From the NCBI RefSeq assembly GCF_009811795.1, contig NZ_BLJE01000007.1:1-64000 (forward strand): a DNA stretch of 64,000 nt, given 5' to 3'. Positions 1 to 64,000 of this stretch are shown here, one piece after another. Under the pieces are notes generated by a model, which was not told the DNA's origin, made no database searches, and saw nothing but the letters and a program-made list of their open reading frames with translations. The position numbers were made by a program, and so were the translations under genes. Each line of letters opens with the position of its first letter. Within the stretch, counting starts at the first letter, position 1. This DNA comes from Litoreibacter roseus (GTDB lineage Bacteria > Pseudomonadota > Alphaproteobacteria > Rhodobacterales > Rhodobacteraceae).

Positions 1-2
1 AG

Positions 3-419
3 ATCCCTGGTCGGATCACGACCGTCGTACCGACATGGCGCGACTATTTGGTGATCCCGCTCGAGGAGCCAGCGCAGCAGAACGATGACTTCCTCCCACA
101 GAACCGTGAAGAAAAACGTGTGTTCGCACGCTTTGCCGCCGAAGGCTGGCAGGCGGGCGTCGAACAGGCCGACGAAGCGCTGGAGTTCAACTTCGCACGG
201 CTCCGGCGCGACTATCTCGGCATGATCGAATATCGCCGCCTCGTGCAGGCCGGATTGATTACTGAAATGATCATTCGTGATTCCGAGCGTCGGGCGACGG
301 GCGAAGGGGACGAGCTGTTCATCGGTGAGCGTCGGGTCCGCATCGTCAACGCGGCACAGTTCGTGCGTGATCCCTCGCAGTGGCGTCCCCTCCAGCGCCG
401 GTTCGAAGTGATCAAATGA
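3..419 (+). CDS. dotC: DotC/TraI-like type IVB secretion lipoprotein, C-terminal part
   Basis: This is the 3' end of a gene that starts left of the window; the frame is open from base 3. The visible ~138 residues contain the DotC-type stretch in which a Gly-Trp-(x)n-Gly-(Ile/Val)-Glu-Gln-Ala segment is followed by Leu-x-Arg-Asp-(x)2-Gly-Met-Ile-x-Tyr-Arg. In known Dot/Icm and IncI systems DotC is an outer-membrane core lipoprotein working with DotD and DotH. The N-terminus and any lipobox are outside the window. The stop overlaps the dotB start in an ATGA arrangement, as expected for translationally coupled dotC-dotB (traI-traJ in IncI plasmids). The family call rests on this recognisable segment plus the synteny. 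Confidence 0.85.
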   Translation: MPGRITTVVPTWRDYLVIPLEEPAQQNDDFLPQNREEKRVFARFAAEGWQAGVEQADEALEFNFARLRRDYLGMIEYRRLVQAGLITEMIIRDSERRATGEGDELFIGERRVRIVNAAQFVRDPSQWRPLQRRFEVIK

Positions 420-1654
420 TCGACTTGAACCGCATCGATATGAGTACCGCGGACGTGACTGCCCCGGAGTTCAACATCCTCAAGGACGAGCCCAACCGGT
501 TCGATACCGATCTGGACGCCTTCGACCATTTCCTGGTGGGGGCCGCACTCAAGGGCGCATCCGATATCAATATCAGCGCTGATCTGCGCGTGCGGGTCCA
601 GCTTCATGGGGAACAGAAGTTTGGTACGAAACGGCCCCTGCTCTTGCCGGAGGCCCAAGCCATGCTGGCGCATCTCTGGACGGCAAACGATGCGATGTCG
701 CTCGTAAGTGCAGGCCGGGCATTGGACTTTTCTTACGAGAAAAAGATCGACCGAAAGCGCAGCCAGAGGTTTCGGGTAAATGCTGTCGGCGAGCAGCGCT
801 TCGGGACCAACGGGGTGCAAATCACCCTGAGGGTCCTTCCGGATAAGACACCGACCTTGGAGGAAGTTGGTCTTGAGGAAGAACTCCATGACAGGCTCGA
901 ACCCACGAGTGGGATCATCGTCGTCGCAGGCGCGACCGGGCACGGAAAATCGACCACGATGGCGGCGATGACCAGATGCCATCTTGAGAACGCCAAACGA
1001 TCCCGCAAGATCGTCGATCTTCAGGCCCCTATCGAATACACATTCCGTGACATCGATACGGATACAGCTGATACGCCGTCGTTCATCAGCCAGTCCGAGG
1101 TTGGCATCGGGCGCAACATCCCGAACTTTGCAGAAGGCATACGCGCAGCCATGCGCCGTGCGCCCGCGATCATCAACGTTGGCGAGAGCCGTGATCGCGA
1201 AAGCATGGAAGCCTGTATCGAGGCTTGTTTGACCGGGCACCTGGTCAACACGACAACGCATGCTGGCTCCATCGCAGAGGCCCTGCGGCGTATGGCGTTC
1301 CTGTTTCCGCCCGAGGAGCAAGCCGTTCGGTCCTTCGATCTCATGACATCGCTCAATATGATCGTTTGGCAAAGGCTATTGCAACGCGCCGATGGCAAAG
1401 GCCGGATCGCGTTGCGGGAATACCTGGTGTTCGATCAAAGGATACGGAGCCGATTCCTGGATCGGCCAGTGCTTGAATGGGCAACGCTCGTTGAGGAGAT
1501 ATTTGCGGAAGCGGTGTGGGATCCGACCATCGTGGCGCGGTCAAAGGTGCATTCGGCGGAACTGTTGGTGAAGCACGGATTGGTGAGAGAGGCGGATGTT
1601 GAGACGATTGGTTTGGGGTCATCATCGGAGCAGCAGTCCAAGAGTCAGGTCTGA
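416..1654 (+). CDS. dotB: DotB/TraJ secretion ATPase
   Basis: Hexameric PilT/VirB11-like ATPase of the type IVB system, acting at the cytoplasmic face to power secretion or conjugation. A Walker A GATGHGKST lies near residue 170. An Asp-box-like region is followed by a Walker B-like segment (IINVGESRDRE) and a His-box segment (NTTTHAGS). Length is 412 aa, slightly longer than Legionella DotB (377 aa), with about 15 extra residues at the C-terminus. The ATG at 416 was chosen because it overlaps the dotC stop (ATGA); an upstream in-frame start at 380 would run deep into dotC. No rightward tra gene follows: the next gene is a convergent LysR gene, so the cluster is interrupted here. Confidence 0.93.
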   Translation: MIDLNRIDMSTADVTAPEFNILKDEPNRFDTDLDAFDHFLVGAALKGASDINISADLRVRVQLHGEQKFGTKRPLLLPEAQAMLAHLWTANDAMSLVSAGRALDFSYEKKIDRKRSQRFRVNAVGEQRFGTNGVQITLRVLPDKTPTLEEVGLEEELHDRLEPTSGIIVVAGATGHGKSTTMAAMTRCHLENAKRSRKIVDLQAPIEYTFRDIDTDTADTPSFISQSEVGIGRNIPNFAEGIRAAMRRAPAIINVGESRDRESMEACIEACLTGHLVNTTTHAGSIAEALRRMAFLFPPEEQAVRSFDLMTSLNMIVWQRLLQRADGKGRIALREYLVFDQRIRSRFLDRPVLEWATLVEEIFAEAVWDPTIVARSKVHSAELLVKHGLVREADVETIGLGSSSEQQSKSQV

Positions 1655-1696
1655 GTCAAGTTTAGGGGGATACTGCAAACTGCACGAGTTTCCGCG

Positions 1697-2596
1697 TTAA
1701 GCATCCACGCGGAGGTGGACATCACAATAGTCCTGCACGGCCTCACAAAACTGCTCGACACGGGCGGGGCGCCTGGTTCCTGATGCGAGGGCGAGGTTCA
1801 CCGGCAAACGTGCGGCACGCAGGTTTGGTGCAACGTCGATCAGTGTTCCATCCTCAAGGTCTGACGCAACAAACCAACGGGGCATAATGGCGATGCCGAC
1901 GCCTTGCTTTGCGGCTTCATAGACGGCAAAAATGTTGTCGCTGGCCATCTTCGGCGTGACTGCGAAAGTCTTCGGTGTTCCACTCTCATCGAACAACTCA
2001 ATCCGGTTTCCTTCGAAGGGACCAAGTGTAAGCCAAGGCATTGCCTCTAAGTCAATCCCCGCATGTTGCGCCAGACATTCCGTTGTTCCGACGACAAGGC
2101 GTTCCACTCGCGCCAGCTCACGCACGATGAGCGTATCATCCGGAACAGAACCGATCTTCAGCCAGCAATCGCACCCTTCCTCGGCAAAACGGATCGCATC
2201 ATCGCGCAGCCACCAATCGATCGTGACATCGGGGTGATCCTTCATGAAGTGCGTGGCAGACTTGATGAACAGGCTCTGGCCAAGGGCGACCGGAGCGATG
2301 ACCCGGATGGTGCCCATCAGCGCGTCATCCTTGCGATGACGATCCTTAATCGCCTCCCACTCTCCTAGCATACGCCGGGCATCCGCCAATAGCTCCAAAC
2401 CGTCTGGAGTGAGCGTCACGTCATGCGTGGTGCGGCGTATCAACACGACGCCAAGTCGGTTTTCCAATGCTGCAAGTTGCCGGGAAACTGAGGGCTGCGA
2501 TGTCCCGAGATCACGCGCGGCCCCGGAGAGCGACTGCCGCTCGGCGATCCGTACGAAGGTTTCCAAAAGGGCGAGGCGGTCAAATCGGGTGCTCAT
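1697..2596 (-). CDS. LysR-family transcriptional regulator
   Basis: 299-aa LysR-type regulator. An N-terminal winged helix-turn-helix (about residues 5-65, with the family-typical Ala-Ala-Arg-Asp-Leu-Gly-x-Ser-Gln-Pro-Ser-Val-Ser-Arg segment) is followed by a periplasmic-binding-protein-like effector domain. The ATG at 2596 is preferred over 2614 because it gives the usual short lead-in to the helix-turn-helix. The gene is divergent from the aldo/keto reductase gene at 2691, the classic arrangement of a LysR regulator and its target, so it probably controls that gene in response to an unknown small molecule. It is cargo inserted between secretion genes. Confidence 0.93.
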   Translation of the reverse strand: MSTRFDRLALLETFVRIAERQSLSGAARDLGTSQPSVSRQLAALENRLGVVLIRRTTHDVTLTPDGLELLADARRMLGEWEAIKDRHRKDDALMGTIRVIAPVALGQSLFIKSATHFMKDHPDVTIDWWLRDDAIRFAEEGCDCWLKIGSVPDDTLIVRELARVERLVVGTTECLAQHAGIDLEAMPWLTLGPFEGNRIELFDESGTPKTFAVTPKMASDNIFAVYEAAKQGVGIAIMPRWFVASDLEDGTLIDVAPNLRAARLPVNLALASGTRRPARVEQFCEAVQDYCDVHLRVDA

Positions 2597-2690
2597 ACGA
2601 TCAACGTATAGCAATCTTACTTTTCATGCTACTACCGCGTCTCTTGGTGATGGGTATGTTCCGGGCAATAGAAACGAAAGGACCCAAGAC
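2597..2690. promoter_or_regulatory. Divergent promoter between LysR and aldo/keto reductase genes
   Basis: This 94-bp intergenic region holds a dyad TAGCA-N13-TGCTA (about 2610-2632), the type of T-rich/A-rich interrupted palindrome bound by LysR proteins. A ribosome site GAAAGGA precedes the reductase ATG by about 8 bases. Binding by the neighbouring LysR protein is inferred from position only. Confidence 0.5.
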
Positions 2691-3485
2691 ATGACCAATG
2701 ATCCGAACACGACCTTCATATTCCTGAACGGGCGGATCGTGAACCGCATCGGCTATGGCGCGATGCGCCTGACCGGCCAGCCTCGCAATTTCGGCCCCTA
2801 CGCCGATTGGCAGGGCGGCATTGACCTGCTGCGCCGTGCGCGCGATCTCGGTATCAACCACATCGATACAGCCCGTGCCTATGGCCCGCATGAGAACGAA
2901 AAGCTGATCGCCGATGCACTGGTGGACGCCGATGGCAGCTATGGCGAGATGTTCATCGCTTCCAAAGGCGGTGTCGAGAAAAGTGCCACAAGCCTTGCGA
3001 GGGATACCTCCGCTGAAACGATGAAACGGCATCTGGAAGAAAGCCTTGCAAGCCTGCGCACGGACAAGATCGACCTCTACTATGTACATGCGCCGGACGG
3101 CATCACATCGATTTCTGAGAGTGTGGCAGCATTCGAAGAGATGCGGCAGGCCGGGAAAATCGACATGATCGGATTGTCGAACGTTACCCGTGCACAAGTC
3201 GAGGAGGCATTGAAAGTCGCGCCGGTTGCGGCAGTGCAGAACCGCTATTCCCCCGCTGATGAACGTGATGAAGAACTGGAAGAGATGATCGACTGGCTGA
3301 ACGAGCAGGGCATCGCTTTTGTGCCGCATGGTCCGTTGGGTGCAGACCCGATGAAACAGGGCGCAACAGTCGATCCGGGCGAAGCGCTGCGGACCCTATT
3401 GGCGCGAGCACCGAACATTCTTGTCATCCCCGGAACGACGACAATCGCGCATCTGGAAGACAACGCAAGCGTATTGGCAACCTGA
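2691..3485 (+). CDS. Aldo/keto reductase
   Basis: 264-aa NAD(P)H-dependent aldo/keto reductase, a cytoplasmic TIM barrel. The catalytic tetrad is recognisable: Asp and Tyr in DTARAYG, Lys in IASKGG, and His in YYVHAP. The C-terminal (Ile/Val)-Pro-Gly-Thr phosphate-binding segment is present. The ATG at 2691 follows a GAAAGGA ribosome site; longer in-frame starts would run into the LysR promoter and gene. It is probably regulated by the divergent LysR gene and co-transcribed with the tiny membrane protein one base downstream. The substrate cannot be told from sequence. Confidence 0.93.
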   Translation: MTNDPNTTFIFLNGRIVNRIGYGAMRLTGQPRNFGPYADWQGGIDLLRRARDLGINHIDTARAYGPHENEKLIADALVDADGSYGEMFIASKGGVEKSATSLARDTSAETMKRHLEESLASLRTDKIDLYYVHAPDGITSISESVAAFEEMRQAGKIDMIGLSNVTRAQVEEALKVAPVAAVQNRYSPADERDEELEEMIDWLNEQGIAFVPHGPLGADPMKQGATVDPGEALRTLLARAPNILVIPGTTTIAHLEDNASVLAT

Positions 3486-3486
3486 C

Positions 3487-3708
3487 ATGCGCGGAGTGCT
3501 GGTCACCTGGGCGGCAGCTTGGCCAACTATCACGGCCCTGCTGTTCGCCCTCGACGGAGTGCTTGGGCATTGGCCGCTAGCCCTGCGCACGCTTGTTCTG
3601 ACCGGCCTCATGGTTCCCGCGATGACCGTCGTGATCGTTCCAGCGTTGAACCGACTGCTTGCTCATTTCTCGAAAAACTATCGCAAAAGGTGTCACGCAG
3701 ACACCTAA
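3487..3708 (+). CDS. Small two-helix membrane protein
   Basis: 73-aa hydrophobic protein with two predicted transmembrane helices (about residues 4-24 and 32-56) and a basic C-terminal tail. The ATG lies one base after the reductase stop (TGACATG), so translation is very probably coupled to the reductase. I do not recognise the family by name. Its role may be accessory to whatever the LysR/reductase module does. Confidence 0.6.
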   Translation: MRGVLVTWAAAWPTITALLFALDGVLGHWPLALRTLVLTGLMVPAMTVVIVPALNRLLAHFSKNYRKRCHADT

Positions 3709-3798
3709 ACCACAGCCAACAAAAACTCGGAACCGCTTTCAATTTGCGCATTTCCTCGTGCGTGGGACTGTCACCTGATACCCAAAAGGAGCCAGACA

Positions 3799-3900
3799 AT
3801 GAAACTTCCCATCCTGACTCTCGCAGCGGCAGGTCTGTCCTCACGGCTGTTCGACGGTAAGCCCACAGCGTTGCTGCGCTGCGAGGAAGGTCCGGAGTGA
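3799..3900 (+). pseudogene. Possible remnant of an exported protein gene (33-codon ORF)
   Basis: A good ribosome site (AAGGAG, 8 bases upstream) precedes an ATG that encodes a signal-peptide-like start (MKLPILTLAAAG). The frame ends after 33 codons at a TGA. The combination suggests the 5' end of an exported-protein gene whose remainder was lost, or a leader-type small protein. Nothing recognisable follows before the cyclase gene at 4027. Confidence 0.35.
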
Positions 3901-4026
3901 GCCCAGAACGACCGATGCTGCACTGCGCGCGAATGTCCGCATTCATGGACGGTTGCTTTAGTTGATATGCTGTGTTCGGATTTAAGAGAGCAGCGGTTTT
4001 GGGACAGCACTTGTGGAAGGTTTCAG

Positions 4027-5715
4027 TTGAGTACTCCAGAGCGGAAATCAGTTATTCTGGCCGCGGATGTCGTTGGATATTCGCAGATGATGGATGAGAA
4101 TCACCAAACTGCATTGGAGGCTCTCAGAGACGCTCGCGACAGTGTTATCGAGCCATGTATTTCGAGTGGCGGCGGCGAAATTGTCAAGCGGCTCGGGGAC
4201 GGATGGTTGGCAGCATTCGACGCGGGTGAGGAAGCCTGCGCATCGGCACTCGAGATACAAAAACAGTTAACTTTTGATGGAGCCCCGGCATTGCGCATCG
4301 GTATTCACGAAGGGACGGTGAGCTTTGTCGATGAAGATGTTTTTGGGAGCGGCGTTAATATCGCGTCGCGGTTAGAAGCGCTCGCAAAGCCCGGTGGCAT
4401 CGCAATCTCCGATGTCGTCTTTGCGAACTTGCCGAAGGATTTACAAGTTTCTTTTGAGAATGCAGGAGCGCGGTTGCTGAAAAACATCGCAGAGCCCGTA
4501 AAGGTCTGGGCGTTCGGCGGGATTCCCCCGACCGGCGGTTCCTCGGAACCAATTTCCGTACTGCTAGAGAATTTTGTCGAAAGATCATCGTCCAGCAAAA
4601 TGGCCCCCGACATACTGGATGCTGTGGCAATAGAGCTTGAAAAGTACCGATGGCTGAAGGTCCAGCGAACGGATGATGACGCTGCAGCTTCGAAGTATTA
4701 TTTGAGGGGTACGCTTCGCAGGTCGGGTGAACGGGTACGGGTCACGGTTGACCTATCGGCACGTCATGACGGGCGGCGGCTCTGGAGCGAAAGATTTGAC
4801 CGGGTCGTCATAGATGAATTCGAGCTCGTGGATGAGCTTGGTATGATGCTTGCACGGCGGATAAGCGCGGAGATCGACACATATGAAAAAATGCGAGCCG
4901 AGATGCGTCCTCCAGAACAATTGAACGCTGCCGAACTCAGTGCGCGGGCGAATGATCTCATGTCATCAGGCCTACCCGACGCATTTGACGAAGCGGACGC
5001 TATGCTGACACGGGCTGTGGCGCTCGAACCTCGGAACACTTCGGCTTACATACAGAAGTCCTTTGTGGGCTACCGTAAGGCGATGAGTGGTGCGTGGCCA
5101 GTACACCCAACGCTCGCGGCAGCTTTGCAACCCGCCATGGAAGTCGTTCGGATTGATCCAAAAATGCCGGGTGGCTATGTCATGTTGGCGAGCGTTTACG
5201 GCATGATGGGGAAAACAGAAGCCGCGTTTGAATCGGCGGCACAGGTCGAACGCTTGAACCCCAATGCCTGGGGTGCACCACATGGAAAATCCATTGCTTG
5301 TACATTTGCATCCCCAGATTGGGCTCAGACACACGACCCTGACGGTCTGCAACTGCTCTCGACCGCTGAACGTACTCTAGAGTTGGCAGAATCGTCCAAA
5401 TTTCGATCTGGACATCTTTTCTTTCTGGGCATCGGTCAGCTTCTGCACAACGCCGAAAACTTGCAGCCCGCAGTTTCCACATTGGAAAGGTCAGCGGGTG
5501 CTGCTGGCGCTACTTGGTGGCCAAGTCTATTTCTTGCACTAGTGGAACTGCGGCGGGGCAAAAGACCGCTTGCGCAACAGCACATAGCCGCCGCGCATAC
5601 ACTGTTTCCAGCATTTTCAATGTCCGTCATCGCCGATATTTTCGAGAGAAGCCGCATTTGGCCACTCTGGCGATTGGAATTGGCCCAATTGTCAAACCTA
5701 GACCTTTCAACCTAG
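4027..5715 (+). CDS. Class III adenylate/guanylate cyclase with TPR-rich C-terminus
   Basis: 562-aa cytoplasmic protein. The cyclase homology domain covers about residues 1-165. Visible catalytic elements are the first metal Asp in AADVVGYS, the second in RLGDGW, and the transition-state Asn/Arg in NIASRLEAL. A TolB/FlgO-like beta domain (about 175-280) and several tetratricopeptide-like helices follow, the architecture of many rhizobial and roseobacter cyclases. The TTG at 4027 is preferred because GTGGAAGG sits about 6 bases upstream and the cyclase domain begins immediately; an ATG at 3967 would add 20 unlikely residues. No operon partner is seen. The product is probably cAMP, but substrate choice is unproven. 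Confidence 0.9.
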   Translation: MSTPERKSVILAADVVGYSQMMDENHQTALEALRDARDSVIEPCISSGGGEIVKRLGDGWLAAFDAGEEACASALEIQKQLTFDGAPALRIGIHEGTVSFVDEDVFGSGVNIASRLEALAKPGGIAISDVVFANLPKDLQVSFENAGARLLKNIAEPVKVWAFGGIPPTGGSSEPISVLLENFVERSSSSKMAPDILDAVAIELEKYRWLKVQRTDDDAAASKYYLRGTLRRSGERVRVTVDLSARHDGRRLWSERFDRVVIDEFELVDELGMMLARRISAEIDTYEKMRAEMRPPEQLNAAELSARANDLMSSGLPDAFDEADAMLTRAVALEPRNTSAYIQKSFVGYRKAMSGAWPVHPTLAAALQPAMEVVRIDPKMPGGYVMLASVYGMMGKTEAAFESAAQVERLNPNAWGAPHGKSIACTFASPDWAQTHDPDGLQLLSTAERTLELAESSKFRSGHLFFLGIGQLLHNAENLQPAVSTLERSAGAAGATWWPSLFLALVELRRGKRPLAQQHIAAAHTLFPAFSMSVIADIFERSRIWPLWRLELAQLSNLDLST

Positions 5716-6011
5716 TCGGTCTTCTCAACGCTGAGAAAGCGGGGCCATATTTTACACCACAGAACAGTTAAATGTAGTTGTTTCAAAGGGACTAAACTTA
5801 ATTCTAGACTCTCAAAAACAGCCCTTGGCGCAAGCGCAGCGAATTCACACTTTGTCCCGCATCCTTGCCGTTCGAAGACCTCTCAGAGCGTCGCAATCTC
5901 GTACCGAACGTCTCCGATGGCTGCTTCGAGCCCAGACCTACCACGAGAGCTTGAATTGCGCTGTCATGGAAGCCATTCTCAAAAGATAACTAGAGCGGGT
6001 ATTCGAGTGCT
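5716..6011. other. Gene-free stretch of 296 bases
   Basis: No convincing coding region, strong hairpin or repeat is visible between the cyclase stop and the DUF1493 gene. It presumably contains the promoter of the latter. Confidence 0.4.
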
Positions 6012-6350
6012 ATGCAAACCTTAGAGCCCCCAGATAAGATGCTTGAAGCATTGAGGCGGTTTTGGGGGAATGACAGCCGCATAGAAGACGTCAACGCGGA
6101 CACACAGATCGTTACCGATTTGGGTATCTACGGCGATGATTTTTCCGAATTTTATGAAATCCTTAGTGAAACTTACGGCACAGATTTCCTTGTTCCCGCT
6201 GAGTGCGTTCCCAGCGAATTCGGTTGGATGAGAACACTGAAGGGATGGCTACCCTTCGTTGAAACAAAAAAAGCGATTCCAGTAGCTTCGCTCTCAGTAG
6301 CAGAACTGGATGCGATTATGTGTGGCAGAGAAAGTCATGCGAACAAATAG
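6012..6350 (+). CDS. DUF1493-like (acyl-carrier-protein-like) protein
   Basis: 112-aa cytoplasmic protein. The segment with Asp-Leu-Gly-Ile-x-Gly-Asp-Asp-x-x-Glu-Phe (residues 37-49) matches the start of DUF1493 family proteins, which resemble acyl carrier proteins, but there is no clear phosphopantetheine serine in a DSL context. The function of the family is not established. It stands alone between the cyclase and the damaged SRAP gene. Confidence 0.65.
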   Translation: MQTLEPPDKMLEALRRFWGNDSRIEDVNADTQIVTDLGIYGDDFSEFYEILSETYGTDFLVPAECVPSEFGWMRTLKGWLPFVETKKAIPVASLSVAELDAIMCGRESHANK

Positions 6351-6465
6351 GCGAACGCTTGGATGGCAGCTAAGTCCGCACAGCAGCCCTAAACCGAATT
6401 CATCCAGCCAGCATTTACACAGCGCCCATTCACGACGAAACTCCCGCCCAAGGGAGATCGGTTTT

Positions 6466-7121
6466 GTGTGTAACCTCTATTCATTGAGCAAGGGCCAGGC
6501 GGCCATCAGGGAACTGGTCAAAGTCTGGGAAGATCGGACCGGCAATATGCCGACTCTGCCGGGTATCTTTCCCGACATGTTCGACCTGTCGTCCGGCAAT
6601 CCTCAGAGGGCCGGGCCATGTCCATGATGAGTTGGGGCATGCCTAGCCCGAAGTTCGTGCTGAAGAACCGCAAAACGGACTCCGGTGTCACCAATGTACG
6701 AAACACCAAGTCACCACACTGGCGTCGATGGCTCAAAACAGAACACCGATGTGTCGTCCCTTTCACCAGTTTCTCCGAGTATGAAACCCGCGACGGCAAG
6801 AAGATCCCCATCTGGTTTGCCCTCAATGAAGAGCGACCCCTCGCCTTCTTCGCGGGCATCTGGACGGAGTGGACGTCCGTCCGTAAACTCAAGGAAGGCG
6901 AGACCACCAACGATCTTTTTGCGTTCCTGACGACCGATGCGAACGTAGAAGTCGGACGGGTCCACCCCAAGGCAATGCCGGTGATCCTGACCGAACCTGA
7001 CGAGATCGACACCTGGCTGCGCGCCGATACGGAGGAGGCGCTGACGTTGCAAAGGCCCCTGCCCGATGGCGCGCTGCAGGTGGTTGCGGAGGGCGCAAGA
7101 CGGGATCCCGCCGAAGACTGA
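6466..7121 (+). pseudogene. SRAP (YedK/HMCES) DNA-protein crosslink gene, frameshifted
   Basis: SOS-response-associated peptidase family: the N-terminal Cys2 covalently traps abasic sites in single-stranded DNA. A GTG at 6466 gives the diagnostic Cys-Asn-Leu-Tyr start. The frame is then lost near 6580. Upstream codons read to FPDM and end in a stop at about 6627. In the +3 frame the family sequence resumes at RPVVRQSSEG (6582 onward) and continues through WGMPSP, RNT...HW, PFTSFSE and HPKAMPVI to 7121. One missing base around 6577-6582 explains this. Either it is a true pseudogene or a single-base assembly error. The downstream half has an internal ATG at 6618 but lacks the catalytic cysteine. 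Confidence 0.85.
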
Positions 7122-7177
7122 TGCTGGATGTTCAACATCTGTTCTTTTGACTTCGATTGCGCTACGATCGTCGCACT

Positions 7178-7573
7178 ATGAAACCCATCCTGAACATCCT
7201 GCGCTGGTTCAAACGCACGCGAGAGACCCATTCGACCTTGGGCCATTGGGTGCATTTTCTCGGCCAATGGATTGCTGTTGGTCTGATGATCTATTGGTGG
7301 CGTGCGATGCTGCATCTTCTCGATACAGTCGAAGCATTTGTCGCAGGTTGGCGTACAAGCACCTGGGAGGGGTTCGGATTCTTGGACGGTTTGTGGGCGA
7401 TCCCTGTCCATTTGGTATCCGAGCCTGTCTATTTCGGCCAGCTTTGTGCGATCACCTTGGTTTGCTACCTTACCGTGAATCGTCAAGGGTATGGTGATCG
7501 TCTGGAGCCGCAAACGCGCTTGAACCACGGTGGAGCTAAAATCTTTGCGACGATGATGCTTTTTCGCCGTTAG
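7178..7573 (+). CDS. Small integral membrane protein of unknown function
   Basis: 131-aa protein with hydrophobic segments near residues 27-42 and 85-105 and a basic N-terminus. The ATG at 7178 is taken as the start; a TTG at 7157 is the alternative, and neither has a strong ribosome site. It converges with dotA on the other strand (4-base tail overlap). Not recognised as a secretion component. It could be an entry-exclusion-like protein, since small membrane exclusion genes lie next to traY (dotA) in IncI plasmids, but that is inference from position only. Confidence 0.5.
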   Translation: MKPILNILRWFKRTRETHSTLGHWVHFLGQWIAVGLMIYWWRAMLHLLDTVEAFVAGWRTSTWEGFGFLDGLWAIPVHLVSEPVYFGQLCAITLVCYLTVNRQGYGDRLEPQTRLNHGGAKIFATMMLFRR

Positions 7574-9867
7574 TCCTTGGCTGCTTTGTTGCCGATCCGA
7601 AGACCCTTGGCGCGGTGGTTAGACAATCCGACATTGCCGGCTTGGGCTAGCAGTCCGCCGGTAGCCGCGCCTCCTTGATATGAACCCGCGACTGCGGCAG
7701 CCCTTGCTGTCATTGCCGTAGACGCCCCGAGGTCATCGCCAATGCCGTCGATCCACTTGAAGACGCGCGCCGGGAAGATGTTGATCAGGCTAAAGGTCCA
7801 ATCGATGATGATGACATAGAGGACAGCGACAAAGACTGTCAGGACGGCCATGACAAGAAAGTCCGATAGGAACCCGAACGCGCCGGGGTCCGCCGCCATC
7901 TGCGAGCTCAGTGCGGCAAACATCATGCCATTGAGCGAGAAAGCCGCAACGCGGAACAGAACCATCCCAAGCAGGAACCCGAACACCATCAGGAGTGGCG
8001 TGAGAAAGAGCATCAGAAGCAGGGACCAGCCCTTAAGCGCGATGTTGGAAGAGATGCCGTGCCCGTCCATCGAGAGCATTGCCACGGCCCAAAGCGGGGC
8101 CGCGAAGACTGCTTCGATAACCAGCAGCATGAAGGCCAGGATTGCGATCAGCCAGATGATGGCAGGGAGATAGGGCAAGATGAACCCGACAAAGATCGCT
8201 GCAAAGATGCCAACCTGAAACAACCCGCTGGTCAGCGACGCAAGTGTGGCCGGGATCGAGCCGAAGACCGGAACGGCAGAGGCCGTAGCCAGGACCGCGA
8301 CCGCTGCGACCGAGTAGGTCAGAAACGTCGATGCGAAAGCCATGAGGCCGAGCATCGGATCTATGGTGATCGAGTCAGGCGCCAGCAGTTGGATGCCTTT
8401 GAGCAGATTGGTCGGCGGTGGCAAAAAATTCTCCGGCGAGGAGGCGTCGTCACCGGCATATGCCCTTTCTGTGATGAACTCCCGCAGTCCAGCATTGGCG
8501 GCCGCCTCGTTCCAGGCAGATACGCTCGCATTGTAGCTGGCCCCGATGGACGCGAGGATTTTCTGTGCATCCCGGTCCGCGTTACTCTGGAACCAATAGG
8601 ACCGACCGAGCTCTGTCGCCAAGGTATTCTGCACACCGCCGCTTAGGGTCGTTGAGATCAGGGTTCCTGGTGTCGCCGTCGGAAACATCGATGCGACCGC
8701 GTTGGCATCACCGGATATTTTGCTGATGAGCATGTAGTAAGATCCCGCCATCATCCAGCCGCCGGTCTTGAGATCGCCCGCAATCGCCGTCGGTGCTGAC
8801 AATGCGCCGGACCCATCTGATCCGATGGCCCGAATCTGCTGCGTTACCGGCGTGCCGCTCTCGCTCTGGACGAGTTGGGAGAGCGCGTTCGGATTGACGA
8901 TCGGGTTAACGATGGCCGAATGCTGCGTGCGCAGCTGACGCATCATCTGCGCGAGGTTTGGAGTATCGGCAGGAGTGACAGGTTCGCGGTTGGAGATTTT
9001 GGCGGCAACCGTCTCGGCCGAGCCGCGCATCGTCGCGCGCAGATCGTCGATCAGATCGCGCATCTGGGCATTGATCGCGTCCATATTGGTTGAGGGGCTG
9101 ATGCGTTTGAGCGCCGGTGTCGCAGAAGGCAAGGTGATCGATCCGCAAGCCGCGGTGATCGTCGGGGTTGAATAGGTCAAGATCTGGGGTGTGTATCCGT
9201 CGATCAGATCGGTCGGTTGAGCGGGTTGCAGACCCGACCAGACGCCGCCGCTGACAAGCTGCAAGGCTCCACCTTTGGAGACCTCGTGGTTATAGGCGGC
9301 GCGGCAAAACTCCATCCGCCAGAGTTGCTGTAAGAATCGGGCATCGGAGGCAACGTAGTCTGTCCCGACAATGGGGACCTCATCGGCGATGATGAGATCG
9401 GCGGTCTGGTTCCAGAAGAAGCTGCCCGCCGCCGTGCCCGCTCTCACGACATAGGAAATCCCATGCTGGACGCCATTGTATCCATTGCCGAGGGGGATCA
9501 GCAGGGCGAAGGCGGTCAGAACCCGGATAGGGACCCAGATCGTAGATTTTTGGCCCAAGATGACGCCCTCATGGGCAGAGTCCAGCGTCCCCTGAAAGAT
9601 GTTGTAGAGCAGAAACAGCGCGCCGATCGCGAGGAACAGGATGTTGAGGGACAGCATCAGAAGCGAGATCACCGTCCGATCATTGGCCGCAGGACCCGGA
9701 AAGAGATCACCAAAGATCAGGTTGAAGAATGTGTTCGAGCGATCATCGCCGTCGCCGCTGAAGATATCCGGGACAGAGATTTCTTGAGCGAGTGAAGGCC
9801 CTGCGAGCGACATCAGAACGAGGCCCGAGAGGAGAATGAGCGCTGTGGGGCGTCGGTGGGGGGTCAT
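7570..9867 (-). CDS. dotA: DotA/TraY-like polytopic membrane protein
   Basis: 765-aa inner-membrane protein of the type IVB system. It has an N-terminal signal-like segment ending ALA-like at about residue 22. Hydrophobic helices follow near residues 50-120, then a long Ala/Ser/Thr-rich soluble loop (about 130-480), then a cluster of about five helices (about 500-690). This layout and the size match TraY (about 745 aa) rather than the longer Legionella DotA. The ATG at 9867 was chosen because it overlaps the upstream gene's stop by 4 bases and begins a signal-like sequence; the 92 residues upstream in frame are a shadow of the neighbouring gene. Last gene of the leftward block. Confidence 0.88.
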   Translation of the reverse strand: MTPHRRPTALILLSGLVLMSLAGPSLAQEISVPDIFSGDGDDRSNTFFNLIFGDLFPGPAANDRTVISLLMLSLNILFLAIGALFLLYNIFQGTLDSAHEGVILGQKSTIWVPIRVLTAFALLIPLGNGYNGVQHGISYVVRAGTAAGSFFWNQTADLIIADEVPIVGTDYVASDARFLQQLWRMEFCRAAYNHEVSKGGALQLVSGGVWSGLQPAQPTDLIDGYTPQILTYSTPTITAACGSITLPSATPALKRISPSTNMDAINAQMRDLIDDLRATMRGSAETVAAKISNREPVTPADTPNLAQMMRQLRTQHSAIVNPIVNPNALSQLVQSESGTPVTQQIRAIGSDGSGALSAPTAIAGDLKTGGWMMAGSYYMLISKISGDANAVASMFPTATPGTLISTTLSGGVQNTLATELGRSYWFQSNADRDAQKILASIGASYNASVSAWNEAAANAGLREFITERAYAGDDASSPENFLPPPTNLLKGIQLLAPDSITIDPMLGLMAFASTFLTYSVAAVAVLATASAVPVFGSIPATLASLTSGLFQVGIFAAIFVGFILPYLPAIIWLIAILAFMLLVIEAVFAAPLWAVAMLSMDGHGISSNIALKGWSLLLMLFLTPLLMVFGFLLGMVLFRVAAFSLNGMMFAALSSQMAADPGAFGFLSDFLVMAVLTVFVAVLYVIIIDWTFSLINIFPARVFKWIDGIGDDLGASTAMTARAAAVAGSYQGGAATGGLLAQAGNVGLSNHRAKGLRIGNKAAKD

Positions 9868-10427
9868 TTGGGGTCCCCTGCCCTGCGGTCGGTGCTGATG
9901 CCGCGGTGGCGCTCCGGCAGGATGATCTGCACGTTGCGCGGCAGGCGCGAGCCCAGATAGTCGAGGAACCCGCCGAAGCGACCTTGTTCGAGGATCCAGA
10001 CAAAGAAGTCTGCGCGGACCGCACGGAACAGCGCGAAGAGGAACAAGGTCACCAAGCCGAAGATCAGGTATTTTGATATCTGCAAGAAAACGGCGCCGAC
10101 GGGGATCGCCAGCACGGCGGCAAGGGCCGCATACTGGAACCAAGTGCGTTGGAGTTGCCAGCCACGATATTGCTCGCCCAGCTCGAACTCGCTCATGTTC
10201 TCGGTCATGTGTTGGAACCTCGCGATCCCGCCATCGGGATAGCGGCCCGAGAGGCCGAAGCGGTCGAACGGCTTCGGTCGCAGACGCCCGGCCAGATCAC
10301 CGAAAAAGTCCGCTCCTTTCCGCGCGCCGTCGAAGGCCCGATGCAACCCGCCCCGTCGCGCCAGGAACCCCGCCGCCCGCCGCGCGCGGCTCGGTTTTTC
10401 AGAGGTGTCATGCGTCGGGTCACTCAT
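9864..10427 (-). CDS. IcmV/TraX-like membrane protein
   Basis: 187-aa protein: a very basic N-terminus (residues 1-70) and two close hydrophobic segments (about 98-116 and 119-135), followed by a soluble tail. It sits immediately before dotA with a 4-base overlap, exactly where IncI plasmids have traX and Legionella has icmV. The assignment rests mainly on that synteny, length and topology; sequence identity to IcmV is not obvious by eye. Confidence 0.65.
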   Translation of the reverse strand: MSDPTHDTSEKPSRARRAAGFLARRGGLHRAFDGARKGADFFGDLAGRLRPKPFDRFGLSGRYPDGGIARFQHMTENMSEFELGEQYRGWQLQRTWFQYAALAAVLAIPVGAVFLQISKYLIFGLVTLFLFALFRAVRADFFVWILEQGRFGGFLDYLGSRLPRNVQIILPERHRGISTDRRAGDPK

Positions 10428-10432
10428 GGAGA

Positions 10433-11569
10433 TCAGTTCCCGATCGGCGCGCCGCCGCCCGCCCCCTCGATGCCATCGACGTAGGTCGCGAGCTGGGCCG
10501 CCTCAACGGCCGCAACGCGGCGCTCAAGGCCGAACCGTATCCAGTTCACATGCAGGTTCAAGGCTTGCGTGAGCAGGAGCTCCCGTTGCACGGACTCCGG
10601 TGACATCCTGGCGATGGATTGGTGCCAGTCGGGGTTTGCAAAACGGGAATGCACAAAGATATCGACGGCCTGCAGGGAGGAGACCTTATCGCCGACATTG
10701 TAGGGATAAGCCGGACCCGCCGCGTTTTGGGCCCAGGTCGCGAGTTCAGTCCCGCCCGTCGGCGTCGCGATGTCGCCGAGATAGGTGAAGACCGCATGGG
10801 AGGCCGACCGTCTTGTCGCATCGATCTGGCGTGCCGCGATCCGCGCCAGACCGGTGGGCGTCTGCGCCTCTTGCGTCGTGATCGGCTTTGGCGGCAGCGG
10901 ATCGACCATGTTGTTGATCATGCGCGCATAGGCCTGCGCCACTTCCTGATCGGAGGTATCGAGCGTGATGGCCTCCGTCAGAAGCCGCACATCCGAGGTC
11001 GGATCGGCGAAACCCGCCACATTGCGCAACCTGTCGCGATCGAGCTGGATTTCTTGCGCGAGGGCGAGGCCGCCCTGGCGCACTGGCTCTCCGGCCGCAC
11101 CGTTGCCGTAAGAGCGGTTGCGCGAGAGATTGGCGATGTCGATGCCGCCCACGCCCTGGCTGGTCTGCCCGCCGCCGTAGTTTTGGATGCCCGAAAGATC
11201 GATGCAGGCGGAGACGGCCGGATCGTAACGCCCGCCTTCGGCCGCGGCGCGGATCACCTGGCGTTCGCGCAGCACGGCGTTCTGGTCTTGTGCTTCGGCG
11301 ATGCGCGTCTGTGCCTCGGTCTCGCGTTTTGAATAGGCTGAGAGCTGGGCGACACCGCGCAGGATGTTATCGACAATGTAGTTGCCGACCTCGGTCGTGT
11401 GATTGTTGACGTTGATCCGTGCATTGCGAACGATGTTGGCGACACCACCGCAGGAACAGCCGCCGAACGCATAGCTTGGGGTGGCAATGCCGATGGCCGC
11501 GACGGTGGTTGCCAGCAGTGACAGGCGGAAGGACAGTCGCGCGTTCTTCTTGGTATTCTTAGTCTGCAT
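10433..11569 (-). CDS. Exported type IVB locus protein, TraW/IcmX position
   Basis: 378-aa exported protein: signal peptide about residues 1-35 (basic KNTKKNARLSFR then hydrophobic, cleavage after SYA-like), then a Cys-Ser-Cys-Gly-Gly segment, a long amphipathic helix likely to form a coiled coil (about 55-115), and a mixed C-terminal half. It occupies the traW/icmX slot between the ATPase-linked genes and the IcmV/TraX-like gene. The start at 11569 was chosen over 11638 because it creates the signal peptide. It may be a periplasmic component or a pilus-associated protein; the IcmX assignment is positional. Confidence 0.6.
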   Translation of the reverse strand: MQTKNTKKNARLSFRLSLLATTVAAIGIATPSYAFGGCSCGGVANIVRNARINVNNHTTEVGNYIVDNILRGVAQLSAYSKRETEAQTRIAEAQDQNAVLRERQVIRAAAEGGRYDPAVSACIDLSGIQNYGGGQTSQGVGGIDIANLSRNRSYGNGAAGEPVRQGGLALAQEIQLDRDRLRNVAGFADPTSDVRLLTEAITLDTSDQEVAQAYARMINNMVDPLPPKPITTQEAQTPTGLARIAARQIDATRRSASHAVFTYLGDIATPTGGTELATWAQNAAGPAYPYNVGDKVSSLQAVDIFVHSRFANPDWHQSIARMSPESVQRELLLTQALNLHVNWIRFGLERRVAAVEAAQLATYVDGIEGAGGGAPIGN

Positions 11570-11834
11570 CTGACTGACCTTTCTCGATCTCGCCCGCGGG
11601 GTTGCCGGGTTTCTTGTCGATGATGTCCTGGACGGCATCGAGGTTGTTGTCCGTCACCGTCGACCCTTGCGGCGTGACCCCACCGCCCACCTGCCGTGCG
11701 CCCGGCTCGGGAACAGAGGTTTCCGGCACCTGAAACGAGGTGAAGCGTGTCAGCAGGACGAAGGCGACAACGGCCAGTACGATAGCGAGCGCAATCCAGC
11801 GGGACAGTGTCATCTTGGAAAGGACCTCACTCAT
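11559..11834 (-). CDS. Small bitopic membrane protein of the type IVB operon
   Basis: 91-aa protein with one N-terminal transmembrane helix (about residues 11-30), then a Pro/Gly-rich tail with the segment DNNLDAVQDII. That segment resembles the C-terminus of the gene just upstream (PNNLDAVYELI), so these two neighbours share a short module. It overlaps both neighbours by about 8-11 bases, so it belongs to the same translationally coupled operon. No family name recognised. Confidence 0.65.
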   Translation of the reverse strand: MSEVLSKMTLSRWIALAIVLAVVAFVLLTRFTSFQVPETSVPEPGARQVGGGVTPQGSTVTDNNLDAVQDIIDKKPGNPAGEIEKGQSDAD

Positions 11835-12429
11835 TGCCGCCTCCGTAAATCAGCTCGTAGACCGCATCGAGATTGTTGGGGCTGACCGTGGTCCCGTTGA
11901 CCGTCACGCCCGTGCCCTGTTGTCCGCCGCCCACGTTCAGATCGACGCCTCCGATGGTGGTGGTGGCATTGCCGGTGAGCCCGCCAATAGGCAGGAATTC
12001 GAAAGTGGGGAGTTGCAGCAGGTCGGTGATCTGCGCCGTCAGCTCGTTCATCTTACTTTGGGCGAAGGAACAGATCTGGTCTTCCACGGCGGAGACGGCC
12101 GCCGCGAAGATGGCCTGCAGGTTCGGAACCTGGATCGCGATGTCGAGATTGACGTCAAAGAGATTGTCGAGACACCCCAAAGCCGCGATTGAGGCGGGCG
12201 GCTTGAGCGCTTCCTCGCCGCGCAAGACTTCGGATTCAATGCCTGCACGGATCGCATTGGTGAGACTGATCTTCACCGTGTCGGTGCATCCCTGACCGTT
12301 CGAGGGGAAGAGCTGGATAATCTGGTCGTTGTCTTGCGCGGCGACTGGCGTGGCCGTTTGCACGATGCCGAAACAAAGCACGGTCATCGTGGCCCTGAAG
12401 AAGTTGGATCGTTTGGTCTGTCTGATCAT
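11827..12429 (-). CDS. Exported protein of the type IVB operon, unknown
   Basis: 200-aa exported protein with a signal peptide ending near AAQ (about residue 32). Four cysteines suggest periplasmic disulphides, which fits the DsbC-like gene in the divergent block. The C-terminal 40 residues are Gly/Thr-rich and end with PNNLDAVYELI, shared with the downstream small membrane protein. The start ATG overlaps the stop of the lysozyme-like gene. Not recognised as a named Dot/Icm subunit. Confidence 0.65.
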   Translation of the reverse strand: MIRQTKRSNFFRATMTVLCFGIVQTATPVAAQDNDQIIQLFPSNGQGCTDTVKISLTNAIRAGIESEVLRGEEALKPPASIAALGCLDNLFDVNLDIAIQVPNLQAIFAAAVSAVEDQICSFAQSKMNELTAQITDLLQLPTFEFLPIGGLTGNATTTIGGVDLNVGGGQQGTGVTVNGTTVSPNNLDAVYELIYGGGNE

Positions 12430-13154
12430 CAGTTTACTCCCAGCGTTTGACGTTCGCCCTGAAAGGGCGGTGTTTCGCGGATGAGGACCGGGCGTTTGGC
12501 CCCGAAGCCCGGAAACCCGTCTGTTTCTGAATAGGGTCCGCCCGTGCCGTAGCCGCCGGCGTAGGATGTTCCACTCGCGGCCCCGATGCGATTGAGCAGG
12601 TGGGATTGCAGCTCGGCGTAGGACGAGAAGCCGTTTGCGGTGAGGTATTCGGGCGGAAACACGGTCGGGTCAAAACCTGAGGCGACCCAGTCGTTGAGCG
12701 CGCCAGCACCCAGAAAATGCGCGGCTGTCAGCAGGCCTTCTTGCGTGAAGGTAACGCCATTCACCGTTTGACCGGCCAGGCCGAGGGTTTGCGATGACAA
12801 CGAGCTAAGGTTGCGGTCGGTCAGTTCCCCAAAGGCTTGGTCCTGCAGGCTGTGCCCGGAGGTGGAGTTCAGGAAATCGCTGAGCGAGGTCACGCCCTGA
12901 CTGCGCGCGGCGTCCGTCCATTCGTAGTTGGCCCAGCTCCCGCGCGAGCCGCCGGTGTGCCGGACATAGCCGAGGCTGGCGAGAGTGCCTGCGGTGATCT
13001 GATAGGCACCGGCCGCAGTCCCACCTTGGGTGTTGAGTGCACCATAATTGCCGCCGGACTCTTGTGTGCGAATGAGGTCGGCATAGGTCGATGCGAGCGC
13101 GGCCGTTGCGAGACCGATCGCAACGAGAGCGGCAAGAAGAACACGTACGGTCAT
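12429..13154 (-). CDS. Exported lysozyme/lytic-transglycosylase-like protein
   Basis: 241-aa exported protein: signal peptide about residues 1-21, then a lysozyme-fold signature with the likely catalytic Glu in TQESGGNYGA followed by GAYQI and, further on, QDQAFGEL. Such enzymes open peptidoglycan locally to let a secretion apparatus or pilus pass. The C-terminus is Gly/Tyr-rich and ends in a Pro-rich tail. It sits inside the coupled operon (4-base overlap downstream, 1-base overlap upstream), so a role in assembling the type IVB channel is likely. Confidence 0.75.
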   Translation of the reverse strand: MTVRVLLAALVAIGLATAALASTYADLIRTQESGGNYGALNTQGGTAAGAYQITAGTLASLGYVRHTGGSRGSWANYEWTDAARSQGVTSLSDFLNSTSGHSLQDQAFGELTDRNLSSLSSQTLGLAGQTVNGVTFTQEGLLTAAHFLGAGALNDWVASGFDPTVFPPEYLTANGFSSYAELQSHLLNRIGAASGTSYAGGYGTGGPYSETDGFPGFGAKRPVLIRETPPFQGERQTLGVN

Positions 13155-14008
13155 TACTGCGCCCCCGCGATCCGAACGATTTGGACGGGCACCGAACCAA
13201 GACGTTTGCCGGAGCTGGACGACACGATGGAGATGCCGTTGCGCGTCAGCAGTTCGATCCCCCGAAACGCCTGTTCGTCTCGTATGCGTCGCGACAGGCC
13301 AACCTCGCCCTCGAGCGATCTCAGGACCCGGAAGATCTGATCGTCAGCGTTGACGAGATAGACGGGACAGGTCGATTGCCCGCAGATTGCGGGCGAGCGG
13401 ACGGCGATGATCTTTCCCAGATAGCCGTTCATGTCGACGTCATAGACATCAACCTCAGGCGGGCCGAATGCGGATCGATCACCAGCATCAAAGCCGCCGC
13501 TGACCTGTTCGGCCACGAGTGCGAGTTCTGTCTCATTTGCATCGCGGCGGGTCAGACCGTCTTTGGACGGCTCTGGCACGTAGTTGCGCGCATTCCAGGA
13601 CCAGAGCCGATCATCGGTGATGATTGACTTCATGCCGGTAGCCGTGACCCCGGTCAGTCCCAGCCGTTCTGAGCGCGGCTGGCGGAAGATTTCCAGCCAT
13701 TGCTCGTTGTGAAAAAGCGCCACCTGCAGGCAGCCTTCGACGCATCCGCGATCGTTGCCAAGCTCGACGAATAGCTGCTCGGGATCGTCGCTCGGGGCCT
13801 CGAGCCAGACGCGGACGGCGCGCACGTGGGAGAATTCCTGACCGTACATGCGACGGGCGATCTGGGTGGCCTGCGGGTCGGCATCCGCGAAGGACACGGT
13901 TTCGGTCTGAACGGGACTGGCGGGTGATTGGGCCATGGCCGGTCCAGCCAACGCAACCAAAGCGGCGAAGCACAGCGCTCCAACTCTCATGGCGGTCCGG
14001 CTGGTCAT
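13154..14008 (-). CDS. Exported protein of the type IVB operon, unknown
   Basis: 284-aa exported protein with a clear signal peptide (about residues 1-26, cleavage after AMA). The mature part is predicted mostly beta and has four cysteines in two CxxxC/CxxxxC-like pairs (near GCVEGCL and ICGQSTC). No domain is recognised. The start overlaps the dotO stop by 4 bases, so it is expressed with the ATPase. Presumably a periplasmic assembly factor or surface component. Confidence 0.65.
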   Translation of the reverse strand: MTSRTAMRVGALCFAALVALAGPAMAQSPASPVQTETVSFADADPQATQIARRMYGQEFSHVRAVRVWLEAPSDDPEQLFVELGNDRGCVEGCLQVALFHNEQWLEIFRQPRSERLGLTGVTATGMKSIITDDRLWSWNARNYVPEPSKDGLTRRDANETELALVAEQVSGGFDAGDRSAFGPPEVDVYDVDMNGYLGKIIAVRSPAICGQSTCPVYLVNADDQIFRVLRSLEGEVGLSRRIRDEQAFRGIELLTRNGISIVSSSSGKRLGSVPVQIVRIAGAQ

Positions 14009-17000
14009 GCGTAGGCTCCTTTCACCAAAGTGTCTGCAAGCCTGCCGATGACATTCCCGCGTACGGTCTCGTCAATCATCTGGCCGCTCGCCATGAGCTG
14101 CTCGAGTTCGGCTTCGATCTCGGGTTTGGCCGATCCGGAGGGGAAGCGGCGCGCGAGGATGCGCCGCGCCTCGGGGCTGCCGAGTTGTTCGTAGAGGAGC
14201 GCGCGCAGCGCTGTGTCCTCGGCCGTGGTCGACAGGGCCCAGAGTTCGATCGAGCCGAGCTGGTTGTAGAAATGCTGCACGTAGGTCTGGGACTTGAGCT
14301 TGAAGATGCCCACGATCGGCGCCCCCTGCCCCGCTTCGGGACCGCTTAGACGTGAGATCACGGGCCGCAACGTGTCGGGCAGATCGTAGGTGTCCATGAC
14401 CGCTTTGACGCTGTCGGCGGTCGGCACGTTGCACAGGAAGATGTTTGTTGCTAGCTCGCGGATCGACGGGTCAAAGTCGCCAATGAGCTGGCTTGCGAGC
14501 GAGATCTGGACCCCGGCCTTGCGCCCCACGCGCACGTCCGCGACCATCTGATCGCGTATGCCGAGCCCGCCGGTGAGGTGGTATTCGTCGATGCAGATGC
14601 GTTTGGGCATCTGGCGGTTGTTCTGCCAGCGCAGCAGATGATGCGCTTTGACCGGCTCAGGCAGTGCCGAGGCCTTGATCTCATCCTCGTCGAGCCAGAA
14701 ATCCGAGGTCAGCGTCTGGCGCGCCATCATGTACATCACGGCGGTCTGCTTGCGGCCGCGCGCGCCCGTGGCCTGGGTCACACCGGCCAGGTCGAACGCG
14801 ACGATCCGCGCGTTCGAGATGTCAAACCGCGTGGGACTGGCGAGGATGACATATTGTTTGATCGCGGCCGTGATGAGGCGCTGGAACGCCCCGACCAAGG
14901 GCTCCTGCGTTGCGTGCACGCGCATTTCTGCGAAGGGCTCGCGCACCGTCTCGGCGTTCGAGATCGGCACCAGGTCACCGAGCACGGGCACCGCGAGCCT
15001 TTGCGCGAGTGCTGCCGCATGGAAATCGCCCTTGGCAAAGAGGAAGTCGACGATCTCCCACCAGCTCGTGGCCGTGTCGGTCTCAAAGCCATGTGCTGCG
15101 AGGGTCTCATCGACCTGGAGGTCCATGCCCACCGAGTAGCGCTTCGGGCTGAACCCGTCGGAATGCACCCGATAAGCCTCATCCACGCAGGCTTCTGCCA
15201 TCTGGGAGATCCCATCGTAGGGCGCGTCTCCGTCCTCCGGCGTGCAGATCAAGGCGATGAGGTTGATGAGGAACACCCGTTCGTGGGCGAAGGGCTTGCG
15301 ACAGCAGAGCTGTGTGTCGAACGGGTTGACCGCGTCCTGTTCGACCATGCGCAGCCGATGGAACATCGCCTCGTGGCGGCGTTTGGGCGGAAGTGCATCC
15401 CGGATCAGACTGATGAGCCCGGAGGAGGACGGGCCGATATCGATGATCGAGATCCGCGGCAGGAGGGCTGCGTCGTCGTGATCACTCCCGGCCTGCGGGG
15501 AGAGCGCGACGCCGAGGTTGATCGCGTTCATCAAGACGGATTTGCCCGATCCGGGCGTGCCGACCATGATATCGACGCTGGCGTTCTGCTTGGAACTCCC
15601 CGGCTGATAGGGAAATGGCTTGCCGTCAGCCGTCCGAAACACGATCGACCCCTTCTGCCAAGGGCATGCTGGCCGCGCCAACGGTGCCATGGCCAGCACG
15701 TCCAGAAGGTCCGCGGCACAGCTTTCGGCCGTGGACGCAGTTGAGAGACCGAGGGCCGAGGACATTACGCAATCGAGCGGATCCCCCGCTGTAGCATTGG
15801 TCTGGCTGTTTCCCCAGGATCGAACCATCTCTTGCAGCGAGGCCACATGAGCCCTCAAGAGCCCGATCTCATCCGCAGGCGCCCATGCGCAAAACGACGT
15901 CCGCCAGCGCACGACCGTGTTGCCGTCACCGTCGGTCTGGCGCAGCCGATCAAAGCTTTCTTTGATACGGCCGTTATGTGTGGGGGCGGTCCATTGCAGG
16001 AGGCGGGCGAGTTGTTCGCGCAGGACCTGACCGGCGAACCCGCCGCTCTCGATCAGCATCGAGGCGCGCCAGGAAATCTTTGTTCCGTTTGAGACGACGC
16101 GTCGGATCAGATCGTTGAAGGGGACCACGATCTCTGGGGGCAACGTGATGTCGAAGCCGGAGAAGGCGGTATTGCCGATCTGCACGACCTTGCTGTCCAG
16201 GACTTCCGCGTGATCCGCAAAGAGCTGTTCTGAGAGCGTCGGCCAGACGAGGTTCGACAGATCCTTGCGCTTGAAATGCCGATCAAGCGTCGGCATCCGT
16301 GCGCGCAAGGCGTCACCGGGCAGGACCGCACGCCAAGGATGGTTCAGCCCAAGCGTTTCGGGCGCGATCACTTTGCGGATAGCATTGAGGGCGGCATAGG
16401 TATCGAGGGTGTCCAGAACGATGCCAGCGCCGCTGAATTCCCGTTCGAGGGCGGTCACGAGGCTTTCGTGTCTGACGGAGAGCCCCTCGAGTGCGGCATC
16501 CGGGATCTGTCCCAGCGTGAGTGGTGGGGCCGCTTTAAGAATATCCGAACGCGTCTTGAGGCTGCGTGTGCGGTCGTCGCTGGTGAGCAGTGCTGGCCGG
16601 GTCCAAAGTGCCAGATAGCACCGCTCTCCGTGCACCGCATTGGGCAGCAGTCTGCGGCGTTCTTCCAGCAAATCATGCAGATCCAGCGCGTTGCTGCGTG
16701 CGATGCGTGACGTGTCTTCGATGATGGTTTCGATCTCGCGCCGCCCCAGTTCGGGGGAGTGACCGAACCAGAATTGCAGCGCGAGACCAGGCTTTGAGAA
16801 GAACGGAGAGAGACCAACACGCAGCCTGTCACAGGCCTCCGTGATGTCCTGTTCGCCGGGAAGTGAGCGGAACCCCTCAAGCCGGAACAAGGTGACCATC
16901 GAACCATCATCGGCCAGCAAGGCGTGCGCGCCATCCGCGGTCTCTAGACGGCAATAGCTGTCGAGTGACGCGTTCAGCGCGTTGCGGCCGAGATAGGCCG

Positions 17001-17025
17001 CTGCCTGATGCCAGAAGGCCACCAT
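14005..17025 (-). CDS. dotO: DotO/IcmB/TraU ATPase
   Basis: 1006-aa VirB4-like cytoplasmic/inner-membrane ATPase, the energy-providing subunit that docks on the type IVB channel. Walker A GTPGSGKSV lies near residue 490 and a Walker B region with RICIDEYH lies near 815, followed by RKAGVQISLASQ, a typical motif of VirB4/TraU ATPases. Length matches TraU/IcmB (about 1010 aa). It follows dotP by 11 bases. The N-terminal half shows no membrane helix. Strong family match. Confidence 0.93.
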   Translation of the reverse strand: MVAFWHQAAAYLGRNALNASLDSYCRLETADGAHALLADDGSMVTLFRLEGFRSLPGEQDITEACDRLRVGLSPFFSKPGLALQFWFGHSPELGRREIETIIEDTSRIARSNALDLHDLLEERRRLLPNAVHGERCYLALWTRPALLTSDDRTRSLKTRSDILKAAPPLTLGQIPDAALEGLSVRHESLVTALEREFSGAGIVLDTLDTYAALNAIRKVIAPETLGLNHPWRAVLPGDALRARMPTLDRHFKRKDLSNLVWPTLSEQLFADHAEVLDSKVVQIGNTAFSGFDITLPPEIVVPFNDLIRRVVSNGTKISWRASMLIESGGFAGQVLREQLARLLQWTAPTHNGRIKESFDRLRQTDGDGNTVVRWRTSFCAWAPADEIGLLRAHVASLQEMVRSWGNSQTNATAGDPLDCVMSSALGLSTASTAESCAADLLDVLAMAPLARPACPWQKGSIVFRTADGKPFPYQPGSSKQNASVDIMVGTPGSGKSVLMNAINLGVALSPQAGSDHDDAALLPRISIIDIGPSSSGLISLIRDALPPKRRHEAMFHRLRMVEQDAVNPFDTQLCCRKPFAHERVFLINLIALICTPEDGDAPYDGISQMAEACVDEAYRVHSDGFSPKRYSVGMDLQVDETLAAHGFETDTATSWWEIVDFLFAKGDFHAAALAQRLAVPVLGDLVPISNAETVREPFAEMRVHATQEPLVGAFQRLITAAIKQYVILASPTRFDISNARIVAFDLAGVTQATGARGRKQTAVMYMMARQTLTSDFWLDEDEIKASALPEPVKAHHLLRWQNNRQMPKRICIDEYHLTGGLGIRDQMVADVRVGRKAGVQISLASQLIGDFDPSIRELATNIFLCNVPTADSVKAVMDTYDLPDTLRPVISRLSGPEAGQGAPIVGIFKLKSQTYVQHFYNQLGSIELWALSTTAEDTALRALLYEQLGSPEARRILARRFPSGSAKPEIEAELEQLMASGQMIDETVRGNVIGRLADTLVKGAYA

Positions 17026-17036
17026 CTCATCCGCCC

Positions 17037-17450
17037 CTAGTTCAGGGACCGGAGTTGGCCGTCGACCGTCGACTGATCGGCGCCCGTGCCAAAGATCGAA
17101 GCCACGCCCACGTTGAGGAAGGTCGGGATCGCGATCATGCAGGCCGCGGCGATCGACAGCATCAGGATGCGGCCCACCTCGACGGAATTGTCATTGCTCG
17201 TGCGCGAGCGCCGGATCATCGCCATCACAGCCATGATCCCGAAGGCGATGCCCAGCACGAAGGAGATCGTCCCGAGAATGTCGGCGAAGGGCCCAAGCTG
17301 ACTGGTCCGCATATCAGTGAAGATGTCACCGAAGGTCTGGGCCGAGGCCGTGCCGGGAAGCGAAAGAGCCAGTATCGCCGTTGCGGCTGCAAGGTCGGTT
17401 GGTTTGACCGCGCAAACGCGGCGGAGGTTCAGGATGCGGTGACACAACAT
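17037..17450 (-). CDS. DotP/IcmD/TraR-like small membrane protein
   Basis: 137-aa protein with an N-terminal signal-like helix ending near ASAQ (residue 38) and two transmembrane helices (about 57-80 and 95-115). This is the topology of IcmD/TraR. It lies between dotE and dotO, matching the traQ-traR-traU order. The ATG at 17450 has a good ribosome site (GAAAGGA). Sequence similarity is weak, as is usual for this family, so the call leans on topology and order. Confidence 0.75.
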   Translation of the reverse strand: MLCHRILNLRRVCAVKPTDLAAATAILALSLPGTASAQTFGDIFTDMRTSQLGPFADILGTISFVLGIAFGIMAVMAMIRRSRTSNDNSVEVGRILMLSIAAACMIAIPTFLNVGVASIFGTGADQSTVDGQLRSLN

Positions 17451-17463
17451 GGGGGATGTCCTT

Positions 17464-18015
17464 TCATGGTCCGAAGAAAAGGTTTTCGAAGAGCCCGACC
17501 GTGCGGGGGAGATCGACGGCCATCACGCCCGCGATCATGTGGATGAAGCCCTTGCCCATGAGGCCCTGGGCGGGCAGATCGGTGGATTTCACGCAGAGGA
17601 AGAGACCGCGCACGACGGCAAGTAAGCCGATGAACTGTGCGACGCGGACCAGTGCGATCAGGATCGCCTCTCCGGGAGCACCGGCCACGGGAGAGAGCAT
17701 CTCCGGCGCATAGGCCATGATCTCGCTGGCGGCACTCGCCGTTGTGTTCGCGGCTCCGAAGAGCGATGCGATCCATGCCGAGAGCGTGAGATCGAGCGAG
17801 ATGATTAACAACCCGAACCCGACATAGGCTCCCGCCTGCCAGAACCCGTGGCGACGGTGATGGGCGTGCATCCTCTCCTCGGCCGTGATCATGAAGAGGC
17901 GCACCCCCATAATCACCAGTACAATCCCCAGAACGAAACACAGCACAGCCACAAACGCCTGCGCAGGCGACAGGATCGCGACGACACGCTGAAAGAAGGC
18001 GGTCAGCTCGTCCAT
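17464..18015 (-). CDS. DotE/IcmC/TraQ-like membrane protein
   Basis: 183-aa polytopic inner-membrane protein with about four hydrophobic segments (near 20-42, 62-85, 115-140 and 150-175). Size and four-helix topology match IcmC/TraQ and the gene precedes the IcmD-like gene as in known systems. It probably forms part of the inner-membrane platform together with DotP. Start at 18015 follows the DotF-like stop by 15 bases. Confidence 0.75.
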   Translation of the reverse strand: MDELTAFFQRVVAILSPAQAFVAVLCFVLGIVLVIMGVRLFMITAEERMHAHHRRHGFWQAGAYVGFGLLIISLDLTLSAWIASLFGAANTTASAASEIMAYAPEMLSPVAGAPGEAILIALVRVAQFIGLLAVVRGLFLCVKSTDLPAQGLMGKGFIHMIAGVMAVDLPRTVGLFENLFFGP

Positions 18016-18030
18016 GTGTGGCGTCCCATA

Positions 18031-18549
18031 TCACTGCCCCTGCCCTTCGGAAGTGGTCACCGGGGTCACGACGACCCGTTGAGGCTGATCCGTCCCAACC
18101 GATATCGGGGTGACTTGGACGGGGAGGTTTTGCTGTGTGGCGGCGTACGCTCCGACACCTGCGGGTTCGTCCCGCAATTGAAGGCCGCCCGCGAGGAGTT
18201 GCTGGATCGCTGCCCCATATGTCGCGTCGAGGCGACGGCCCTCTTGCAGCTGGGCGATGATGCGGGGCAGCACCCCGTCACGACCTGACAGCGCCTCCAG
18301 TTCGGCACGGAGTGCGAGGTTGTCTTGGACAAGCGCATTCAGGTCTCGCTCAAGTGGTGCGATGTCAAAACGAACCGTTTCGACGGCTTCAACCGGTTCA
18401 CTGGTTTGCGCGCCACGGTCTCCCCAAGTCTGCCAAGCGATCGCCGATCCCGTCGCTGACATGACGAGAAACCCGAGGCCGACCATGGCAACGCCTGCGC
18501 CGGCAAGGCGGGATTGTCCCACACGTCTTGATCTATCGGCTTGTTGCAT
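18031..18549 (-). CDS. DotF/IcmG/TraP-position membrane protein
   Basis: 172-aa bitopic protein: basic N-terminus, one transmembrane helix (about residues 16-38), a coiled-coil region (about 60-115) and a Gln/Pro/Val-rich tail. This is the layout of IcmG/DotF and of TraP. It is the first gene of the leftward block, followed by DotE- and DotP-like genes, which is the expected order. No sequence-level motif confirms the family. Confidence 0.6.
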   Translation of the reverse strand: MQQADRSRRVGQSRLAGAGVAMVGLGFLVMSATGSAIAWQTWGDRGAQTSEPVEAVETVRFDIAPLERDLNALVQDNLALRAELEALSGRDGVLPRIIAQLQEGRRLDATYGAAIQQLLAGGLQLRDEPAGVGAYAATQQNLPVQVTPISVGTDQPQRVVVTPVTTSEGQGQ

Positions 18550-18630
18550 TCTGCACCCCCTGGATGGCGGCCCATTGAAACTTGAGGATCACCGCCATCG
18601 ATAACCGGACTCACACTGGATCGACTTGTC

Positions 18631-18668
18631 TTATATCTTTATATATAACGATATAAGTAACGATGTAA
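18631..18668. promoter_or_regulatory. Operator-like repeat cluster between divergent type IVB operons
   Basis: Three copies of an 11-bp element lie in the AT-rich region between the leftward and rightward secretion blocks: TAACGATATAA (18646-18656), TAACGATGTAA (18658-18668, direct, 12-bp step) and the inverted TTATATCTTTA (18631-18641, one mismatch). The 170-bp region separates start codons at 18549 and 18720. This is a good candidate for the site through which an unknown regulator controls both blocks. Confidence 0.55.
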
Positions 18669-18719
18669 ACCGGATGTTAGGGAATTGAAACGCCCGCCGT
18701 TCCCAAAGGAGAAAACCTG

Positions 18720-19814
18720 ATGCAAACCCCACAAAATTGGATGAATCGTCGCCCCGGCGAACATGGAACACGGCGTTTGATCGTCTTGGGAATCACCGCA
18801 ACGTTCTTTGGCGGGTCCGCTCTTGCACAAGAGTCGACATGGAAAGAGAACTTCTCCGCCTGTGCGGGGAATTCTCCCTTTATTGAAGGTTTGCTCGCAT
18901 CTTCTGCGCAGGATCACCGGCCGTTGATGCGCATCGCTCAGATGCAGGCTTGGGCGATCACGGGTGAGGACGGAAAGCCGACCGTCGCTCTGACGACGGA
19001 TGATGGTCTGACGATCATCGGCAGGATCGTCGGGCCGCAAGGAGAGGACATCTCCGGCGCCTTGCTCGGCTTGGCGCCCACTGTTGGCGGACCTGAAGTC
19101 ACAGACGTCGAACGCGCCTTTCCGCTATTGGGCAACGAAAGCACGCAAGTGACACCCGCACCGCAAACAGAACTGTCAACCGCAGACGCGCTATCGTCTG
19201 TCCTGAGCAATCTGCCTGCGTCGCGTCCACCAGCCGCCCAACCGGTCGAGGCACCCGGAACGCTGCCAGCAAACGAGCTGGTCAGCGCACCGATCACGGC
19301 ATCGGCCGACCCGACGCCTGAGGTCCAGGCCGGAATGAACGCCATCTTCGACCAAGCCACAAACGAGCGGATCTGGTTTTCTGCGGCAGAAGCTAAGCCG
19401 GGCGCGCCGGTCGTTTACATGCTCGCAGACCCCGAATGCCCGCATTGCCAATGGACCATCGATCAGATGCACGCCCAGATCGGCGCGGGCGACATCGACC
19501 TGCGTATCATTTTCGCGCCGATCACTGGTGTGGAAGGGTTCAACACCAGTCTTTCGATCCTGCATGCGGACAACGTGGCCGAAGCCTTCATGTCTCACAT
19601 GACATCCAAAACCCGTGGTACGGCCGCCGTCGTCCAGATGGACACGCAAACTGCTGACCGCGCGGTCGTGCAAGGCATCGTCGACAACATCAACTGGATG
19701 CGGGCCAACAGGATGCCAGGCGTCCCCTTCTTTCTCTTCATGACGGAGGACGGAGCCCGTTTTGCCTTCTCCGAGCTGCCTTCCGACATCCTGACGATCG
19801 CAAAGGCGCTTTGA
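18720..19814 (+). CDS. DsbC/TrbB-like periplasmic thiol-disulphide isomerase
   Basis: 364-aa exported protein. A signal peptide (about residues 18-38) is followed by a unique N-terminal half with a Pro/Thr-rich linker (about 140-200). A thioredoxin-fold domain (about 215-364) carries the redox motif CPHC within DPECPHCQW and a cis-Pro loop (MPGVPFF). IncI plasmids carry a DsbC-like TrbB that supports pilus/channel assembly; the same job here, on cysteine-containing exported proteins of the leftward block, is a reasonable inference. Ribosome site AAGGAG lies 9 bases before the ATG. Its stop overlaps the dotI start. Confidence 0.85.
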   Translation: MQTPQNWMNRRPGEHGTRRLIVLGITATFFGGSALAQESTWKENFSACAGNSPFIEGLLASSAQDHRPLMRIAQMQAWAITGEDGKPTVALTTDDGLTIIGRIVGPQGEDISGALLGLAPTVGGPEVTDVERAFPLLGNESTQVTPAPQTELSTADALSSVLSNLPASRPPAAQPVEAPGTLPANELVSAPITASADPTPEVQAGMNAIFDQATNERIWFSAAEAKPGAPVVYMLADPECPHCQWTIDQMHAQIGAGDIDLRIIFAPITGVEGFNTSLSILHADNVAEAFMSHMTSKTRGTAAVVQMDTQTADRAVVQGIVDNINWMRANRMPGVPFFLFMTEDGARFAFSELPSDILTIAKAL

Positions 19815-20461
19815 TGGGCGGCGACAGCGAACACCTTGCCCGGACCGAAGCCATCCTGCGGAACGCCCGCACGTTCGAGGCGGCCTATAAGGTCATGGCC
19901 AAAATCGCGGTGGCGCTCGGAATATCGACCTTGGCTCTGGCGGCCTCGACAGCCTACCTCGCCATGTCGCGTCCCGAACCACGCTATTTTGCCACCAGCA
20001 CGGATGGGCAGATCCTCCCGCTCGTCCCATTGGACCGACCCCACCAGACTGCAGCGGAGGTGAGCAACTTCGCCGTGCGCGCCGTTACGACCTCCCTGAC
20101 TTACGACTTCGCCAACTACCGGTCGGACTTCAACAACGCGCTGCAGTTCTTCACCAAACCGGCCGGCTGGAATCAATTCGTCGATGCGGTGCAGGAATCG
20201 CAGATGCTGGACTTGGTGCAGCGGCGACGCCTGAACACGACCGCTGTCGCCAACAACGCGGTGATCGTGCGCGAAGGGGTCAACAGTCGCGGCGTCTATG
20301 AATGGATCGTCCAGATCCCGCTGCGCGTCACCTATCAGTCCGCATCGGAGGTGACCGGCCAAAACTTCCTGATCACCGTCAACATCGAACGCCTGCAAAC
20401 CTACGAGTCCCCCTATGCCATGGCGATCTCCCGGTTCATCGCAGCCCCCGGAGGAGCCTAA
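19814..20461 (+). CDS. dotI: DotI/IcmL/TraM inner-membrane protein
   Basis: 215-aa bitopic protein: short cytoplasmic N-terminus, one helix (about residues 35-56), then a periplasmic domain with the VirB8-like fold expected of DotI. The typical segments RYFATSTDGQI and a C-terminal YESPYAMAISRF are present. The ATG at 19814 shares one base with the upstream stop (TGATG), so it is preferred over TTG at 19811. It is followed by dotH and dotG in the canonical traM-traN-traO order. Confidence 0.9.
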   Translation: MGGDSEHLARTEAILRNARTFEAAYKVMAKIAVALGISTLALAASTAYLAMSRPEPRYFATSTDGQILPLVPLDRPHQTAAEVSNFAVRAVTTSLTYDFANYRSDFNNALQFFTKPAGWNQFVDAVQESQMLDLVQRRRLNTTAVANNAVIVREGVNSRGVYEWIVQIPLRVTYQSASEVTGQNFLITVNIERLQTYESPYAMAISRFIAAPGGA

Positions 20462-21660
20462 TGCCGCGTAACATATTCAAAACAAACACGAACAGTCGGC
20501 AAGTCGCGTTCATCGCGTTGCTGCTCACGACAACGCCCGTTTCAGCGCAACAGATCCTTCTCGATGAGAATGGGGATGAGACCGTGCCACCCAGCACAGC
20601 GGTTCAAACCCCCCTGCCCGCGCCCAGCGTCCGTCCGACCGCGACACTGCCAGAGCAGAACACAGACACCACCGTGGTCACGATCGAGAACGGTCAGCCC
20701 ACTACGACGCCCCCTGCCCTGCCGATCGGCCAGGAACCGGTCTCACAGAACGAGCAAAACCAGCGCGTCCAACCTCAACCTCTCCAGGACCGCACGCCAG
20801 TCGGCCAGTTTCCCATCATCGGCGCGACCGAGTTGTTGCAAAGTCTCGATGAGCTGGATCGTCCCCTAATGCCAGAAGAGATCACGGCCTATGGCGCGGC
20901 CCTGCAAAGTCAGTTCCCGATGACGCCAGAGATGATCCTCGATTATCGCCGGAGGCTCGATGAAAGCCAGAAAGCCGCAGCCACACCACCCTCTGGACGC
21001 TTTCCAAACGCGATCACGGATGCCGTCCATCTCAGCCTCGGGCCAAGCCAAGCACCCGAAGTTCTTTTGACCGGTCCCGATACAGCAAGCGTGATGGCGT
21101 TCTATGACCGGACGGGCCGAGCCTGGCCCATCGCATCCTATGTCATCGGCAGACCGTCCAGCTTCCAGGTCTATGCGATGCAGGAAGGATCAAACCAACT
21201 GGCGGTCACACCGCTTGTGCCGCACGGGTTCACCAACATCATCGTCTCTTTAGTGGGCGAGAGCCGTCCGCTCGTCTTTGACGTCCGCACGAACTCGCTC
21301 AACACGCATTACCGGCGGGACTTCACCGTCGACGGGCTCGGCCCGAATGCGGAACGCGCCTCCCCTACCCCGTCAGCACGCGAGCCGCAGGTGCGCGCTG
21401 CCAATGACGTCATGATGGCGTTTGCGACGGGAACGGACATCCCAGGCAACGCAGAGCGTCTCTCGACCGACAATCTGGCCGTGCGTGCATGGCGCTACGA
21501 CGGCGCTTTGTATCTGCAGTCCCGAGAGACCGTGATCTCCCCACCCGCCTCGCAAATTTTGACGGCAGCCGGACAAGTCAACGCCTACAGGATCAGGCCC
21601 ACCGCAATCGCCCTTCTCTCGGTGAACGGTGTCGTCACCAAAGTGAGGATTTCCCAATGA
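20461..21660 (+). CDS. dotH: DotH/IcmK/TraN outer-membrane core protein
   Basis: 399-aa exported protein: signal peptide about residues 1-31 (VSAQ), Pro/Thr-rich spacer to about 125, then a conserved C-terminal domain with WPIASY and the (Leu/Val)-Val-Pro-His-Gly-Phe-Thr-Asn-Ile-Ile-Val segment characteristic of the DotH/TraN VirB9-like core. It forms the outer-membrane ring with DotC/DotD and DotG. The start codon overlaps the dotI stop (TAATG), and the 53 in-frame residues upstream are a shadow of dotI. Confidence 0.92.
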   Translation: MPRNIFKTNTNSRQVAFIALLLTTTPVSAQQILLDENGDETVPPSTAVQTPLPAPSVRPTATLPEQNTDTTVVTIENGQPTTTPPALPIGQEPVSQNEQNQRVQPQPLQDRTPVGQFPIIGATELLQSLDELDRPLMPEEITAYGAALQSQFPMTPEMILDYRRRLDESQKAAATPPSGRFPNAITDAVHLSLGPSQAPEVLLTGPDTASVMAFYDRTGRAWPIASYVIGRPSSFQVYAMQEGSNQLAVTPLVPHGFTNIIVSLVGESRPLVFDVRTNSLNTHYRRDFTVDGLGPNAERASPTPSAREPQVRAANDVMMAFATGTDIPGNAERLSTDNLAVRAWRYDGALYLQSRETVISPPASQILTAAGQVNAYRIRPTAIALLSVNGVVTKVRISQ

Positions 21661-22928
21661 GCAAAACCGATGAACCAAAAGCAGAGAGCGAAGATCAGGA
21701 AGCACCCAAGGCGCAAAGTACGCGACGCATCGAACGGCCTCGGAGCCGCGGTTTGCTCTCGTTCCGCAATGTCGCGCTGCTGAGCGTTCTCGCCGTCGGC
21801 GGTGCTGTGGGGTTTGAGCTCTGGCGCAATCCAGACCTGATCGGCGACAGCCGAATCAGCGGTCCGCCAAACGTCAATACAACACCCGCTGGAGATCAGC
21901 TACGAACGTCGGAACGCTATGAGGACAATCTCAGAAGACAGAACGAGCAAGGTGCTGAGGAGGCTGCCGATGACGGTGGCTCGTTCATTGCAACGCCCGA
22001 TGAACCGCTGCGACAGATCGATGAACCGGTCGTCACCGCTCCGGCGAACACGAACCGGCCCCTTCCACCGGCCAACCCACGCACGCAACCCGCGCAAGAG
22101 CCACAAACGATCGTCATCGAACGGCCGACCGAACCCGTCCGGCAGCAACCCACAGCCCCTGCCCCGGAGGCTGCGCCGAACTATGACCACATCAATCAGC
22201 TGGCTCAGTTGATGGCGTCGCAAAAACAGGGGCTTCTGCAATCGTGGCAGGTGCAGCCGTCTGGCGTGACCGTTGTGGTCGAGCAGGATCTTCTGCCACA
22301 ACCCACTTCGACGTCCACGACTGACGACCTAGCAACGCAAATCGGCCAAGATGCACGTGCGCGAGAGTCAGCAGGAGAGATCGTTGCTCGCGCGGGGGAT
22401 GTCGTATTGGCCTCCACGATCATCACGAACGATAGCGACACACCGGGGCCGGTCGTCGCCGAGATCCGGCGCGGGCCACTCACGGGGACACGTCTCGTTG
22501 GTGGCTTCCAACCCAACCAGAACAACACCTATCTCGTCGTGCAGTTCGGTACGGCCGTGCTTCCGGACGGGACAGAGATCCCCGTTTCGGCCTATGCGGT
22601 GGATGCGCGTCAGAAATCGCTTGCGGTGCGCTCAGACATGGATCGCCGTCTGATCCAGCGATATGCGCCGAGGGTGGCAGCTGCGTTCGTATCCGGGCTG
22701 GGAGACGCGCTGTCTGATACAGGCAGCACGGTCGTCGATCTCGGCGGCGGTGTCGGCATCTCACGCCCGCAAGCCACTTTCGAGCAAGGCGTCTATCAAG
22801 GGCTTGCTGAAGTCGGAAACGATCTGGCGGGCGAGTTCGTGCGTTCCGCGCCGCAAGGCCCGCTCATCAGCCTGAGATCGCGCCAGATCATCGGTGTGCT
22901 GTTCACATCAAATGTCACACGGCCCTGA
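21657..22928 (+). CDS. dotG: DotG/IcmE/TraO channel protein
   Basis: 423-aa inner-membrane-anchored protein with a VirB10-like C-terminal domain. One helix at about residues 36-52 follows a basic cytoplasmic N-terminus; a Pro/Gln-rich linker (about 110-170) precedes the conserved domain with GDVVLAS, GPVVAEI and the ARQKSLAVRSDMDRRLIQRY region. Length matches TraO (about 430 aa); the long repeat region of Legionella DotG is absent, as in conjugative members. Overlaps dotH by ATGA. Confidence 0.92.
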   Translation: MSKTDEPKAESEDQEAPKAQSTRRIERPRSRGLLSFRNVALLSVLAVGGAVGFELWRNPDLIGDSRISGPPNVNTTPAGDQLRTSERYEDNLRRQNEQGAEEAADDGGSFIATPDEPLRQIDEPVVTAPANTNRPLPPANPRTQPAQEPQTIVIERPTEPVRQQPTAPAPEAAPNYDHINQLAQLMASQKQGLLQSWQVQPSGVTVVVEQDLLPQPTSTSTTDDLATQIGQDARARESAGEIVARAGDVVLASTIITNDSDTPGPVVAEIRRGPLTGTRLVGGFQPNQNNTYLVVQFGTAVLPDGTEIPVSAYAVDARQKSLAVRSDMDRRLIQRYAPRVAAAFVSGLGDALSDTGSTVVDLGGGVGISRPQATFEQGVYQGLAEVGNDLAGEFVRSAPQGPLISLRSRQIIGVLFTSNVTRP

Positions 22929-22934
22929 CCGCGC

Positions 22935-23237
22935 ATGCCAGACGAGCGCTACAACATCTACCGATCCACGATCCATTGGCGCTACGCCATGGCGAGGCCG
23001 CTCCTCGCCTTCTTCGATGCGCGCTTGATCTTCTTCATCGCGCTCTTCGCGTTCCATATTCGGTGGTGGACGTTCTTGACACTGGTCATCGCGCTGACGG
23101 TGTTTGGTGTAGCGGGCCAGTTGAACTACTCGTTGGCGAGTTTGGTCAGGCTCGTGAAGTCCAGGCTGACGGGCCGTCGGAGATCGGCTGTGCCGTATAC
23201 GAGGTTGAGGCCTATGGTGGAGTATGGCCTTCGGTGA
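22935..23237 (+). CDS. icmT: IcmT/TraK-like small membrane protein
   Basis: 100-aa protein. The N-terminal Trp-Arg-Tyr...Arg-Pro segment, then DAR, a hydrophobic stretch and HIRWWTF match the small IcmT/TraK family (about 86-95 aa), which influences pore formation by the secretion complex. One or two helices (about 30-65). It starts 6 bases after dotG and is the last gene of the rightward block. The basic C-terminus is slightly extended. Confidence 0.85.
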   Translation: MPDERYNIYRSTIHWRYAMARPLLAFFDARLIFFIALFAFHIRWWTFLTLVIALTVFGVAGQLNYSLASLVRLVKSRLTGRRRSAVPYTRLRPMVEYGLR

Positions 23238-23503
23238 ACTCGGGGTTCTGAAATTGGAAGGCCAACAAAAGATGACGGAACCAGAAGTGGCGCCGAATCG
23301 AAATGACTGAGTCGGAATTATTGATCCAAATCCAGCAACTTCGCTCTGAGGCGATTGGTTAGACCAGGCCCATTCGCGGGGGGAAACGCTCACGAGCAAT
23401 CACGCAAGTCAGGTAATGCCGTCGGGAAACGAGACGCTCCGACGTTCCTTGCGAAAATCGTGACCGCGATTAAGCTATTAATTAATATACGTAATTCCTA
23501 ACT

Positions 23504-23519
23504 TTTGACTGCAGTCAAC
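23504..23519. other. parS: parS-like centromere site 1
   Basis: TTGACTGCAGTCAA (23505-23518) is a perfect 14-bp palindrome. With one more base each side it fits the repABC parS consensus GTT-N4-GC-N4-AAC except for the first base. The same 14-mer recurs between repA and repB, as expected for sites bound by RepB. Experimental binding is not shown. Confidence 0.75.
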
Positions 23520-23640
23520 ACCGATAGTCCCTCTTTATCTTTGCTTTGTGTGAGGTGGCGATAGCAACACAATATCTAGATGATAGACGGCACGGGTGGG
23601 GTGTCTAAAACGTCTTGCGGGAAGGGAAAATCTAGCCATA

Positions 23641-23679
23641 ATGGCGACAAAATAATCAATGTCGCAAAATTAGCGCCAT
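23641..23679 (+). promoter_or_regulatory. Nested inverted repeats in the repA leader
   Basis: ATGGCG (23641) pairs with CGCCAT (23674-23679), and GCGACA (23644) pairs with TGTCGC (23660-23665). The two stems share GCG, so as RNA they would be mutually exclusive. The element ends 15 bases before the repA start. It could be a RepA operator on DNA or a leader-RNA switch. Seen directly; function inferred. Confidence 0.4.
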
Positions 23680-23694
23680 TTTGGATGAGAGCAG

Positions 23695-24891
23695 ATGGAT
23701 CAAGATAGGCCGTTTCCGGCTTTTGAGTTCGACAATAAAATTCTTGCACAGGGCGCTGAGATTTCACGTCGCTTGGATATGCTGCGGCAGCAACAGTTTC
23801 CGCCTGATGCCCGCAAGCAACTGCGAAGCTTTTCTATGCAAGAGGTAGCACGCTTCCTGGGAGTTAGTCCAAACAATCTCAAACGCCTCAGTTTAGAGGA
23901 CAAGGGCCCTACCCCGGAGGTTAAGAGCGGGGGTCGGAGATACTATACCGCTGAACAAATTCTTGAGTTGCGCCAGTATCTCGACAAAACCGGCAAACGG
24001 GTCACAAAAAACTACGTGCCGCGTCGCCGCGAAGGCGAGAAACTGCAAGTAATCGGCGTTGTGAATTTCAAAGGCGGTAGCGGTAAGACAACTACTGCCG
24101 TTCATTTGGCTCAGCAGCTCGCCTTATCAGGACATCGCGTTCTGGCGCTCGATCTTGACCCGCAAGCGTCTCTTTCTGCGCTCTTTGGGTTTCAGCCAGA
24201 GCTCGATAACAACAGGTCTGTATACGACGCATTGAGGTACGACGACGATCGTTGCTCGATTGCTGAGCTCATCAGCCCGACCAACTTCCCCGATCTAGAT
24301 ATTGTTCCCGCAAACCTAGAGCTGTCAGAATACGAATTTGAGACACCACTGGCCGCCCAGTCGTCGCGCGAAGGGAAACTGTTCTTTACGCGACTTACAA
24401 GGGCTCTGGAGGAGGTCGACGAGAAATACGATGTCGTGGTTTTGGATTGTCCGCCACAGCTAGGGTATCTGACCTTAACAGCCGTCACCGCCGCTACATC
24501 AATTTTGATTACCGTACACCCGGAGATGCTCGACCTTATGTCAATGAGCCAGTTTCTTCTGACTCTTGGCAATTTTACCAAGTCGTTGATGAAGGCGGGC
24601 GCTCAAGTTGAGATGGATTGGCTAAGGTATTTGATTACCCGCTACGAGCCAACCGACATCCCGCAAAGTCAAATGCTGGGCTTCATGCAGTCGATGTTTG
24701 CTGAGGAGATCCTCACAAACCAGATGCTGAAGTCTACTGCCATCTCCGATGCAGGCCTTACGAAACAGTCTTTGTTCGAGGTTGAACGCGCAAATTTCAA
24801 CCGTGAAACATACGACAGAGCTCTTGAATCGATGTGGAGCGTAAATTCGGAGGTTCAAGAACTCATACATCGAGCTTGGGGGCGGAAATGA
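23695..24891 (+). CDS. repA: RepA partition ATPase of repABC
   Basis: 398-aa ParA-type ATPase. A MerR-like N-terminal helix-turn-helix region (about residues 45-85) is followed by the deviant Walker A KGGSGKTTT near residue 125, DLDPQAS near 150 and VVLDCPPQ near 250. It segregates the plasmid together with RepB and parS and normally represses the repABC operon. First gene of a repA-repB-repC operon, with a parS-like site just after its stop. Length agrees with family members. Confidence 0.95.
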   Translation: MDQDRPFPAFEFDNKILAQGAEISRRLDMLRQQQFPPDARKQLRSFSMQEVARFLGVSPNNLKRLSLEDKGPTPEVKSGGRRYYTAEQILELRQYLDKTGKRVTKNYVPRRREGEKLQVIGVVNFKGGSGKTTTAVHLAQQLALSGHRVLALDLDPQASLSALFGFQPELDNNRSVYDALRYDDDRCSIAELISPTNFPDLDIVPANLELSEYEFETPLAAQSSREGKLFFTRLTRALEEVDEKYDVVVLDCPPQLGYLTLTAVTAATSILITVHPEMLDLMSMSQFLLTLGNFTKSLMKAGAQVEMDWLRYLITRYEPTDIPQSQMLGFMQSMFAEEILTNQMLKSTAISDAGLTKQSLFEVERANFNRETYDRALESMWSVNSEVQELIHRAWGRK

Positions 24892-24895
24892 CTCA

Positions 24896-24911
24896 ATTGA
24901 CTGCAGTCAAA
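24896..24911. other. parS: parS-like centromere site 2
   Basis: A second perfect copy of TTGACTGCAGTCAA (24897-24910), located 5 bases past the repA stop in the repA-repB spacer. Two identical palindromes flanking repA support recognition by the same RepB protein. Confidence 0.75.
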
Positions 24912-24963
24912 AGCGTCAAAAAAAGACGGAAAAACAGTTCTCTAGAGAAGTTGGAGTTCTGCA

Positions 24964-25941
24964 ATGCCTAGAAAAAACCCGTTTGAAAGCGTCTTGGGCG
25001 ATGCTCCTGCCCCATCCTCGAAACCAGTTCCCGAATTCGCGGCGCGTGGAGCTTCGAAGTCGATCACGAGCACACTCGATGACCTGGCAGATAAAGCTGA
25101 TAAGCTTCTGGAAGGTGAGACGATCGTAGAGATTGATCCTGCGTTGATTGACCCATCGTTCATCAGGGATCGGCTGGATCACGACACCGAAGAGTTTGAG
25201 GCGTTGAAGAGTGCCATCGAGCAAGAGGGCCAATCTTCGCCGATATTGGTTCGACCGCATCCATCAAACGACAAGCGTTATATGGTTGTCTTTGGAGCAA
25301 GGCGTAGACGAGCGGCAGAAGAGCTTGGGATCAAAGTACGCGCAGTCGTCAAAGATCTTACTGACCGGGATCATGCCGTAGCTCAGGGGCAGGAGAATGC
25401 CGCTCGGGCCAATCTCTCATTCATAGAAAAAGCACTGATGGCGTCAGAGTTGGCCAAGCAAAACTACGATCAAGACAATGCGACAGTGTTGTCTGCGCTC
25501 GCGATCGACAAGGCCACATTGTCGAAGATGCTTGCTGTTGCAGGGATAGACGAAAGAGTTCTCAATCAGCTGGGGTCCGCAAGAGCAACTGGACGTGATC
25601 GATGGTATGAACTCAAGGGGCTTCTAGATCGACCTGCCAATACAAAAAAGGCGCTAGAAACCGTCAAGACCGATGCCTTCTTGAAGTTGGAAGGAGATCG
25701 GCGGTTCGACCATCTGCTTACACTTCTCAAGAAAAGTAACCTTCCGCGAAAGGGTGCAGTTGCGAAGGCGCAGGCCTGGATCCCACAGGACAGGCGTGTC
25801 GAGGTTCAAAGTTCCAAGCGTGGGAAAAATTATACAATTGCCGTGAAAGCCAAAGACCATAGCGGCATCGAGTTTGGAGAATTCGTCTCCAAACGCCTTG
25901 AGGAACTATACGAGCAGTTCAAGGCGGAAACGAAACCATGA
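24964..25941 (+). CDS. repB: RepB (ParB-like) partition protein
   Basis: 325-aa DNA-binding partition protein. An N-terminal basic RepA-interaction region opens the protein. A ParB/Srx-like domain follows (about residues 55-150) with SPILVRPHP, FGARRRRAAEELG and DRDHAVAQGQENAARANLSFIEKA. A helix-turn-helix core then reads LSALAIDKATLSKML. A GGAG ribosome site lies 8 bases upstream. It binds the palindromic parS-like sites flanking repA. Confidence 0.95.
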   Translation: MPRKNPFESVLGDAPAPSSKPVPEFAARGASKSITSTLDDLADKADKLLEGETIVEIDPALIDPSFIRDRLDHDTEEFEALKSAIEQEGQSSPILVRPHPSNDKRYMVVFGARRRRAAEELGIKVRAVVKDLTDRDHAVAQGQENAARANLSFIEKALMASELAKQNYDQDNATVLSALAIDKATLSKMLAVAGIDERVLNQLGSARATGRDRWYELKGLLDRPANTKKALETVKTDAFLKLEGDRRFDHLLTLLKKSNLPRKGAVAKAQAWIPQDRRVEVQSSKRGKNYTIAVKAKDHSGIEFGEFVSKRLEELYEQFKAETKP

Positions 25942-25956
25942 GGAGATGATACAGGC

Positions 25957-26007
25957 AAAAGAAAAGCCCTCCACCAAGCGGTAAGAGAGCTGATCTATCT
26001 GTTTAGC
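25957..26007 (-). ncRNA. Predicted repABC counter-transcript RNA (incA-type)
   Basis: Antisense strand of the repB-repC spacer. A near-perfect promoter, TTGACA (26043-26038) and TATCTA (26019-26014) with 18-base spacing, would start an RNA near 26007. It ends in a terminator hairpin: AGCUCUC (25991-25985) pairs with GAGGGCU (25971-25965), inner ACC-GCUU-GGU loop, then UUUUCUUUU. RepABC plasmids typically encode a small antisense RNA here that limits RepC synthesis and sets copy number and incompatibility. Length about 50 nt. The exact ends are inferred. Confidence 0.8.
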
Positions 26008-26013
26008 ACCTAA

Positions 26014-26043
26014 TAGATAGCACTCACCGCGAATCACTGTCAA
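26014..26043 (-). promoter_or_regulatory. Promoter of the counter-transcript RNA
   Basis: On the minus strand, -35 TTGACA and -10 TATCTA are separated by 18 bases. This is the strongest sigma-70-like promoter seen in the region and drives transcription antisense to the repC leader. Confidence 0.7.
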
Positions 26044-26112
26044 CGCAGAACACCGCTTTGGTGAACGGATTTCTGTTGCCTTCTTTCGAGCAGAGGAGGT
26101 CAAAGAACCATC

Positions 26113-27438
26113 ATGACACATACAGGTTGGCGCAAGCCAACACCGGGCCTTGTGCAAGCTGAAAAGTATGCCCAAGCCGGTGAACGGTTAGCTGTACCCA
26201 AATCACAGGCCATCGTGGCCGCAAAGAAGGTCGCAGCTGCGATCGGGCTCAAATCACAGGACTTGCTGCTACTGGACACGTTCGGGGCCGTCACACAGCC
26301 ACAGGACTGGGAGCAGGGTAGACGGCCAATCGTCTGGGCCTCGAACAATTTCCTGATGGAACAGACCGGCTTCTCCCTTGCTACGCTGAAGCGTCACACC
26401 CGCCGGCTGTGCGAGGCTGGCATTATTGCGTTCAAAGATAGCCCGAATGGCAAACGGTACGGCGCGCGCGATGAGGACGGATACATCGTCCAGGCCTATG
26501 GCTTCGATCTGGCGCCGCTGGCAGCCCGTGCAGAAGAGTTTGAGGCCTTGCATGCAGCGCTCCAGGAAGAGCGCCAGTTCTGCAAATCGCTGCGCAATAC
26601 GATCACCATCACAAGGCGTGTGATCCGCGCAAAGATCGAGAAGGCTCTGGAGAGCCGCCTGAAGGGTCCTTGGCAGGAGCTGCAAGGCGAGTTCGCAGCG
26701 ATGCTGGAACGGCTTCCTGGGCGCGCTGTAAGCTCAGAGAAGCTTCTCGGCATCGTCGACTGGTTCAAGGCGCTGAAGGAGCGTGTGGAAGCTGCTTTCG
26801 AGGCAGCATTCGATTGGCCGAAGACGTCGGATGCGGAATCACCGGATCAACGAGCCTATCAGGAGCCTTCCATCGACACGAAAGTTGTCTCAATTCATGA
26901 AAATATGACCCCCAGCGGGCTCACAAATGAGCCCCACATACTAACTACAAACCAACCTGATCCTGTAAATAGTAATCGCTTTGAGACAAAGCACGCGGCG
27001 GGCGCAGCGCCAGAAACCCCGGCCGATGTGCCGGTTGAGAGGCCGGAAGATGTGGACTTGGGTGGCGAGTGGAGCACCCAGACCCGAAAACGTCGATCAG
27101 ACATCGATGTGCCAACGCTGATGGCTACCTGTCCGGAGTTTGGCGAGATGGCGCGGGGGTTGGAAGGTTACATCCGCGACTGGACGGGCGTGCATCGTGC
27201 GGCAGCGATGATCAGGCCGATGGTCGGTATCTCGGAACATGCCTGGAACGTGGCACAAAAGGCGCTCGGCGCGGAGGTCGCGGCAGCGGCGATTGCGCTC
27301 ATCTACGACAAGCATGCGGCCGGAGAGGTCGCATCGCCCGGCGGGTATCTGCGCGGCATGGTTCAGAAGGCCCAGGACGGTCAATTGCATCTTGATCGCA
27401 GCTTCTATGGCCGGCTGAGCGAGAGGGCAGGGGCATGA
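26113..27438 (+). CDS. repC: RepC replication initiator
   Basis: 441-aa replication initiator of the repABC family. The N-terminal DNA-binding domain (about residues 1-160) includes LLLDTFGAVTQPQDW and the ASNNFLMEQTGFSLATLKRH region typical of RepC. A variable linker follows, then a C-terminal domain (about 320-441) with the RPMVGIS...A segment. A strong GAGGAGG lies upstream of the ATG. The origin of these plasmids usually lies inside repC; here an AT-rich stretch occurs in the linker. It determines replication and the compatibility group. Confidence 0.95.
   Translation: MTHTGWRKPTPGLVQAEKYAQAGERLAVPKSQAIVAAKKVAAAIGLKSQDLLLLDTFGAVTQPQDWEQGRRPIVWASNNFLMEQTGFSLATLKRHTRRLCEAGIIAFKDSPNGKRYGARDEDGYIVQAYGFDLAPLAARAEEFEALHAALQEERQFCKSLRNTITITRRVIRAKIEKALESRLKGPWQELQGEFAAMLERLPGRAVSSEKLLGIVDWFKALKERVEAAFEAAFDWPKTSDAESPDQRAYQEPSIDTKVVSIHENMTPSGLTNEPHILTTNQPDPVNSNRFETKHAAGAAPETPADVPVERPEDVDLGGEWSTQTRKRRSDIDVPTLMATCPEFGEMARGLEGYIRDWTGVHRAAAMIRPMVGISEHAWNVAQKALGAEVAAAAIALIYDKHAAGEVASPGGYLRGMVQKAQDGQLHLDRSFYGRLSERAGA
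26880..26985. other. oriV: Candidate origin region inside repC
   Basis: The linker-coding part of repC is visibly AT-richer than the rest of the gene, including runs such as ATTCATGAAAATATGA and TACTAACTACAAA. In characterised repABC plasmids the origin lies within repC in an AT-rich stretch bound by RepC. Placement here is inference from composition. Confidence 0.5.
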
Positions 27439-27474
27439 TGTGGCTCGACGGAAAACGTTGGTACGGATCTACGG

Positions 27475-28680
27475 CTAAAGCCCGGCGGCTTTGGTCAGGT
27501 TCACCCGGAACCGATCTCGACGACGCTGATAGGCCCGGGTCTGTTCCGCAGAGGCATGACCCAAGTGCTTTTGGACGTACCGCTCGTCGACTTCAGCGTA
27601 GGAGGCGAGGCCGGAGCGGAGCGAATGGCCTGAGAACAGTGCCAAGCGTTCCTTGTCGGTTAGCTCAGATCGAATACCAGCGCTCAGCATGGTGCGTTTG
27701 ATGAGACGCGCGACATGTTTGTCGGATAGCCGGTCGCTTTGGACCCCGGAATTGTCCCGCAGTACTCGCCGGAAGATGGGACCATGGGCGATTTTGGCGA
27801 AGTGGAGCCATTGCTCAAGCGCGTGGACCGGGCAGCTTTGCTCTGAGGAGCCGCGGGCGATCTCTTTGTCCTTCCACCCGGTCTTGGTGCTGAGGATGAC
27901 AATCGCGCCTTCCTTTTCGATCTCAACCCAGCCGCGGCCGTCTTCGGTCTCATCCCGGTTGACGTCCAGCCCGACGATCTCTGAGCGGCGCATGCCACCG
28001 GCGTACCCGATAAGGAGGATCGCACGGTCGCGTAGATCGCGGAGGCCGAAGGTTAGCGTTGCCACCATCTCAAGTAGTTCCTCAGGGGTGACCGGTTCCT
28101 TCTGCACAGGTGGCTTTGCGTGTTGGCGCTTGATCCCAGCCCAAACCGAGGCGATGTGGCGATCCTTGAGATCGAGATAGAGCCCGCGCTGCCGATAGTT
28201 CGAAGAGATGCCAGATAGGCGGCGCTCGATTGTGCTGACGGAGAGGGCAGGGGACCCGTCTTGCGGTTTGGCGCAGTCGGTGATGTAGAGCCCGATTATG
28301 GCGGGGGAGGGGACCAGGGCATCAACCCCCTTGCGTCGACACCAGCTCGCAAAGTGTTTCCAGTCCGCCCTATAGGCTTTGTTGGTGTTCTCAGCCGTGG
28401 CGGCTTCAGCGTAACTGCGTGCCTTATCAACCAGCTTGTCGAGGTTCCCGGATCCGGCGACATGGGCAGGCAGTGCGATTGCTTGATCGGTAGCCTCATC
28501 GGCTTCTTCTCCGAGAAGATCGTCGAGATCGATATCGGGTAGATCATCAGTAGCGCTGGCACGGTCTCTCTCGTCGCCCTGAGCGTGGATCAAAGGGTTC
28601 CGGGACGCTGACGTCGAAATCTCGGTCTCAGGCAGATCAGAAACGGGTGTTTTGGGCGCTTTTTTGGGTGCTTTGCTCAT
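27475..28680 (-). CDS. Tyrosine recombinase/integrase 1
   Basis: 401-aa phage-integrase-family recombinase. Residues 1-85 are a Pro/Asp-rich leader; then a core-binding SAM-like domain and the catalytic domain with Arg in GGMRRSEIV, the His/Arg of GHSLRSG, HLGH and the nucleophile Tyr in AYQRRR. It converges on repC (stop-to-stop 36 bases). A 25-bp inverted repeat lies 24 bases upstream of its start (28704-28728). It marks the left boundary of the accessory island. It could serve plasmid multimer resolution or island integration. Confidence 0.9.
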   Translation of the reverse strand: MSKAPKKAPKTPVSDLPETEISTSASRNPLIHAQGDERDRASATDDLPDIDLDDLLGEEADEATDQAIALPAHVAGSGNLDKLVDKARSYAEAATAENTNKAYRADWKHFASWCRRKGVDALVPSPAIIGLYITDCAKPQDGSPALSVSTIERRLSGISSNYRQRGLYLDLKDRHIASVWAGIKRQHAKPPVQKEPVTPEELLEMVATLTFGLRDLRDRAILLIGYAGGMRRSEIVGLDVNRDETEDGRGWVEIEKEGAIVILSTKTGWKDKEIARGSSEQSCPVHALEQWLHFAKIAHGPIFRRVLRDNSGVQSDRLSDKHVARLIKRTMLSAGIRSELTDKERLALFSGHSLRSGLASYAEVDERYVQKHLGHASAEQTRAYQRRRDRFRVNLTKAAGL

Positions 28681-28703
28681 GTTTCCGAGGCTATCACTTT
28701 TGC

Positions 28704-28728
28704 GTCCGATAAGGCAAACTTATTGGAC
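28704..28728. repeat. Inverted repeat upstream of recombinase 1 (dif-like)
   Basis: GTCCGATAAG, 5-base centre, CTTATTGGAC: 10-bp arms with one mismatch. Read differently it is CGATAA-N7-TTATTG, similar to palindromes at 48004, 56629 and 60360. Could be a recombinase core site or operator. Confidence 0.5.
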
Positions 28729-28806
28729 ATAGCTGAGAACCGCAGGGTAGGGCGGTTTGCACATCATATTGTGGACGAAAGCGCCGCGAGAGACTAGTGT
28801 TGTGGC

Positions 28807-29760
28807 ATGACAGATCAGCCCGCCACGATCTCTGATGACCTAGGCAACCTACCCAAACTCCCGGGCTGGGTCACCTCTGGGCGTGCAGAAACCCTTGAAA
28901 CTGTGGCCTTTCGGTCTGGATCAGCACTCACGGTGCTCGACCAGCTTATCAGCGATCCAAGGCATGGCGTGCCGCTAAAACTCCTGGCCAATAGGCTGGC
29001 GCTGAGTGCCGCGACGGCGACCTCGAAACTGGAAGGACGGCTGGCGCGAGAAGCCGATATCCGTGACGCCTACCACCTGACGCCGCCGGGCGAGGTACGT
29101 GGACCGGATGGCGATCTGCTTGCCTACTGGCGCGAGGCTGTACGCATGCGGCAAATTGGTGCGGGTGATATCGCCGACGTGGTGAGTGCCGACTTCGCGG
29201 GCGAGGTAGGTGTCTGGTTAGATGCGGGACAGGAGCGCACCCGAACTCATGGGCCGTTGGCCGGCTGCGTCTCCGTCCTGCGCGCCGTGCTTGAGGTCGA
29301 CGACCGGGCGGAGCGGATCGCCTGCCTGCTCTCGGATATCGTCTTGGCCCGGGCTTTGAACTGGAAGACGGTGCTGCCGATTACGGCGCAGCGGCTGACG
29401 AAGGCGGCGCTGCGGAACCTAACCGCTGACGATCAGGGGGCTGAGCTGGCGGTCCAGGTACGGATCCTCGAGGCGATCGAAGAGACGATCCGCTTGGCGC
29501 GAGACCTTGCGCGTCGCGCCGAGGCGCTTTGCAGCATCGCCCCAAAGCTCCGTGCAAAGGGGTCCGACAACGCGGTCGATCTGTTCCTGGGCGAAGATGC
29601 GGTCGCGCCAGCGTCAATGTTGTCGCCGTACATTCGGGGAACCACTATCCCCATGACCGACCGGGCCGCGCGGCGATTTTGCGACCGGCTGGTGGAGCTG
29701 GGCGTGGCGCGGGAACTGACCGGGCGGCCGACCTTCCGGCTTTACGGGATCGTGTCATGA
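28807..29760 (+). CDS. DUF1403 family protein
   Basis: 317-aa cytoplasmic protein, Ala/Leu-rich and mainly helical. The overall composition and the PLKLLANRLALSAATATSKLEGR region match DUF1403 proteins that are carried next to repABC replicons in Rhodobacterales and Rhizobiales. The function is not established. Its stop overlaps the start of the ScpB-like gene, so the two work as a coupled pair, perhaps in plasmid maintenance. Confidence 0.8.
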   Translation: MTDQPATISDDLGNLPKLPGWVTSGRAETLETVAFRSGSALTVLDQLISDPRHGVPLKLLANRLALSAATATSKLEGRLAREADIRDAYHLTPPGEVRGPDGDLLAYWREAVRMRQIGAGDIADVVSADFAGEVGVWLDAGQERTRTHGPLAGCVSVLRAVLEVDDRAERIACLLSDIVLARALNWKTVLPITAQRLTKAALRNLTADDQGAELAVQVRILEAIEETIRLARDLARRAEALCSIAPKLRAKGSDNAVDLFLGEDAVAPASMLSPYIRGTTIPMTDRAARRFCDRLVELGVARELTGRPTFRLYGIVS

Positions 29761-30359
29761 ATGTCGGGACCACGAAACGGAAACCGGCGGACAAGGGTAG
29801 TGCCGTTTTTGACCGGGAGCTCGACGATCTGCCTCAAGAGCTGCGCTGGCGCGAATGGATGGGGCGGATCGAGGCCGTACTCTTCGCCAGCGCGTCACCG
29901 GTCGGCCGCGACGACCTGGCCCGCGTCGTGGGGCAGGGGGTCTCGATCGAGATGCTGATCGACGACATCCAGGCCGAGCTGGTTGGTCGACCCTACGAGC
30001 TGGCCCAGGTCGGACACAGCGTGTCAGGCGGTGGCGGCTGGATGTTCCGAACCAAGACCCAGTTCGCAGACGCCATCAAGGCCGCGGCTGATCTTGGTGA
30101 CCAGTCGCTCGCCTTCACCGAGATGGAGATGGGGGTGCTCTGCGCCATCGCTTATCATCAGCCCATCGACCGGGCCGGTCTCAAGGACATCTTCGGCAAG
30201 GAGGTGAGCCGCGATCTGCTTGCCCGGCTGCGCTACAAAGACTTGATCGCGAGCGGTCCAAGGTCGCCGCGACCGGGCGCGCCGCATACCTTCGTGACAA
30301 CGGAGATGTTTCTGATGACGTTTGATCTGCAGAGTTTGCGGGACCTGCCGGACTCTTGA
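29757..30359 (+). CDS. ScpB-like segregation/condensation protein
   Basis: 200-aa protein with two winged-helix units as in ScpB: RIEAVLFASASPVGRDDLARVVG (split over residues about 35-57) and AIAYHQPIDRAGLKDIFGKEVS near 130-152. Chromosomal ScpB is a kleisin-associated subunit of SMC condensin. Plasmid copies coupled to DUF1403 are recurrent near repABC units and may assist partition or compete with the host complex; that role is inference. The ATG overlaps the DUF1403 stop (ATGA). Confidence 0.88.
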   Translation: MNVGTTKRKPADKGSAVFDRELDDLPQELRWREWMGRIEAVLFASASPVGRDDLARVVGQGVSIEMLIDDIQAELVGRPYELAQVGHSVSGGGGWMFRTKTQFADAIKAAADLGDQSLAFTEMEMGVLCAIAYHQPIDRAGLKDIFGKEVSRDLLARLRYKDLIASGPRSPRPGAPHTFVTTEMFLMTFDLQSLRDLPDS

Positions 30360-30513
30360 TGTCCGAAATATGTGGTACTCTTCTGACGCGCATAGCCGTC
30401 GGCTTTCAATTGGTCGGGCTTTGACTTTCAATCAGTCGGCGACTTATGAAGAATTGAGGTCCACGGGTATCAGATTGCAACGTGGCGTTGTCGCTGTGAG
30501 GCATAGAATTGAC

Positions 30514-30569
30514 TTCTATAACTCAAAAGTGGTCTATATGTGAGTTATAGAAAGGAGTTCTATAACTCA
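30514..30569. promoter_or_regulatory. Three-copy operator overlapping fic promoter, ribosome site and start codon
   Basis: TTCTATAACTCA occurs at 30514-30525 and 30558-30569, and its exact reverse complement TGAGTTATAGAA at 30541-30552. Copies 2 and 3 form a perfect 12-bp-arm palindrome whose 5-base loop is AGGAG, the ribosome site, and copy 3 ends on the A of the fic ATG. Copy 1 lies between a TTGACT -35 (30509) and a TCTATA -10 (30533). Autorepression by the Fic protein's own winged helix is the simplest reading. Confidence 0.8.
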
Positions 30570-31684
30570 TGGCATGGAACTGGCAGATGCCCGGTTGGCC
30601 GGATTTCCGGTATGACGATGCAGAGCTTGCGCCACTCGAGCAGCGTTTCTTGCTGTCGTCAGGCGAAGTCCTGGGTGCCGTTCAGCATGTCAGTTCGGCA
30701 GAGCGTGATCAACTCCGCATCGACCTGCTGAGCGATGAGGCCATGAAAACCAGTGCCATTGAAGGCGAGATGCTGGACCGGCGCAGTGTGCAGTCGTCAC
30801 TCCGCAGACACCTCGGATTGGAACCAGACAACTATCCGAACAAACCCCGCGAGCATGGTGTTGCTGAGATGATGGTTGACGTTTACTCGACCTATGCGGA
30901 GCCCCTCACGCACGACACCCTGTTTCGGTGGCACGAGATGCTTTTGTCTTTTGACAAAAGGTTGGAGGCCATCGGGTCCTATCGGCAGCACGAAGATGCC
31001 ATGCAGATCGTCTCGGGTCGTCTTGACCGCCCGGTCGTGCATTTTGAGGCCCCTGCATCTGCGCAGGTTCCGGATGAGATGGAACGGTATATCGACTGGT
31101 TCAACCGGACAGGGCCCGATGCGGAAAAGCCTTTGCTGGCACTGACGCGCGCGGGCCTGAGTCATCTCTACTTCGAAAGTATCCACCCGTTTGAGGACGG
31201 CAATGGTCGCCTGGGTCGGGCCCTCGCCGAAAAATCGCTAGCTCAGAACATTGGGCAGCCGAGCCTGATCGCGCTCGCCTTCACCATCGAGCGAAAACGC
31301 AAGGACTACTACGATCAGCTTGAGCGGCATCAGCAGACGCTAGATGTCACGCCTTGGCTGATATGGTTTGCAGAGAGCGTTCTGGAAGCGCAACAGGTCA
31401 CCCTCGACCGCGTGGGCTTCTTCATTGCCAAGGCCCATTTCTACGACCGACATCGCGACGCGTTGAATGAAAGGCAGGCCAAGGTTATCGAGCGTATGTT
31501 CCGGGAGGGGCCAGATGGGTTCAAAGGTGGCCTAAGTGCGGAGAACTATATTTCGATCTCCGGGACATCGCGTGCAACTGCGACCAGGGATCTACAGGAA
31601 CTTGTTGAGATCGGAGCCCTCACGCGCACGGGCGAACGCCGGTATACCCGCTACTGGCTCAAGCTTGAGGGGTCGAGAGAATAG
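30569..31684 (+). CDS. Fic family protein with C-terminal winged helix
   Basis: 371-aa Fic-domain protein that would transfer AMP (or another nucleotide part) to a target hydroxyl. The active motif HPFEDGNGRLGR is intact near residue 205, and an N-terminal inhibitory helix carries TSAIEGE near residue 62, i.e. a class II self-inhibited Fic protein. A C-terminal winged helix (about 300-365) has SGTSRATATRDLQELVE. The tightly spaced operator repeats over its own start suggest autoregulation. It may be a toxin-like or stress-response protein. Its targets are unknown. Confidence 0.92.
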   Translation: MAWNWQMPGWPDFRYDDAELAPLEQRFLLSSGEVLGAVQHVSSAERDQLRIDLLSDEAMKTSAIEGEMLDRRSVQSSLRRHLGLEPDNYPNKPREHGVAEMMVDVYSTYAEPLTHDTLFRWHEMLLSFDKRLEAIGSYRQHEDAMQIVSGRLDRPVVHFEAPASAQVPDEMERYIDWFNRTGPDAEKPLLALTRAGLSHLYFESIHPFEDGNGRLGRALAEKSLAQNIGQPSLIALAFTIERKRKDYYDQLERHQQTLDVTPWLIWFAESVLEAQQVTLDRVGFFIAKAHFYDRHRDALNERQAKVIERMFREGPDGFKGGLSAENYISISGTSRATATRDLQELVEIGALTRTGERRYTRYWLKLEGSRE

Positions 31685-31859
31685 TGCAGCGTCGGCGGAG
31701 AGGGCGGGAAGCCGTAGCTCGCTGCATCTGCACTTGAGACACGAAGCGGATATGCGGATCAGGAGCGCAGGGCTTGGTGCGACGTGTTTTCCTCATTCGT
31801 TCCTACATTCAGAATTGGCAGCATGCTTTCAGGATGGTCAAAAGAGACTGATAGAGGCT

Positions 31860-33956
31860 ATGCTTTCGATTTCATCACTTCGCGGCACTTTGGAGGGTCA
31901 TGCTTTGACACAATTGGTTGGTGACGTCGCTAACAGGGTACGCAGGCTCCCTAAGCCTTCGAACATCGCGGATGGTCTCCAGCCTGTTTTTGAGGCCGTC
32001 AGTAATGGAATGCATGCGATTTTCGACCAATTTGGTGAGAATGCCCAAGAAGTCGGGCAGGTTTTTGTCGACTTCTCCGACACTAGGAATGCAGGTTCAT
32101 ACACGATAGTTGTTTCAGATAACGGGGTTGGCCTCGAAGATGAAAGGTTCGCGGCTTTCTGCACGACAGATACAGATTACAAAATTGAACGGGGTGGAAA
32201 GGGTGTCGGTCGGCTTCTTTGGTTGGATGCTTTTTCGAAAACTAGGGTTGTTAGCATCTATCGGAAAAATGGGCAGCTAATGAGGCGGTCCTTTGACTTT
32301 GGGCTTTCCGGACCAGAGCCAATTTACAATGAAACGGTTGAAGAGGTAGTGGGTGTGGCTCCGACAGGGACAATCGTTACCATGACGGGTCTCCGTTCAA
32401 ACTCATACTCATCTGCAATGCCGCTTCAGTTTGCGGCAACAATCAAGCATTTCGGATCACACTTCTTAGCAGATTTTTTGCTAGGAAAAGCACCAGAAAT
32501 GACTGTGACCTTTGAAGGAAAGTCAGCAACTTTTCCTGAATCGGTAAACGATATGCTGCTTGAAACAAAGCCGGCCTTGGAGTTCACTTCTGAGAAGTTC
32601 GGCAGATTGAAACTTGACTCATATGTAATGAAACCGCAGGCGAGCGCCGACCTCGATGGAAGCCATCAGCTGCATCTTGTTTCGTCAGGCCGAACAGTAC
32701 AGACCAGAAAAGTTGATGGCCTTTTGGGCGTAAAAAGAGTTGGACCAGATGGTGTGGGGGTGTTTCACGCCTGCGTTTCGGGATCATTCCTTGATGAGAG
32801 GGTCAATCAGGAGCGCACTCAATTCAATTTCGCGGAAAAGACAGCTGAGGAGCTTACAAAAGAGTGCGTTGAGAATGCTAAGAAAAAAATCATTCCTGAT
32901 GAAGTGGATTCGTATGAGACGTACAGGCTGGAGCAATTGGAGGATTTCGTTGATCTCTATCCCAGCTTCGGTTTCGAGTCGTCCAAAGCCCTTTTGGGCA
33001 AAACACCTGTGAACGCGGATAACCATGAGGCGTTTGCAAAATCATTAATCCCACATAAAATTAGAGCTGACCGCGACCGGCGCGAACTGGTTCAATCGGT
33101 GTTAGAGCGATTGACCAAGGATGAAGAAATTCAACCTGATTTGGCGCGTGAAATCCAACTTGCAGCTGCAGAAGCTACCAAGGACGAAAATCGGCAGCTT
33201 ATGGAGTATATACTTCGGCGAAAATTCATTATTGAAATTATGCAAGCACTGCTTGGCAAGGTTCGTATATTGAAAGGGAGGCTCGATACCCATCTCGAAG
33301 ATACGTTCCACCAGCTAATTTGTCCGATGCGTGTTGTAAGCGGCAATCCGGCAGGTGTGGAGCCTGTTACGCATGACCTCTGGCTTTTGGATGAACGGCT
33401 TGCACCGGCTACATACTTTGCCAGTGACGCAATGGCTAAAGACTTCTTAGACGATGATGGCTCTGAACGAATAGATTTGATGGTTTGGGACAAAGTCCAC
33501 GGTCTAGGTTTAGGCACCGAAGACAAGCTGGAACGAGTGATATTGGTCGAGTTTAAGAAGCCTGAACGAACGTCTTACAAAGGCGACTATGCCATTAATC
33601 GTCAGATGAATCGCTATATGGACAAGTTGAAAGATGGGAAAATTCGCTCTTACAACGGAGACTTGATCGAACTTTCTAAAGACGTCGTTTTTCATTGCTA
33701 CATCGTTGCCGACTTAGTCGGTGACATCAAAACTGATACTCAGAGCTGGCATGACTCGCCTAGCGGGAGGGGTAAGTTCACTTACTTGGGCGGGGAATTC
33801 CGTGGAACGATGGAGGTGGTTGAATGGAAAGAACTTGTGCGGGACGCCAAGGTACGCAATCAAAATTTCCTAGAGGCCGCCAGTCTTTCGTTTGCGAGTA
33901 AGGGGGATCGACTCTTTTCTGACAGATCATCCGCCTCTAGCCAGGCAGCCGAATAG
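31860..33956 (+). CDS. GHKL ATPase fused to PD-(D/E)XK nuclease
   Basis: 698-aa protein. Residues about 30-240 form a GHKL (Hsp90/MutL/MORC-like) ATPase: N-box EAVSNGMHAI (45-54), G1 DNGVG (87-91) and G2 GGKGVGR (112-118). A middle transducer-like region follows. The C-terminal part carries a restriction-endonuclease-like core with Asp539 (ERIDLMV), Glu564-x-Lys566 (LVEFKK) and Gln582. An ATP-driven clamp or sensor coupled to a nuclease fits a defence role against phage or plasmids. ATG 31860 follows AGAGG by 4 bases; the longer frame upstream is a shadow of fic. AT-richer than the secretion genes. Confidence 0.85.
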   Translation: MLSISSLRGTLEGHALTQLVGDVANRVRRLPKPSNIADGLQPVFEAVSNGMHAIFDQFGENAQEVGQVFVDFSDTRNAGSYTIVVSDNGVGLEDERFAAFCTTDTDYKIERGGKGVGRLLWLDAFSKTRVVSIYRKNGQLMRRSFDFGLSGPEPIYNETVEEVVGVAPTGTIVTMTGLRSNSYSSAMPLQFAATIKHFGSHFLADFLLGKAPEMTVTFEGKSATFPESVNDMLLETKPALEFTSEKFGRLKLDSYVMKPQASADLDGSHQLHLVSSGRTVQTRKVDGLLGVKRVGPDGVGVFHACVSGSFLDERVNQERTQFNFAEKTAEELTKECVENAKKKIIPDEVDSYETYRLEQLEDFVDLYPSFGFESSKALLGKTPVNADNHEAFAKSLIPHKIRADRDRRELVQSVLERLTKDEEIQPDLAREIQLAAAEATKDENRQLMEYILRRKFIIEIMQALLGKVRILKGRLDTHLEDTFHQLICPMRVVSGNPAGVEPVTHDLWLLDERLAPATYFASDAMAKDFLDDDGSERIDLMVWDKVHGLGLGTEDKLERVILVEFKKPERTSYKGDYAINRQMNRYMDKLKDGKIRSYNGDLIELSKDVVFHCYIVADLVGDIKTDTQSWHDSPSGRGKFTYLGGEFRGTMEVVEWKELVRDAKVRNQNFLEAASLSFASKGDRLFSDRSSASSQAAE

Positions 33957-34175
33957 TTCTGTACCCAGTGTATGGCCACAGCCGTTTGGGCGTCGCAGCT
34001 AATCCCAAGCATTCCTCATGAAACAAGACTTGGCATATTGCGTAGACGTTACTACGAGGGGCGGCTGTCTCATCGCCAAGATGCTTGCTACCATTGGCGC
34101 ATTGGAGGAAGCTGACGAGAGATCCACCACGTTTTTTCACCGTTCACAATTCAGAGACTAGAATTGGAGAAGTTC

Positions 34176-34931
34176 ATGTTTGCTCCCGAGAACGCAGATA
34201 ATGCTGTTGCCTTCGCTCAAGAGTTTCTTGACAAGTATACTGCGGTTGGTTTCGGGGCTCTTTCAAAAAGGCAAGTCGACCTGCTGCTGATCCAGTTACT
34301 ACAAAAGCATCTTCCTGGCTTCCAAGACAAAACAGACTTTGATGCGGCACTTGTCTTGCGAACAACGAAGCGAAAAATTCGAGGATTGCGGGATGAAGTT
34401 TCTTTCCGGGAAGCTAATGATGAAGGCTTCTTAAATACCCATCTCCGCAACGAGCTCAGACGCGCGGAAGTGCTTCCTAGCGACCACGGTATGGTCAAGA
34501 TCCAACTCGATGATGCCGTATTGCGGGGATATGCGGAAAAGATTGTTCGCACAGAGTTTGGCATAGTAGATAGCTCGTTTAACTCCGCCATTCTCCAACT
34601 TTCCGGCGAAAAGTACCTTCTGCTTTGCTTGACTGTGCTTACCCCGGAAGAACGCGTACAAGCGCAACAAGCGCTCCACGAGTTTGGTCAAGATCAACAA
34701 GGATCGGGGGCTCCACAGCGCAATTTATTCAACCAATTCAAGGATGCTTTTGTGTTGGGAGCAGGACAACAAGTGGGCAAACTTTGTGTTTCTGGGGCAA
34801 TGGCATTGGTGACAGGTGGGGCAAGTCTCATTCTGGAAGGCGTTGAACCTGTTACAGAGGCTGGCAGAGGAATTCGAGCCGCCCTTCAGCAGGCTTGGAA
34901 CCACTTCTCACAGGATGCAGAAGACGGATAG
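34176..34931 (+). CDS. Unknown protein with C-terminal hydrophobic segment
   Basis: 251-aa protein that I do not recognise. It is mostly helical and charged (residues 1-150), with a small hydrophobic beta-like stretch near 140-155, a Gln/Gly linker, then a hydrophobic Gly/Ala-rich segment (about 205-225) that could insert in a membrane, and an amphipathic tail. ATG 34176 has GGAGA 6 bases upstream. It stands alone between the GHKL-nuclease and PhoD-like genes. The membrane-tail layout resembles effectors of abortive-infection systems, but that is only a suggestion. Confidence 0.55.
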   Translation: MFAPENADNAVAFAQEFLDKYTAVGFGALSKRQVDLLLIQLLQKHLPGFQDKTDFDAALVLRTTKRKIRGLRDEVSFREANDEGFLNTHLRNELRRAEVLPSDHGMVKIQLDDAVLRGYAEKIVRTEFGIVDSSFNSAILQLSGEKYLLLCLTVLTPEERVQAQQALHEFGQDQQGSGAPQRNLFNQFKDAFVLGAGQQVGKLCVSGAMALVTGGASLILEGVEPVTEAGRGIRAALQQAWNHFSQDAEDG

Positions 34932-35083
34932 TAGATCCGCACCATGTGACTCATTTCAAGAGATGTCGCGATGAACTAGATTACAGCCTGTACTCTGACG
35001 CTCCCTTGCGTCGCCAACCAATATCTGCCTTTTCCTCCAGAATGAATGACGTGTCGAACGCTGCCTCGGTCATCATTAGGCAG

Positions 35084-36673
35084 TCAACTATCAGGGTTGA
35101 ACAAACGCGGTTGATCCCAAGCATATTTCTCCTGGTCGTGCTCGAGCGTGAGATAAAACATAATCCCCTTGCCCGTGGCCTTGTATAGAAAACCGAAATT
35201 ACGCTCGTAGATATTCGCGGGAGCGTTCTCTCCTAGACCAAACCTGTCTACACGTACTCGATAACCGGGAATATCGGTGACATCTTCTGAGACCCAATGA
35301 ACTATCTTTTGTTGGAATCTCCCGACTGGGTGATAAACAATCGGTGATGCAATTAGCTGATTTACGTGCCGTTCTGCACCTTGTCGCCTTTCGATACGCC
35401 CGGCACCTGCCGAGTGCACATCTCCGGATACAATGTGTATGTACTTGGGATCATGACGGTCGCCAAAACTGAAAAGTAGGTCAATCAGGCGCTTTTGCTC
35501 ATCCGCGTGCAAATGATGATCCCAATGATCCAGTGCATCGTCGTCAAGGCTCTTTCTAAAATCACCTTTGAACAGCCAACCCAATCGCCCCAACAATCCT
35601 TCTGCACGTTTCTTATAGTTCAGATGAGCAACGGGAACGGGGATCCCAAAGATGAATGTTCTCTGTTTGGCGAGTTCGCCCTTGGCCTGGTCGAACACTG
35701 ACCCATCCCTGACGCTTTCCAGCTCTTGATATTGGAGGTCTGACATAATTTGATCGCGAGTGCGCAGAGATCGGTTGTCTAGGATCAGCATCTCGAAGTT
35801 GCGGAACGGCACCCGCTGAGAATAGTGATCATTTGAGATTAAAGCCGAGTTTAACCGGGTTCGGATCTGCAATAGTTCGAAGTATCTCTTTGCAACATCA
35901 TAGATCACTTGGAAAACTTCGCAGTTCTGAAGTTCTGTGGGATACGACCCCCAGCCGTCAAAAATGTCATGGTCGTCCCACATCATGACAGACGGCACAG
36001 ATGCGAGCACTTTTGCGATCGAAGGTCGGGTCCAGCATCCGATGTAGAGATCTTCGTAGAACGCCTCTAGCTGGGCAATGAAGGCCTCTTTTTCAGCAGG
36101 GTCGATCCTGTGCGCAGACATTTTCTTACCGCTATTTCGTCCGTTGAGGCCGTATTTTTTGAAGTAGGGCACCCGATCCCAGATGGGGTCTGCATATACT
36201 TGATCTCCACACAGGAGCAGACAGTGAAAAGCATATGATAGCTCCTCTTGGTTATGTGCTGCGATCAATTTATCCCACATAACGAATTCGGCGGCGTCCA
36301 TCTCAGGTGCCAGCAGCTTGTCATTGCCATTACATGAAGCAAAGCCAACCTTTGGTACGACTTCCTTACCAGGGACGACAAAACTCCAACTGGTTTCGCC
36401 GGACGCGTTTTCTAGAGGTGCCCCAGAAAGCTCGATCGTGTAGTCAACGGCCTCTGTCTCGACGGACGGATCAACCTCAAATTCGAAGCGGTAAAGGGTG
36501 TGACCGAATGTACTGGCATAGGTTGCCGGCGGATTGCTGGTTCTCTTGCCTCGCGCAGAAACGACCAGTTTTAGAAGGTCGCCGCTTGCCGTCTCAAGCT
36601 TCTTGGGGAGTAGCAAGATAAGGGAATATCTGTAGTCCCGCTCTATGCCCAAAATTGGTCCGAGTGAAATCAT
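35084..36673 (-). CDS. PhoD-like metallophosphoesterase, cytoplasmic
   Basis: 529-aa member of the PhoD-like phosphatase/phosphodiesterase family. Metal-binding motifs are visible: LLLCGDQVYAD (about 155-165), MMWDDHDIFDGWG (about 228-240) and IVSGDVHSAG (about 425-434). An N-terminal beta domain occupies residues 1-115. There is no signal peptide or Tat motif, unlike secreted PhoD enzymes, so it would act inside the cell on an unknown phosphoester. It is the only leftward gene in this part of the island. Confidence 0.88.
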   Translation of the reverse strand: MISLGPILGIERDYRYSLILLLPKKLETASGDLLKLVVSARGKRTSNPPATYASTFGHTLYRFEFEVDPSVETEAVDYTIELSGAPLENASGETSWSFVVPGKEVVPKVGFASCNGNDKLLAPEMDAAEFVMWDKLIAAHNQEELSYAFHCLLLCGDQVYADPIWDRVPYFKKYGLNGRNSGKKMSAHRIDPAEKEAFIAQLEAFYEDLYIGCWTRPSIAKVLASVPSVMMWDDHDIFDGWGSYPTELQNCEVFQVIYDVAKRYFELLQIRTRLNSALISNDHYSQRVPFRNFEMLILDNRSLRTRDQIMSDLQYQELESVRDGSVFDQAKGELAKQRTFIFGIPVPVAHLNYKKRAEGLLGRLGWLFKGDFRKSLDDDALDHWDHHLHADEQKRLIDLLFSFGDRHDPKYIHIVSGDVHSAGAGRIERRQGAERHVNQLIASPIVYHPVGRFQQKIVHWVSEDVTDIPGYRVRVDRFGLGENAPANIYERNFGFLYKATGKGIMFYLTLEHDQEKYAWDQPRLFNPDS

Positions 36674-36854
36674 GCGTCTTCCTTAAAACTGAAGTGTTGC
36701 TAATTGAGAAGCCTGCCGCACGGTGGTCTCAGGAAATCTCCATCACTTGGGTCGTATGTACACTGATCTAAGAGTTTGAGCCCATGTCACGTTTCAACTA
36801 GTGTGGAGCAGCCAAGCGTTTGAGCTGGGTTACTTTGCCGGAAAGCAGAATGCT

Positions 36855-38108
36855 ATGTTTTTCACATCTATAAGACTCTCGAATATCCGTTGCTTCAAGG
36901 ATGTTTTTGTCGATTTCGACTTGCCTGGCGGGAACAATCGAAAGTGGACGATATTCACAGGTGAGAACGGTACGGGTAAGTCGACCATTCTTAAGTCCAT
37001 TGGACTGGTCATGGCGGGATCAGATGCTTTGCCCGAGTTGATTGGCAATCCCGATGATTGGATTGCGATGGGAGCCGAGCAAGGTGAGATCGTCGCTGAG
37101 ATTGAGACGGCATCTGGACAAAAACGCAAGATTAGCCTGTTGATCAAGCGTGGTGAAGGGCTGTCCAAACTTATCAAACGTTCTTCAGAGACACTGTCGC
37201 TATTGAATGATGCGTTGGAACATACGAACCGTAGTTACCTCACAATCGGTTTTGGTGCATCGCGCCGTCTGTCTGAGCCAGGATTGTCGGACAGGGGGCA
37301 TTCTTCCAGCCGCAACCACCCACGTGCCCGGAGTATGCTTTCGCTCTTTGATCCGTCGGCGACGCTCAATCCACTAGAGAGCTGGGCGATGCAGCTTGAT
37401 TATTCAACAAATGGTGATGGTCTCGATGTCATCCGCGCCGTGCTTTCTGATTTTTTGCCGGAAATGAAGTTTTCCCACATCGATAAGCGAAAGGAGGCGC
37501 TCATCTTTGAGACCGAAGATGGCAAAGTTCCGCTTAGGTCGCTGAGCGATGGCTATCAAAGCGTCGCGGCGTGGGTCGGAGATCTACTTTTTCAGATCAC
37601 AAACACATTTGGCGACTACAAGGATCCACTGAGTGCTCGTGGTCTCCTCATCATTGATGAAGTTGACTTGCATTTGCATCCCAAATGGCAACGCAGACTT
37701 CTGGATTTTCTAGAAGATAGACTTCCAAAAATGCAGCTGGTTGTCACAACCCACTCTGTCGTGACGGCGCAACAGGCCCCGTTAGGTGCTCTCCACTATT
37801 GTGTCCGTCGCGACGGCGATCCAATGGTCGAACTGTTTGATATTGATCCAGGAAATCTGTTGCTTAATCAACTCATCGCGACTGAAGCTTTTGGTCAGAT
37901 GAGTGACGAGTCGGTACAAGTAGAGGTTGCAAAAAACGAGTACCGAGAAATTCAGCGCAAGGAAAACAAGACGGACGCTGACGAGGCACGCTTAAGGGCA
38001 TTGTCAGAAGTTTTGGGATCCCGCCCATTGGATGAAGATGCCGCCGTTTCACTAAACGAAGAGCAACAGATTCTAATGAAAAAGATTTTGGCCTCTCAAC
38101 GCGAATAG
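36855..38108 (+). CDS. AAA ATPase (PtuA-like) of a Septu-like pair
   Basis: 417-aa RecF/SMC-type ATPase. It opens with the family-typical IRLSNIRCFKDV, then Walker A GENGTGKST (about residue 36), an ABC-like signature region LRSLSDGYQS, Walker B LLIIDEVDLHLHPKWQ and the switch His in VVTTHSV. The HNH nuclease gene begins 5 bases after its stop. ATPase + HNH is the architecture of Septu (PtuA-PtuB) defence. The ATPase is shorter than typical PtuA, so 'Septu-like' is used. The ATG at 36855 gives the standard N-terminus; 36801 is an in-frame alternative. Confidence 0.82.
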   Translation: MFFTSIRLSNIRCFKDVFVDFDLPGGNNRKWTIFTGENGTGKSTILKSIGLVMAGSDALPELIGNPDDWIAMGAEQGEIVAEIETASGQKRKISLLIKRGEGLSKLIKRSSETLSLLNDALEHTNRSYLTIGFGASRRLSEPGLSDRGHSSSRNHPRARSMLSLFDPSATLNPLESWAMQLDYSTNGDGLDVIRAVLSDFLPEMKFSHIDKRKEALIFETEDGKVPLRSLSDGYQSVAAWVGDLLFQITNTFGDYKDPLSARGLLIIDEVDLHLHPKWQRRLLDFLEDRLPKMQLVVTTHSVVTAQQAPLGALHYCVRRDGDPMVELFDIDPGNLLLNQLIATEAFGQMSDESVQVEVAKNEYREIQRKENKTDADEARLRALSEVLGSRPLDEDAAVSLNEEQQILMKKILASQRE

Positions 38109-38113
38109 AATGC

Positions 38114-38941
38114 ATGATTAAGCTCGAGCGAGTAAGGACTAAGACTGCAATCCCGTCGGCTTTCCGTGGCCGGACGCCTCGCAATCGTTTGGTTGCAATG
38201 CTGAAGCACGCCCGCAGCCAACTTAAGGCGGGGAAGCCAATCAGGCATGATATCGAGTCAAAGTGGTCGAACACCAAGGATCAACTCTTGATCGAAACTC
38301 ACAACAAGTGCGCCTATTGTGAGTCCGACATAACGACCGTGTCCTATGGCGATGTCGAGCACTATAGGCCAAAGTCAATTTATTGGTGGCTGGCTTACGT
38401 CTATGACAACTACTTGGCGTCTTGTGCAATTTGTAATCAGCGATTCAAAGGGGCAAAGTTTGAGTTTCTGGGTCCGGCTATCCCCCCACCGACAGTCCTA
38501 GCTACTTCGACTGACGAAGAGTTGGAAGAGCTGGCGGCAGTCCTCATTCCTGATCCGCTTGATGAAGATGCTGTTGTAGTTTTTGAAGAATTGCATCGCG
38601 CTGAGAGCCCTTTGATACCAAACCCGTATATTGATGATCCTGAGCCAATTTTTGCTTGGGAGGTTTTTGAAGGTGCGCGCGAAGTCGAGGTCATTCCTAA
38701 CAATGCATTTCCGAACTCAGATAGGATCGTCGACGCGTGTGAGCGGATCTACGGGATTAACAGGCCCCAGTTGAAACGGAGGCGGTATAAAAGGTTCGAA
38801 TTTTACAACTTATTCCGCAATGCGCTCAACGATCTTCCAGCGGGGGCTCCGTCACGCTCTGATGTTGAGGAGATGTTGGTGAGTCTCCGAAAAGCAGACA
38901 GTGAGTATGCAGCGATGATTAGGTTTCTGGATGCTGCGTGA
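38114..38941 (+). CDS. HNH nuclease (PtuB/TIGR02646-like)
   Basis: 275-aa HNH endonuclease. A zinc-type CAYCES motif (about residues 56-61), the core VEHYRPKS, then YLASCAICNQRFKGAKF form the ββα-metal fold seen in PtuB and TIGR02646 proteins. The His of EHYRPK is the likely catalytic base and CxxC pairs bind structural zinc. It is coupled to the AAA ATPase gene 5 bases upstream. The likely role is DNA cleavage when the ATPase senses infection. Confidence 0.82.
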   Translation: MIKLERVRTKTAIPSAFRGRTPRNRLVAMLKHARSQLKAGKPIRHDIESKWSNTKDQLLIETHNKCAYCESDITTVSYGDVEHYRPKSIYWWLAYVYDNYLASCAICNQRFKGAKFEFLGPAIPPPTVLATSTDEELEELAAVLIPDPLDEDAVVVFEELHRAESPLIPNPYIDDPEPIFAWEVFEGAREVEVIPNNAFPNSDRIVDACERIYGINRPQLKRRRYKRFEFYNLFRNALNDLPAGAPSRSDVEEMLVSLRKADSEYAAMIRFLDAA

Positions 38942-38980
38942 TTGCACAGCATACCGCTAGTCTTGTTGCAGAACACCCTG

Positions 38981-39427
38981 CTACCTCACACTGTCGAACG
39001 GTAGTGCAGTTTGCGCCACATCCTGTGGGTCAGCCTCAAGAAGTGCGTTCTGGATCCTCTCCCAGATTGGGTCGAGCCGCACAAGGACACAGGTTGCTTC
39101 TTTGATCTGGTCGGCATCACGTATGAAAGTGATTCTGGATGGGGTAACCAGGAGCGACAGGTTCTGTCGACGTTCCGCTGTGTATCGTTCGATGGTATCA
39201 AAGAGCGTCTCGGCCTCGGCAGAAAACCTGGATATTGGTATGCCTAGGCCAGAGACCGCCGAGGCAATGGCACAGATGCAAACAAGTTGAGAAGGAGTGT
39301 ACTGAAGTGACCGTCCATCGACCTTCGCGATAGGAGGAAGCTGTTTTTTCCAATGCCTTAAGGTGTCTGCCGTAATGTCGGCAAGGTCTAGCACCTGTCT
39401 GGTTTGATATCGCATAGGCAAGCTCAC
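38981..39427 (-). CDS. MerR-like DNA-binding protein
   Basis: 148-aa protein whose N-terminus (RQVLDLADITADTLRHWKKQLPP) resembles a MerR/phage-type winged helix that selects DNA through a Trp-containing second helix. The C-terminal half is not recognised. GTG at 39427 or ATG at 39415 could start it; neither has a clear ribosome site. It diverges from the 138-aa gene at 39548, 120 bases away, so it could regulate the rightward run of defence-like genes. Confidence 0.65.
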   Translation of the reverse strand: MSLPMRYQTRQVLDLADITADTLRHWKKQLPPIAKVDGRSLQYTPSQLVCICAIASAVSGLGIPISRFSAEAETLFDTIERYTAERRQNLSLLVTPSRITFIRDADQIKEATCVLVRLDPIWERIQNALLEADPQDVAQTALPFDSVR

Positions 39428-39547
39428 TTGGCAGAGTCGTTAATGATGCCATTTATAAATGGACTTGAGGCCAGATGTAAGTGTTGTTAGGGTGAGATGC
39501 ACCACCCGCAACATTTTGGGGTGAGAGCTTGATTGGAAGGGAGCCAA

Positions 39548-39964
39548 ATGTCTGGTCGGTACACCAAAGCAGAACTTCTGACCGCATTGTGGAAACTTAG
39601 TACAGACGATGAACGCATTCCAACCTCTCACGGGATTTTGGATAGAGCGTTGAGGGATTGCCAAGATACGCTTCCCGATGCGCTGAAAAACGGTCTGTCT
39701 TTTGGTGTAACAGGTGTTGGCCTAAGATGTTTTGAATTGCCAGATATTCTTCTGGCTGCACAAGAAGCAATGCTTACTTCTGAGCCTAATCCGACCTATT
39801 TGTCGTCTATTGTGACGTTGGACGAAGGACGTGCCAGACAAATCGCTGTTGCGAATGGTCTATCAAGCGCGCAAGCGAAGGATATTGGCAGGCAGTTGCT
39901 TGAGAGGGTTCATCAGGTCAAGGACCAACTAAACGATGAGCTCACGGAGCGCTCCGTCGCCTGA
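39548..39964 (+). CDS. Hypothetical 138-aa partner of the HD-nuclease gene
   Basis: 138-aa soluble protein, not recognised. Its first 65 residues (YTKAELLTALWKLS...) look like a helical DNA- or protein-binding unit; the C-terminal part is a long helix. A strong GGAAGGGAG ribosome site lies 5 bases upstream of the ATG. Its 3' end overlaps the first possible start of the HD-nuclease gene by 29 bases, suggesting coupled expression, so it may be a regulator or specificity subunit. Confidence 0.6.
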   Translation: MSGRYTKAELLTALWKLSTDDERIPTSHGILDRALRDCQDTLPDALKNGLSFGVTGVGLRCFELPDILLAAQEAMLTSEPNPTYLSSIVTLDEGRARQIAVANGLSSAQAKDIGRQLLERVHQVKDQLNDELTERSVA

Positions 39965-42437
39965 AGTTCCAATGGCTGCAAGTGTTCGATCGACGCTAAG
40001 AGGTGTCGCTAAGTCGCTTACGCGAGAAATAGATTCTGTTTGCCAACCTTGGTTGGAGGGGCTTCACGAGAAGCTATCATCAGAGCATTCCACAGATTTT
40101 CAACCCAAACAGGTAAACGACCCCATTTGGGGCACGATTGAGTTGCTTCCCTGGGAAGTAGCACTTCTCGACACGCCGTTCATCCAACGACTACGTGGCG
40201 TAAGGCAGCTTGGATTGGCTCAGTTGGTTTTCCCGGGTGCCAATCACGGCCGCCTCGAGCACAGCATTGGTGTGATTGGTGCCCTGGAAGAGGCGACACG
40301 AGCTCTTGGTCGCCAAGTTGAGCGGTGGAATATCAAGAACCCCAATACAACGATTGGAAAAATTGATACCGCAGATCGCTATGCTGTTCGCTTGGCCGGG
40401 TTGTTTCACGATGTTGGTCATGGGCCATTCAGTCACGCACTTGAACCAGTTCTCGAAGTCTCGTCTCCTCTTGAAGGCACGAAAAGGGAAGAGGGAGGAT
40501 GGCGATCTGAACTTCCCATCGTTCGCAAAGCCCTTTCTGAACTCTACTCGCTCAACAAGATTCCTTCCAGTTCTGTCGCGATTGCGGTGATGATGGTGTT
40601 GTCTGAACCGATACATAAGCTGCTTGAAAGTGGTCTAATGTCGGAGATTCAACTTAGTGCCAGCAAGTTAGAAGAGCGCATCGTCGCAGCTATTGTCGGA
40701 GCAGTTGAGGGCCCCGGCGCGAGCTACCTCTCCGCACTTGTTAGTAGCCAGTTGGATGCAGATCGCATGGACTACTTGGCTCGCGATGCGCACCATGCCG
40801 GATTAGAAATCGGGTTTGACACTCAAAGGTTGCTCGCCAAACTCGAAATCCTGCGTGTTCGCGAAGAGAATTTGCATCCAACGGAGCGAGAGCTCCGAGA
40901 CAGAGCAATTAAGAGCGACGAAGGAACGTTCTTGCAGTTGGGCATCGCAGCCTCCGGGTTTGGTTCATTCGAGCAGATGCTGATCGGCCGCACTTTTCTT
41001 TACGATCGCCTCTATCATCACCACAAGGTTCGAGCTGCTGAAGCGATGGCTCAACGCTTAATGTTAGTTGCGGAACGGGACCGTGGGAAACGGTTCACAT
41101 TTAAAGAGATTTTTCTTGGTGTTGGTGATGAAACAATGCTGCGAATTTTTTCGCGAGAAGTTCAACATGCCGAACTTGAGACAAAGAGTGAGGCTGCTGC
41201 AAGCTTAGCTGCTCGAATTCTGGAGCGAGATCTCTTGCATCGTGCATATGCTTTTCGGGGACGATTTATTGCCACCCCGAACGGTTATGACGCGAAAGAG
41301 ATGACAGCTACCCAAAACGAAAGCTGGCTTCGAGTCGTCAAGACGCTCGAGACTTTGGAAAGCCGATACGCTCTTGGAAACGAGATTTACGACCTCGCCA
41401 GCAATTTTTGTGAAGTACTGTCAGCGGCGAGTCCACATGACCGAGAGCTAAGTAGAATTAAAGCGGCTCTTGCTGAAGTCGGACCTGAACACGTGATAGT
41501 CGACCTTCCTGAGAGTAAGACAGAAGGGATACGTCTACTTGCGCGATATCCAAACGGTGCCTTGCGTGTCCCAGAATTCTCCTTCAACCCGCAAAAGTGG
41601 GCCGAAGCATACGATCTACAAAAGCGTACCGGTTACGTGTTCTGCCCGAAGAGTGTGGCGCCAATCATTGGAATGGCAGCAAAGACGGTATTCTTGAAGA
41701 AGTTTGGCGTAGTGATGGCACAGGAAGCCGACGGATACATTAAGGCTGATCCTGCTCCCGACGATTGGACGGCTCCAGTCATTGGTGCAGGGATTATCGA
41801 CCAGAGGGCTGCGGACCTCCTCAAAGCAAAACGTCACTCGCTCATGCCTGTACGCGAGGAGGATCTAGGGGTACCTGACGATTGGCTCAAGACCGATCCA
41901 GACCTGGCGACCAAACTTTCTTTGCAAATACAAGATTGTTTGCATGGCGGTTTAACTTCTGAAGATATGGAAGCCTTCAGAAAAGTCATGAGCGGTTTGT
42001 TCTCTTTTGCTGATGAGTGGTTCATGGGTGACTACGTAACCAGTGATCTCGCTAGTGAGCGGGAATTGCAAACTCGAATGGCACGGTCTTTACGATCTTC
42101 AAAAATAAGTCTGGATGAAGGGACTGAGGTCAGCGGTGGCGAGCTTGACCTTTTTGCAGAGGATGCGATCCTCATAGAAAACAAGTTCTCATCAAAGCCG
42201 AAAAAAACGATTGGCGATGCAGCAGGCGTACAAGGCAGGCGGTATGCAATCTCGCTCAGCTCGCAGGTTGTCGTCGTCGTGGCCGGTTCCAAGGCAGCTG
42301 CCGGTGCATTTCCCGACAAGGCGAATTGTGTCAGTGTTTGCCGTGTTGCTGGCAATGATTTGAACCGAGTAGAAATCCGATTTGATCTGCCGTTTGGCGC
42401 TGTCCCACCGTCTGGCGAAAAAGCACCCAAGCGTTGA
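39936..42437 (+). CDS. HD phosphohydrolase fused to PD-(D/E)XK nuclease
   Basis: 833 aa (or 821 from ATG 39972). The N-terminal half is an HD domain of the SAMHD1/dNTPase-like superfamily: RLEHS with His109, FHDVGHGPFSH with His158/Asp159, and a distal LDADRMDYLARDAHHAG near residue 280 supplying the last metal Asp. The C-terminus adds a restriction-endonuclease-like core with Asp738 (GGELDLF), Glu748-Asn-Lys750 and Gln766. Related HD dNTP hydrolases starve phage of nucleotides; adding a nuclease to the same chain is unusual. It overlaps the 138-aa gene and is followed by the GHKL-Shedu gene. Confidence 0.85.
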   Translation: MSSRSAPSPEVPMAASVRSTLRGVAKSLTREIDSVCQPWLEGLHEKLSSEHSTDFQPKQVNDPIWGTIELLPWEVALLDTPFIQRLRGVRQLGLAQLVFPGANHGRLEHSIGVIGALEEATRALGRQVERWNIKNPNTTIGKIDTADRYAVRLAGLFHDVGHGPFSHALEPVLEVSSPLEGTKREEGGWRSELPIVRKALSELYSLNKIPSSSVAIAVMMVLSEPIHKLLESGLMSEIQLSASKLEERIVAAIVGAVEGPGASYLSALVSSQLDADRMDYLARDAHHAGLEIGFDTQRLLAKLEILRVREENLHPTERELRDRAIKSDEGTFLQLGIAASGFGSFEQMLIGRTFLYDRLYHHHKVRAAEAMAQRLMLVAERDRGKRFTFKEIFLGVGDETMLRIFSREVQHAELETKSEAAASLAARILERDLLHRAYAFRGRFIATPNGYDAKEMTATQNESWLRVVKTLETLESRYALGNEIYDLASNFCEVLSAASPHDRELSRIKAALAEVGPEHVIVDLPESKTEGIRLLARYPNGALRVPEFSFNPQKWAEAYDLQKRTGYVFCPKSVAPIIGMAAKTVFLKKFGVVMAQEADGYIKADPAPDDWTAPVIGAGIIDQRAADLLKAKRHSLMPVREEDLGVPDDWLKTDPDLATKLSLQIQDCLHGGLTSEDMEAFRKVMSGLFSFADEWFMGDYVTSDLASERELQTRMARSLRSSKISLDEGTEVSGGELDLFAEDAILIENKFSSKPKKTIGDAAGVQGRRYAISLSSQVVVVVAGSKAAAGAFPDKANCVSVCRVAGNDLNRVEIRFDLPFGAVPPSGEKAPKR

Positions 42438-42454
42438 GCCTGTTGCATGTTTAT

Positions 42455-42470
42455 GACATCTCAAGATGTC
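42455..42470. repeat. Palindrome between HD-nuclease and GHKL-Shedu genes
   Basis: GACATCT-CA-AGATGTC, 7-bp perfect arms, 18 bases after the HD-nuclease stop and 38 before the next ATG. There is no T-run, so it is more likely an operator or processing site than a terminator. Confidence 0.45.
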
Positions 42471-42508
42471 GCTGAGAGCCCTAGTTTCTCCAGTTGGAGT
42501 AAATCAGA

Positions 42509-44464
42509 ATGACTAGAACCATTGAAGTCGTCGCCCAAAAGGATTTCTGGCAACGCTTAGCCGCCGGAAGCCCACTAAGGGCGCTGTCAGAGTTGGTTTC
42601 GAACTCTTTTGATGCAGACGCCAGCACAGTTAGAATTTCTCTGTCTATGAACCAGCTGGGGCTTGTCACCAAAGTTGTGGTTAAAGACGATGGCGAAGGT
42701 ATCTCGTATTCCGCTACTGAGCACCTTTTTTCGCAACTAGGCAATTCTTGGAAGATGAGCGCTGTGCGTTCGCGGTCCAAGAAGCGGTTGCTCCAAGGCA
42801 AAAACGGTGAAGGGCGATTTAGGGCTCTGTCACTTGGTGAGATCGTGACGTGGTCAACAGTTTATGAAGAAGATGGCAGGCGGCTGCAGTATCAGATTTC
42901 GACACAAGAAAAATCAATTGGCACGTTTGAAATCAGCGACATCTCAGAAGCGAAAGCGAAAGCCACTGGAACAACGGTTACCATCGAAAATATCTTTGAA
43001 AAAACAGCATCATATTTTTCAAAAGATCGACAAGAAGATTTACTACACTCTTTTGCTCCCTATTTGAATAAATATCGCGATGCTGATCTATATTTTGACG
43101 GGAAGAGGATTGATGTTGGTGGATTAGTTGCAAGTGCGAAGGAAACGAAAATTGGCCCTCTGAAGCTGTCAGGAGGCATTAAAATTTCCGCTGTCTTGGA
43201 GATATTGGAGTGGAGCAGCGATCTTGGTAGAGCGTTCTATCTTTGTGATGAAACTGGCTTTACCATTTCTGAAAGACCACCTGAGATAAGAGCTCCAGGT
43301 TTCAGTTTCAGCGCCTACGTTAAAAGCTCGCACATATCCCAGCTACAAGCATCGTCACTTGCAGATATCGATATGGAAGAGGGGTTAATCCGTCTCGTAA
43401 AGGAGGCGCGAGAAATACTGTCTAGACACTTCAGAGATCGTGAGAAACAGAAGGCTGAATCTCTCATACAGAAGTGGCGGGACGAAAGAGTCTATCCTTT
43501 TGCTGATGCCGAAGACACGCCGGTGATCCGCCAGACCAAAAAAATCTTCAATATGTGTGCGGTCACAATTAACAAACATGCAAAAGACTTCGATGCTCAA
43601 GGCAAGGTGTCAAAGGCGTTGTCATTTCGGTTGTTACGAGAAGTCATTGAGGACCGCCCTGCTGACCTGACACGTATATTGTCTGACGTACTGAACTTGT
43701 CAAAAGATAAACGAAAGCAGTTCGCGTCATTGCTGAACAAGACAGCTTTGACGGACATTATTGATACTGTTGCGTTCGTAGATCACCGGCTCAATGCCGC
43801 TCGAGGTCTGAGATCGCTTGTTTGCTATACGTCAACACGCAAAACTGTGAAAGAACGTCAGCACATTCATCAGATCGTGGAGCGTAATCCATGGCTCTTC
43901 GGGGAGGAGTTTGCCCTAGGCCAGAGTGAGTCGTCCCTAACAAATTCGCTGAAGGAGCACCTTAGAAGACTAAAACGCCCAGTCGAGGTGCTTCATCCGG
44001 TACTGCTGCCTGGTGGGAAGAATGCACGAATAGACATCATGCTCTGCCAAACCAATAAGATCAGTGGGCGAACTGATGACCATCATCTGATCATTGAGCT
44101 GAAGCGGGCGAAGAAGAAACTCGATCTAGGTGATTTTTCGCAGCTTATGAAGTACGCCGATGCCATTATGAAAGATGTAAGGTACGAAAAAACTGGTGTG
44201 AAATGGTCGTTTTGGCTTGTCGGCGTTTCGCTGGCGCCAGAGCTCGAAAGCTTAGCTGAAGCGTCAGACCGCCCGCGAGGTTGTGCACATGTTTTCAAGG
44301 AAGGTGAAGGAAGCATTTGGGTAAAGACATGGGGTCAGGTCCTTCATGACTGTATATCACGCCATGAATTTGTTCGCGAAAAGCTCGACATAGCGATTTC
44401 TGACGAGGAAGCAGTGGCATACCTCAATGAAATTTATCCTGAGTTCGTGCCTCAAGCAGGTTAG
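42509..44464 (+). CDS. GHKL ATPase fused to Shedu-like nuclease
   Basis: 651-aa protein. GHKL ATPase motifs: N-box ELVSNSFDAD (28-37), G1 KDDGEGI (59-65) and G2 GKNGEGRFR (97-105). After a helical middle region the C-terminal ~200 residues resemble the Shedu (DUF4263) nuclease domain: ERNPWLFGEEF (about 458-468), Asp509 (ARIDIML), Glu530-Leu-Lys532 (IIELKRAK) and Gln545. Shedu nucleases act in anti-phage defence; here the sensing part is a Hsp90/MORC-type ATPase. It differs clearly from the other GHKL-nuclease at 31860. Same strand as its neighbours, 71 bases after the HD gene. Confidence 0.85.
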   Translation: MTRTIEVVAQKDFWQRLAAGSPLRALSELVSNSFDADASTVRISLSMNQLGLVTKVVVKDDGEGISYSATEHLFSQLGNSWKMSAVRSRSKKRLLQGKNGEGRFRALSLGEIVTWSTVYEEDGRRLQYQISTQEKSIGTFEISDISEAKAKATGTTVTIENIFEKTASYFSKDRQEDLLHSFAPYLNKYRDADLYFDGKRIDVGGLVASAKETKIGPLKLSGGIKISAVLEILEWSSDLGRAFYLCDETGFTISERPPEIRAPGFSFSAYVKSSHISQLQASSLADIDMEEGLIRLVKEAREILSRHFRDREKQKAESLIQKWRDERVYPFADAEDTPVIRQTKKIFNMCAVTINKHAKDFDAQGKVSKALSFRLLREVIEDRPADLTRILSDVLNLSKDKRKQFASLLNKTALTDIIDTVAFVDHRLNAARGLRSLVCYTSTRKTVKERQHIHQIVERNPWLFGEEFALGQSESSLTNSLKEHLRRLKRPVEVLHPVLLPGGKNARIDIMLCQTNKISGRTDDHHLIIELKRAKKKLDLGDFSQLMKYADAIMKDVRYEKTGVKWSFWLVGVSLAPELESLAEASDRPRGCAHVFKEGEGSIWVKTWGQVLHDCISRHEFVREKLDIAISDEEAVAYLNEIYPEFVPQAG

Positions 44465-44592
44465 CTTTCTTCGAATGATCCTCGTTCGATTTTCAGCTAT
44501 ATGTTTGAGTTGCGGATACGAAAAACACTGGACTAGGTTATTGGTAGCTGGTCCAGAGGGACCTTAAGTTTCCAATGGGAGATACGAGAGAT

Positions 44593-46293
44593 ATGGCAAA
44601 GGAGAAGTTTGAACGCCATAAGCCTCACTTCAATATCGGTACAATAGGACACGTGGACCATGGGAAAACAACTCTAACGGCGGCGATCACGAAGTACTTT
44701 GGTGACTTCAAAGCTTACAACGAAATCGATAGCGCCCCGGAGGAGAAAGCCCGCGGAATCACTATATCGACAGCGCACGTAGAGTATGAGACTGAGACGC
44801 GTCACTATGCGCACGTCGACTGTCCTGGCCATGCCGACTACGTAAAGAACATGATTACCGGTGCTGCGCAGATGGACGGTGCGATTTTGGTGGTGAGTGC
44901 AGCCGACGGCCCTATGCCTCAGACTCGCGAGCATATCTTGTTGGGCCGTCAAGTGGGTATTCCTCACATAGTGGTTTACTTAAACAAAGTCGATCAGGTC
45001 GATGACGATGAGCTGCTTGAGCTGGTAGAAATGGAAATTCGCGAGTTGCTTTCGTCCTATGAGTACCCCGGCGACGACATTCCTGTGATCTTCGGCTCTG
45101 CTCTCGCAGCAATGGAAGGTCATTCGGAAGGTATTGGTGTAGGTTCTATCAAGGCACTGATGGCCGCTGTGGATGAGTATTTCCCCACGCCTGCACGTGC
45201 TGTTGACCTGCCATTCCTGATGCCGGTTGAAGATGTTTTCTCAATTTCTGGTCGAGGTACTGTTGTCACAGGCCGGGTCGAGCGTGGAGTGATCAATGTT
45301 GGCGATGAGATCGAAATTGTAGGAATCAAGGAGACACAAAGGGTAACCTGTACCGGTGTCGAGATGTTCCGTAAACTTTTGGATCGCGGCGAGGCTGGCG
45401 ACAACATTGGCGCACTACTGCGCGGCATCAACCGTGACGCGGTGGAGCGCGGCCAAGTTCTTTGCAAACCTGGCTCGGTGACCCCGCACACCAATTTCGA
45501 GGCAGAAGCTTACATTCTGACTAGGGAAGAAGGTGGTCGTCACACGCCGTTTTTCGCAGACTATCGACCGCAATTCTACTTTCGGACAACAGACGTGACC
45601 GGCACGGTTCAGCTACCTGAAGGCACCGAGATGGTAATGCCGGGCGACAATCTGAGGTTCAACGTTGAACTCATTGCTCCCATCGCAATGGAGCAGGGAC
45701 TGCGGTTTGCGATACGGGAAGGCGGCCGCACCGTAGGTGCAGGCGTAGTGGCAAGAATACTGGATGAGGGAAGCCCGATTGGCCTCGCATCCAGTACGGG
45801 AGAAAAAAACGATCTCAACAAAGCGGTAGGCGCACTCGCCAGTATTTTAGCTGTCGCAGAAGAAGATAGCTCGTTTGGCGATCGCTCAGAGGATTACGAT
45901 AAGTATATGAATTCGCTATCCAAAGACGTTCGTGCAGCTGCAGAGAGCATAATTGGCGCCGTTGCGACGATTGCAAATGACCAGCCTTCTAGTTTTATGC
46001 TTTTGGACCTAATGGCGCTTGCTGGGAAGAGCCATGACGCTGATAAGTTCGCGAAGGCAGTCCTTTTTCTTTCATCATCTCCAATCGGTATCTTTTCCGT
46101 GGAGGCCATTTTTATCGACTCATTTGGAAAGAGATTTCTTTTATCCGAAGCCAATTTCATCTCTGCATTAGATTCTGACGAACTCCTTCATCCGGAGACG
46201 GGCCGGATCATCAAAGATGTTGAGACTTCAGTGTTTCCAGTTTTCTCTTTAAGAACAAGTGCCAAAGAGAAAAAGACAAATGCATTTCACTGA
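44593..46293 (+). CDS. EF-Tu-like GTPase with ~175-residue C-terminal extension
   Basis: 566 aa. Residues 1-391 are a full EF-Tu with all GTPase motifs: GHVDHGKT (19-26), RGITIST (54-60), DCPGH (76-80), NKVD (131-134), SAL (169-171), and intact domains 2 and 3 (e.g. [19 protein letters not shown]). It reads like an alphaproteobacterial EF-Tu, not a distant paralogue. Normal EF-Tu would end near 391; here an unrecognised helical then beta-containing domain follows (392-566). Its gene overlaps the downstream nuclease gene by 14 bases, so the two are coupled. The ATG at 44593 gives the standard MAKEKFER start; ATG 44575 would add six residues. It is unlikely to be a housekeeping tuf. A decoy, sensor or ribosome-targeting scaffold is more plausible. 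Confidence 0.93.
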
Positions 46294-46924
46294 CGACGAT
46301 TTCCACGAGACCAATAACCTGAGAACTTTGAGGCTCCTAACTCAATTTGCAGAAGGTCTGGCTGGTGGGTATGCGTTCAAATATCAAGTTGCGCCGAACC
46401 ACGAAGTGAGGACCGAAGCGCTAGAGGGAATGCTCGAGTATGCCTACGATTCATTGGTTCGAAATCGCCATTTGAATAAAAACCAATCGGAGGACGAGCT
46501 TACGGTTCAGATTGTGGAACAACTGGCTCAATTCCAGGTGATGGCCTCACATGATACACAAGTCGGAGGTCACTGCGATATTCTGGTAAGAGGCCCAGAG
46601 AGATTTCAATGGATTGCAGAGGCAAAAATTCACAGCACGTATGGTTGGTTGACGGATGGCTTCTTACAGCTGTCAACAAGGTATGGAACTGCTTTGCCGG
46701 GGCAGAATCAGGGCGAAATAATAATCTACTGTCGAGGCTCCAATGCACTTGAGGTGCTGCGGAAGTGGCGAAAAAAGCTAGAGGAGATGGAGGTGGCTGA
46801 AATAATTGAAGATCGCTCTGATCAGGATCTTTGGTTTAGATCATGTCATACTTGCAGCAATAGCGGTTTGGATTTTTCTATCAGGCATAAGATCGTACCG
46901 CTACATTTCGCGCCGAGAAAATAG
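46280..46924 (+). CDS. Small PD-(D/E)XK nuclease coupled to the EF-Tu fusion
   Basis: 214-aa protein with a complete restriction-endonuclease-like active site: Glu73 in SEDELTVQ, Asp100 in GGHCDILV, Glu114-Ala-Lys116 in IAEAKIH and Gln130. The C-terminus has a Cys-His-x-Cys cluster (SCHTCSNS, about 188-195) that may bind zinc. The ATG at 46280 lies inside the last codons of the EF-Tu-fusion gene (a GTG at 46259 is an alternative), so translation is coupled. It is the likely effector of that two-gene module. Whether the substrate is DNA or RNA cannot be told. Confidence 0.82.
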
Positions 46925-46991
46925 CTAAGAGCACTCACAGTAGCGGTACCGTACGTTGGATAACTGACATTTTGAGCGCATGGGGCCGTTG

Positions 46992-47927
46992 CTAGCCTAA
47001 TATCTTAAGAATATCCGCCCGTTCCAATGCGCGACGCAGAGCATGGTTCGAGACCCGCACATAGATCTCGGTGGTCTTGAGGTTCGCATGCCCGAGGAGA
47101 GCCTGAACCATCCGGATGTCGATACCTTCTTCGATCAGCAGTGTCGCGGCCGAGTGCCGAAACCGATGCGGGGTCAGGTGGGGTTCGATGCCGAGACGTT
47201 TCGACATCGCCCGCAGCCGCTTTCGGAAGGTGGCCGCGCGAAGCCGCCGTCCGACCGTGTTTAGAAACAGCGGCGACGCCAAGGAGCCATGTTCGGAACG
47301 CATCTGAGAGTAGCGTCGAAACTCCTCCTGCAGTTCCCGGTTCGGCACGAACACGATCCGCTCCTTGCTGCCCTTGCCGTTTACGAGGATCTGGCCACTG
47401 TCCGGCGACACCTCGCGGACTTTTACATTTGTCAGTTCGCTGATCCGAAGCCCGGTCACGATCAGCAGCTTGATGATCAGGAGCGTGACACGATCTTGCG
47501 AGGTCGGTGCCGTGTCCTCTGCGCCTGGCGTCGATTGCGCAGCGATGGTGCCATCGTTGGCGCTGAGGACCGCTCTGAGGATGTCTCGATCGATGGGGCG
47601 CGGCAAGCGACGCGGTATCCTCACGGAGATGCGGACGTCGGCGAATGGGGAGGGCAGGGCGCTGTTCCGATCTGCGCGCCAGGCAAAGTACGACTTCAGG
47701 GTCACGAGCCGCCGCTCGATGGTGGCAGGCTTGGCGCCCAACTCGTCGCGCAGATGCCGGTGGTAGGCGAGGATGTCGTCCTTCGACAGCGGCTCTGTGA
47801 GCCGGTGCACCTTGATGAAGCGCGCGAAGGTGCGCAGATCCTGGGCGTAGGCCCGAAGCGTGTGGTGGCCCAGGCTGCGCTCGTCGCGGCGCGAATTGAC
47901 AAAGGCGGTGTGATCGAGATGGGGCAT
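46992..47927 (-). CDS. Tyrosine recombinase 2 (XerC/D-like)
   Basis: 311-aa tyrosine recombinase. An N-terminal core-binding domain (residues 1-90) precedes the catalytic Arg in VTGLRISEL, Lys in NGKGSKER, HRFRHSAA, LLGHANLKTTEIYV and the nucleophilic Tyr of EIYV. It is markedly G+C-richer than the island genes to its left. A 23-bp perfect inverted repeat (48004-48026) lies 77 bases upstream of its start. It bounds the defence island on the right and is read in the same direction as recombinase 1. Confidence 0.92.
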   Translation of the reverse strand: MPHLDHTAFVNSRRDERSLGHHTLRAYAQDLRTFARFIKVHRLTEPLSKDDILAYHRHLRDELGAKPATIERRLVTLKSYFAWRADRNSALPSPFADVRISVRIPRRLPRPIDRDILRAVLSANDGTIAAQSTPGAEDTAPTSQDRVTLLIIKLLIVTGLRISELTNVKVREVSPDSGQILVNGKGSKERIVFVPNRELQEEFRRYSQMRSEHGSLASPLFLNTVGRRLRAATFRKRLRAMSKRLGIEPHLTPHRFRHSAATLLIEEGIDIRMVQALLGHANLKTTEIYVRVSNHALRRALERADILKILG

Positions 47928-48003
47928 GCTGAACTCCTTTGGTTGAGTCCAGCCAGTTCAGCACAGTCGGGTCTCTCCGCCGAAATCTACCGCCTGAGCG
48001 GTG

Positions 48004-48026
48004 ACGATAATGGGACCCATTATCGT
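48004..48026. repeat. Perfect 23-bp inverted repeat upstream of recombinase 2
   Basis: ACGATAATGGG-A-CCCATTATCGT, 11-bp arms around one base. It contains ACGATAA and TTATCGT arms shared with palindromes at 56629-56649 and, with mismatches, 60360-60380. Candidate recombinase crossover site or operator. Confidence 0.6.
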
Positions 48027-48040
48027 TATTTTACTGGGTA

Positions 48041-48775
48041 TCAGCCACTGCCTTCTTCTGTGATCGGTTCGACCGATGTCACATTTTCGGAGGCACCGAG
48101 GCAGTTGTCTAGCAGATTCAGGTATTGATTCAGCAAGACTAAATCGGCGGGCTGCATTACTTTGAGCGATGCTAGTCTTTCGAGCCCGGCTCCTTGTTCT
48201 TCCGATAAGGTTGCGCCAGCCAGTAGATCGTCCCGTATCTGCGTAAAATCAGCAACTTCACGTACCAGAGCTTCGCGCGTGATTATTTTGATTTCTTCGA
48301 TAGCGCCGAATGTTGCAGCTCTGGCCATCCCTATTGTTGCCGCACTAGTGCCATCCAACAAAAATCCGCCCATCCGCGAGGTTGTCGATACGCAGTTCAT
48401 TCTCTTTGCTGCTACGTAGATTCCTTGTATCGTGTCCTCTGATACAGTTCGGCCTGCTACTGAGGTAGAGCTAACACCTATCAAAGCACGGTTCGCTAAA
48501 GCAGTGTCGGAAGCACCGCCGACAGCGCCACCGACAAAGGTTGCAGCCGCTAGGTAGGTAAGAATCGCTGCAATATCTTGGCCGCCTGAAGCTTCAAGAG
48601 CGGCCTCACGGTAGGCCACTGAGAGAAGGGCACTGTGTTCGCCAATAGTCTTGAGATTACTATTGCTGTTAACTTGGCTGAAACTAAGAACCTCGCCTTC
48701 TTTCTCTAGCAAACTACGCTCCGCACATCCCATCATCAAGATGCAGAGGCCTACGGTGATCGATACTTTTTTCAT
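48041..48775 (-). CDS. Putative lipoprotein, unknown function
   Basis: 244-aa protein with a lipoprotein signal peptide: Lys-Lys start, hydrophobic core and lipobox LMMGC (Cys17). The mature protein is Ala/Gly-rich and helical, including a weakly hydrophobic glycine-zipper-like stretch (about 68-95, TFVGGAVGGAS). It lies downstream of the small membrane protein and haloperoxidase-like genes on the same strand, 106 bases from the former. Function not recognised. Confidence 0.65.
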   Translation of the reverse strand: MKKVSITVGLCILMMGCAERSLLEKEGEVLSFSQVNSNSNLKTIGEHSALLSVAYREAALEASGGQDIAAILTYLAAATFVGGAVGGASDTALANRALIGVSSTSVAGRTVSEDTIQGIYVAAKRMNCVSTTSRMGGFLLDGTSAATIGMARAATFGAIEEIKIITREALVREVADFTQIRDDLLAGATLSEEQGAGLERLASLKVMQPADLVLLNQYLNLLDNCLGASENVTSVEPITEEGSG

Positions 48776-48881
48776 TTTGTCTCTCAGTTAATTTTGGGTC
48801 TTCAAACATTGTCGTTCTATGTGCATCGATAATTTTACTAAAATCAGGAGTGCCGCTCAATGATGAAGAAGCGAGTTCTGA

Positions 48882-49199
48882 TTATGATCGAAGCATACCG
48901 GCGAGTGCGCCAACCCCTGCTGAAGTTAAGGCGATGACCCATTCAGGCGTATCTGTCATCTTGCCGAAACCGATAAGGGAAAGCGCGCCGACTACAGTGA
49001 TAATCAGTGTCGCACCGACAAAGACGACTGCTGCTTGGTAGATGAAATTGTTGGGTAAATCCTGATTTGCGCGGATTTCATCGTCTGCTGCGCGCAGAAC
49101 CTCGGAAGGTTTTTCTCCAAGTTTGGTTGACAAGGTCGGGTTGGTCTCAATCCGTGAGACCAACTCCTTTACATTTTTGATACCTTTCAGATCTTCCAT
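48882..49199 (-). CDS. Small membrane protein, unknown function
   Basis: 105-aa protein: a charged helical N-terminus (residues 1-50) and two transmembrane helices (about 55-77 and 86-102). It begins 3 bases after the haloperoxidase-like stop, so it is co-transcribed with that gene. It may anchor or regulate the module at the membrane. No family recognised. Confidence 0.6.
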   Translation of the reverse strand: MEDLKGIKNVKELVSRIETNPTLSTKLGEKPSEVLRAADDEIRANQDLPNNFIYQAAVVFVGATLIITVVGALSLIGFGKMTDTPEWVIALTSAGVGALAGMLRS

Positions 49200-49202
49200 C
49201 TT

Positions 49203-51164
49203 TCAGGCGATCGCTACCGCTGGTTGGTCGACGATGCCGTAGTCGGCGATATCACGGGTCCACCATGTATCGCGCGGCACTTCGATACCTTGCGCATTTG
49301 TGATCTTCGTCTTGACGGAGTTGGTGCCATATCCTCCGTCGGTTTGGATCAGTTCAATAGTGTCGCCATCAAAACTGGTCAGGGTAAGGGACAGTTTTTC
49401 GTGATAGGTGAACATTTGCTCCTCAAGGATGCCGATGGCGATGCGTTCGCCCATACGAAGGCTGTCGTAATAGTCAGAATAGTAATGCACCCCCGCGATG
49501 TTTCGACCAATGGAGATGTTCGCAGCGAGCTTGTCGAGCTCGTCCGACAGGCTGGCGTTTTTCCCATCTTGTCGTTTCGCCTTAACAAGCGTGTCTGCAT
49601 CATCAGCTGCATATAAAGTTCCGCCGCCATTGATTTTTTCACCGAATCCCACGTTGGAATCGAAAAAGGCCTTCAGTACCGTTACACAGGCACCCGCAAC
49701 AGTTGCGTGACCCGCACCATAGGCAGGGTGCATTGGCGATCCTTCAATGAAGGCCATTGGCAACAGAAAGTTCTTATCGTCCGAAATTGGCGCAGCCTTT
49801 CCTGCACCGTTCTTATGCAGGTTAAGCTGTTGTACCCAATCCAGAATTGACCCTTCCCGCGCGGTCCGTTTCTTCAGATCGAACCCCAGTTCTTTGAGCA
49901 TGTTTTCCAGTTGCTCAATTGCGGCAGGATCCATTCCGCCCACGTGGCCTTCGGCCACTTGGGATATGCGCGCAGCAATCACTTCAGGCCGAGCGCGGCG
50001 ATGGACCTGAAACTTGGTTCGCCGGGCGGCGCGCAGACCACGTGTCGCAACTTCCGTAACGAGGCTCAGAATATGGGGGCCGCCCCAGGTGGCAAAGGGC
50101 ATGCTGTTGGAGGACCTTTGTTGAGCAATCGGGTTGTCGCCATCTGTACCAATTTTGCTATCCAGCATGATCAGACAGGCGTTCAAGTACGCTTGGTAAA
50201 GCGCGTCGAAATGAACGTAGCCGGCCAAATCGCGGGGCGTGTGAATGCGGCGCTTGATCTTGTGTGCGGGATGGTCAAAAAGTGTACCCTGCTGAACCTT
50301 GAGCCACTTCTCCCAGGTCGTCATGTAATCTTCGGACGCTTCCGGGATAAGTTGAGCTTGCTCAATGGTTTGCAAACCGTAACTGATTTTTCCATCCTTG
50401 GGGTCTCCACCCTTATTGTTGGCCTTTGTCAAATCATGCGTGCCGAGGAGCATGAACTGCGATATGTAAGGGCCCTGCTTTGCACCTGCGGTTGATCCGC
50501 GGAACAGCACATCAATTGTCAGCCCTTTTTCTGGTGTTTCCCACAGAGACGCACGCCGCCGTTGTTCATGTGCAGTCAGGGTATGACCTTTGTATCCGAT
50601 AGGTTTTCCGGCGGGGTCAAACCAGCTGAGCTTTCGGAGCTCTGCGATCAAGTCACCAACGCTAACCTTCTTTGTGCCGGTCTTAATGTCCGGGATAATC
50701 TTCTGAGGATCGCATAGATCTTCGAAGGACATATCCCGCGTCAGGGCCATGGCGTAAACCGTTGCCATTTCAGCGCACAGCTCGCTGCGGCCCAGTTTAG
50801 GTGCCGGGGCCATCGCAACCGTATCGGAATCTACCCCGATATCGTTGAAGTAGACGCCTGCAAGCGGGCTTTCCCATTTGCGCGCTTTCTCACCCGCACT
50901 GATTGACAAGCCGCCCATGTTCACGTCGCCGGTAATGAGCGCTGAGCAAAACTTGGCATACTCTTCTTTTGTCGCGAGGCCGTACTTATCGTGCTTGAGC
51001 CCTTTCGTAAAACTTGCAGGCTGGCCGTGTGAGTAGAGTGTCTCGTCATTGTTGTTGATCGGTGTCAGCGTTGGAAGCATGTCAGAATAGCTGAGTGCGT
51101 TTTCACGGCGTTTTTTTGCCTCAGGACGGCGGGTCATTCCGCTTTGCAACGTAGGTTTGGTCAT
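49203..51164 (-). CDS. Vanadium-dependent haloperoxidase-like protein
   Basis: 653-aa protein of the vanadium bromoperoxidase/PAP2 superfamily. The vanadate-binding signature is visible as HPAYGAGHATVAG (normally SGH, so an Ala replaces the Ser) and RNIAGVHYYSDYYDS, with an upstream Lys/Arg pair near KFQVHRRARP. No signal peptide. Such enzymes oxidise halides with peroxide; whether this one has that activity is open given the Ser-to-Ala change. ATG 51164 has AGGGGA 8 bases upstream; the longer frame (51269) lacks a signal and is not preferred. A second protein of the same fold lies two genes away. Confidence 0.82.
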   Translation of the reverse strand: MTKPTLQSGMTRRPEAKKRRENALSYSDMLPTLTPINNNDETLYSHGQPASFTKGLKHDKYGLATKEEYAKFCSALITGDVNMGGLSISAGEKARKWESPLAGVYFNDIGVDSDTVAMAPAPKLGRSELCAEMATVYAMALTRDMSFEDLCDPQKIIPDIKTGTKKVSVGDLIAELRKLSWFDPAGKPIGYKGHTLTAHEQRRRASLWETPEKGLTIDVLFRGSTAGAKQGPYISQFMLLGTHDLTKANNKGGDPKDGKISYGLQTIEQAQLIPEASEDYMTTWEKWLKVQQGTLFDHPAHKIKRRIHTPRDLAGYVHFDALYQAYLNACLIMLDSKIGTDGDNPIAQQRSSNSMPFATWGGPHILSLVTEVATRGLRAARRTKFQVHRRARPEVIAARISQVAEGHVGGMDPAAIEQLENMLKELGFDLKKRTAREGSILDWVQQLNLHKNGAGKAAPISDDKNFLLPMAFIEGSPMHPAYGAGHATVAGACVTVLKAFFDSNVGFGEKINGGGTLYAADDADTLVKAKRQDGKNASLSDELDKLAANISIGRNIAGVHYYSDYYDSLRMGERIAIGILEEQMFTYHEKLSLTLTSFDGDTIELIQTDGGYGTNSVKTKITNAQGIEVPRDTWWTRDIADYGIVDQPAVAIA

Positions 51165-51383
51165 CGTGTTTCCCCTAAGTGTGATGAGCTTGCGCTGAGG
51201 ATCAGCGCGTGCAGTTGTCGCGTTGAACGCAGTGGAGAAGTGCCACGAGAGAACCACGGCACAGCCCACGTTGTCTGTAGGTATGAGGAAGCTTGGAGTG
51301 CGTTATTCGAAGGTTATTCAAGCGTTAACGGTTCGTTAATTCGCACCATCTCAGCACAAAATTTGGCTGTGTTGGATCGCGTT

Positions 51384-51416
51384 CCTCCCCGCTGGACTGC
51401 GTGCGGCGGGGGAAGG
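51384..51416. repeat. G+C-rich inverted repeat after the subtilase gene
   Basis: CCTCCCCGC (51384-51392) and GCGGGGGAAGG (51406-51416) can pair with minor bulges. It is just downstream of the leftward protease stop (51425) but has no U-run, so terminator function is uncertain. The remaining bases of 51165-51424 show no gene. Confidence 0.35.
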
Positions 51417-51424
51417 TGGTGATG

Positions 51425-53587
51425 TCAGAAGTGCCGCCGCCGCTTGCGCATTCCAAGGCCTGCTTTGGCAATGTCGTAACTATCCGGATAGGGAATATGG
51501 CCTGCGCCGACTTTCAATGGGGCGGGGTCAAGATAGCCGTCTGGGCGACCTGATTTCTTGAAGGTGCGCGCGGCGGTTTGCAGCCACGGTTGCCCAACTT
51601 CTGTGCGTGGGTCCAGGAGGAGGCAATCTACCATCATGCGTGAGGCCAGGGCAGTTGCGACGCTGGTTCCATTCAGCGCCAATGCGGCACCGTCCCTTGG
51701 GCCAGCTCCCAGAACACCAAAATGCAAAACGCCATCTTCACAGGGCAACGCGACGTCCACATCGGATTGATTGTTGTAGTCGGGCGGACCTTTGTAACCG
51801 GTGGCAGAATATGGCGCCGGTTGCCCGTCTGATCCGCGATAGCCCCCAATCATCGACGCATAGGGGGTCGATGCAAGCGCATTGTGCGAACCGACCCGCG
51901 TGACCGGCCCGCTATCAAGTTTCTCAATGGGGTCACTATATGTGAAGCTATCCCGCACACGCCCGCCTTCGATAAAATCTTGGTAATCCGGGTGATCAAA
52001 ATAAGCCCGACGTGCGTTTTGAGAGAACGGACTGTCAAAAAGATCGGCCTGGATATTCGCATCAAATCTTAGCGTATTCTTTAGACCTTTAAATTCAAAC
52101 GTCCAACGCCCAGCCGGCGCAAGATCAACGTTGCACGCTTTTGAACCGTCAATGGCATCGGTTTTCATATCGTAGAATACGAGGGTAGGTGCCAGGGCCA
52201 CAACCACGCGCAGCCGGACTCTGTCCTCCGCACGCAAACCCGATCTTCGAAGTGAATAATAGACCCTCCCAATCACAGACTTTCCGTCCGCGCTCGGGAT
52301 ATCTTTCATTTCTGGTGTCCGGTTTTTGGGTTTCGAAATCTCAATGGTATGCATCTGTCCGTTCGGCAGTTTGATTTCAAGTTTGGATTTCTTGAAATAT
52401 TTGGACGTCCTGTTGAACGTTTCGGACCAGAACTCGATAAATGTCGAAGAATGATCATTTGGTTGTAAGACAACTTCGAAAGGCGTGTGCCCTTCTGGAG
52501 CAATCGTCTCGCGGGCTGAAATGCGTGAAAGATTAGAGTTCCCAGCCGGCATGTTGACGAAGGTTTTGACATCTCGACGTTTGCGATTGCCGGCCGCATT
52601 GGGCGTTTTGCCCTGGCAGTTTGTTCTGCTATCGTCATCTCCGTCATTGGCGCGCTTGCGAATTTCCTCCCGGATAGCCCGTTCCATATCCAGCGATCCA
52701 TCTTTTGGTCCTGCTTCAAAACCAAACGAAAAGCTCACGACGATCGGGAACTGGTGGTCGCTATCAAAATTTTCACATCCCTCTTTGTGTTTGGCCTTGG
52801 AAATAGCATCTGCAATCCGCAAGATACGGATCAATCCAAGCACAGCGTGGTATTGCAAAAAATTGCCGCTATGGCCGTGGAAAAAGAGCGGCGGTAAGGC
52901 GACCGCAATCAAATGGCACCGGCTGTTTTCACCCGTCCGCATCGACCCAAAGCGCCCCGGATCAATGCCACCCGCAACATCAAGCATATGTGTGCCATGC
53001 GAGGCTAACATCTGAAGCTCTTTACTGCCTTCCCAGACTGGTTTGTCAGGATCGACCAACCCGAGAGCACGGTTAAATCCTTCCTGATCCAGAGGGTTGT
53101 CTAAGCAGCCGTCGCTGTGTTCTTTTAACTTTTCCTCAATCTCAGTGGTAGACAATTCCCGCCCAAATGGTAGATGAGGCGCGCCCGCTTGTTCTGAAGG
53201 AGCACCTTGCAGCCAAGCTGAAAGGAAACGAGTTGAGCCGTCCTTAAACCTGAACCGCCGATGCCCCAGTGCAAAGTTTGTATCAATTACGCCTAGGATG
53301 ACATCATTTGCTTCAACATGCGAATAGTCGGCCGCTGTTGCGGCCCAATTTTGCCACTTCGTTGGGCAAAATTTAAAGTTCTTCGCCTTTTTGGGCAGTG
53401 GCACTTGAAAGATTGAGCTACCTCGTCGGTTTCTGAGACCAAAAACATCGCCTCTCAATTTTTGAAAATTAAACTCCCCGGCTTCTCCGGTTTTTCGACT
53501 ACCTTCCGCTTTGCTCCACCAATCCACGTATGGATCGGTAACGGCGACCTCTGGAAAGGTATCTGATGATGTACTTTCCTTGGCCAT
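51425..53587 (-). CDS. Subtilisin-like (S8) serine protease, cytoplasmic
   Basis: 720-aa S8 peptidase with the full catalytic triad: Asp102 in LGVIDTNF, His197 in ASHGTH, Ser642 in NGTSVATA. A large insertion between His and Ser (about 200-620) includes a beta-rich region. No signal peptide or obvious propeptide, so it would act in the cytosol, unusual for this family. It is flanked by two vanadate-fold proteins and separated from the PAP2-like gene by one base. It could be an activated protease that processes its neighbours, but that is inference. Confidence 0.9.
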   Translation of the reverse strand: MAKESTSSDTFPEVAVTDPYVDWWSKAEGSRKTGEAGEFNFQKLRGDVFGLRNRRGSSIFQVPLPKKAKNFKFCPTKWQNWAATAADYSHVEANDVILGVIDTNFALGHRRFRFKDGSTRFLSAWLQGAPSEQAGAPHLPFGRELSTTEIEEKLKEHSDGCLDNPLDQEGFNRALGLVDPDKPVWEGSKELQMLASHGTHMLDVAGGIDPGRFGSMRTGENSRCHLIAVALPPLFFHGHSGNFLQYHAVLGLIRILRIADAISKAKHKEGCENFDSDHQFPIVVSFSFGFEAGPKDGSLDMERAIREEIRKRANDGDDDSRTNCQGKTPNAAGNRKRRDVKTFVNMPAGNSNLSRISARETIAPEGHTPFEVVLQPNDHSSTFIEFWSETFNRTSKYFKKSKLEIKLPNGQMHTIEISKPKNRTPEMKDIPSADGKSVIGRVYYSLRRSGLRAEDRVRLRVVVALAPTLVFYDMKTDAIDGSKACNVDLAPAGRWTFEFKGLKNTLRFDANIQADLFDSPFSQNARRAYFDHPDYQDFIEGGRVRDSFTYSDPIEKLDSGPVTRVGSHNALASTPYASMIGGYRGSDGQPAPYSATGYKGPPDYNNQSDVDVALPCEDGVLHFGVLGAGPRDGAALALNGTSVATALASRMMVDCLLLDPRTEVGQPWLQTAARTFKKSGRPDGYLDPAPLKVGAGHIPYPDSYDIAKAGLGMRKRRRHF

Positions 53588-53588
53588 C

Positions 53589-54800
53589 TTACCATTCTTC
53601 CTGCGCTGCGTCCCAAAGGTGACGTGCGATTGGTAGAGGCTCTATTCCAGAAACTGTTTTTGTCGAAGCTGTTACTGATTTCAGTTCGGAAAAGCTGCTG
53701 AGTAAGAAATCGCCAGCTTTGGTTTGCTTCTCACAGAGTTTCTGTGAGGTGATGCTTTGAACGCGAATTTTACGCGGAGCGTTCGGATCTGTTTCTGTGC
53801 TCAATCTGGTGGCATCTGCGCCCAGCTTGTAGATAAGATCTCCAAGAAGGACGCCAATGTAGGCACCTGCCTGACAATCAATAGGGAAATGAACACCTGC
53901 AACGACCCGGTTTGTCGAAATCCGGTGCGCCAAAAGAAACGGCAACTTTATGTCTTTGGAAGCAAAAGAGACCTCTTCAATTTTATCAGTGTTGTTCAGC
54001 GTCATGAAATGGTTCAACACGGTGGCCACGGCAAACGCTTCGATGGAATGCCCCGCAGGAAAGGACGAATGATCCGGTGTCTGGATGATCGGTTGTACCT
54101 CTGTGGCGTAATCAACTGGCCGCTTCTGACGAAGGTGATACTTCATCAACGAAGCCACATGAATCGCAACGGATAGAGCAACCGAAAGATAAAGGAGCGT
54201 CTTACTGCGACGGCCATTGTCGAGGTATGCATGGGCCCCAAAAAATGACAACATATCGCCCAGCTGAACTTGGATCTCGGCCATGCGATCTGCGCGCAGG
54301 TCAGCATAGGCGCGTACCCATTGAAGTTGATCGACAAAGTGTTGTGCACCCGGCCGTTCAAGTTGAACTAAACTTTGGGCTGTGGGAGTTCCAGCCAGAT
54401 CATGCATATAAATCAGATTGGCTTTGCCCTGCGCGATTGTAGCGTCTGTTTCCTTGACCCCAAGCACGGCCAGTCTGCTGCGAAGTTCACAATCAAGCAG
54501 CATGGCCTGCGTCGGCACGCGTATTTGCTCAAGGTAATTTTCGTCCGTCTCAAACGCATTTACCGCGTTTGTAGGAGTGCCCGGCCAGTAATTGATTAAC
54601 CCGTCCCGAGTGGTGTTCAGCGCCGTGCTCAAAAACGGCGAGGCAGGTGAACCAGCGTGCCGACTCATGAAAACTTCACCAAAAGGTCCTACATCACTAG
54701 CTGTACCTGCACCGGGTCCCGTTCCCGGCCCTGGTCCTGTGCCAGGACCTGTCCCCGGCCCTGTGCCTGGTCCCGTGCCGGGCCCTGTTGAAATAGCCAT
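53589..54800 (-). CDS. PAP2/vanadium-haloperoxidase-fold protein with GPGT repeats
   Basis: 403-aa protein of the PAP2 phosphatase/haloperoxidase superfamily: KYHLRQKRP, FPAGHS and RVVAGVHFPID provide the three active-site motifs, with SGH replaced by AGH. Residues about 5-31 are a Gly-Pro-Gly-Thr tandem repeat encoded by near-identical 12-base units. No signal peptide; one weakly hydrophobic segment near 210. It starts the leftward module; its promoter region faces that of the SARP-like regulator (165 bases between). Confidence 0.82.
   Translation of the reverse strand: MAISTGPGTGPGTGPGTGPGTGPGPGTGPGAGTASDVGPFGEVFMSRHAGSPASPFLSTALNTTRDGLINYWPGTPTNAVNAFETDENYLEQIRVPTQAMLLDCELRSRLAVLGVKETDATIAQGKANLIYMHDLAGTPTAQSLVQLERPGAQHFVDQLQWVRAYADLRADRMAEIQVQLGDMLSFFGAHAYLDNGRRSKTLLYLSVALSVAIHVASLMKYHLRQKRPVDYATEVQPIIQTPDHSSFPAGHSIEAFAVATVLNHFMTLNNTDKIEEVSFASKDIKLPFLLAHRISTNRVVAGVHFPIDCQAGAYIGVLLGDLIYKLGADATRLSTETDPNAPRKIRVQSITSQKLCEKQTKAGDFLLSSFSELKSVTASTKTVSGIEPLPIARHLWDAAQEEW
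54711..54786. repeat. Tandem 12-base repeats coding for Gly-Pro-Gly-Thr
   Basis: About six degenerate copies of a 12-base G+C-rich unit in the first codons of the PAP2-like gene. Such tracts change copy number by slippage; each unit is in frame so length changes would not break the gene. Confidence 0.7.
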
Positions 54801-54964
54801 TTGTTATCCTCCCCTTATTACACGTCCAAAGCGAAAGCTGTGAAATCATGGGAGTCAATGCTTCTTCCCTTGCGCCAACTAACTTTTAACGCATTAATAA
54901 CGGTGTTGGATATTGGGAGCCAAATTCTCTACACTATTTGAGCAAGTTTTGAGGATGAACAGTA

Positions 54965-56554
54965 TTGAAGATAGTTGCTTATTTGAGTGGTCCGTTTCGG
55001 TTGGAGACAGATTCCGGCGATGATTTGACGCCTATGTCCGCGAAGGTTTGCGGCCTTGTGCTATTGCTTTTGACGTCCCCAAATGGAAGCCGCGAACGCG
55101 CTTGGCTCCAAGACAAGCTCTGGAGCGACCGGGGTCAAGATCAAAGCGCTGGAAGTCTGCGCCAGGCGGTGTTCCAATTTAAGAAGGCTCTTGGCATCCA
55201 TTCGGAATTATTGAAGTCAACGAAACGCAGAGTCTCGCTTGATCTGTCTGAGGTCTCGATAAGCGAAGATTGCTCCGGCGAATTTGCAGAGGGGATCGAT
55301 GTTCGAGACGTGGAATTTGAGAGCTGGCTTACTGTCGAGCGATCCAATCGATCGGAGCTTAACAAGACGGACAGACCACCAAGAAAGTTGGACTACAAGC
55401 TTGCAGCGGTGCCTCCAACAGTAACACTGGCGATAGAGACGGCGGCGGCACCTAATGCTTTGGCTGGTTGGTTCACAGAAGTCATAGCGGATCATTGTTC
55501 AACGCTGCTCAACCAAGTTATCGGAGCCAATGTAATCGCGCCTAACGCTATTGCGCAAAGCGAGCCTGCATTTCAGCTGACGCTTAGCGCGATCCAAGGC
55601 GAAAATGAATGGATCTTTTTGCGTGCCCGACTAAGCGAAGCGCCCCTTAATATACAGATATGGTCTGGGCATCGAGTTATAAAATCACTTCAAATATCAC
55701 CTGAGCAGGACGACGATGTCCTGCAGATGATTTTCGAGATTTGTGAAACGATCCGTGAAAAGTACAGTAGACGCCCAATCCTTTCCAGCAATGATCCGCC
55801 ACTGCTGAACGCGCAGGCGATTACAAACATGTTCACCATGACTGAACAAGGTGCAGGAGCCGCGGACCTTCTGCTCATAAACGCCCATGACAGCGCCCCG
55901 CATGCGACCCATCTTGCCTGGCGCGCTCAGATTCGAGTGATCCAGTATTTTGAAAAGTATAGGGGAAAGGATGTAAGCCTTTTGGAAGAGAGCCGTACCC
56001 TTTCTACTCAGGCGTTAGAGAAAGAACCGAATAATTCCACGGTGCTGGCTCTAGCTGCCAATACGATGAATTACTTGGAAGGACGTCTAGAAGACGCTTT
56101 GGCGCTAGCGACTCGAGCCGTCGAACTAAATTCCGGAAATCCGTTTGCATGGTGGACGTTGGCCGCTGCTCAACTTAGCAACGATGATCTGCGTCTGGCC
56201 TACGAATCTTCTCTGAAATCAAGACATTTGCTGCGAGGATCGACTCTTGAATTTCTTCCAGAAAGTATTCTTGGAGGTGCGGCGCTTGCGATGGGCAAAG
56301 AGGCAGAAGCATTGCATCATTTCGAACGTTCACTGTCTTTCAGACCCTCGTTCAAACCGTCCTTGCGTTACGCCCTAGGCTTGAATGTAAAACAAGGAAA
56401 CGTTGCCCGTGCACGCGCACTCGCGAAAGATTTGGGCAATCAAGAAACCGGGTTCAAACCAGATCAGTTGATGGAAGACGGAAAGTATCCGACATCATTG
56501 TTTAGGCGGGATAACAATATTGATTTTAGAGCTCTTCGAGACCTCATTGAGTAG
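54965..56554 (+). CDS. SARP/BTAD-like transcriptional regulator with TPRs
   Basis: 529-aa regulator. An N-terminal OmpR/SARP-type winged helix (about residues 1-90: LSGPFRLETDSG..., LWSD, SAGSLRQAVFQFKKAL) is followed by a variable region and tetratricopeptide-like helices (about 330-500). This matches the family of alphaproteobacterial one-component activators near the CadC/SARP group. TTG 54965 is the start, with GAGG about 10 bases upstream; no in-frame ATG fits. It diverges from the PAP2-protease-haloperoxidase operon and probably controls it. Confidence 0.82.
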   Translation: MKIVAYLSGPFRLETDSGDDLTPMSAKVCGLVLLLLTSPNGSRERAWLQDKLWSDRGQDQSAGSLRQAVFQFKKALGIHSELLKSTKRRVSLDLSEVSISEDCSGEFAEGIDVRDVEFESWLTVERSNRSELNKTDRPPRKLDYKLAAVPPTVTLAIETAAAPNALAGWFTEVIADHCSTLLNQVIGANVIAPNAIAQSEPAFQLTLSAIQGENEWIFLRARLSEAPLNIQIWSGHRVIKSLQISPEQDDDVLQMIFEICETIREKYSRRPILSSNDPPLLNAQAITNMFTMTEQGAGAADLLLINAHDSAPHATHLAWRAQIRVIQYFEKYRGKDVSLLEESRTLSTQALEKEPNNSTVLALAANTMNYLEGRLEDALALATRAVELNSGNPFAWWTLAAAQLSNDDLRLAYESSLKSRHLLRGSTLEFLPESILGGAALAMGKEAEALHHFERSLSFRPSFKPSLRYALGLNVKQGNVARARALAKDLGNQETGFKPDQLMEDGKYPTSLFRRDNNIDFRALRDLIE

Positions 56555-56628
56555 AAATTGGTACATTTCACTACAATATGATTGACGCACAACTTGAACT
56601 TCGTGAATGTTCCATCCCAAGATTAGTA

Positions 56629-56649
56629 ACGATAACTAGGAATTATCGT
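56629..56649. repeat. Inverted repeat left of the PNP-STAND-HD gene
   Basis: ACGATAA-N7-TTATCGT. The surrounding 24 bases (56625-56648) match, in inverted orientation, 60361-60384 at 20 of 24 positions. The pair brackets the leftward 1120-codon gene. Lies between convergent genes, so it is not a promoter operator. Confidence 0.6.
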
Positions 56650-56743
56650 CTCCAGATAGTAATGTGCGCTGGCAAGCTTCCGTGTAGCGTCGACATTATG
56701 CCAAAGTGACAGATCCAAATTCTAAAATTGCCGACTTTGTTAT

Positions 56744-59700
56744 TTACTCGACGCCGGCACGTGCAAGGATTGTTTGGGCAAACCGCCGGACCTTTACATC
56801 TGAGATTCGACTGAAGTTCTCCGACAAAAAGTGTTGGAATTCGTCGGTCGACTCGAATTTTTCTTTGTAAAAAAGTGCTTGAAAAATCGCGTCAAGTTTA
56901 TCGAACGCAACAGCTAGCCTGGCCTCTTGGGAAGTCCCCTCAGAAAAGTCCTCGAACCTCTCACCAAATGTCCTGAGATTTGAATAGTCGCCATAGACCC
57001 TCATTGCATCAATGAGTGCAATAGCATGTTTCTCTTCCTCTCTTTTGGTCTGATCACTTGGATGAAAGTCACCGACAAAAGCCTCGCCAATGTCATGTGT
57101 TAGCAAAAGGTCCTTCACCCTGTAATGTTCTTGAAGCGTCATATGTGGGTAAAGGTCTGGAAGTAGTATATCCGCGAGGATGAGTGAACCCAGAACATGA
57201 CTACCAACCGTCTCAACACCTTCGACCTCTGTTCCAAATCCGCGAGATACCCAGCCAAACCGTGGAATAGTCTTAATCTTGTAAAGGTTCTCAATGACAT
57301 CAACTAAGTCATAGCGATCAAACTGCAGGGCATGCTCAAGCACATGGAGGAAGCCTGTCAACTGTTCGCCAATATCGATCAGAAAGTTCTTAAGCTGTTG
57401 TAAGATTTCACTAGCTTCCGAAACCTCCCACTCAGAAAGCAAACCTTGCTCGTGTTTGCTCTTTAGGATGCAAAAGTATGTCAGGATGTGAATTTTGTGA
57501 ACTTGAGAGAAAGTCTTTTGAGTGATGGCCGCACGAATTCTGTGTTGAAGGACTCCACGTGTTCTCTTCCAGGCCTCAGAGGTTTCATCGAGCTCTAATC
57601 TAACGCTAATGCTAGCTGACCCAAATGACCGGGCCGGATGATCGCCATAATATTCTAGGTGAAACGTGCGATTAAGACTTTCTTCGACAGGGTCGTTGAT
57701 GACCCGCCTGATGTACTCAGAAGTCAAATCGGCATCACCAGAGTAGGCTGCGCTGATAAAATGGGTTCGTGTGGCGAGGCGTAAGAACTTATCTTCGTTG
57801 CTTACAGCAGAAATTGTGCGCACGTCTTTTGCTGATGTTTCAGATAAGTCGTTCTCGAGCAAGAAATCAGTAAGCTTGAATATGTCTTTTGCTATGGATT
57901 TCCCATTGGGAGATACAGCACGACCTGCCAGATACAACGCGAAAGATAGGCTTGGCCCCTTGAGTTTGTCGCAAATAGATACCGCGGACCTTAGTAGTCT
58001 CTCTTCTAATTCTTCGTTGTGAAGTAGGTCCTTGATGCTAGAAGTTACATCACAACCAAAAACGATCGAATAAAAATCCTCATGGTCAATCTCAAGGCTC
58101 TTGAATAATTGGTGACTACCATCCGGTGGAAACTCCATAAGGTGCGCCACGGCGTTCGCAATGAAGCTTGTTTGTACAAGCTTCGGAAACTGAGCAAAGT
58201 TATCATCGAAATAATCTCTATGCCATTCTCTATCTTTGGAGACACCTTTTCTCCGAAGCTCAGGAATATGCACTCGAAGAGCTTCGACACAAATATCATC
58301 AAAACTGATTCCTGATTTTACTTTCTCCTCTCGGCGCTTCAGCTCATCTCGCATTGCATGTAAGATGAATTCAGTGCTTGAACGGCTCTGCTCAAACAAC
58401 CGCTTGCCCCGATTCTCTAAGAGCAAAGACACAACAAAAGCGTTTAGATATGGAAATCCGAGCTTTAGTGCTATTCCATATATATCTTCTGCAGTTGTGC
58501 TCTGATCTAAGTCCTGACCAGTTTCAAGCATTCCACGTATCACCGGTAAAGCTTTGCTGCGATCAAAAATGTTCGTGTTCTTTAGTCTAAACTCTGCCTC
58601 GTAGCGCTTCTTGTAGAGATATAGCCCGTCTTTATCGCCGTTCTTCGATTTGGAAGTTTCATAGTGGTCAAAACCAAAGGCCAAGACCGCTTTGCCATTC
58701 ATCCTATCTAAGACACTTAATAGAGCCTCTACGATCGGCTCCTCTCTTGGATGGCCGAAAAGTTCATCGAACAATACTATCAGTCGAGCGTCGCTGTCTT
58801 TGTAACTCTGAAGGGCTTTCTCAAAGAAGTCCAAAATTGCAATATCTGCCTGTCTTTCAGGCATTTGCTCGAAAACAATTCTTGAGTTGATATAGATAGA
58901 TTTATGCGCATCGTCTGCGATGTTGAGCTCATCTTCAACAAAGCGAAGCATGGAACTCTTGCCACAACCACCTGCTCCCTCAACTAGGAAAAGAGAGCCA
59001 TTAGGTGCACTTCGTAGTTCTTCGATGAGCTCTTCGTAGGTGACAGGAGCCTGATCAGCATTGTTCTTTTTTCTCAAATTTGAAAATCTACTGTTTTTTG
59101 CATCTGAAAGCGAAGATCTATCAATATTTTGACCCGGATAGCCATCGGCGTAATGGCTGCTGGACAAATTAAGTTGTTCAGTGCTGGGCTCCAGGCTTTG
59201 AGGAGGATCCTGTTTTGCACTAGGGGCCTCCTTAGTGTCCTGGAATTCATACTGATGTTCTATGAACTTTTGAAGTATCGAGACAATGTTGTTCATTGCC
59301 CATTGCCGGAAAGCGCCGCTCCCGACCGCGTCAAATTCCTTTTTTCTTTGGTCACCAGTGTCACTGACCGATCGTATTGCGATAAAATCGGGTCGAGTGC
59401 GTCGGTTCATGTTTTCGATAGCGTCGCCGACGTAGCCGCTCTCCATGTCGATCGCTAGCACATTCTTGTCCGTTCCCTTGAGGAACAACTTGAAGCTCTC
59501 TGCTTTCCCGACGAGCGGACCGACGGCGAAAGGACCGACAACAGCGTTTGGTGACTGTGATACCTCTCCTTCCGTTATCCAAGCTTTGGTTTTTTCTATG
59601 TCCGATTCCGTCAAGTGAAACCCGTGGATCGAACAAAAATCCAAGAAAGTTGGGAAGCCGACTTTGCTAAGAAACTGTGGTTCAGAAATAGAATTTCGGA

Positions 59701-60106
59701 GTTCTCGTTCAATAGGTATCGCGGAGCCACCCGCTTGCAATACATAACCTTTGCCTGACTGGACAGCGGCTCCACGTTCAGCATAAAGATTAATGTGGCT
59801 TGGAATAACGAGATCACCAAGCTTCGCATCGGTGTTCAGCCTGCCGGAAATACCGGCATTGATGACAATTCGTGGCCCATGTTGGCGGCAAGCTTCAATT
59901 GTCGCATCTCTGATTTTGCTACCCATATCATTTACAAGTACGACCACACCGTTCCGGCTTACGTTGTGTTTGTCAAAAAACGAAAACCGATACTGGCTAA
60001 ACGGACCGAGCTCTTCTTTTTCACCAAGCTCATAGAAATCATATTTTTGGAAAGTATCAAACTCCTCTGAAAGAGCTACTAAAATCACCACATCTACGCC
60101 AGTCAT
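56744..60106 (-). CDS. PNP-STAND-HD three-domain protein (AVAST/Detocs-like)
   Basis: 1120 aa. Residues 1-280: purine nucleoside phosphorylase/nucleosidase fold with INAGISGRL (82-90), the nucleoside-binding AIDMESGYV (218-226) and catalytic-Asp region RSVSD (245-249). Residues about 355-700: STAND-type NTPase, Walker A GAGGCGKSS (377-385) and Walker B LIVLFDELFG (442-451). C-terminus (about 965-1100): YfbR-like HD domain with GSHV, THDIGE and a distal FDKLDAIFQ. PNP-family effectors in CBASS, AVAST and Detocs systems cleave ATP on infection (Rousset et al. 2023). The N-terminal PNP and STAND here fit that model; a C-terminal HD on the same chain is unusual. Confidence 0.85.
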   Translation of the reverse strand: MTGVDVVILVALSEEFDTFQKYDFYELGEKEELGPFSQYRFSFFDKHNVSRNGVVVLVNDMGSKIRDATIEACRQHGPRIVINAGISGRLNTDAKLGDLVIPSHINLYAERGAAVQSGKGYVLQAGGSAIPIERELRNSISEPQFLSKVGFPTFLDFCSIHGFHLTESDIEKTKAWITEGEVSQSPNAVVGPFAVGPLVGKAESFKLFLKGTDKNVLAIDMESGYVGDAIENMNRRTRPDFIAIRSVSDTGDQRKKEFDAVGSGAFRQWAMNNIVSILQKFIEHQYEFQDTKEAPSAKQDPPQSLEPSTEQLNLSSSHYADGYPGQNIDRSSLSDAKNSRFSNLRKKNNADQAPVTYEELIEELRSAPNGSLFLVEGAGGCGKSSMLRFVEDELNIADDAHKSIYINSRIVFEQMPERQADIAILDFFEKALQSYKDSDARLIVLFDELFGHPREEPIVEALLSVLDRMNGKAVLAFGFDHYETSKSKNGDKDGLYLYKKRYEAEFRLKNTNIFDRSKALPVIRGMLETGQDLDQSTTAEDIYGIALKLGFPYLNAFVVSLLLENRGKRLFEQSRSSTEFILHAMRDELKRREEKVKSGISFDDICVEALRVHIPELRRKGVSKDREWHRDYFDDNFAQFPKLVQTSFIANAVAHLMEFPPDGSHQLFKSLEIDHEDFYSIVFGCDVTSSIKDLLHNEELEERLLRSAVSICDKLKGPSLSFALYLAGRAVSPNGKSIAKDIFKLTDFLLENDLSETSAKDVRTISAVSNEDKFLRLATRTHFISAAYSGDADLTSEYIRRVINDPVEESLNRTFHLEYYGDHPARSFGSASISVRLELDETSEAWKRTRGVLQHRIRAAITQKTFSQVHKIHILTYFCILKSKHEQGLLSEWEVSEASEILQQLKNFLIDIGEQLTGFLHVLEHALQFDRYDLVDVIENLYKIKTIPRFGWVSRGFGTEVEGVETVGSHVLGSLILADILLPDLYPHMTLQEHYRVKDLLLTHDIGEAFVGDFHPSDQTKREEEKHAIALIDAMRVYGDYSNLRTFGERFEDFSEGTSQEARLAVAFDKLDAIFQALFYKEKFESTDEFQHFLSENFSRISDVKVRRFAQTILARAGVE

Positions 60107-60359
60107 TCAGGAATCCCTTGATTTGAAACGCCTTAAGACTATCGAACTCCGTCGCTTTAACAATGCGCAACCGATAAAAATCTGCCGCCGCCGAACCTGT
60201 GGTCCATGAGAACGTCGGAGCCATCTGCTTCCAACTCCTAGTTTGACGGAGTCCGAGCATCAGCAGTCATTTTATAGAGTTTCGGATCAATTTTTTGGGG
60301 ATTCATATGTTGGTCGGTGACATTTTTCAGGGGTATCCCGGCCGCCGGCAAGGAACGCA

Positions 60360-60380
60360 CTGATAATTCTCGGTTATCGT
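60360..60380. repeat. Inverted repeat right of the PNP-STAND-HD gene
   Basis: CTGATAA-N7-TTATCGT on the plus strand, i.e. a CGATAA/TTATCG-type palindrome with mismatches. It is in inverted orientation relative to the copy at 56629, so the two frame the gene like terminal repeats. Confidence 0.55.
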
Positions 60381-60424
60381 TACTCCAAGCCGCTTGTCCG
60401 TAGAATGGGCAAGGCGGTAACGAT
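60376..60424. repeat. Cruciform-like imperfect inverted repeat
   Basis: ATCGTTAC (60376-60383) pairs with GTAACGAT (60417-60424) and an inner stem CCGC/GCGG-like segment (about 60390-60416) continues it. It resembles structured recombination sites, but integron attC features were not convincing. Confidence 0.4.
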
Positions 60425-60516
60425 GATAGGCCCCAACTAAATCTCCAAAAGGGACATTTCGGTTGACCGTGCTTCTGCCAAGGTGTGCGGACTTCTTTGC
60501 CCTTCGGATGTTATGG

Positions 60517-61443
60517 TTAGATGTCGGCATTTACTGCAATGTCGACATCCCGGCTCACGGCTTCGATTAGTTTCCGTAGCCAACGGTGCGCGGGGTCACT
60601 ATCATTACGTCCGTGCCAGAGCATGGTTTCCCTATATCCAGCAACGTCAATCGGTACCGGAAAGCTGCGCACGCATTTCCACGCGATCAGGCGCGCGACG
60701 CGGGTCGGCATCGTGGCCAGCATATCCGTTTGCGCGATCAGTTCGGGCACCACTAGATTGTAGGGCAGGCTTATAGCAACCTGCCGCTTCAATCCGTAAT
60801 CTGCTAATAGGCGATCCATGAAACCACGCGTGTCGCCGGCCATAGTGACGAGGATGTGCGGATATTTCATGAACTGTCCGAGAGTCAAATCGTCGCGGAT
60901 TTCTGGGTGGTTTTCGGAAGCGAGGCAGATATAATTTTCTTTAAACAGATCCAGCCGTTGGATGGCTGCAGGCGCGTCAGGTAGGATCGTCAACGCGATA
61001 TCGAGGTCTCCCTTTTCCAGAGCTTCCGCGACAGTAAGGCGATTTTCAAAGCGGATCACAAGCGTCACTCGTGGTGCAATTTTACGCAGCCGTTGCATTA
61101 AAGGCGGTAGTAACGTCACCGCGATGTGATCTGTTGCTGAAATCCGAAACGTTCGGTGAGACGTTTCTGGCTGAAAAGCCCGGTGGCCTCCAAGAGCTGT
61201 TTCAAGCCCAGCGAGTGCAGATCGCACTGGCTCCGCAAGATCAAGCGCTTTCTCGGTGGGTTTCAGCCCTTCCTTTGTGCGCAGAAAGAGCTCATCACGC
61301 ATCAAGAGGCGTAGGTTGGCCAACCGCTTACTCATCCCGGGTTGGCTAATACCGAGACGTTTTGCTGCTTCGCCGACGCTGCGTTCAGCCATGATGGCGT
61401 CGAAAGCTACAAGCAGATTAAGATCAACAGAGGCAAGGTTCAT
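60517..61443 (-). CDS. LysR-family transcriptional regulator
   Basis: 308-aa LysR protein: winged helix about residues 5-65 (SVGEAAKRLGISQPGMSKRLANLR) and a type 2 periplasmic-binding effector domain. ATG 61443 gives the usual LysR lead (MNLASVDLNLLVAFDAI); 61461 would add six residues. It is divergent from the exported propeller gene at 61587, its likely target. Its C-terminal end is next to the 60107-60516 repeat region. Confidence 0.92.
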   Translation of the reverse strand: MNLASVDLNLLVAFDAIMAERSVGEAAKRLGISQPGMSKRLANLRLLMRDELFLRTKEGLKPTEKALDLAEPVRSALAGLETALGGHRAFQPETSHRTFRISATDHIAVTLLPPLMQRLRKIAPRVTLVIRFENRLTVAEALEKGDLDIALTILPDAPAAIQRLDLFKENYICLASENHPEIRDDLTLGQFMKYPHILVTMAGDTRGFMDRLLADYGLKRQVAISLPYNLVVPELIAQTDMLATMPTRVARLIAWKCVRSFPVPIDVAGYRETMLWHGRNDSDPAHRWLRKLIEAVSRDVDIAVNADI

Positions 61444-61586
61444 AGGGGAACAGATAACCAAAAGATATCCAATGACTAGTGTTATTCCTGAATCGTATTT
61501 GACTATGCTGTATTTCGATTTGAGATTATCCGTTCTGCATCAATCTCCTAGGGTAGTCCAATTTTTCTTCCCGAAAGGAGATACAT

Positions 61587-62876
61587 ATGCGAAACGCTCT
61601 TGCCGCTGTCATCAGCTTAGTTCTGTTGTCGTCGCCGGCTGTCGCGGAACCGGCGGCCCGATATGTCCTTGGCTTGTCAGACCTTGATATGGCCGGTACG
61701 GCTTACGAGGACGGTCAACTTGGAGTCCCGCTGGACGCCAAAGACACACTTTTGGTGTTCGATACATCCCAGCCAGACAGGCCGCTAGGCCTGATAGACG
61801 CCCCCAATTCCGTGTTTAGCCCACCTGAGGTGATGGATATTTCTCCCGATGGTACACGCGCTGTCGTGGTCGAGACACTTCAACAGCGCCGAGATGGCCA
61901 GACGAAGCTCGCCGAGTTGGAAGAAAACCCGGGCACTGCCCTACGGCTTTACGATTTGTCTGATCCTGCCCAACTCAAGCTGATTGCTGAAACCGAGGTT
62001 CCGGCGCGTCCTCAAGCCGTGAGCTTCAATGCTGCTGGCGACATGGTTGCAGTTGTGGGGTTGACGTCGGACAATGGGCTAACTCTTGTAGAGGTTGACG
62101 AGGGATTTGGTACCCCGCAAACATTTAGCCTCAATCTCACAGATCGCGGTGATATTCCTTTCGATCTCGCTCACAATGTACAGTTCCATCCCACCGAAGA
62201 CATCTTAGCCGTGAACCTGACGTTGCGGAACCAGGTAGTATTCTACCGGGTCGGCCGTGACGATGCGGGTGGGCCCAATGGTATTACGCAATGGGGCAAT
62301 CTCGTCGCGACCAACAAATTTCCGATGGGTGGACTCTTCACGCCTAATGGGCGGCACTACATCACCAGTGACCTCATGTGGGGTGCGGACGTGCAGCGGT
62401 TCTATGGGATTGTCGGACAGGGAACCCTCACCTCAATCCGAGTGGCCGAGCCGGACGCCGCTGAACCAGCCCACTTTATTCAAGGCATTCAAACTGGCGG
62501 CTTTCAGGCTGAAACGCTGGCGATCAGTCCGGACGGCTCTATGATCGCAACCAGCAACCTGCGGACGACGGGCCTGCCACAGGACAATGCGCTATTTGAT
62601 GCCGCGGCATCGGTATCCCTCTATGCACTTGACGCTGAGACCGGGGGGATGACCTTGATTGAAGAAGAGTTTTTCGACGCGCATCTGCCACAAGGACTGG
62701 CCTTCGATCCCGGAGGAGACCACCTCTACGTTGGCGTGAACGAGTACTTCGATGCCACTGACCCTGTGACCCGCGCCGGGATCGAGCTTTGGGAAGTCTC
62801 GACTGAGGGTTTGGACCGCACATCAATTCGGATGCCGGCGCCAAGAGGTGTCCACGTTGTGCGCGTGATCGAATAA
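61587..62876 (+). CDS. Exported beta-propeller protein (lactonase/YVTN-like)
   Basis: 429-aa exported protein: signal peptide about residues 1-20 (SPAVAE), then repeated blade motifs such as SPDGTRAVVVE, AAGDMVAVVG, SPDGSMIATSN and DPGGDHLYVGV, typical of a seven-bladed YVTN/lactonase-like propeller. Ribosome site AAGGAG lies 6 bases before the ATG. Activity is unknown. It is divergent from the LysR gene and probably controlled by it. Confidence 0.88.
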   Translation: MRNALAAVISLVLLSSPAVAEPAARYVLGLSDLDMAGTAYEDGQLGVPLDAKDTLLVFDTSQPDRPLGLIDAPNSVFSPPEVMDISPDGTRAVVVETLQQRRDGQTKLAELEENPGTALRLYDLSDPAQLKLIAETEVPARPQAVSFNAAGDMVAVVGLTSDNGLTLVEVDEGFGTPQTFSLNLTDRGDIPFDLAHNVQFHPTEDILAVNLTLRNQVVFYRVGRDDAGGPNGITQWGNLVATNKFPMGGLFTPNGRHYITSDLMWGADVQRFYGIVGQGTLTSIRVAEPDAAEPAHFIQGIQTGGFQAETLAISPDGSMIATSNLRTTGLPQDNALFDAAASVSLYALDAETGGMTLIEEEFFDAHLPQGLAFDPGGDHLYVGVNEYFDATDPVTRAGIELWEVSTEGLDRTSIRMPAPRGVHVVRVIE

Positions 62877-63087
62877 GGAAGCGCCACGTGTAAAGAAACA
62901 AAGTACCATCCTACGAGTGGCAGCTAAGAACTGTTAGGTTGCCATTCGGAGTGTCTTGGCAAAATTGGTGTGGGCAATGGACTATGGTTAGGGGGTTGCG
63001 GTTGTTTAACTCGATCCACTTCCCGATACCGACCTTGGCCACCAAACCTGATCTCTAGGCGCGCAAATCCGACCTTTTAAGCGAAGG

Positions 63088-64000
63088 TTATTTGGAAAGC
63101 GACTGCACATAAAGCAGCCTCGTAGTGAGGAGAATACCAAGAGCAGCGACAACGGCACCGGCAACGCCGACACTCCCAAGTCCGAAAGTAACCGTTGCTA
63201 AGCCACCAATGGCGGTACCAACCCCCTGTCCTAGAAAGATCATTGAGCCGTTGAGCGCAAAGGCGAGGGTGGCTGCGGGTCCAGCGGCATGGGCAAGCTG
63301 CATCTGAATGACAGGCGCGCATGCAAAAAGACAGATAGCACCTACCCCGATTGCAAAAGTAGTCAGAACTATGCCGATGAACCCAATGGCACTCAGTTGA
63401 ACAGCATAAGAGTACAACAACTGTGTTGCGAGGATTCCCAATAGAAGAATGGTCAGTGGGCGATCAACTGCTCGCGCCAAAGCTGCTCCGATCGCCAACC
63501 CGGCAACTGAGCCGATCCCGATGAGCGCCTGCATCCACGCTATTGAAGCACCGGTCAACCCTGTTGCTACCGTAACTGTAGGCCCGACCAGGCCAATTGT
63601 TGAAAACGTCGCCGTGAATGCGGCCAACGTCACTCCCATCAAACCGGTCAACGGCCAACGTAGCACAGACTTGATCGCACCCTTAGGAAGGTCTGCCGAC
63701 GTCTGTACTGTTGGGACTGTAAAGTAGATTAAGATCGCAACCACACTACAGAGAACGGTTGAAAACATGAAAGATGCCGCCCATCCAAAGGTTGCACCGA
63801 TGAGTGAGCCAATTGGGATGCCAAAAAGAAAAGCGAGCGAATTCCCCGCTAAAATCGCTGCAAATGCTATTACTCGTTTGTCAGGTGGAACTAACATTGC
63901 CGCCATCGATGACGCTACAGGGAGGGTCAGCGCCCCGACAAAACCTGCGGCGATACGCACGATTAATAGAGTGCCGAAATCTGGTGCAAGGGCCGAAGCG
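63088..64000 (-). CDS. MFS transporter, C-terminal part
   Basis: The frame stays open to the right edge, so the start is outside the window; about 304 C-terminal residues are visible. At least eight hydrophobic helices and the loop LVPPDKRVIAFA between two helices match major facilitator drug/proton antiporters. It is leftward and convergent with the propeller gene (211 bases of spacer without a gene). Substrate unknown. Confidence 0.9.
   Translation of the reverse strand, partial: ASALAPDFGTLLIVRIAAGFVGALTLPVASSMAAMLVPPDKRVIAFAAILAGNSLAFLFGIPIGSLIGATFGWAASFMFSTVLCSVVAILIYFTVPTVQTSADLPKGAIKSVLRWPLTGLMGVTLAAFTATFSTIGLVGPTVTVATGLTGASIAWMQALIGIGSVAGLAIGAALARAVDRPLTILLLGILATQLLYSYAVQLSAIGFIGIVLTTFAIGVGAICLFACAPVIQMQLAHAAGPAATLAFALNGSMIFLGQGVGTAIGGLATVTFGLGSVGVAGAVVAALGILLTTRLLYVQSLSK

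Follow-up and report, generated by a model that had tools for sequence, protein, structure and literature searches.

A spare EF-Tu joined to the adapter of a modular nuclease operon family as a possible bacterial integrated decoy

A plasmid-like contig of Litoreibacter roseus encodes a complete elongation factor EF-Tu whose C-terminal extension is, on the evidence of homology, the B domain of a recurrent three-gene operon family (A-B-C) that ends in a nuclease gene. Across this family, B and C form an adapter–nuclease cassette with exchangeable N-terminal modules, a modularity shown by comparing the sequences of its loci, and swaps of the N-terminal protein look to have been repeated across lineages. 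By a slight balance of probability, the locus is a modular unit of alarm and nuclease, with EF-Tu in the place of the usual sensor protein. A broader proposal, to which we give somewhat less than an even chance, is that bacteria build integrated decoys: a spare EF-Tu, or in a related genome a spare uS3, would be plugged through an exchangeable adapter into a phage alarm that releases a DNase, and the same socket would also take restriction enzymes and other modules.

EF-Tu and the ribosome are touched by phage products in several ways. The available text of PMC3014915 describes a T4 Gol peptide that binds EF-Tu domains II and III, enabling Lit to cleave at Gly59-Ile60, as well as the T4 enzymes Alt and ModB, which ADP-ribosylate EF-Tu and, in the case of ModB, S1; the available text of PMC10914614 describes phiKZ014 binding host ribosomes early. 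For S3 itself, no report on phages was found in the open-access literature among the matches listed.

Genomic setting

The window, by which we mean the whole stretch of 64,000 bases analysed here, belongs to a contig of 169,251 bases on which genes resembling ParA/ParB and conjugation genes were recognised by eye. An earlier note on this DNA, made from its letters alone, had placed the fusion in an accessory island on a plasmid and had suggested looking for a defence setting; the island is indeed a defence island, with Septu PtuA/PtuB and SoFic genes upstream, and 'plasmid' is a plausible description of the contig. The principal neighbours are as follows.

30569..31684, + strand: SoFic-like Fic protein (PADLOC E 1e-41)
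36801-38108, + strand: Septu PtuA (PADLOC E 6e-127)
38114-38941, + strand: Septu PtuB (PADLOC E 9e-34)
39936-42437, + strand: HD-domain protein, upstream of the fusion
42509-44464, + strand: GHKL ATPase, directly upstream of the fusion
46992..47927, − strand: tyrosine recombinase adjoining the nuclease (Pfam Phage_integrase E 8e-37)

By eye, the HD-domain protein has a nuclease-like C terminus, and the GHKL ATPase resembles BbrUII/HgiDII restriction enzymes (NCBIfam 66.8 bits, cut-off 550); together (39936-44464, + strand) the two are perhaps an unnamed two-gene defence unit. A second GHKL-like protein with weak family matches lies in the island at 31536-33956 (+ strand). A short inverted repeat, GGTCC-AGAG-GGACC (44550-44563, + strand), 30 bases upstream of the fusion start, is a possible operator or leader hairpin. 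On the minus strand, 49203-54800 holds three genes, encoding a PAP2 protein that starts with GTGPG-type repeats, a weakly subtilase-like protein and an unassigned 688-aa protein, and 56744-60106 encodes a 1120-aa protein with a PNP/phosphorylase domain, a weakly P-loop NTPase-like middle and a C-terminal HD domain, which looks like a further defence-type protein. The window contains no tRNA according to ARAGORN and no Rfam family.

An intact EF-Tu with a B-type extension

The locus itself is composed of the following parts.

44575..46293, + strand: open frame of the EF-Tu fusion, with start ATG at 44593, as in native tuf (MAKEK...)
44593..45765, + strand: EF-Tu module (residues 1-391), from TIGR00485, Pfam domains and alignment to the host's own tuf
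45766..45909, + strand: linker (residues 392-439), partly helical, of low confidence by pLDDT
45910..46275, + strand: B domain (residues 440-561), winged-helix-like adapter, from homology to B genes
46280..46293, + strand: overlap of the fusion end and the nuclease start, 14 bases
46280..46924, + strand: C, PD-(D/E)XK nuclease, 214 aa, with E71, D100, E114-x-K116 and Q130

The fusion product is 566 aa long (coding 44593-46290, no internal stop). Its residues 1-390 cover the whole length of EF-Tu (TIGR00485 715.7 bits, cut-off 522.4) and the three Pfam EF-Tu domains score above their cut-offs, so that the complete, extended EF-Tu described in the earlier note is real. The GTPase domain and domains 2 and 3 are complete, and the RGITI switch-I site, the sequence at which Lit cleaves with Gol, is intact. 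The host genome carries two further tuf genes on another contig, which do not differ from one another and share 87-88% identity with the fused copy; in alignment, the fused EF-Tu part differs from the host's own at 47 positions. With its length and large C-terminal domain the fusion does not have the form of a plain tuf product, and among 57 tuf frames (from 59 fetched loci, the window included) the window copy alone exceeds 400 aa.

Pfam, PADLOC and NCBIfam recognise no family in the extension, which the earlier note had taken for a single unrecognised domain spanning residues 392-566. The extension is present, but its conserved part is residues 440-561 only, and residues 392-439 are linker, with a mean pLDDT of 54-64 across the first four ten-residue blocks of the extension model. 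Nor is the conserved part beyond recognition: with relatives at hand, it can be placed as the B domain of the A-B-C family. A B model from other loci matches fusion residues 440-561 with E 6e-21, and 25 B genes aligned without the window matched the extension in hhalign with a probability of 98.5 and E 1.5e-15. Against a B-domain model built without it, the extension scores 73.4 bits (best shuffle 8.0; 805 scored of 1000 made). B genes end in a motif like 'HPETG..I.D.E..VFP.F', and the EF-Tu extension ends likewise. With Foldseek alone, neither B nor C matched a PDB structure at an E below 0.001, and by sequence the best PDB matches were E 0.44 for the A family, 0.57 for the B family and 0.67 for the C family.

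A plain tuf gene extended through a sequencing or frameshift artefact was considered and is ruled out by the B-domain homology and its margin over shuffled sequences. Another reading is that the protein is a SelB-like elongation factor whose C-terminal winged helix reads an mRNA element, the nuclease being a bystander. We regard this as highly improbable: the SelB model scores 190.9 bits, below its cut-off of 242.25 and against 715.7 for the EF-Tu model, and B is homologous to B genes that stand beside the same nuclease in loci without EF-Tu.

The nuclease gene

The nuclease ATG at 46280 precedes the fusion stop at 46291-46293, giving the 14-base overlap that the earlier note had read, and we infer translational coupling from it. 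In 30 of 30 aligned relatives E71, D100, E114, K116 and Q130 are invariant catalytic-type residues; the assignments previously made to Asp100, Glu114, Lys116 and Gln130 stand, and the one to Glu73 lies two residues off the invariant E71. The predicted C model adopts a restriction-endonuclease fold resembling OkrAI, BamHI and BglII, from which C is predicted to be DNase-like. These enzymes share 6-14% identity with C, and, in a further difference, no methylase partner adjoins the window C. Of 30 C family members, 8 weakly resemble the PADLOC profile PDC-S54 (best E 2.6e-5), but this is a 410-position single-protein model to which the window C has no match at E<=0.1; no open-access literature on PDC-S54 was found.

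The A-B-C operon family

A tblastn search of plasmids with the nuclease returned 16 records, and 12 of the 13 inspected hold an operon of A (~350-400 residues), B (~125-150) and the nuclease C (~210-265); in the thirteenth, from Rhizobium phaseoli (L010), B sits on the end of an MmeI-like protein. GTDB species genomes scanned with a 10-row C alignment yielded 26 loci. Viral contigs yielded 26 C loci, and another alignment again 26, 8 of them new. Counting only C matches at E<1e-15, and those with the same last 150 residues once, there are 76 distinct C genes: 62 in A-B-C operons, 8 in fusions without A (that is, B in a frame of >250 residues with no A within 300 bases), 2 in B-C pairs without A, both from the same MAG (G1086), and 4 without adjacent B, three of them behind type III restriction genes and the fourth in L099. 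This census leaves out L109, whose C is fragmentary, L125, whose C-like domain is distant, loci L120-L122 and five loci that cover the window's own place again (L001, L016, L081, L116 and L127).

The window locus fits the family by its B domain directly upstream of C. No match to an A gene occurs in the six frames of window positions 40001-50000, and EF-Tu stands in its place. The suggestion that the extension and the nuclease belong together has thus held up, since their homologues make up genes B and C of an operon that recurs.

Several loci depart from the common arrangement. In L099 (NZ_CP064203.1) A-B and C lie ~1.3 kb apart, so other DNA can intervene, and in L096 (NZ_CP075557.1) a complete A-B-C operon takes up ~1/3 of a 6.1-kb mobilizable plasmid. 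The MAG G1086 has three separate B-C loci (L107, L108 and L109) with no A detected, one C being a fragment. In L110, L111 and L124, a gene for a C-like nuclease (E 1e-20 to 1e-25 with the C model) stands behind one for a type III-like restriction helicase, with B undetected, another coupling of the C nuclease to restriction machinery. In a Stutzerimonas plasmid, L009 (NZ_CP142123.1 44322-44747) is a stand-alone B surrounded by numerous small genes that lack annotation, and it shares 44% identity with the B domain in the Ruegeria type ISP fusion; C is absent from the 8-kb locus (about 4 kb around B), and this B could act as an inhibitor of, or bait against, an A-B-C system.

As a set, the 114 neighbour ORFs of the 26 relatives L029-L054 (up to five longest ORFs per locus) match 69 PADLOC families at E<=1e-20, among the 25 listed of which are type I, II and IIG restriction genes, Drt2, AbiEii and Druantia; some may be partner genes of restriction-type fusions. 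In a control drawn from the window's family (up to six longest ORFs per locus), 104 of 112 ORFs, taken from 18 of 19 loci, together match 13 PADLOC families that are mostly generic (RtcR, UvrD-like GajB, polymerase-like), plus one REase_II and one mad2. The comparison is a crude one of family counts, not ORF counts, with controls that were hand-picked from one bacterial family and not taxon-matched.

Proteins fused to B

In the 8 fusions, B is carried by EF-Tu (the window), uS3, a FeeM-like acyltransferase (2), a type ISP restriction enzyme (2), HsdR and an MmeI-like methylase. Pfam identifies the uS3 fusion (L027) through KH_2 (9e-16) and Ribosomal_S3_C (8e-24), the FeeM N-acyl amino acid synthases of L040 and L041 (1.5e-45 and 6.5e-45), the type ISP enzymes of L034 and L088, the HsdR-type subunit of L043 and the MmeI-like enzyme of L010. 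All 8 were found through C, which makes their B-C linkage one of construction; a search of plasmids with B found L009 alone, with no C nearby.

The B part of the uS3 fusion is the weakest of the 8, with HMM E values of 1.8e-4 and 2.9e-4, an hhalign probability of 65.8 (E 5.7e-5, 82 columns) and 16.3 bits against 4.5 for the best shuffle (565 scored). As read, 14 bases separate its stop from the C frame that follows. That genome has a separate rpsC, to whose product the fused uS3 is 63% identical, and pN to E. coli S3 is 0.382 for the fused and 0.293 for the native protein, so the fused copy is less conserved.

On a 64-row tree of C, the EF-Tu locus lies beside the A-B-C rows L023 and L029 (94/87) and the uS3 locus branches off by itself within the same 13-row set (100/96). 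There is support for the pair of ISP loci (98/92) and for the two FeeM loci (100/98, beside an A-B-C row at 100/85), and the HsdR and MmeI loci are placed elsewhere. This scatter, judged from a tree with 14 of 61 inner branches unresolved, does not indicate a single origin of all fusions. The occurrence of B on other proteins, the missing A and the ungrouped fusions together characterize B-C as a cassette. The earlier note knew of no described system with the architecture of the window; none was found in the resources searched, but that architecture represents one variant within a broader modular family.

The same loci bear on the possibility, which we hold to be quite unlikely, that the fusion is an antitoxin-like tether: B would neutralize a toxic C, and fusion would stabilize or dose B in a system of addiction or plasmid maintenance, with EF-Tu contributing no sensing. 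Such an arrangement would fit the overlap of the two genes, in which the putative inhibitor comes first, the occurrence of homologues on plasmids and viral contigs, and the stand-alone B of L009, which has no C nearby. Against it, restriction-type recognition machines, and not merely abundant proteins, make up 4 of the 8 fusion partners, and the A gene, superfluous to a simple toxin–antitoxin pair, is present in 62 of 76 loci.

Evolution of the fused EF-Tu

The fused EF-Tu and the host tuf are 88% identical in protein and 76.5% in DNA (pS 0.748, pN 0.074), and pN to E. coli EF-Tu, with one E. coli record as yardstick, is 0.156 for fused and native alike. Native EF-Tu copies in relatives share 74-89% identity with the fused one, the lowest values being in other families (18 of 31 genomes matched at E<=1e-150 and 56 of 100 family genomes at E<=1e-200, the window's own genome among both). 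A quick tuf tree of 49 rows puts the fused EF-Tu inside the family's tuf, a placement flagged as unsure, with an end branch of 0.33, among the longest (median 0.068). An end branch about five times the usual implies a constraint clearly weaker than that on native tuf. As far as these alignments tell, the fused EF-Tu is of family type, intact and under purifying selection, with change about five times faster than in native copies; relaxed duty or an arms race would either of them produce such a rate.

A chance fusion, or a decaying tuf duplicate upstream of a B-C pair, would account for a singleton with a long end branch. It is nonetheless very improbable in our assessment, as silent sites are near-saturated at 88% protein identity with the frame intact, and in other lineages other proteins are fused at the same point.

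Distribution

The EF-Tu-B fusion was seen once. The extension matched one of 72,556 plasmid records, that of the L009 B, and no record among 50,697 from phages; EF-Tu is carried by none of the 26 C relatives that came from genome contigs. On viral contigs, 11 pattern-matching stretches were returned for close relatives of the extension, none of them confirmed, and the L041 nuclease as viral query likewise gave none confirmed. The uS3 tail was found in no phage records, and the nuclease search of phage records gave 4 matching records. EF-Tu matches 86 plasmid records (60 listed) and 19 phage records, many of them chromosome- or host-like by record type.

C was found in 1 of 21 genomes of the genus, 6 of 394 in the family sample, 7 of 292 in the order, 1 of 385 in the class sample and 7 of 398 in the phylum sample, in overlapping samples that each include the window's genome among the matches; in another alphaproteobacterial family, where it is not among them, C was found in 6 of 248 genomes, three only at E 2.5e-6 to 1.6e-5. 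The A-B-C family was found in Pseudomonadota, Cyanobacteriota and one actinomycete-type MAG.

Searches of PADLOC 2.0.0, Pfam and NCBIfam (the last for window proteins only) turned up no such system, and PADLOC, its PARIS AriA/AriB pair included, has no match at E<=1 for the fusion or the window C. In the open-access literature no defence with EF-Tu, S3 or another housekeeping protein as decoy was found among the matches listed, and nothing relevant on FeeM with phage and nuclease; preprints and subscription papers may name the A-B-C family.

A sensing model and its alternatives

We infer that B couples the state of the N-terminal protein to C; the trigger, the target and the role in defence are likewise proposed. 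In this mechanism, B would keep C on the N-terminal module, inactive or simply in position. A phage product would bind, cleave or modify the EF-Tu module, the bait staying close to the real EF-Tu; B would relay the change to C; and C would cut DNA, stopping the infection and probably the cell too. The uS3 fusion would be a second bait taken from the translation machinery. On restriction enzymes, the B-C cassette would equip a DNA-recognition machine with a nuclease. The state sensed would be DNA recognition or translocation for the restriction-type modules and, most simply, contact with a phage product for EF-Tu and uS3.

EF-Tu occupies a position taken in other loci by unrelated proteins, and the fact that several of these are recognition machines favours a sensor or bait with the nuclease as effector. 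Of the two roles offered in the earlier note, this lends weight to the decoy or sensor. The other, a ribosome-directing scaffold, is disfavoured: the DNase-like fold and the presence of the same cassette on restriction enzymes favour a DNA target over a ribosome-delivered RNase. In its fuller form, which strikes us as fairly unlikely, EF-Tu and uS3 would target and not sense, bringing the nuclease to ribosomes or tRNA for C to cleave RNA in the manner of CdiA-CT. Both modules are ribosome-associated, the fused EF-Tu departs from the host's at no more than 47 positions, and tRNA cleavage by CdiA-CT of E. coli EC869 needs EF-Tu/Ts and GTP, according to the available text of PMC9071432. The predicted C model, however, resembles DNA restriction enzymes, the cassette is also found on DNA-acting restriction enzymes, where an RNA target makes little sense, and FeeM is unrelated to translation.

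The decoy reading has points against it as well: the EF-Tu fusion is single, the B domain of the uS3 fusion is weak, the end branch of the fused EF-Tu is long and FeeM is not an obvious phage target. If it is true, bacteria have a counterpart of plant integrated decoys, and the modules fused to B form a readable catalogue of the host parts that phages attack (EF-Tu, uS3 and perhaps FeeM-type enzymes). An unannotated three-gene nuclease family would gain a name, and why phages touch EF-Tu would become testable with a two-gene construct.

Relation to known systems

In plants, NLR integrated decoys carry a copy of a host target inside an immune protein as bait, and baits are swapped. The arrangement proposed here differs in being bacterial, in lacking an NLR ATPase and in having the bait precede a winged-helix-like adapter.

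Closer in logic are PARIS (AriA-AriB), Ronin and PrrC, in each of which, as far as the available text of PMC12409349 and PMC3014915 goes, a nuclease or toxin is kept latent by a sensor or restriction-type module until a phage factor sets it free; in Ronin and PrrC it is attached to restriction-modification-like machinery. They belong to different protein families, AriB and PrrC cut tRNA whereas C is predicted to be BamHI-like, and the same portions of these sources do not describe EF-Tu or uS3 as the sensing part. The Lit/Gol exclusion of T4, as presented in the available text of PMC3014915, has the same trigger point, an EF-Tu to which a phage product binds; there the protease Lit cuts EF-Tu, whereas in the window a spare EF-Tu is fused to an adapter and the nuclease is the likely effector. 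A sensor that holds a latent nuclease is thus a known idea, and what would be new is that the modules it is built from include swappable housekeeping proteins.
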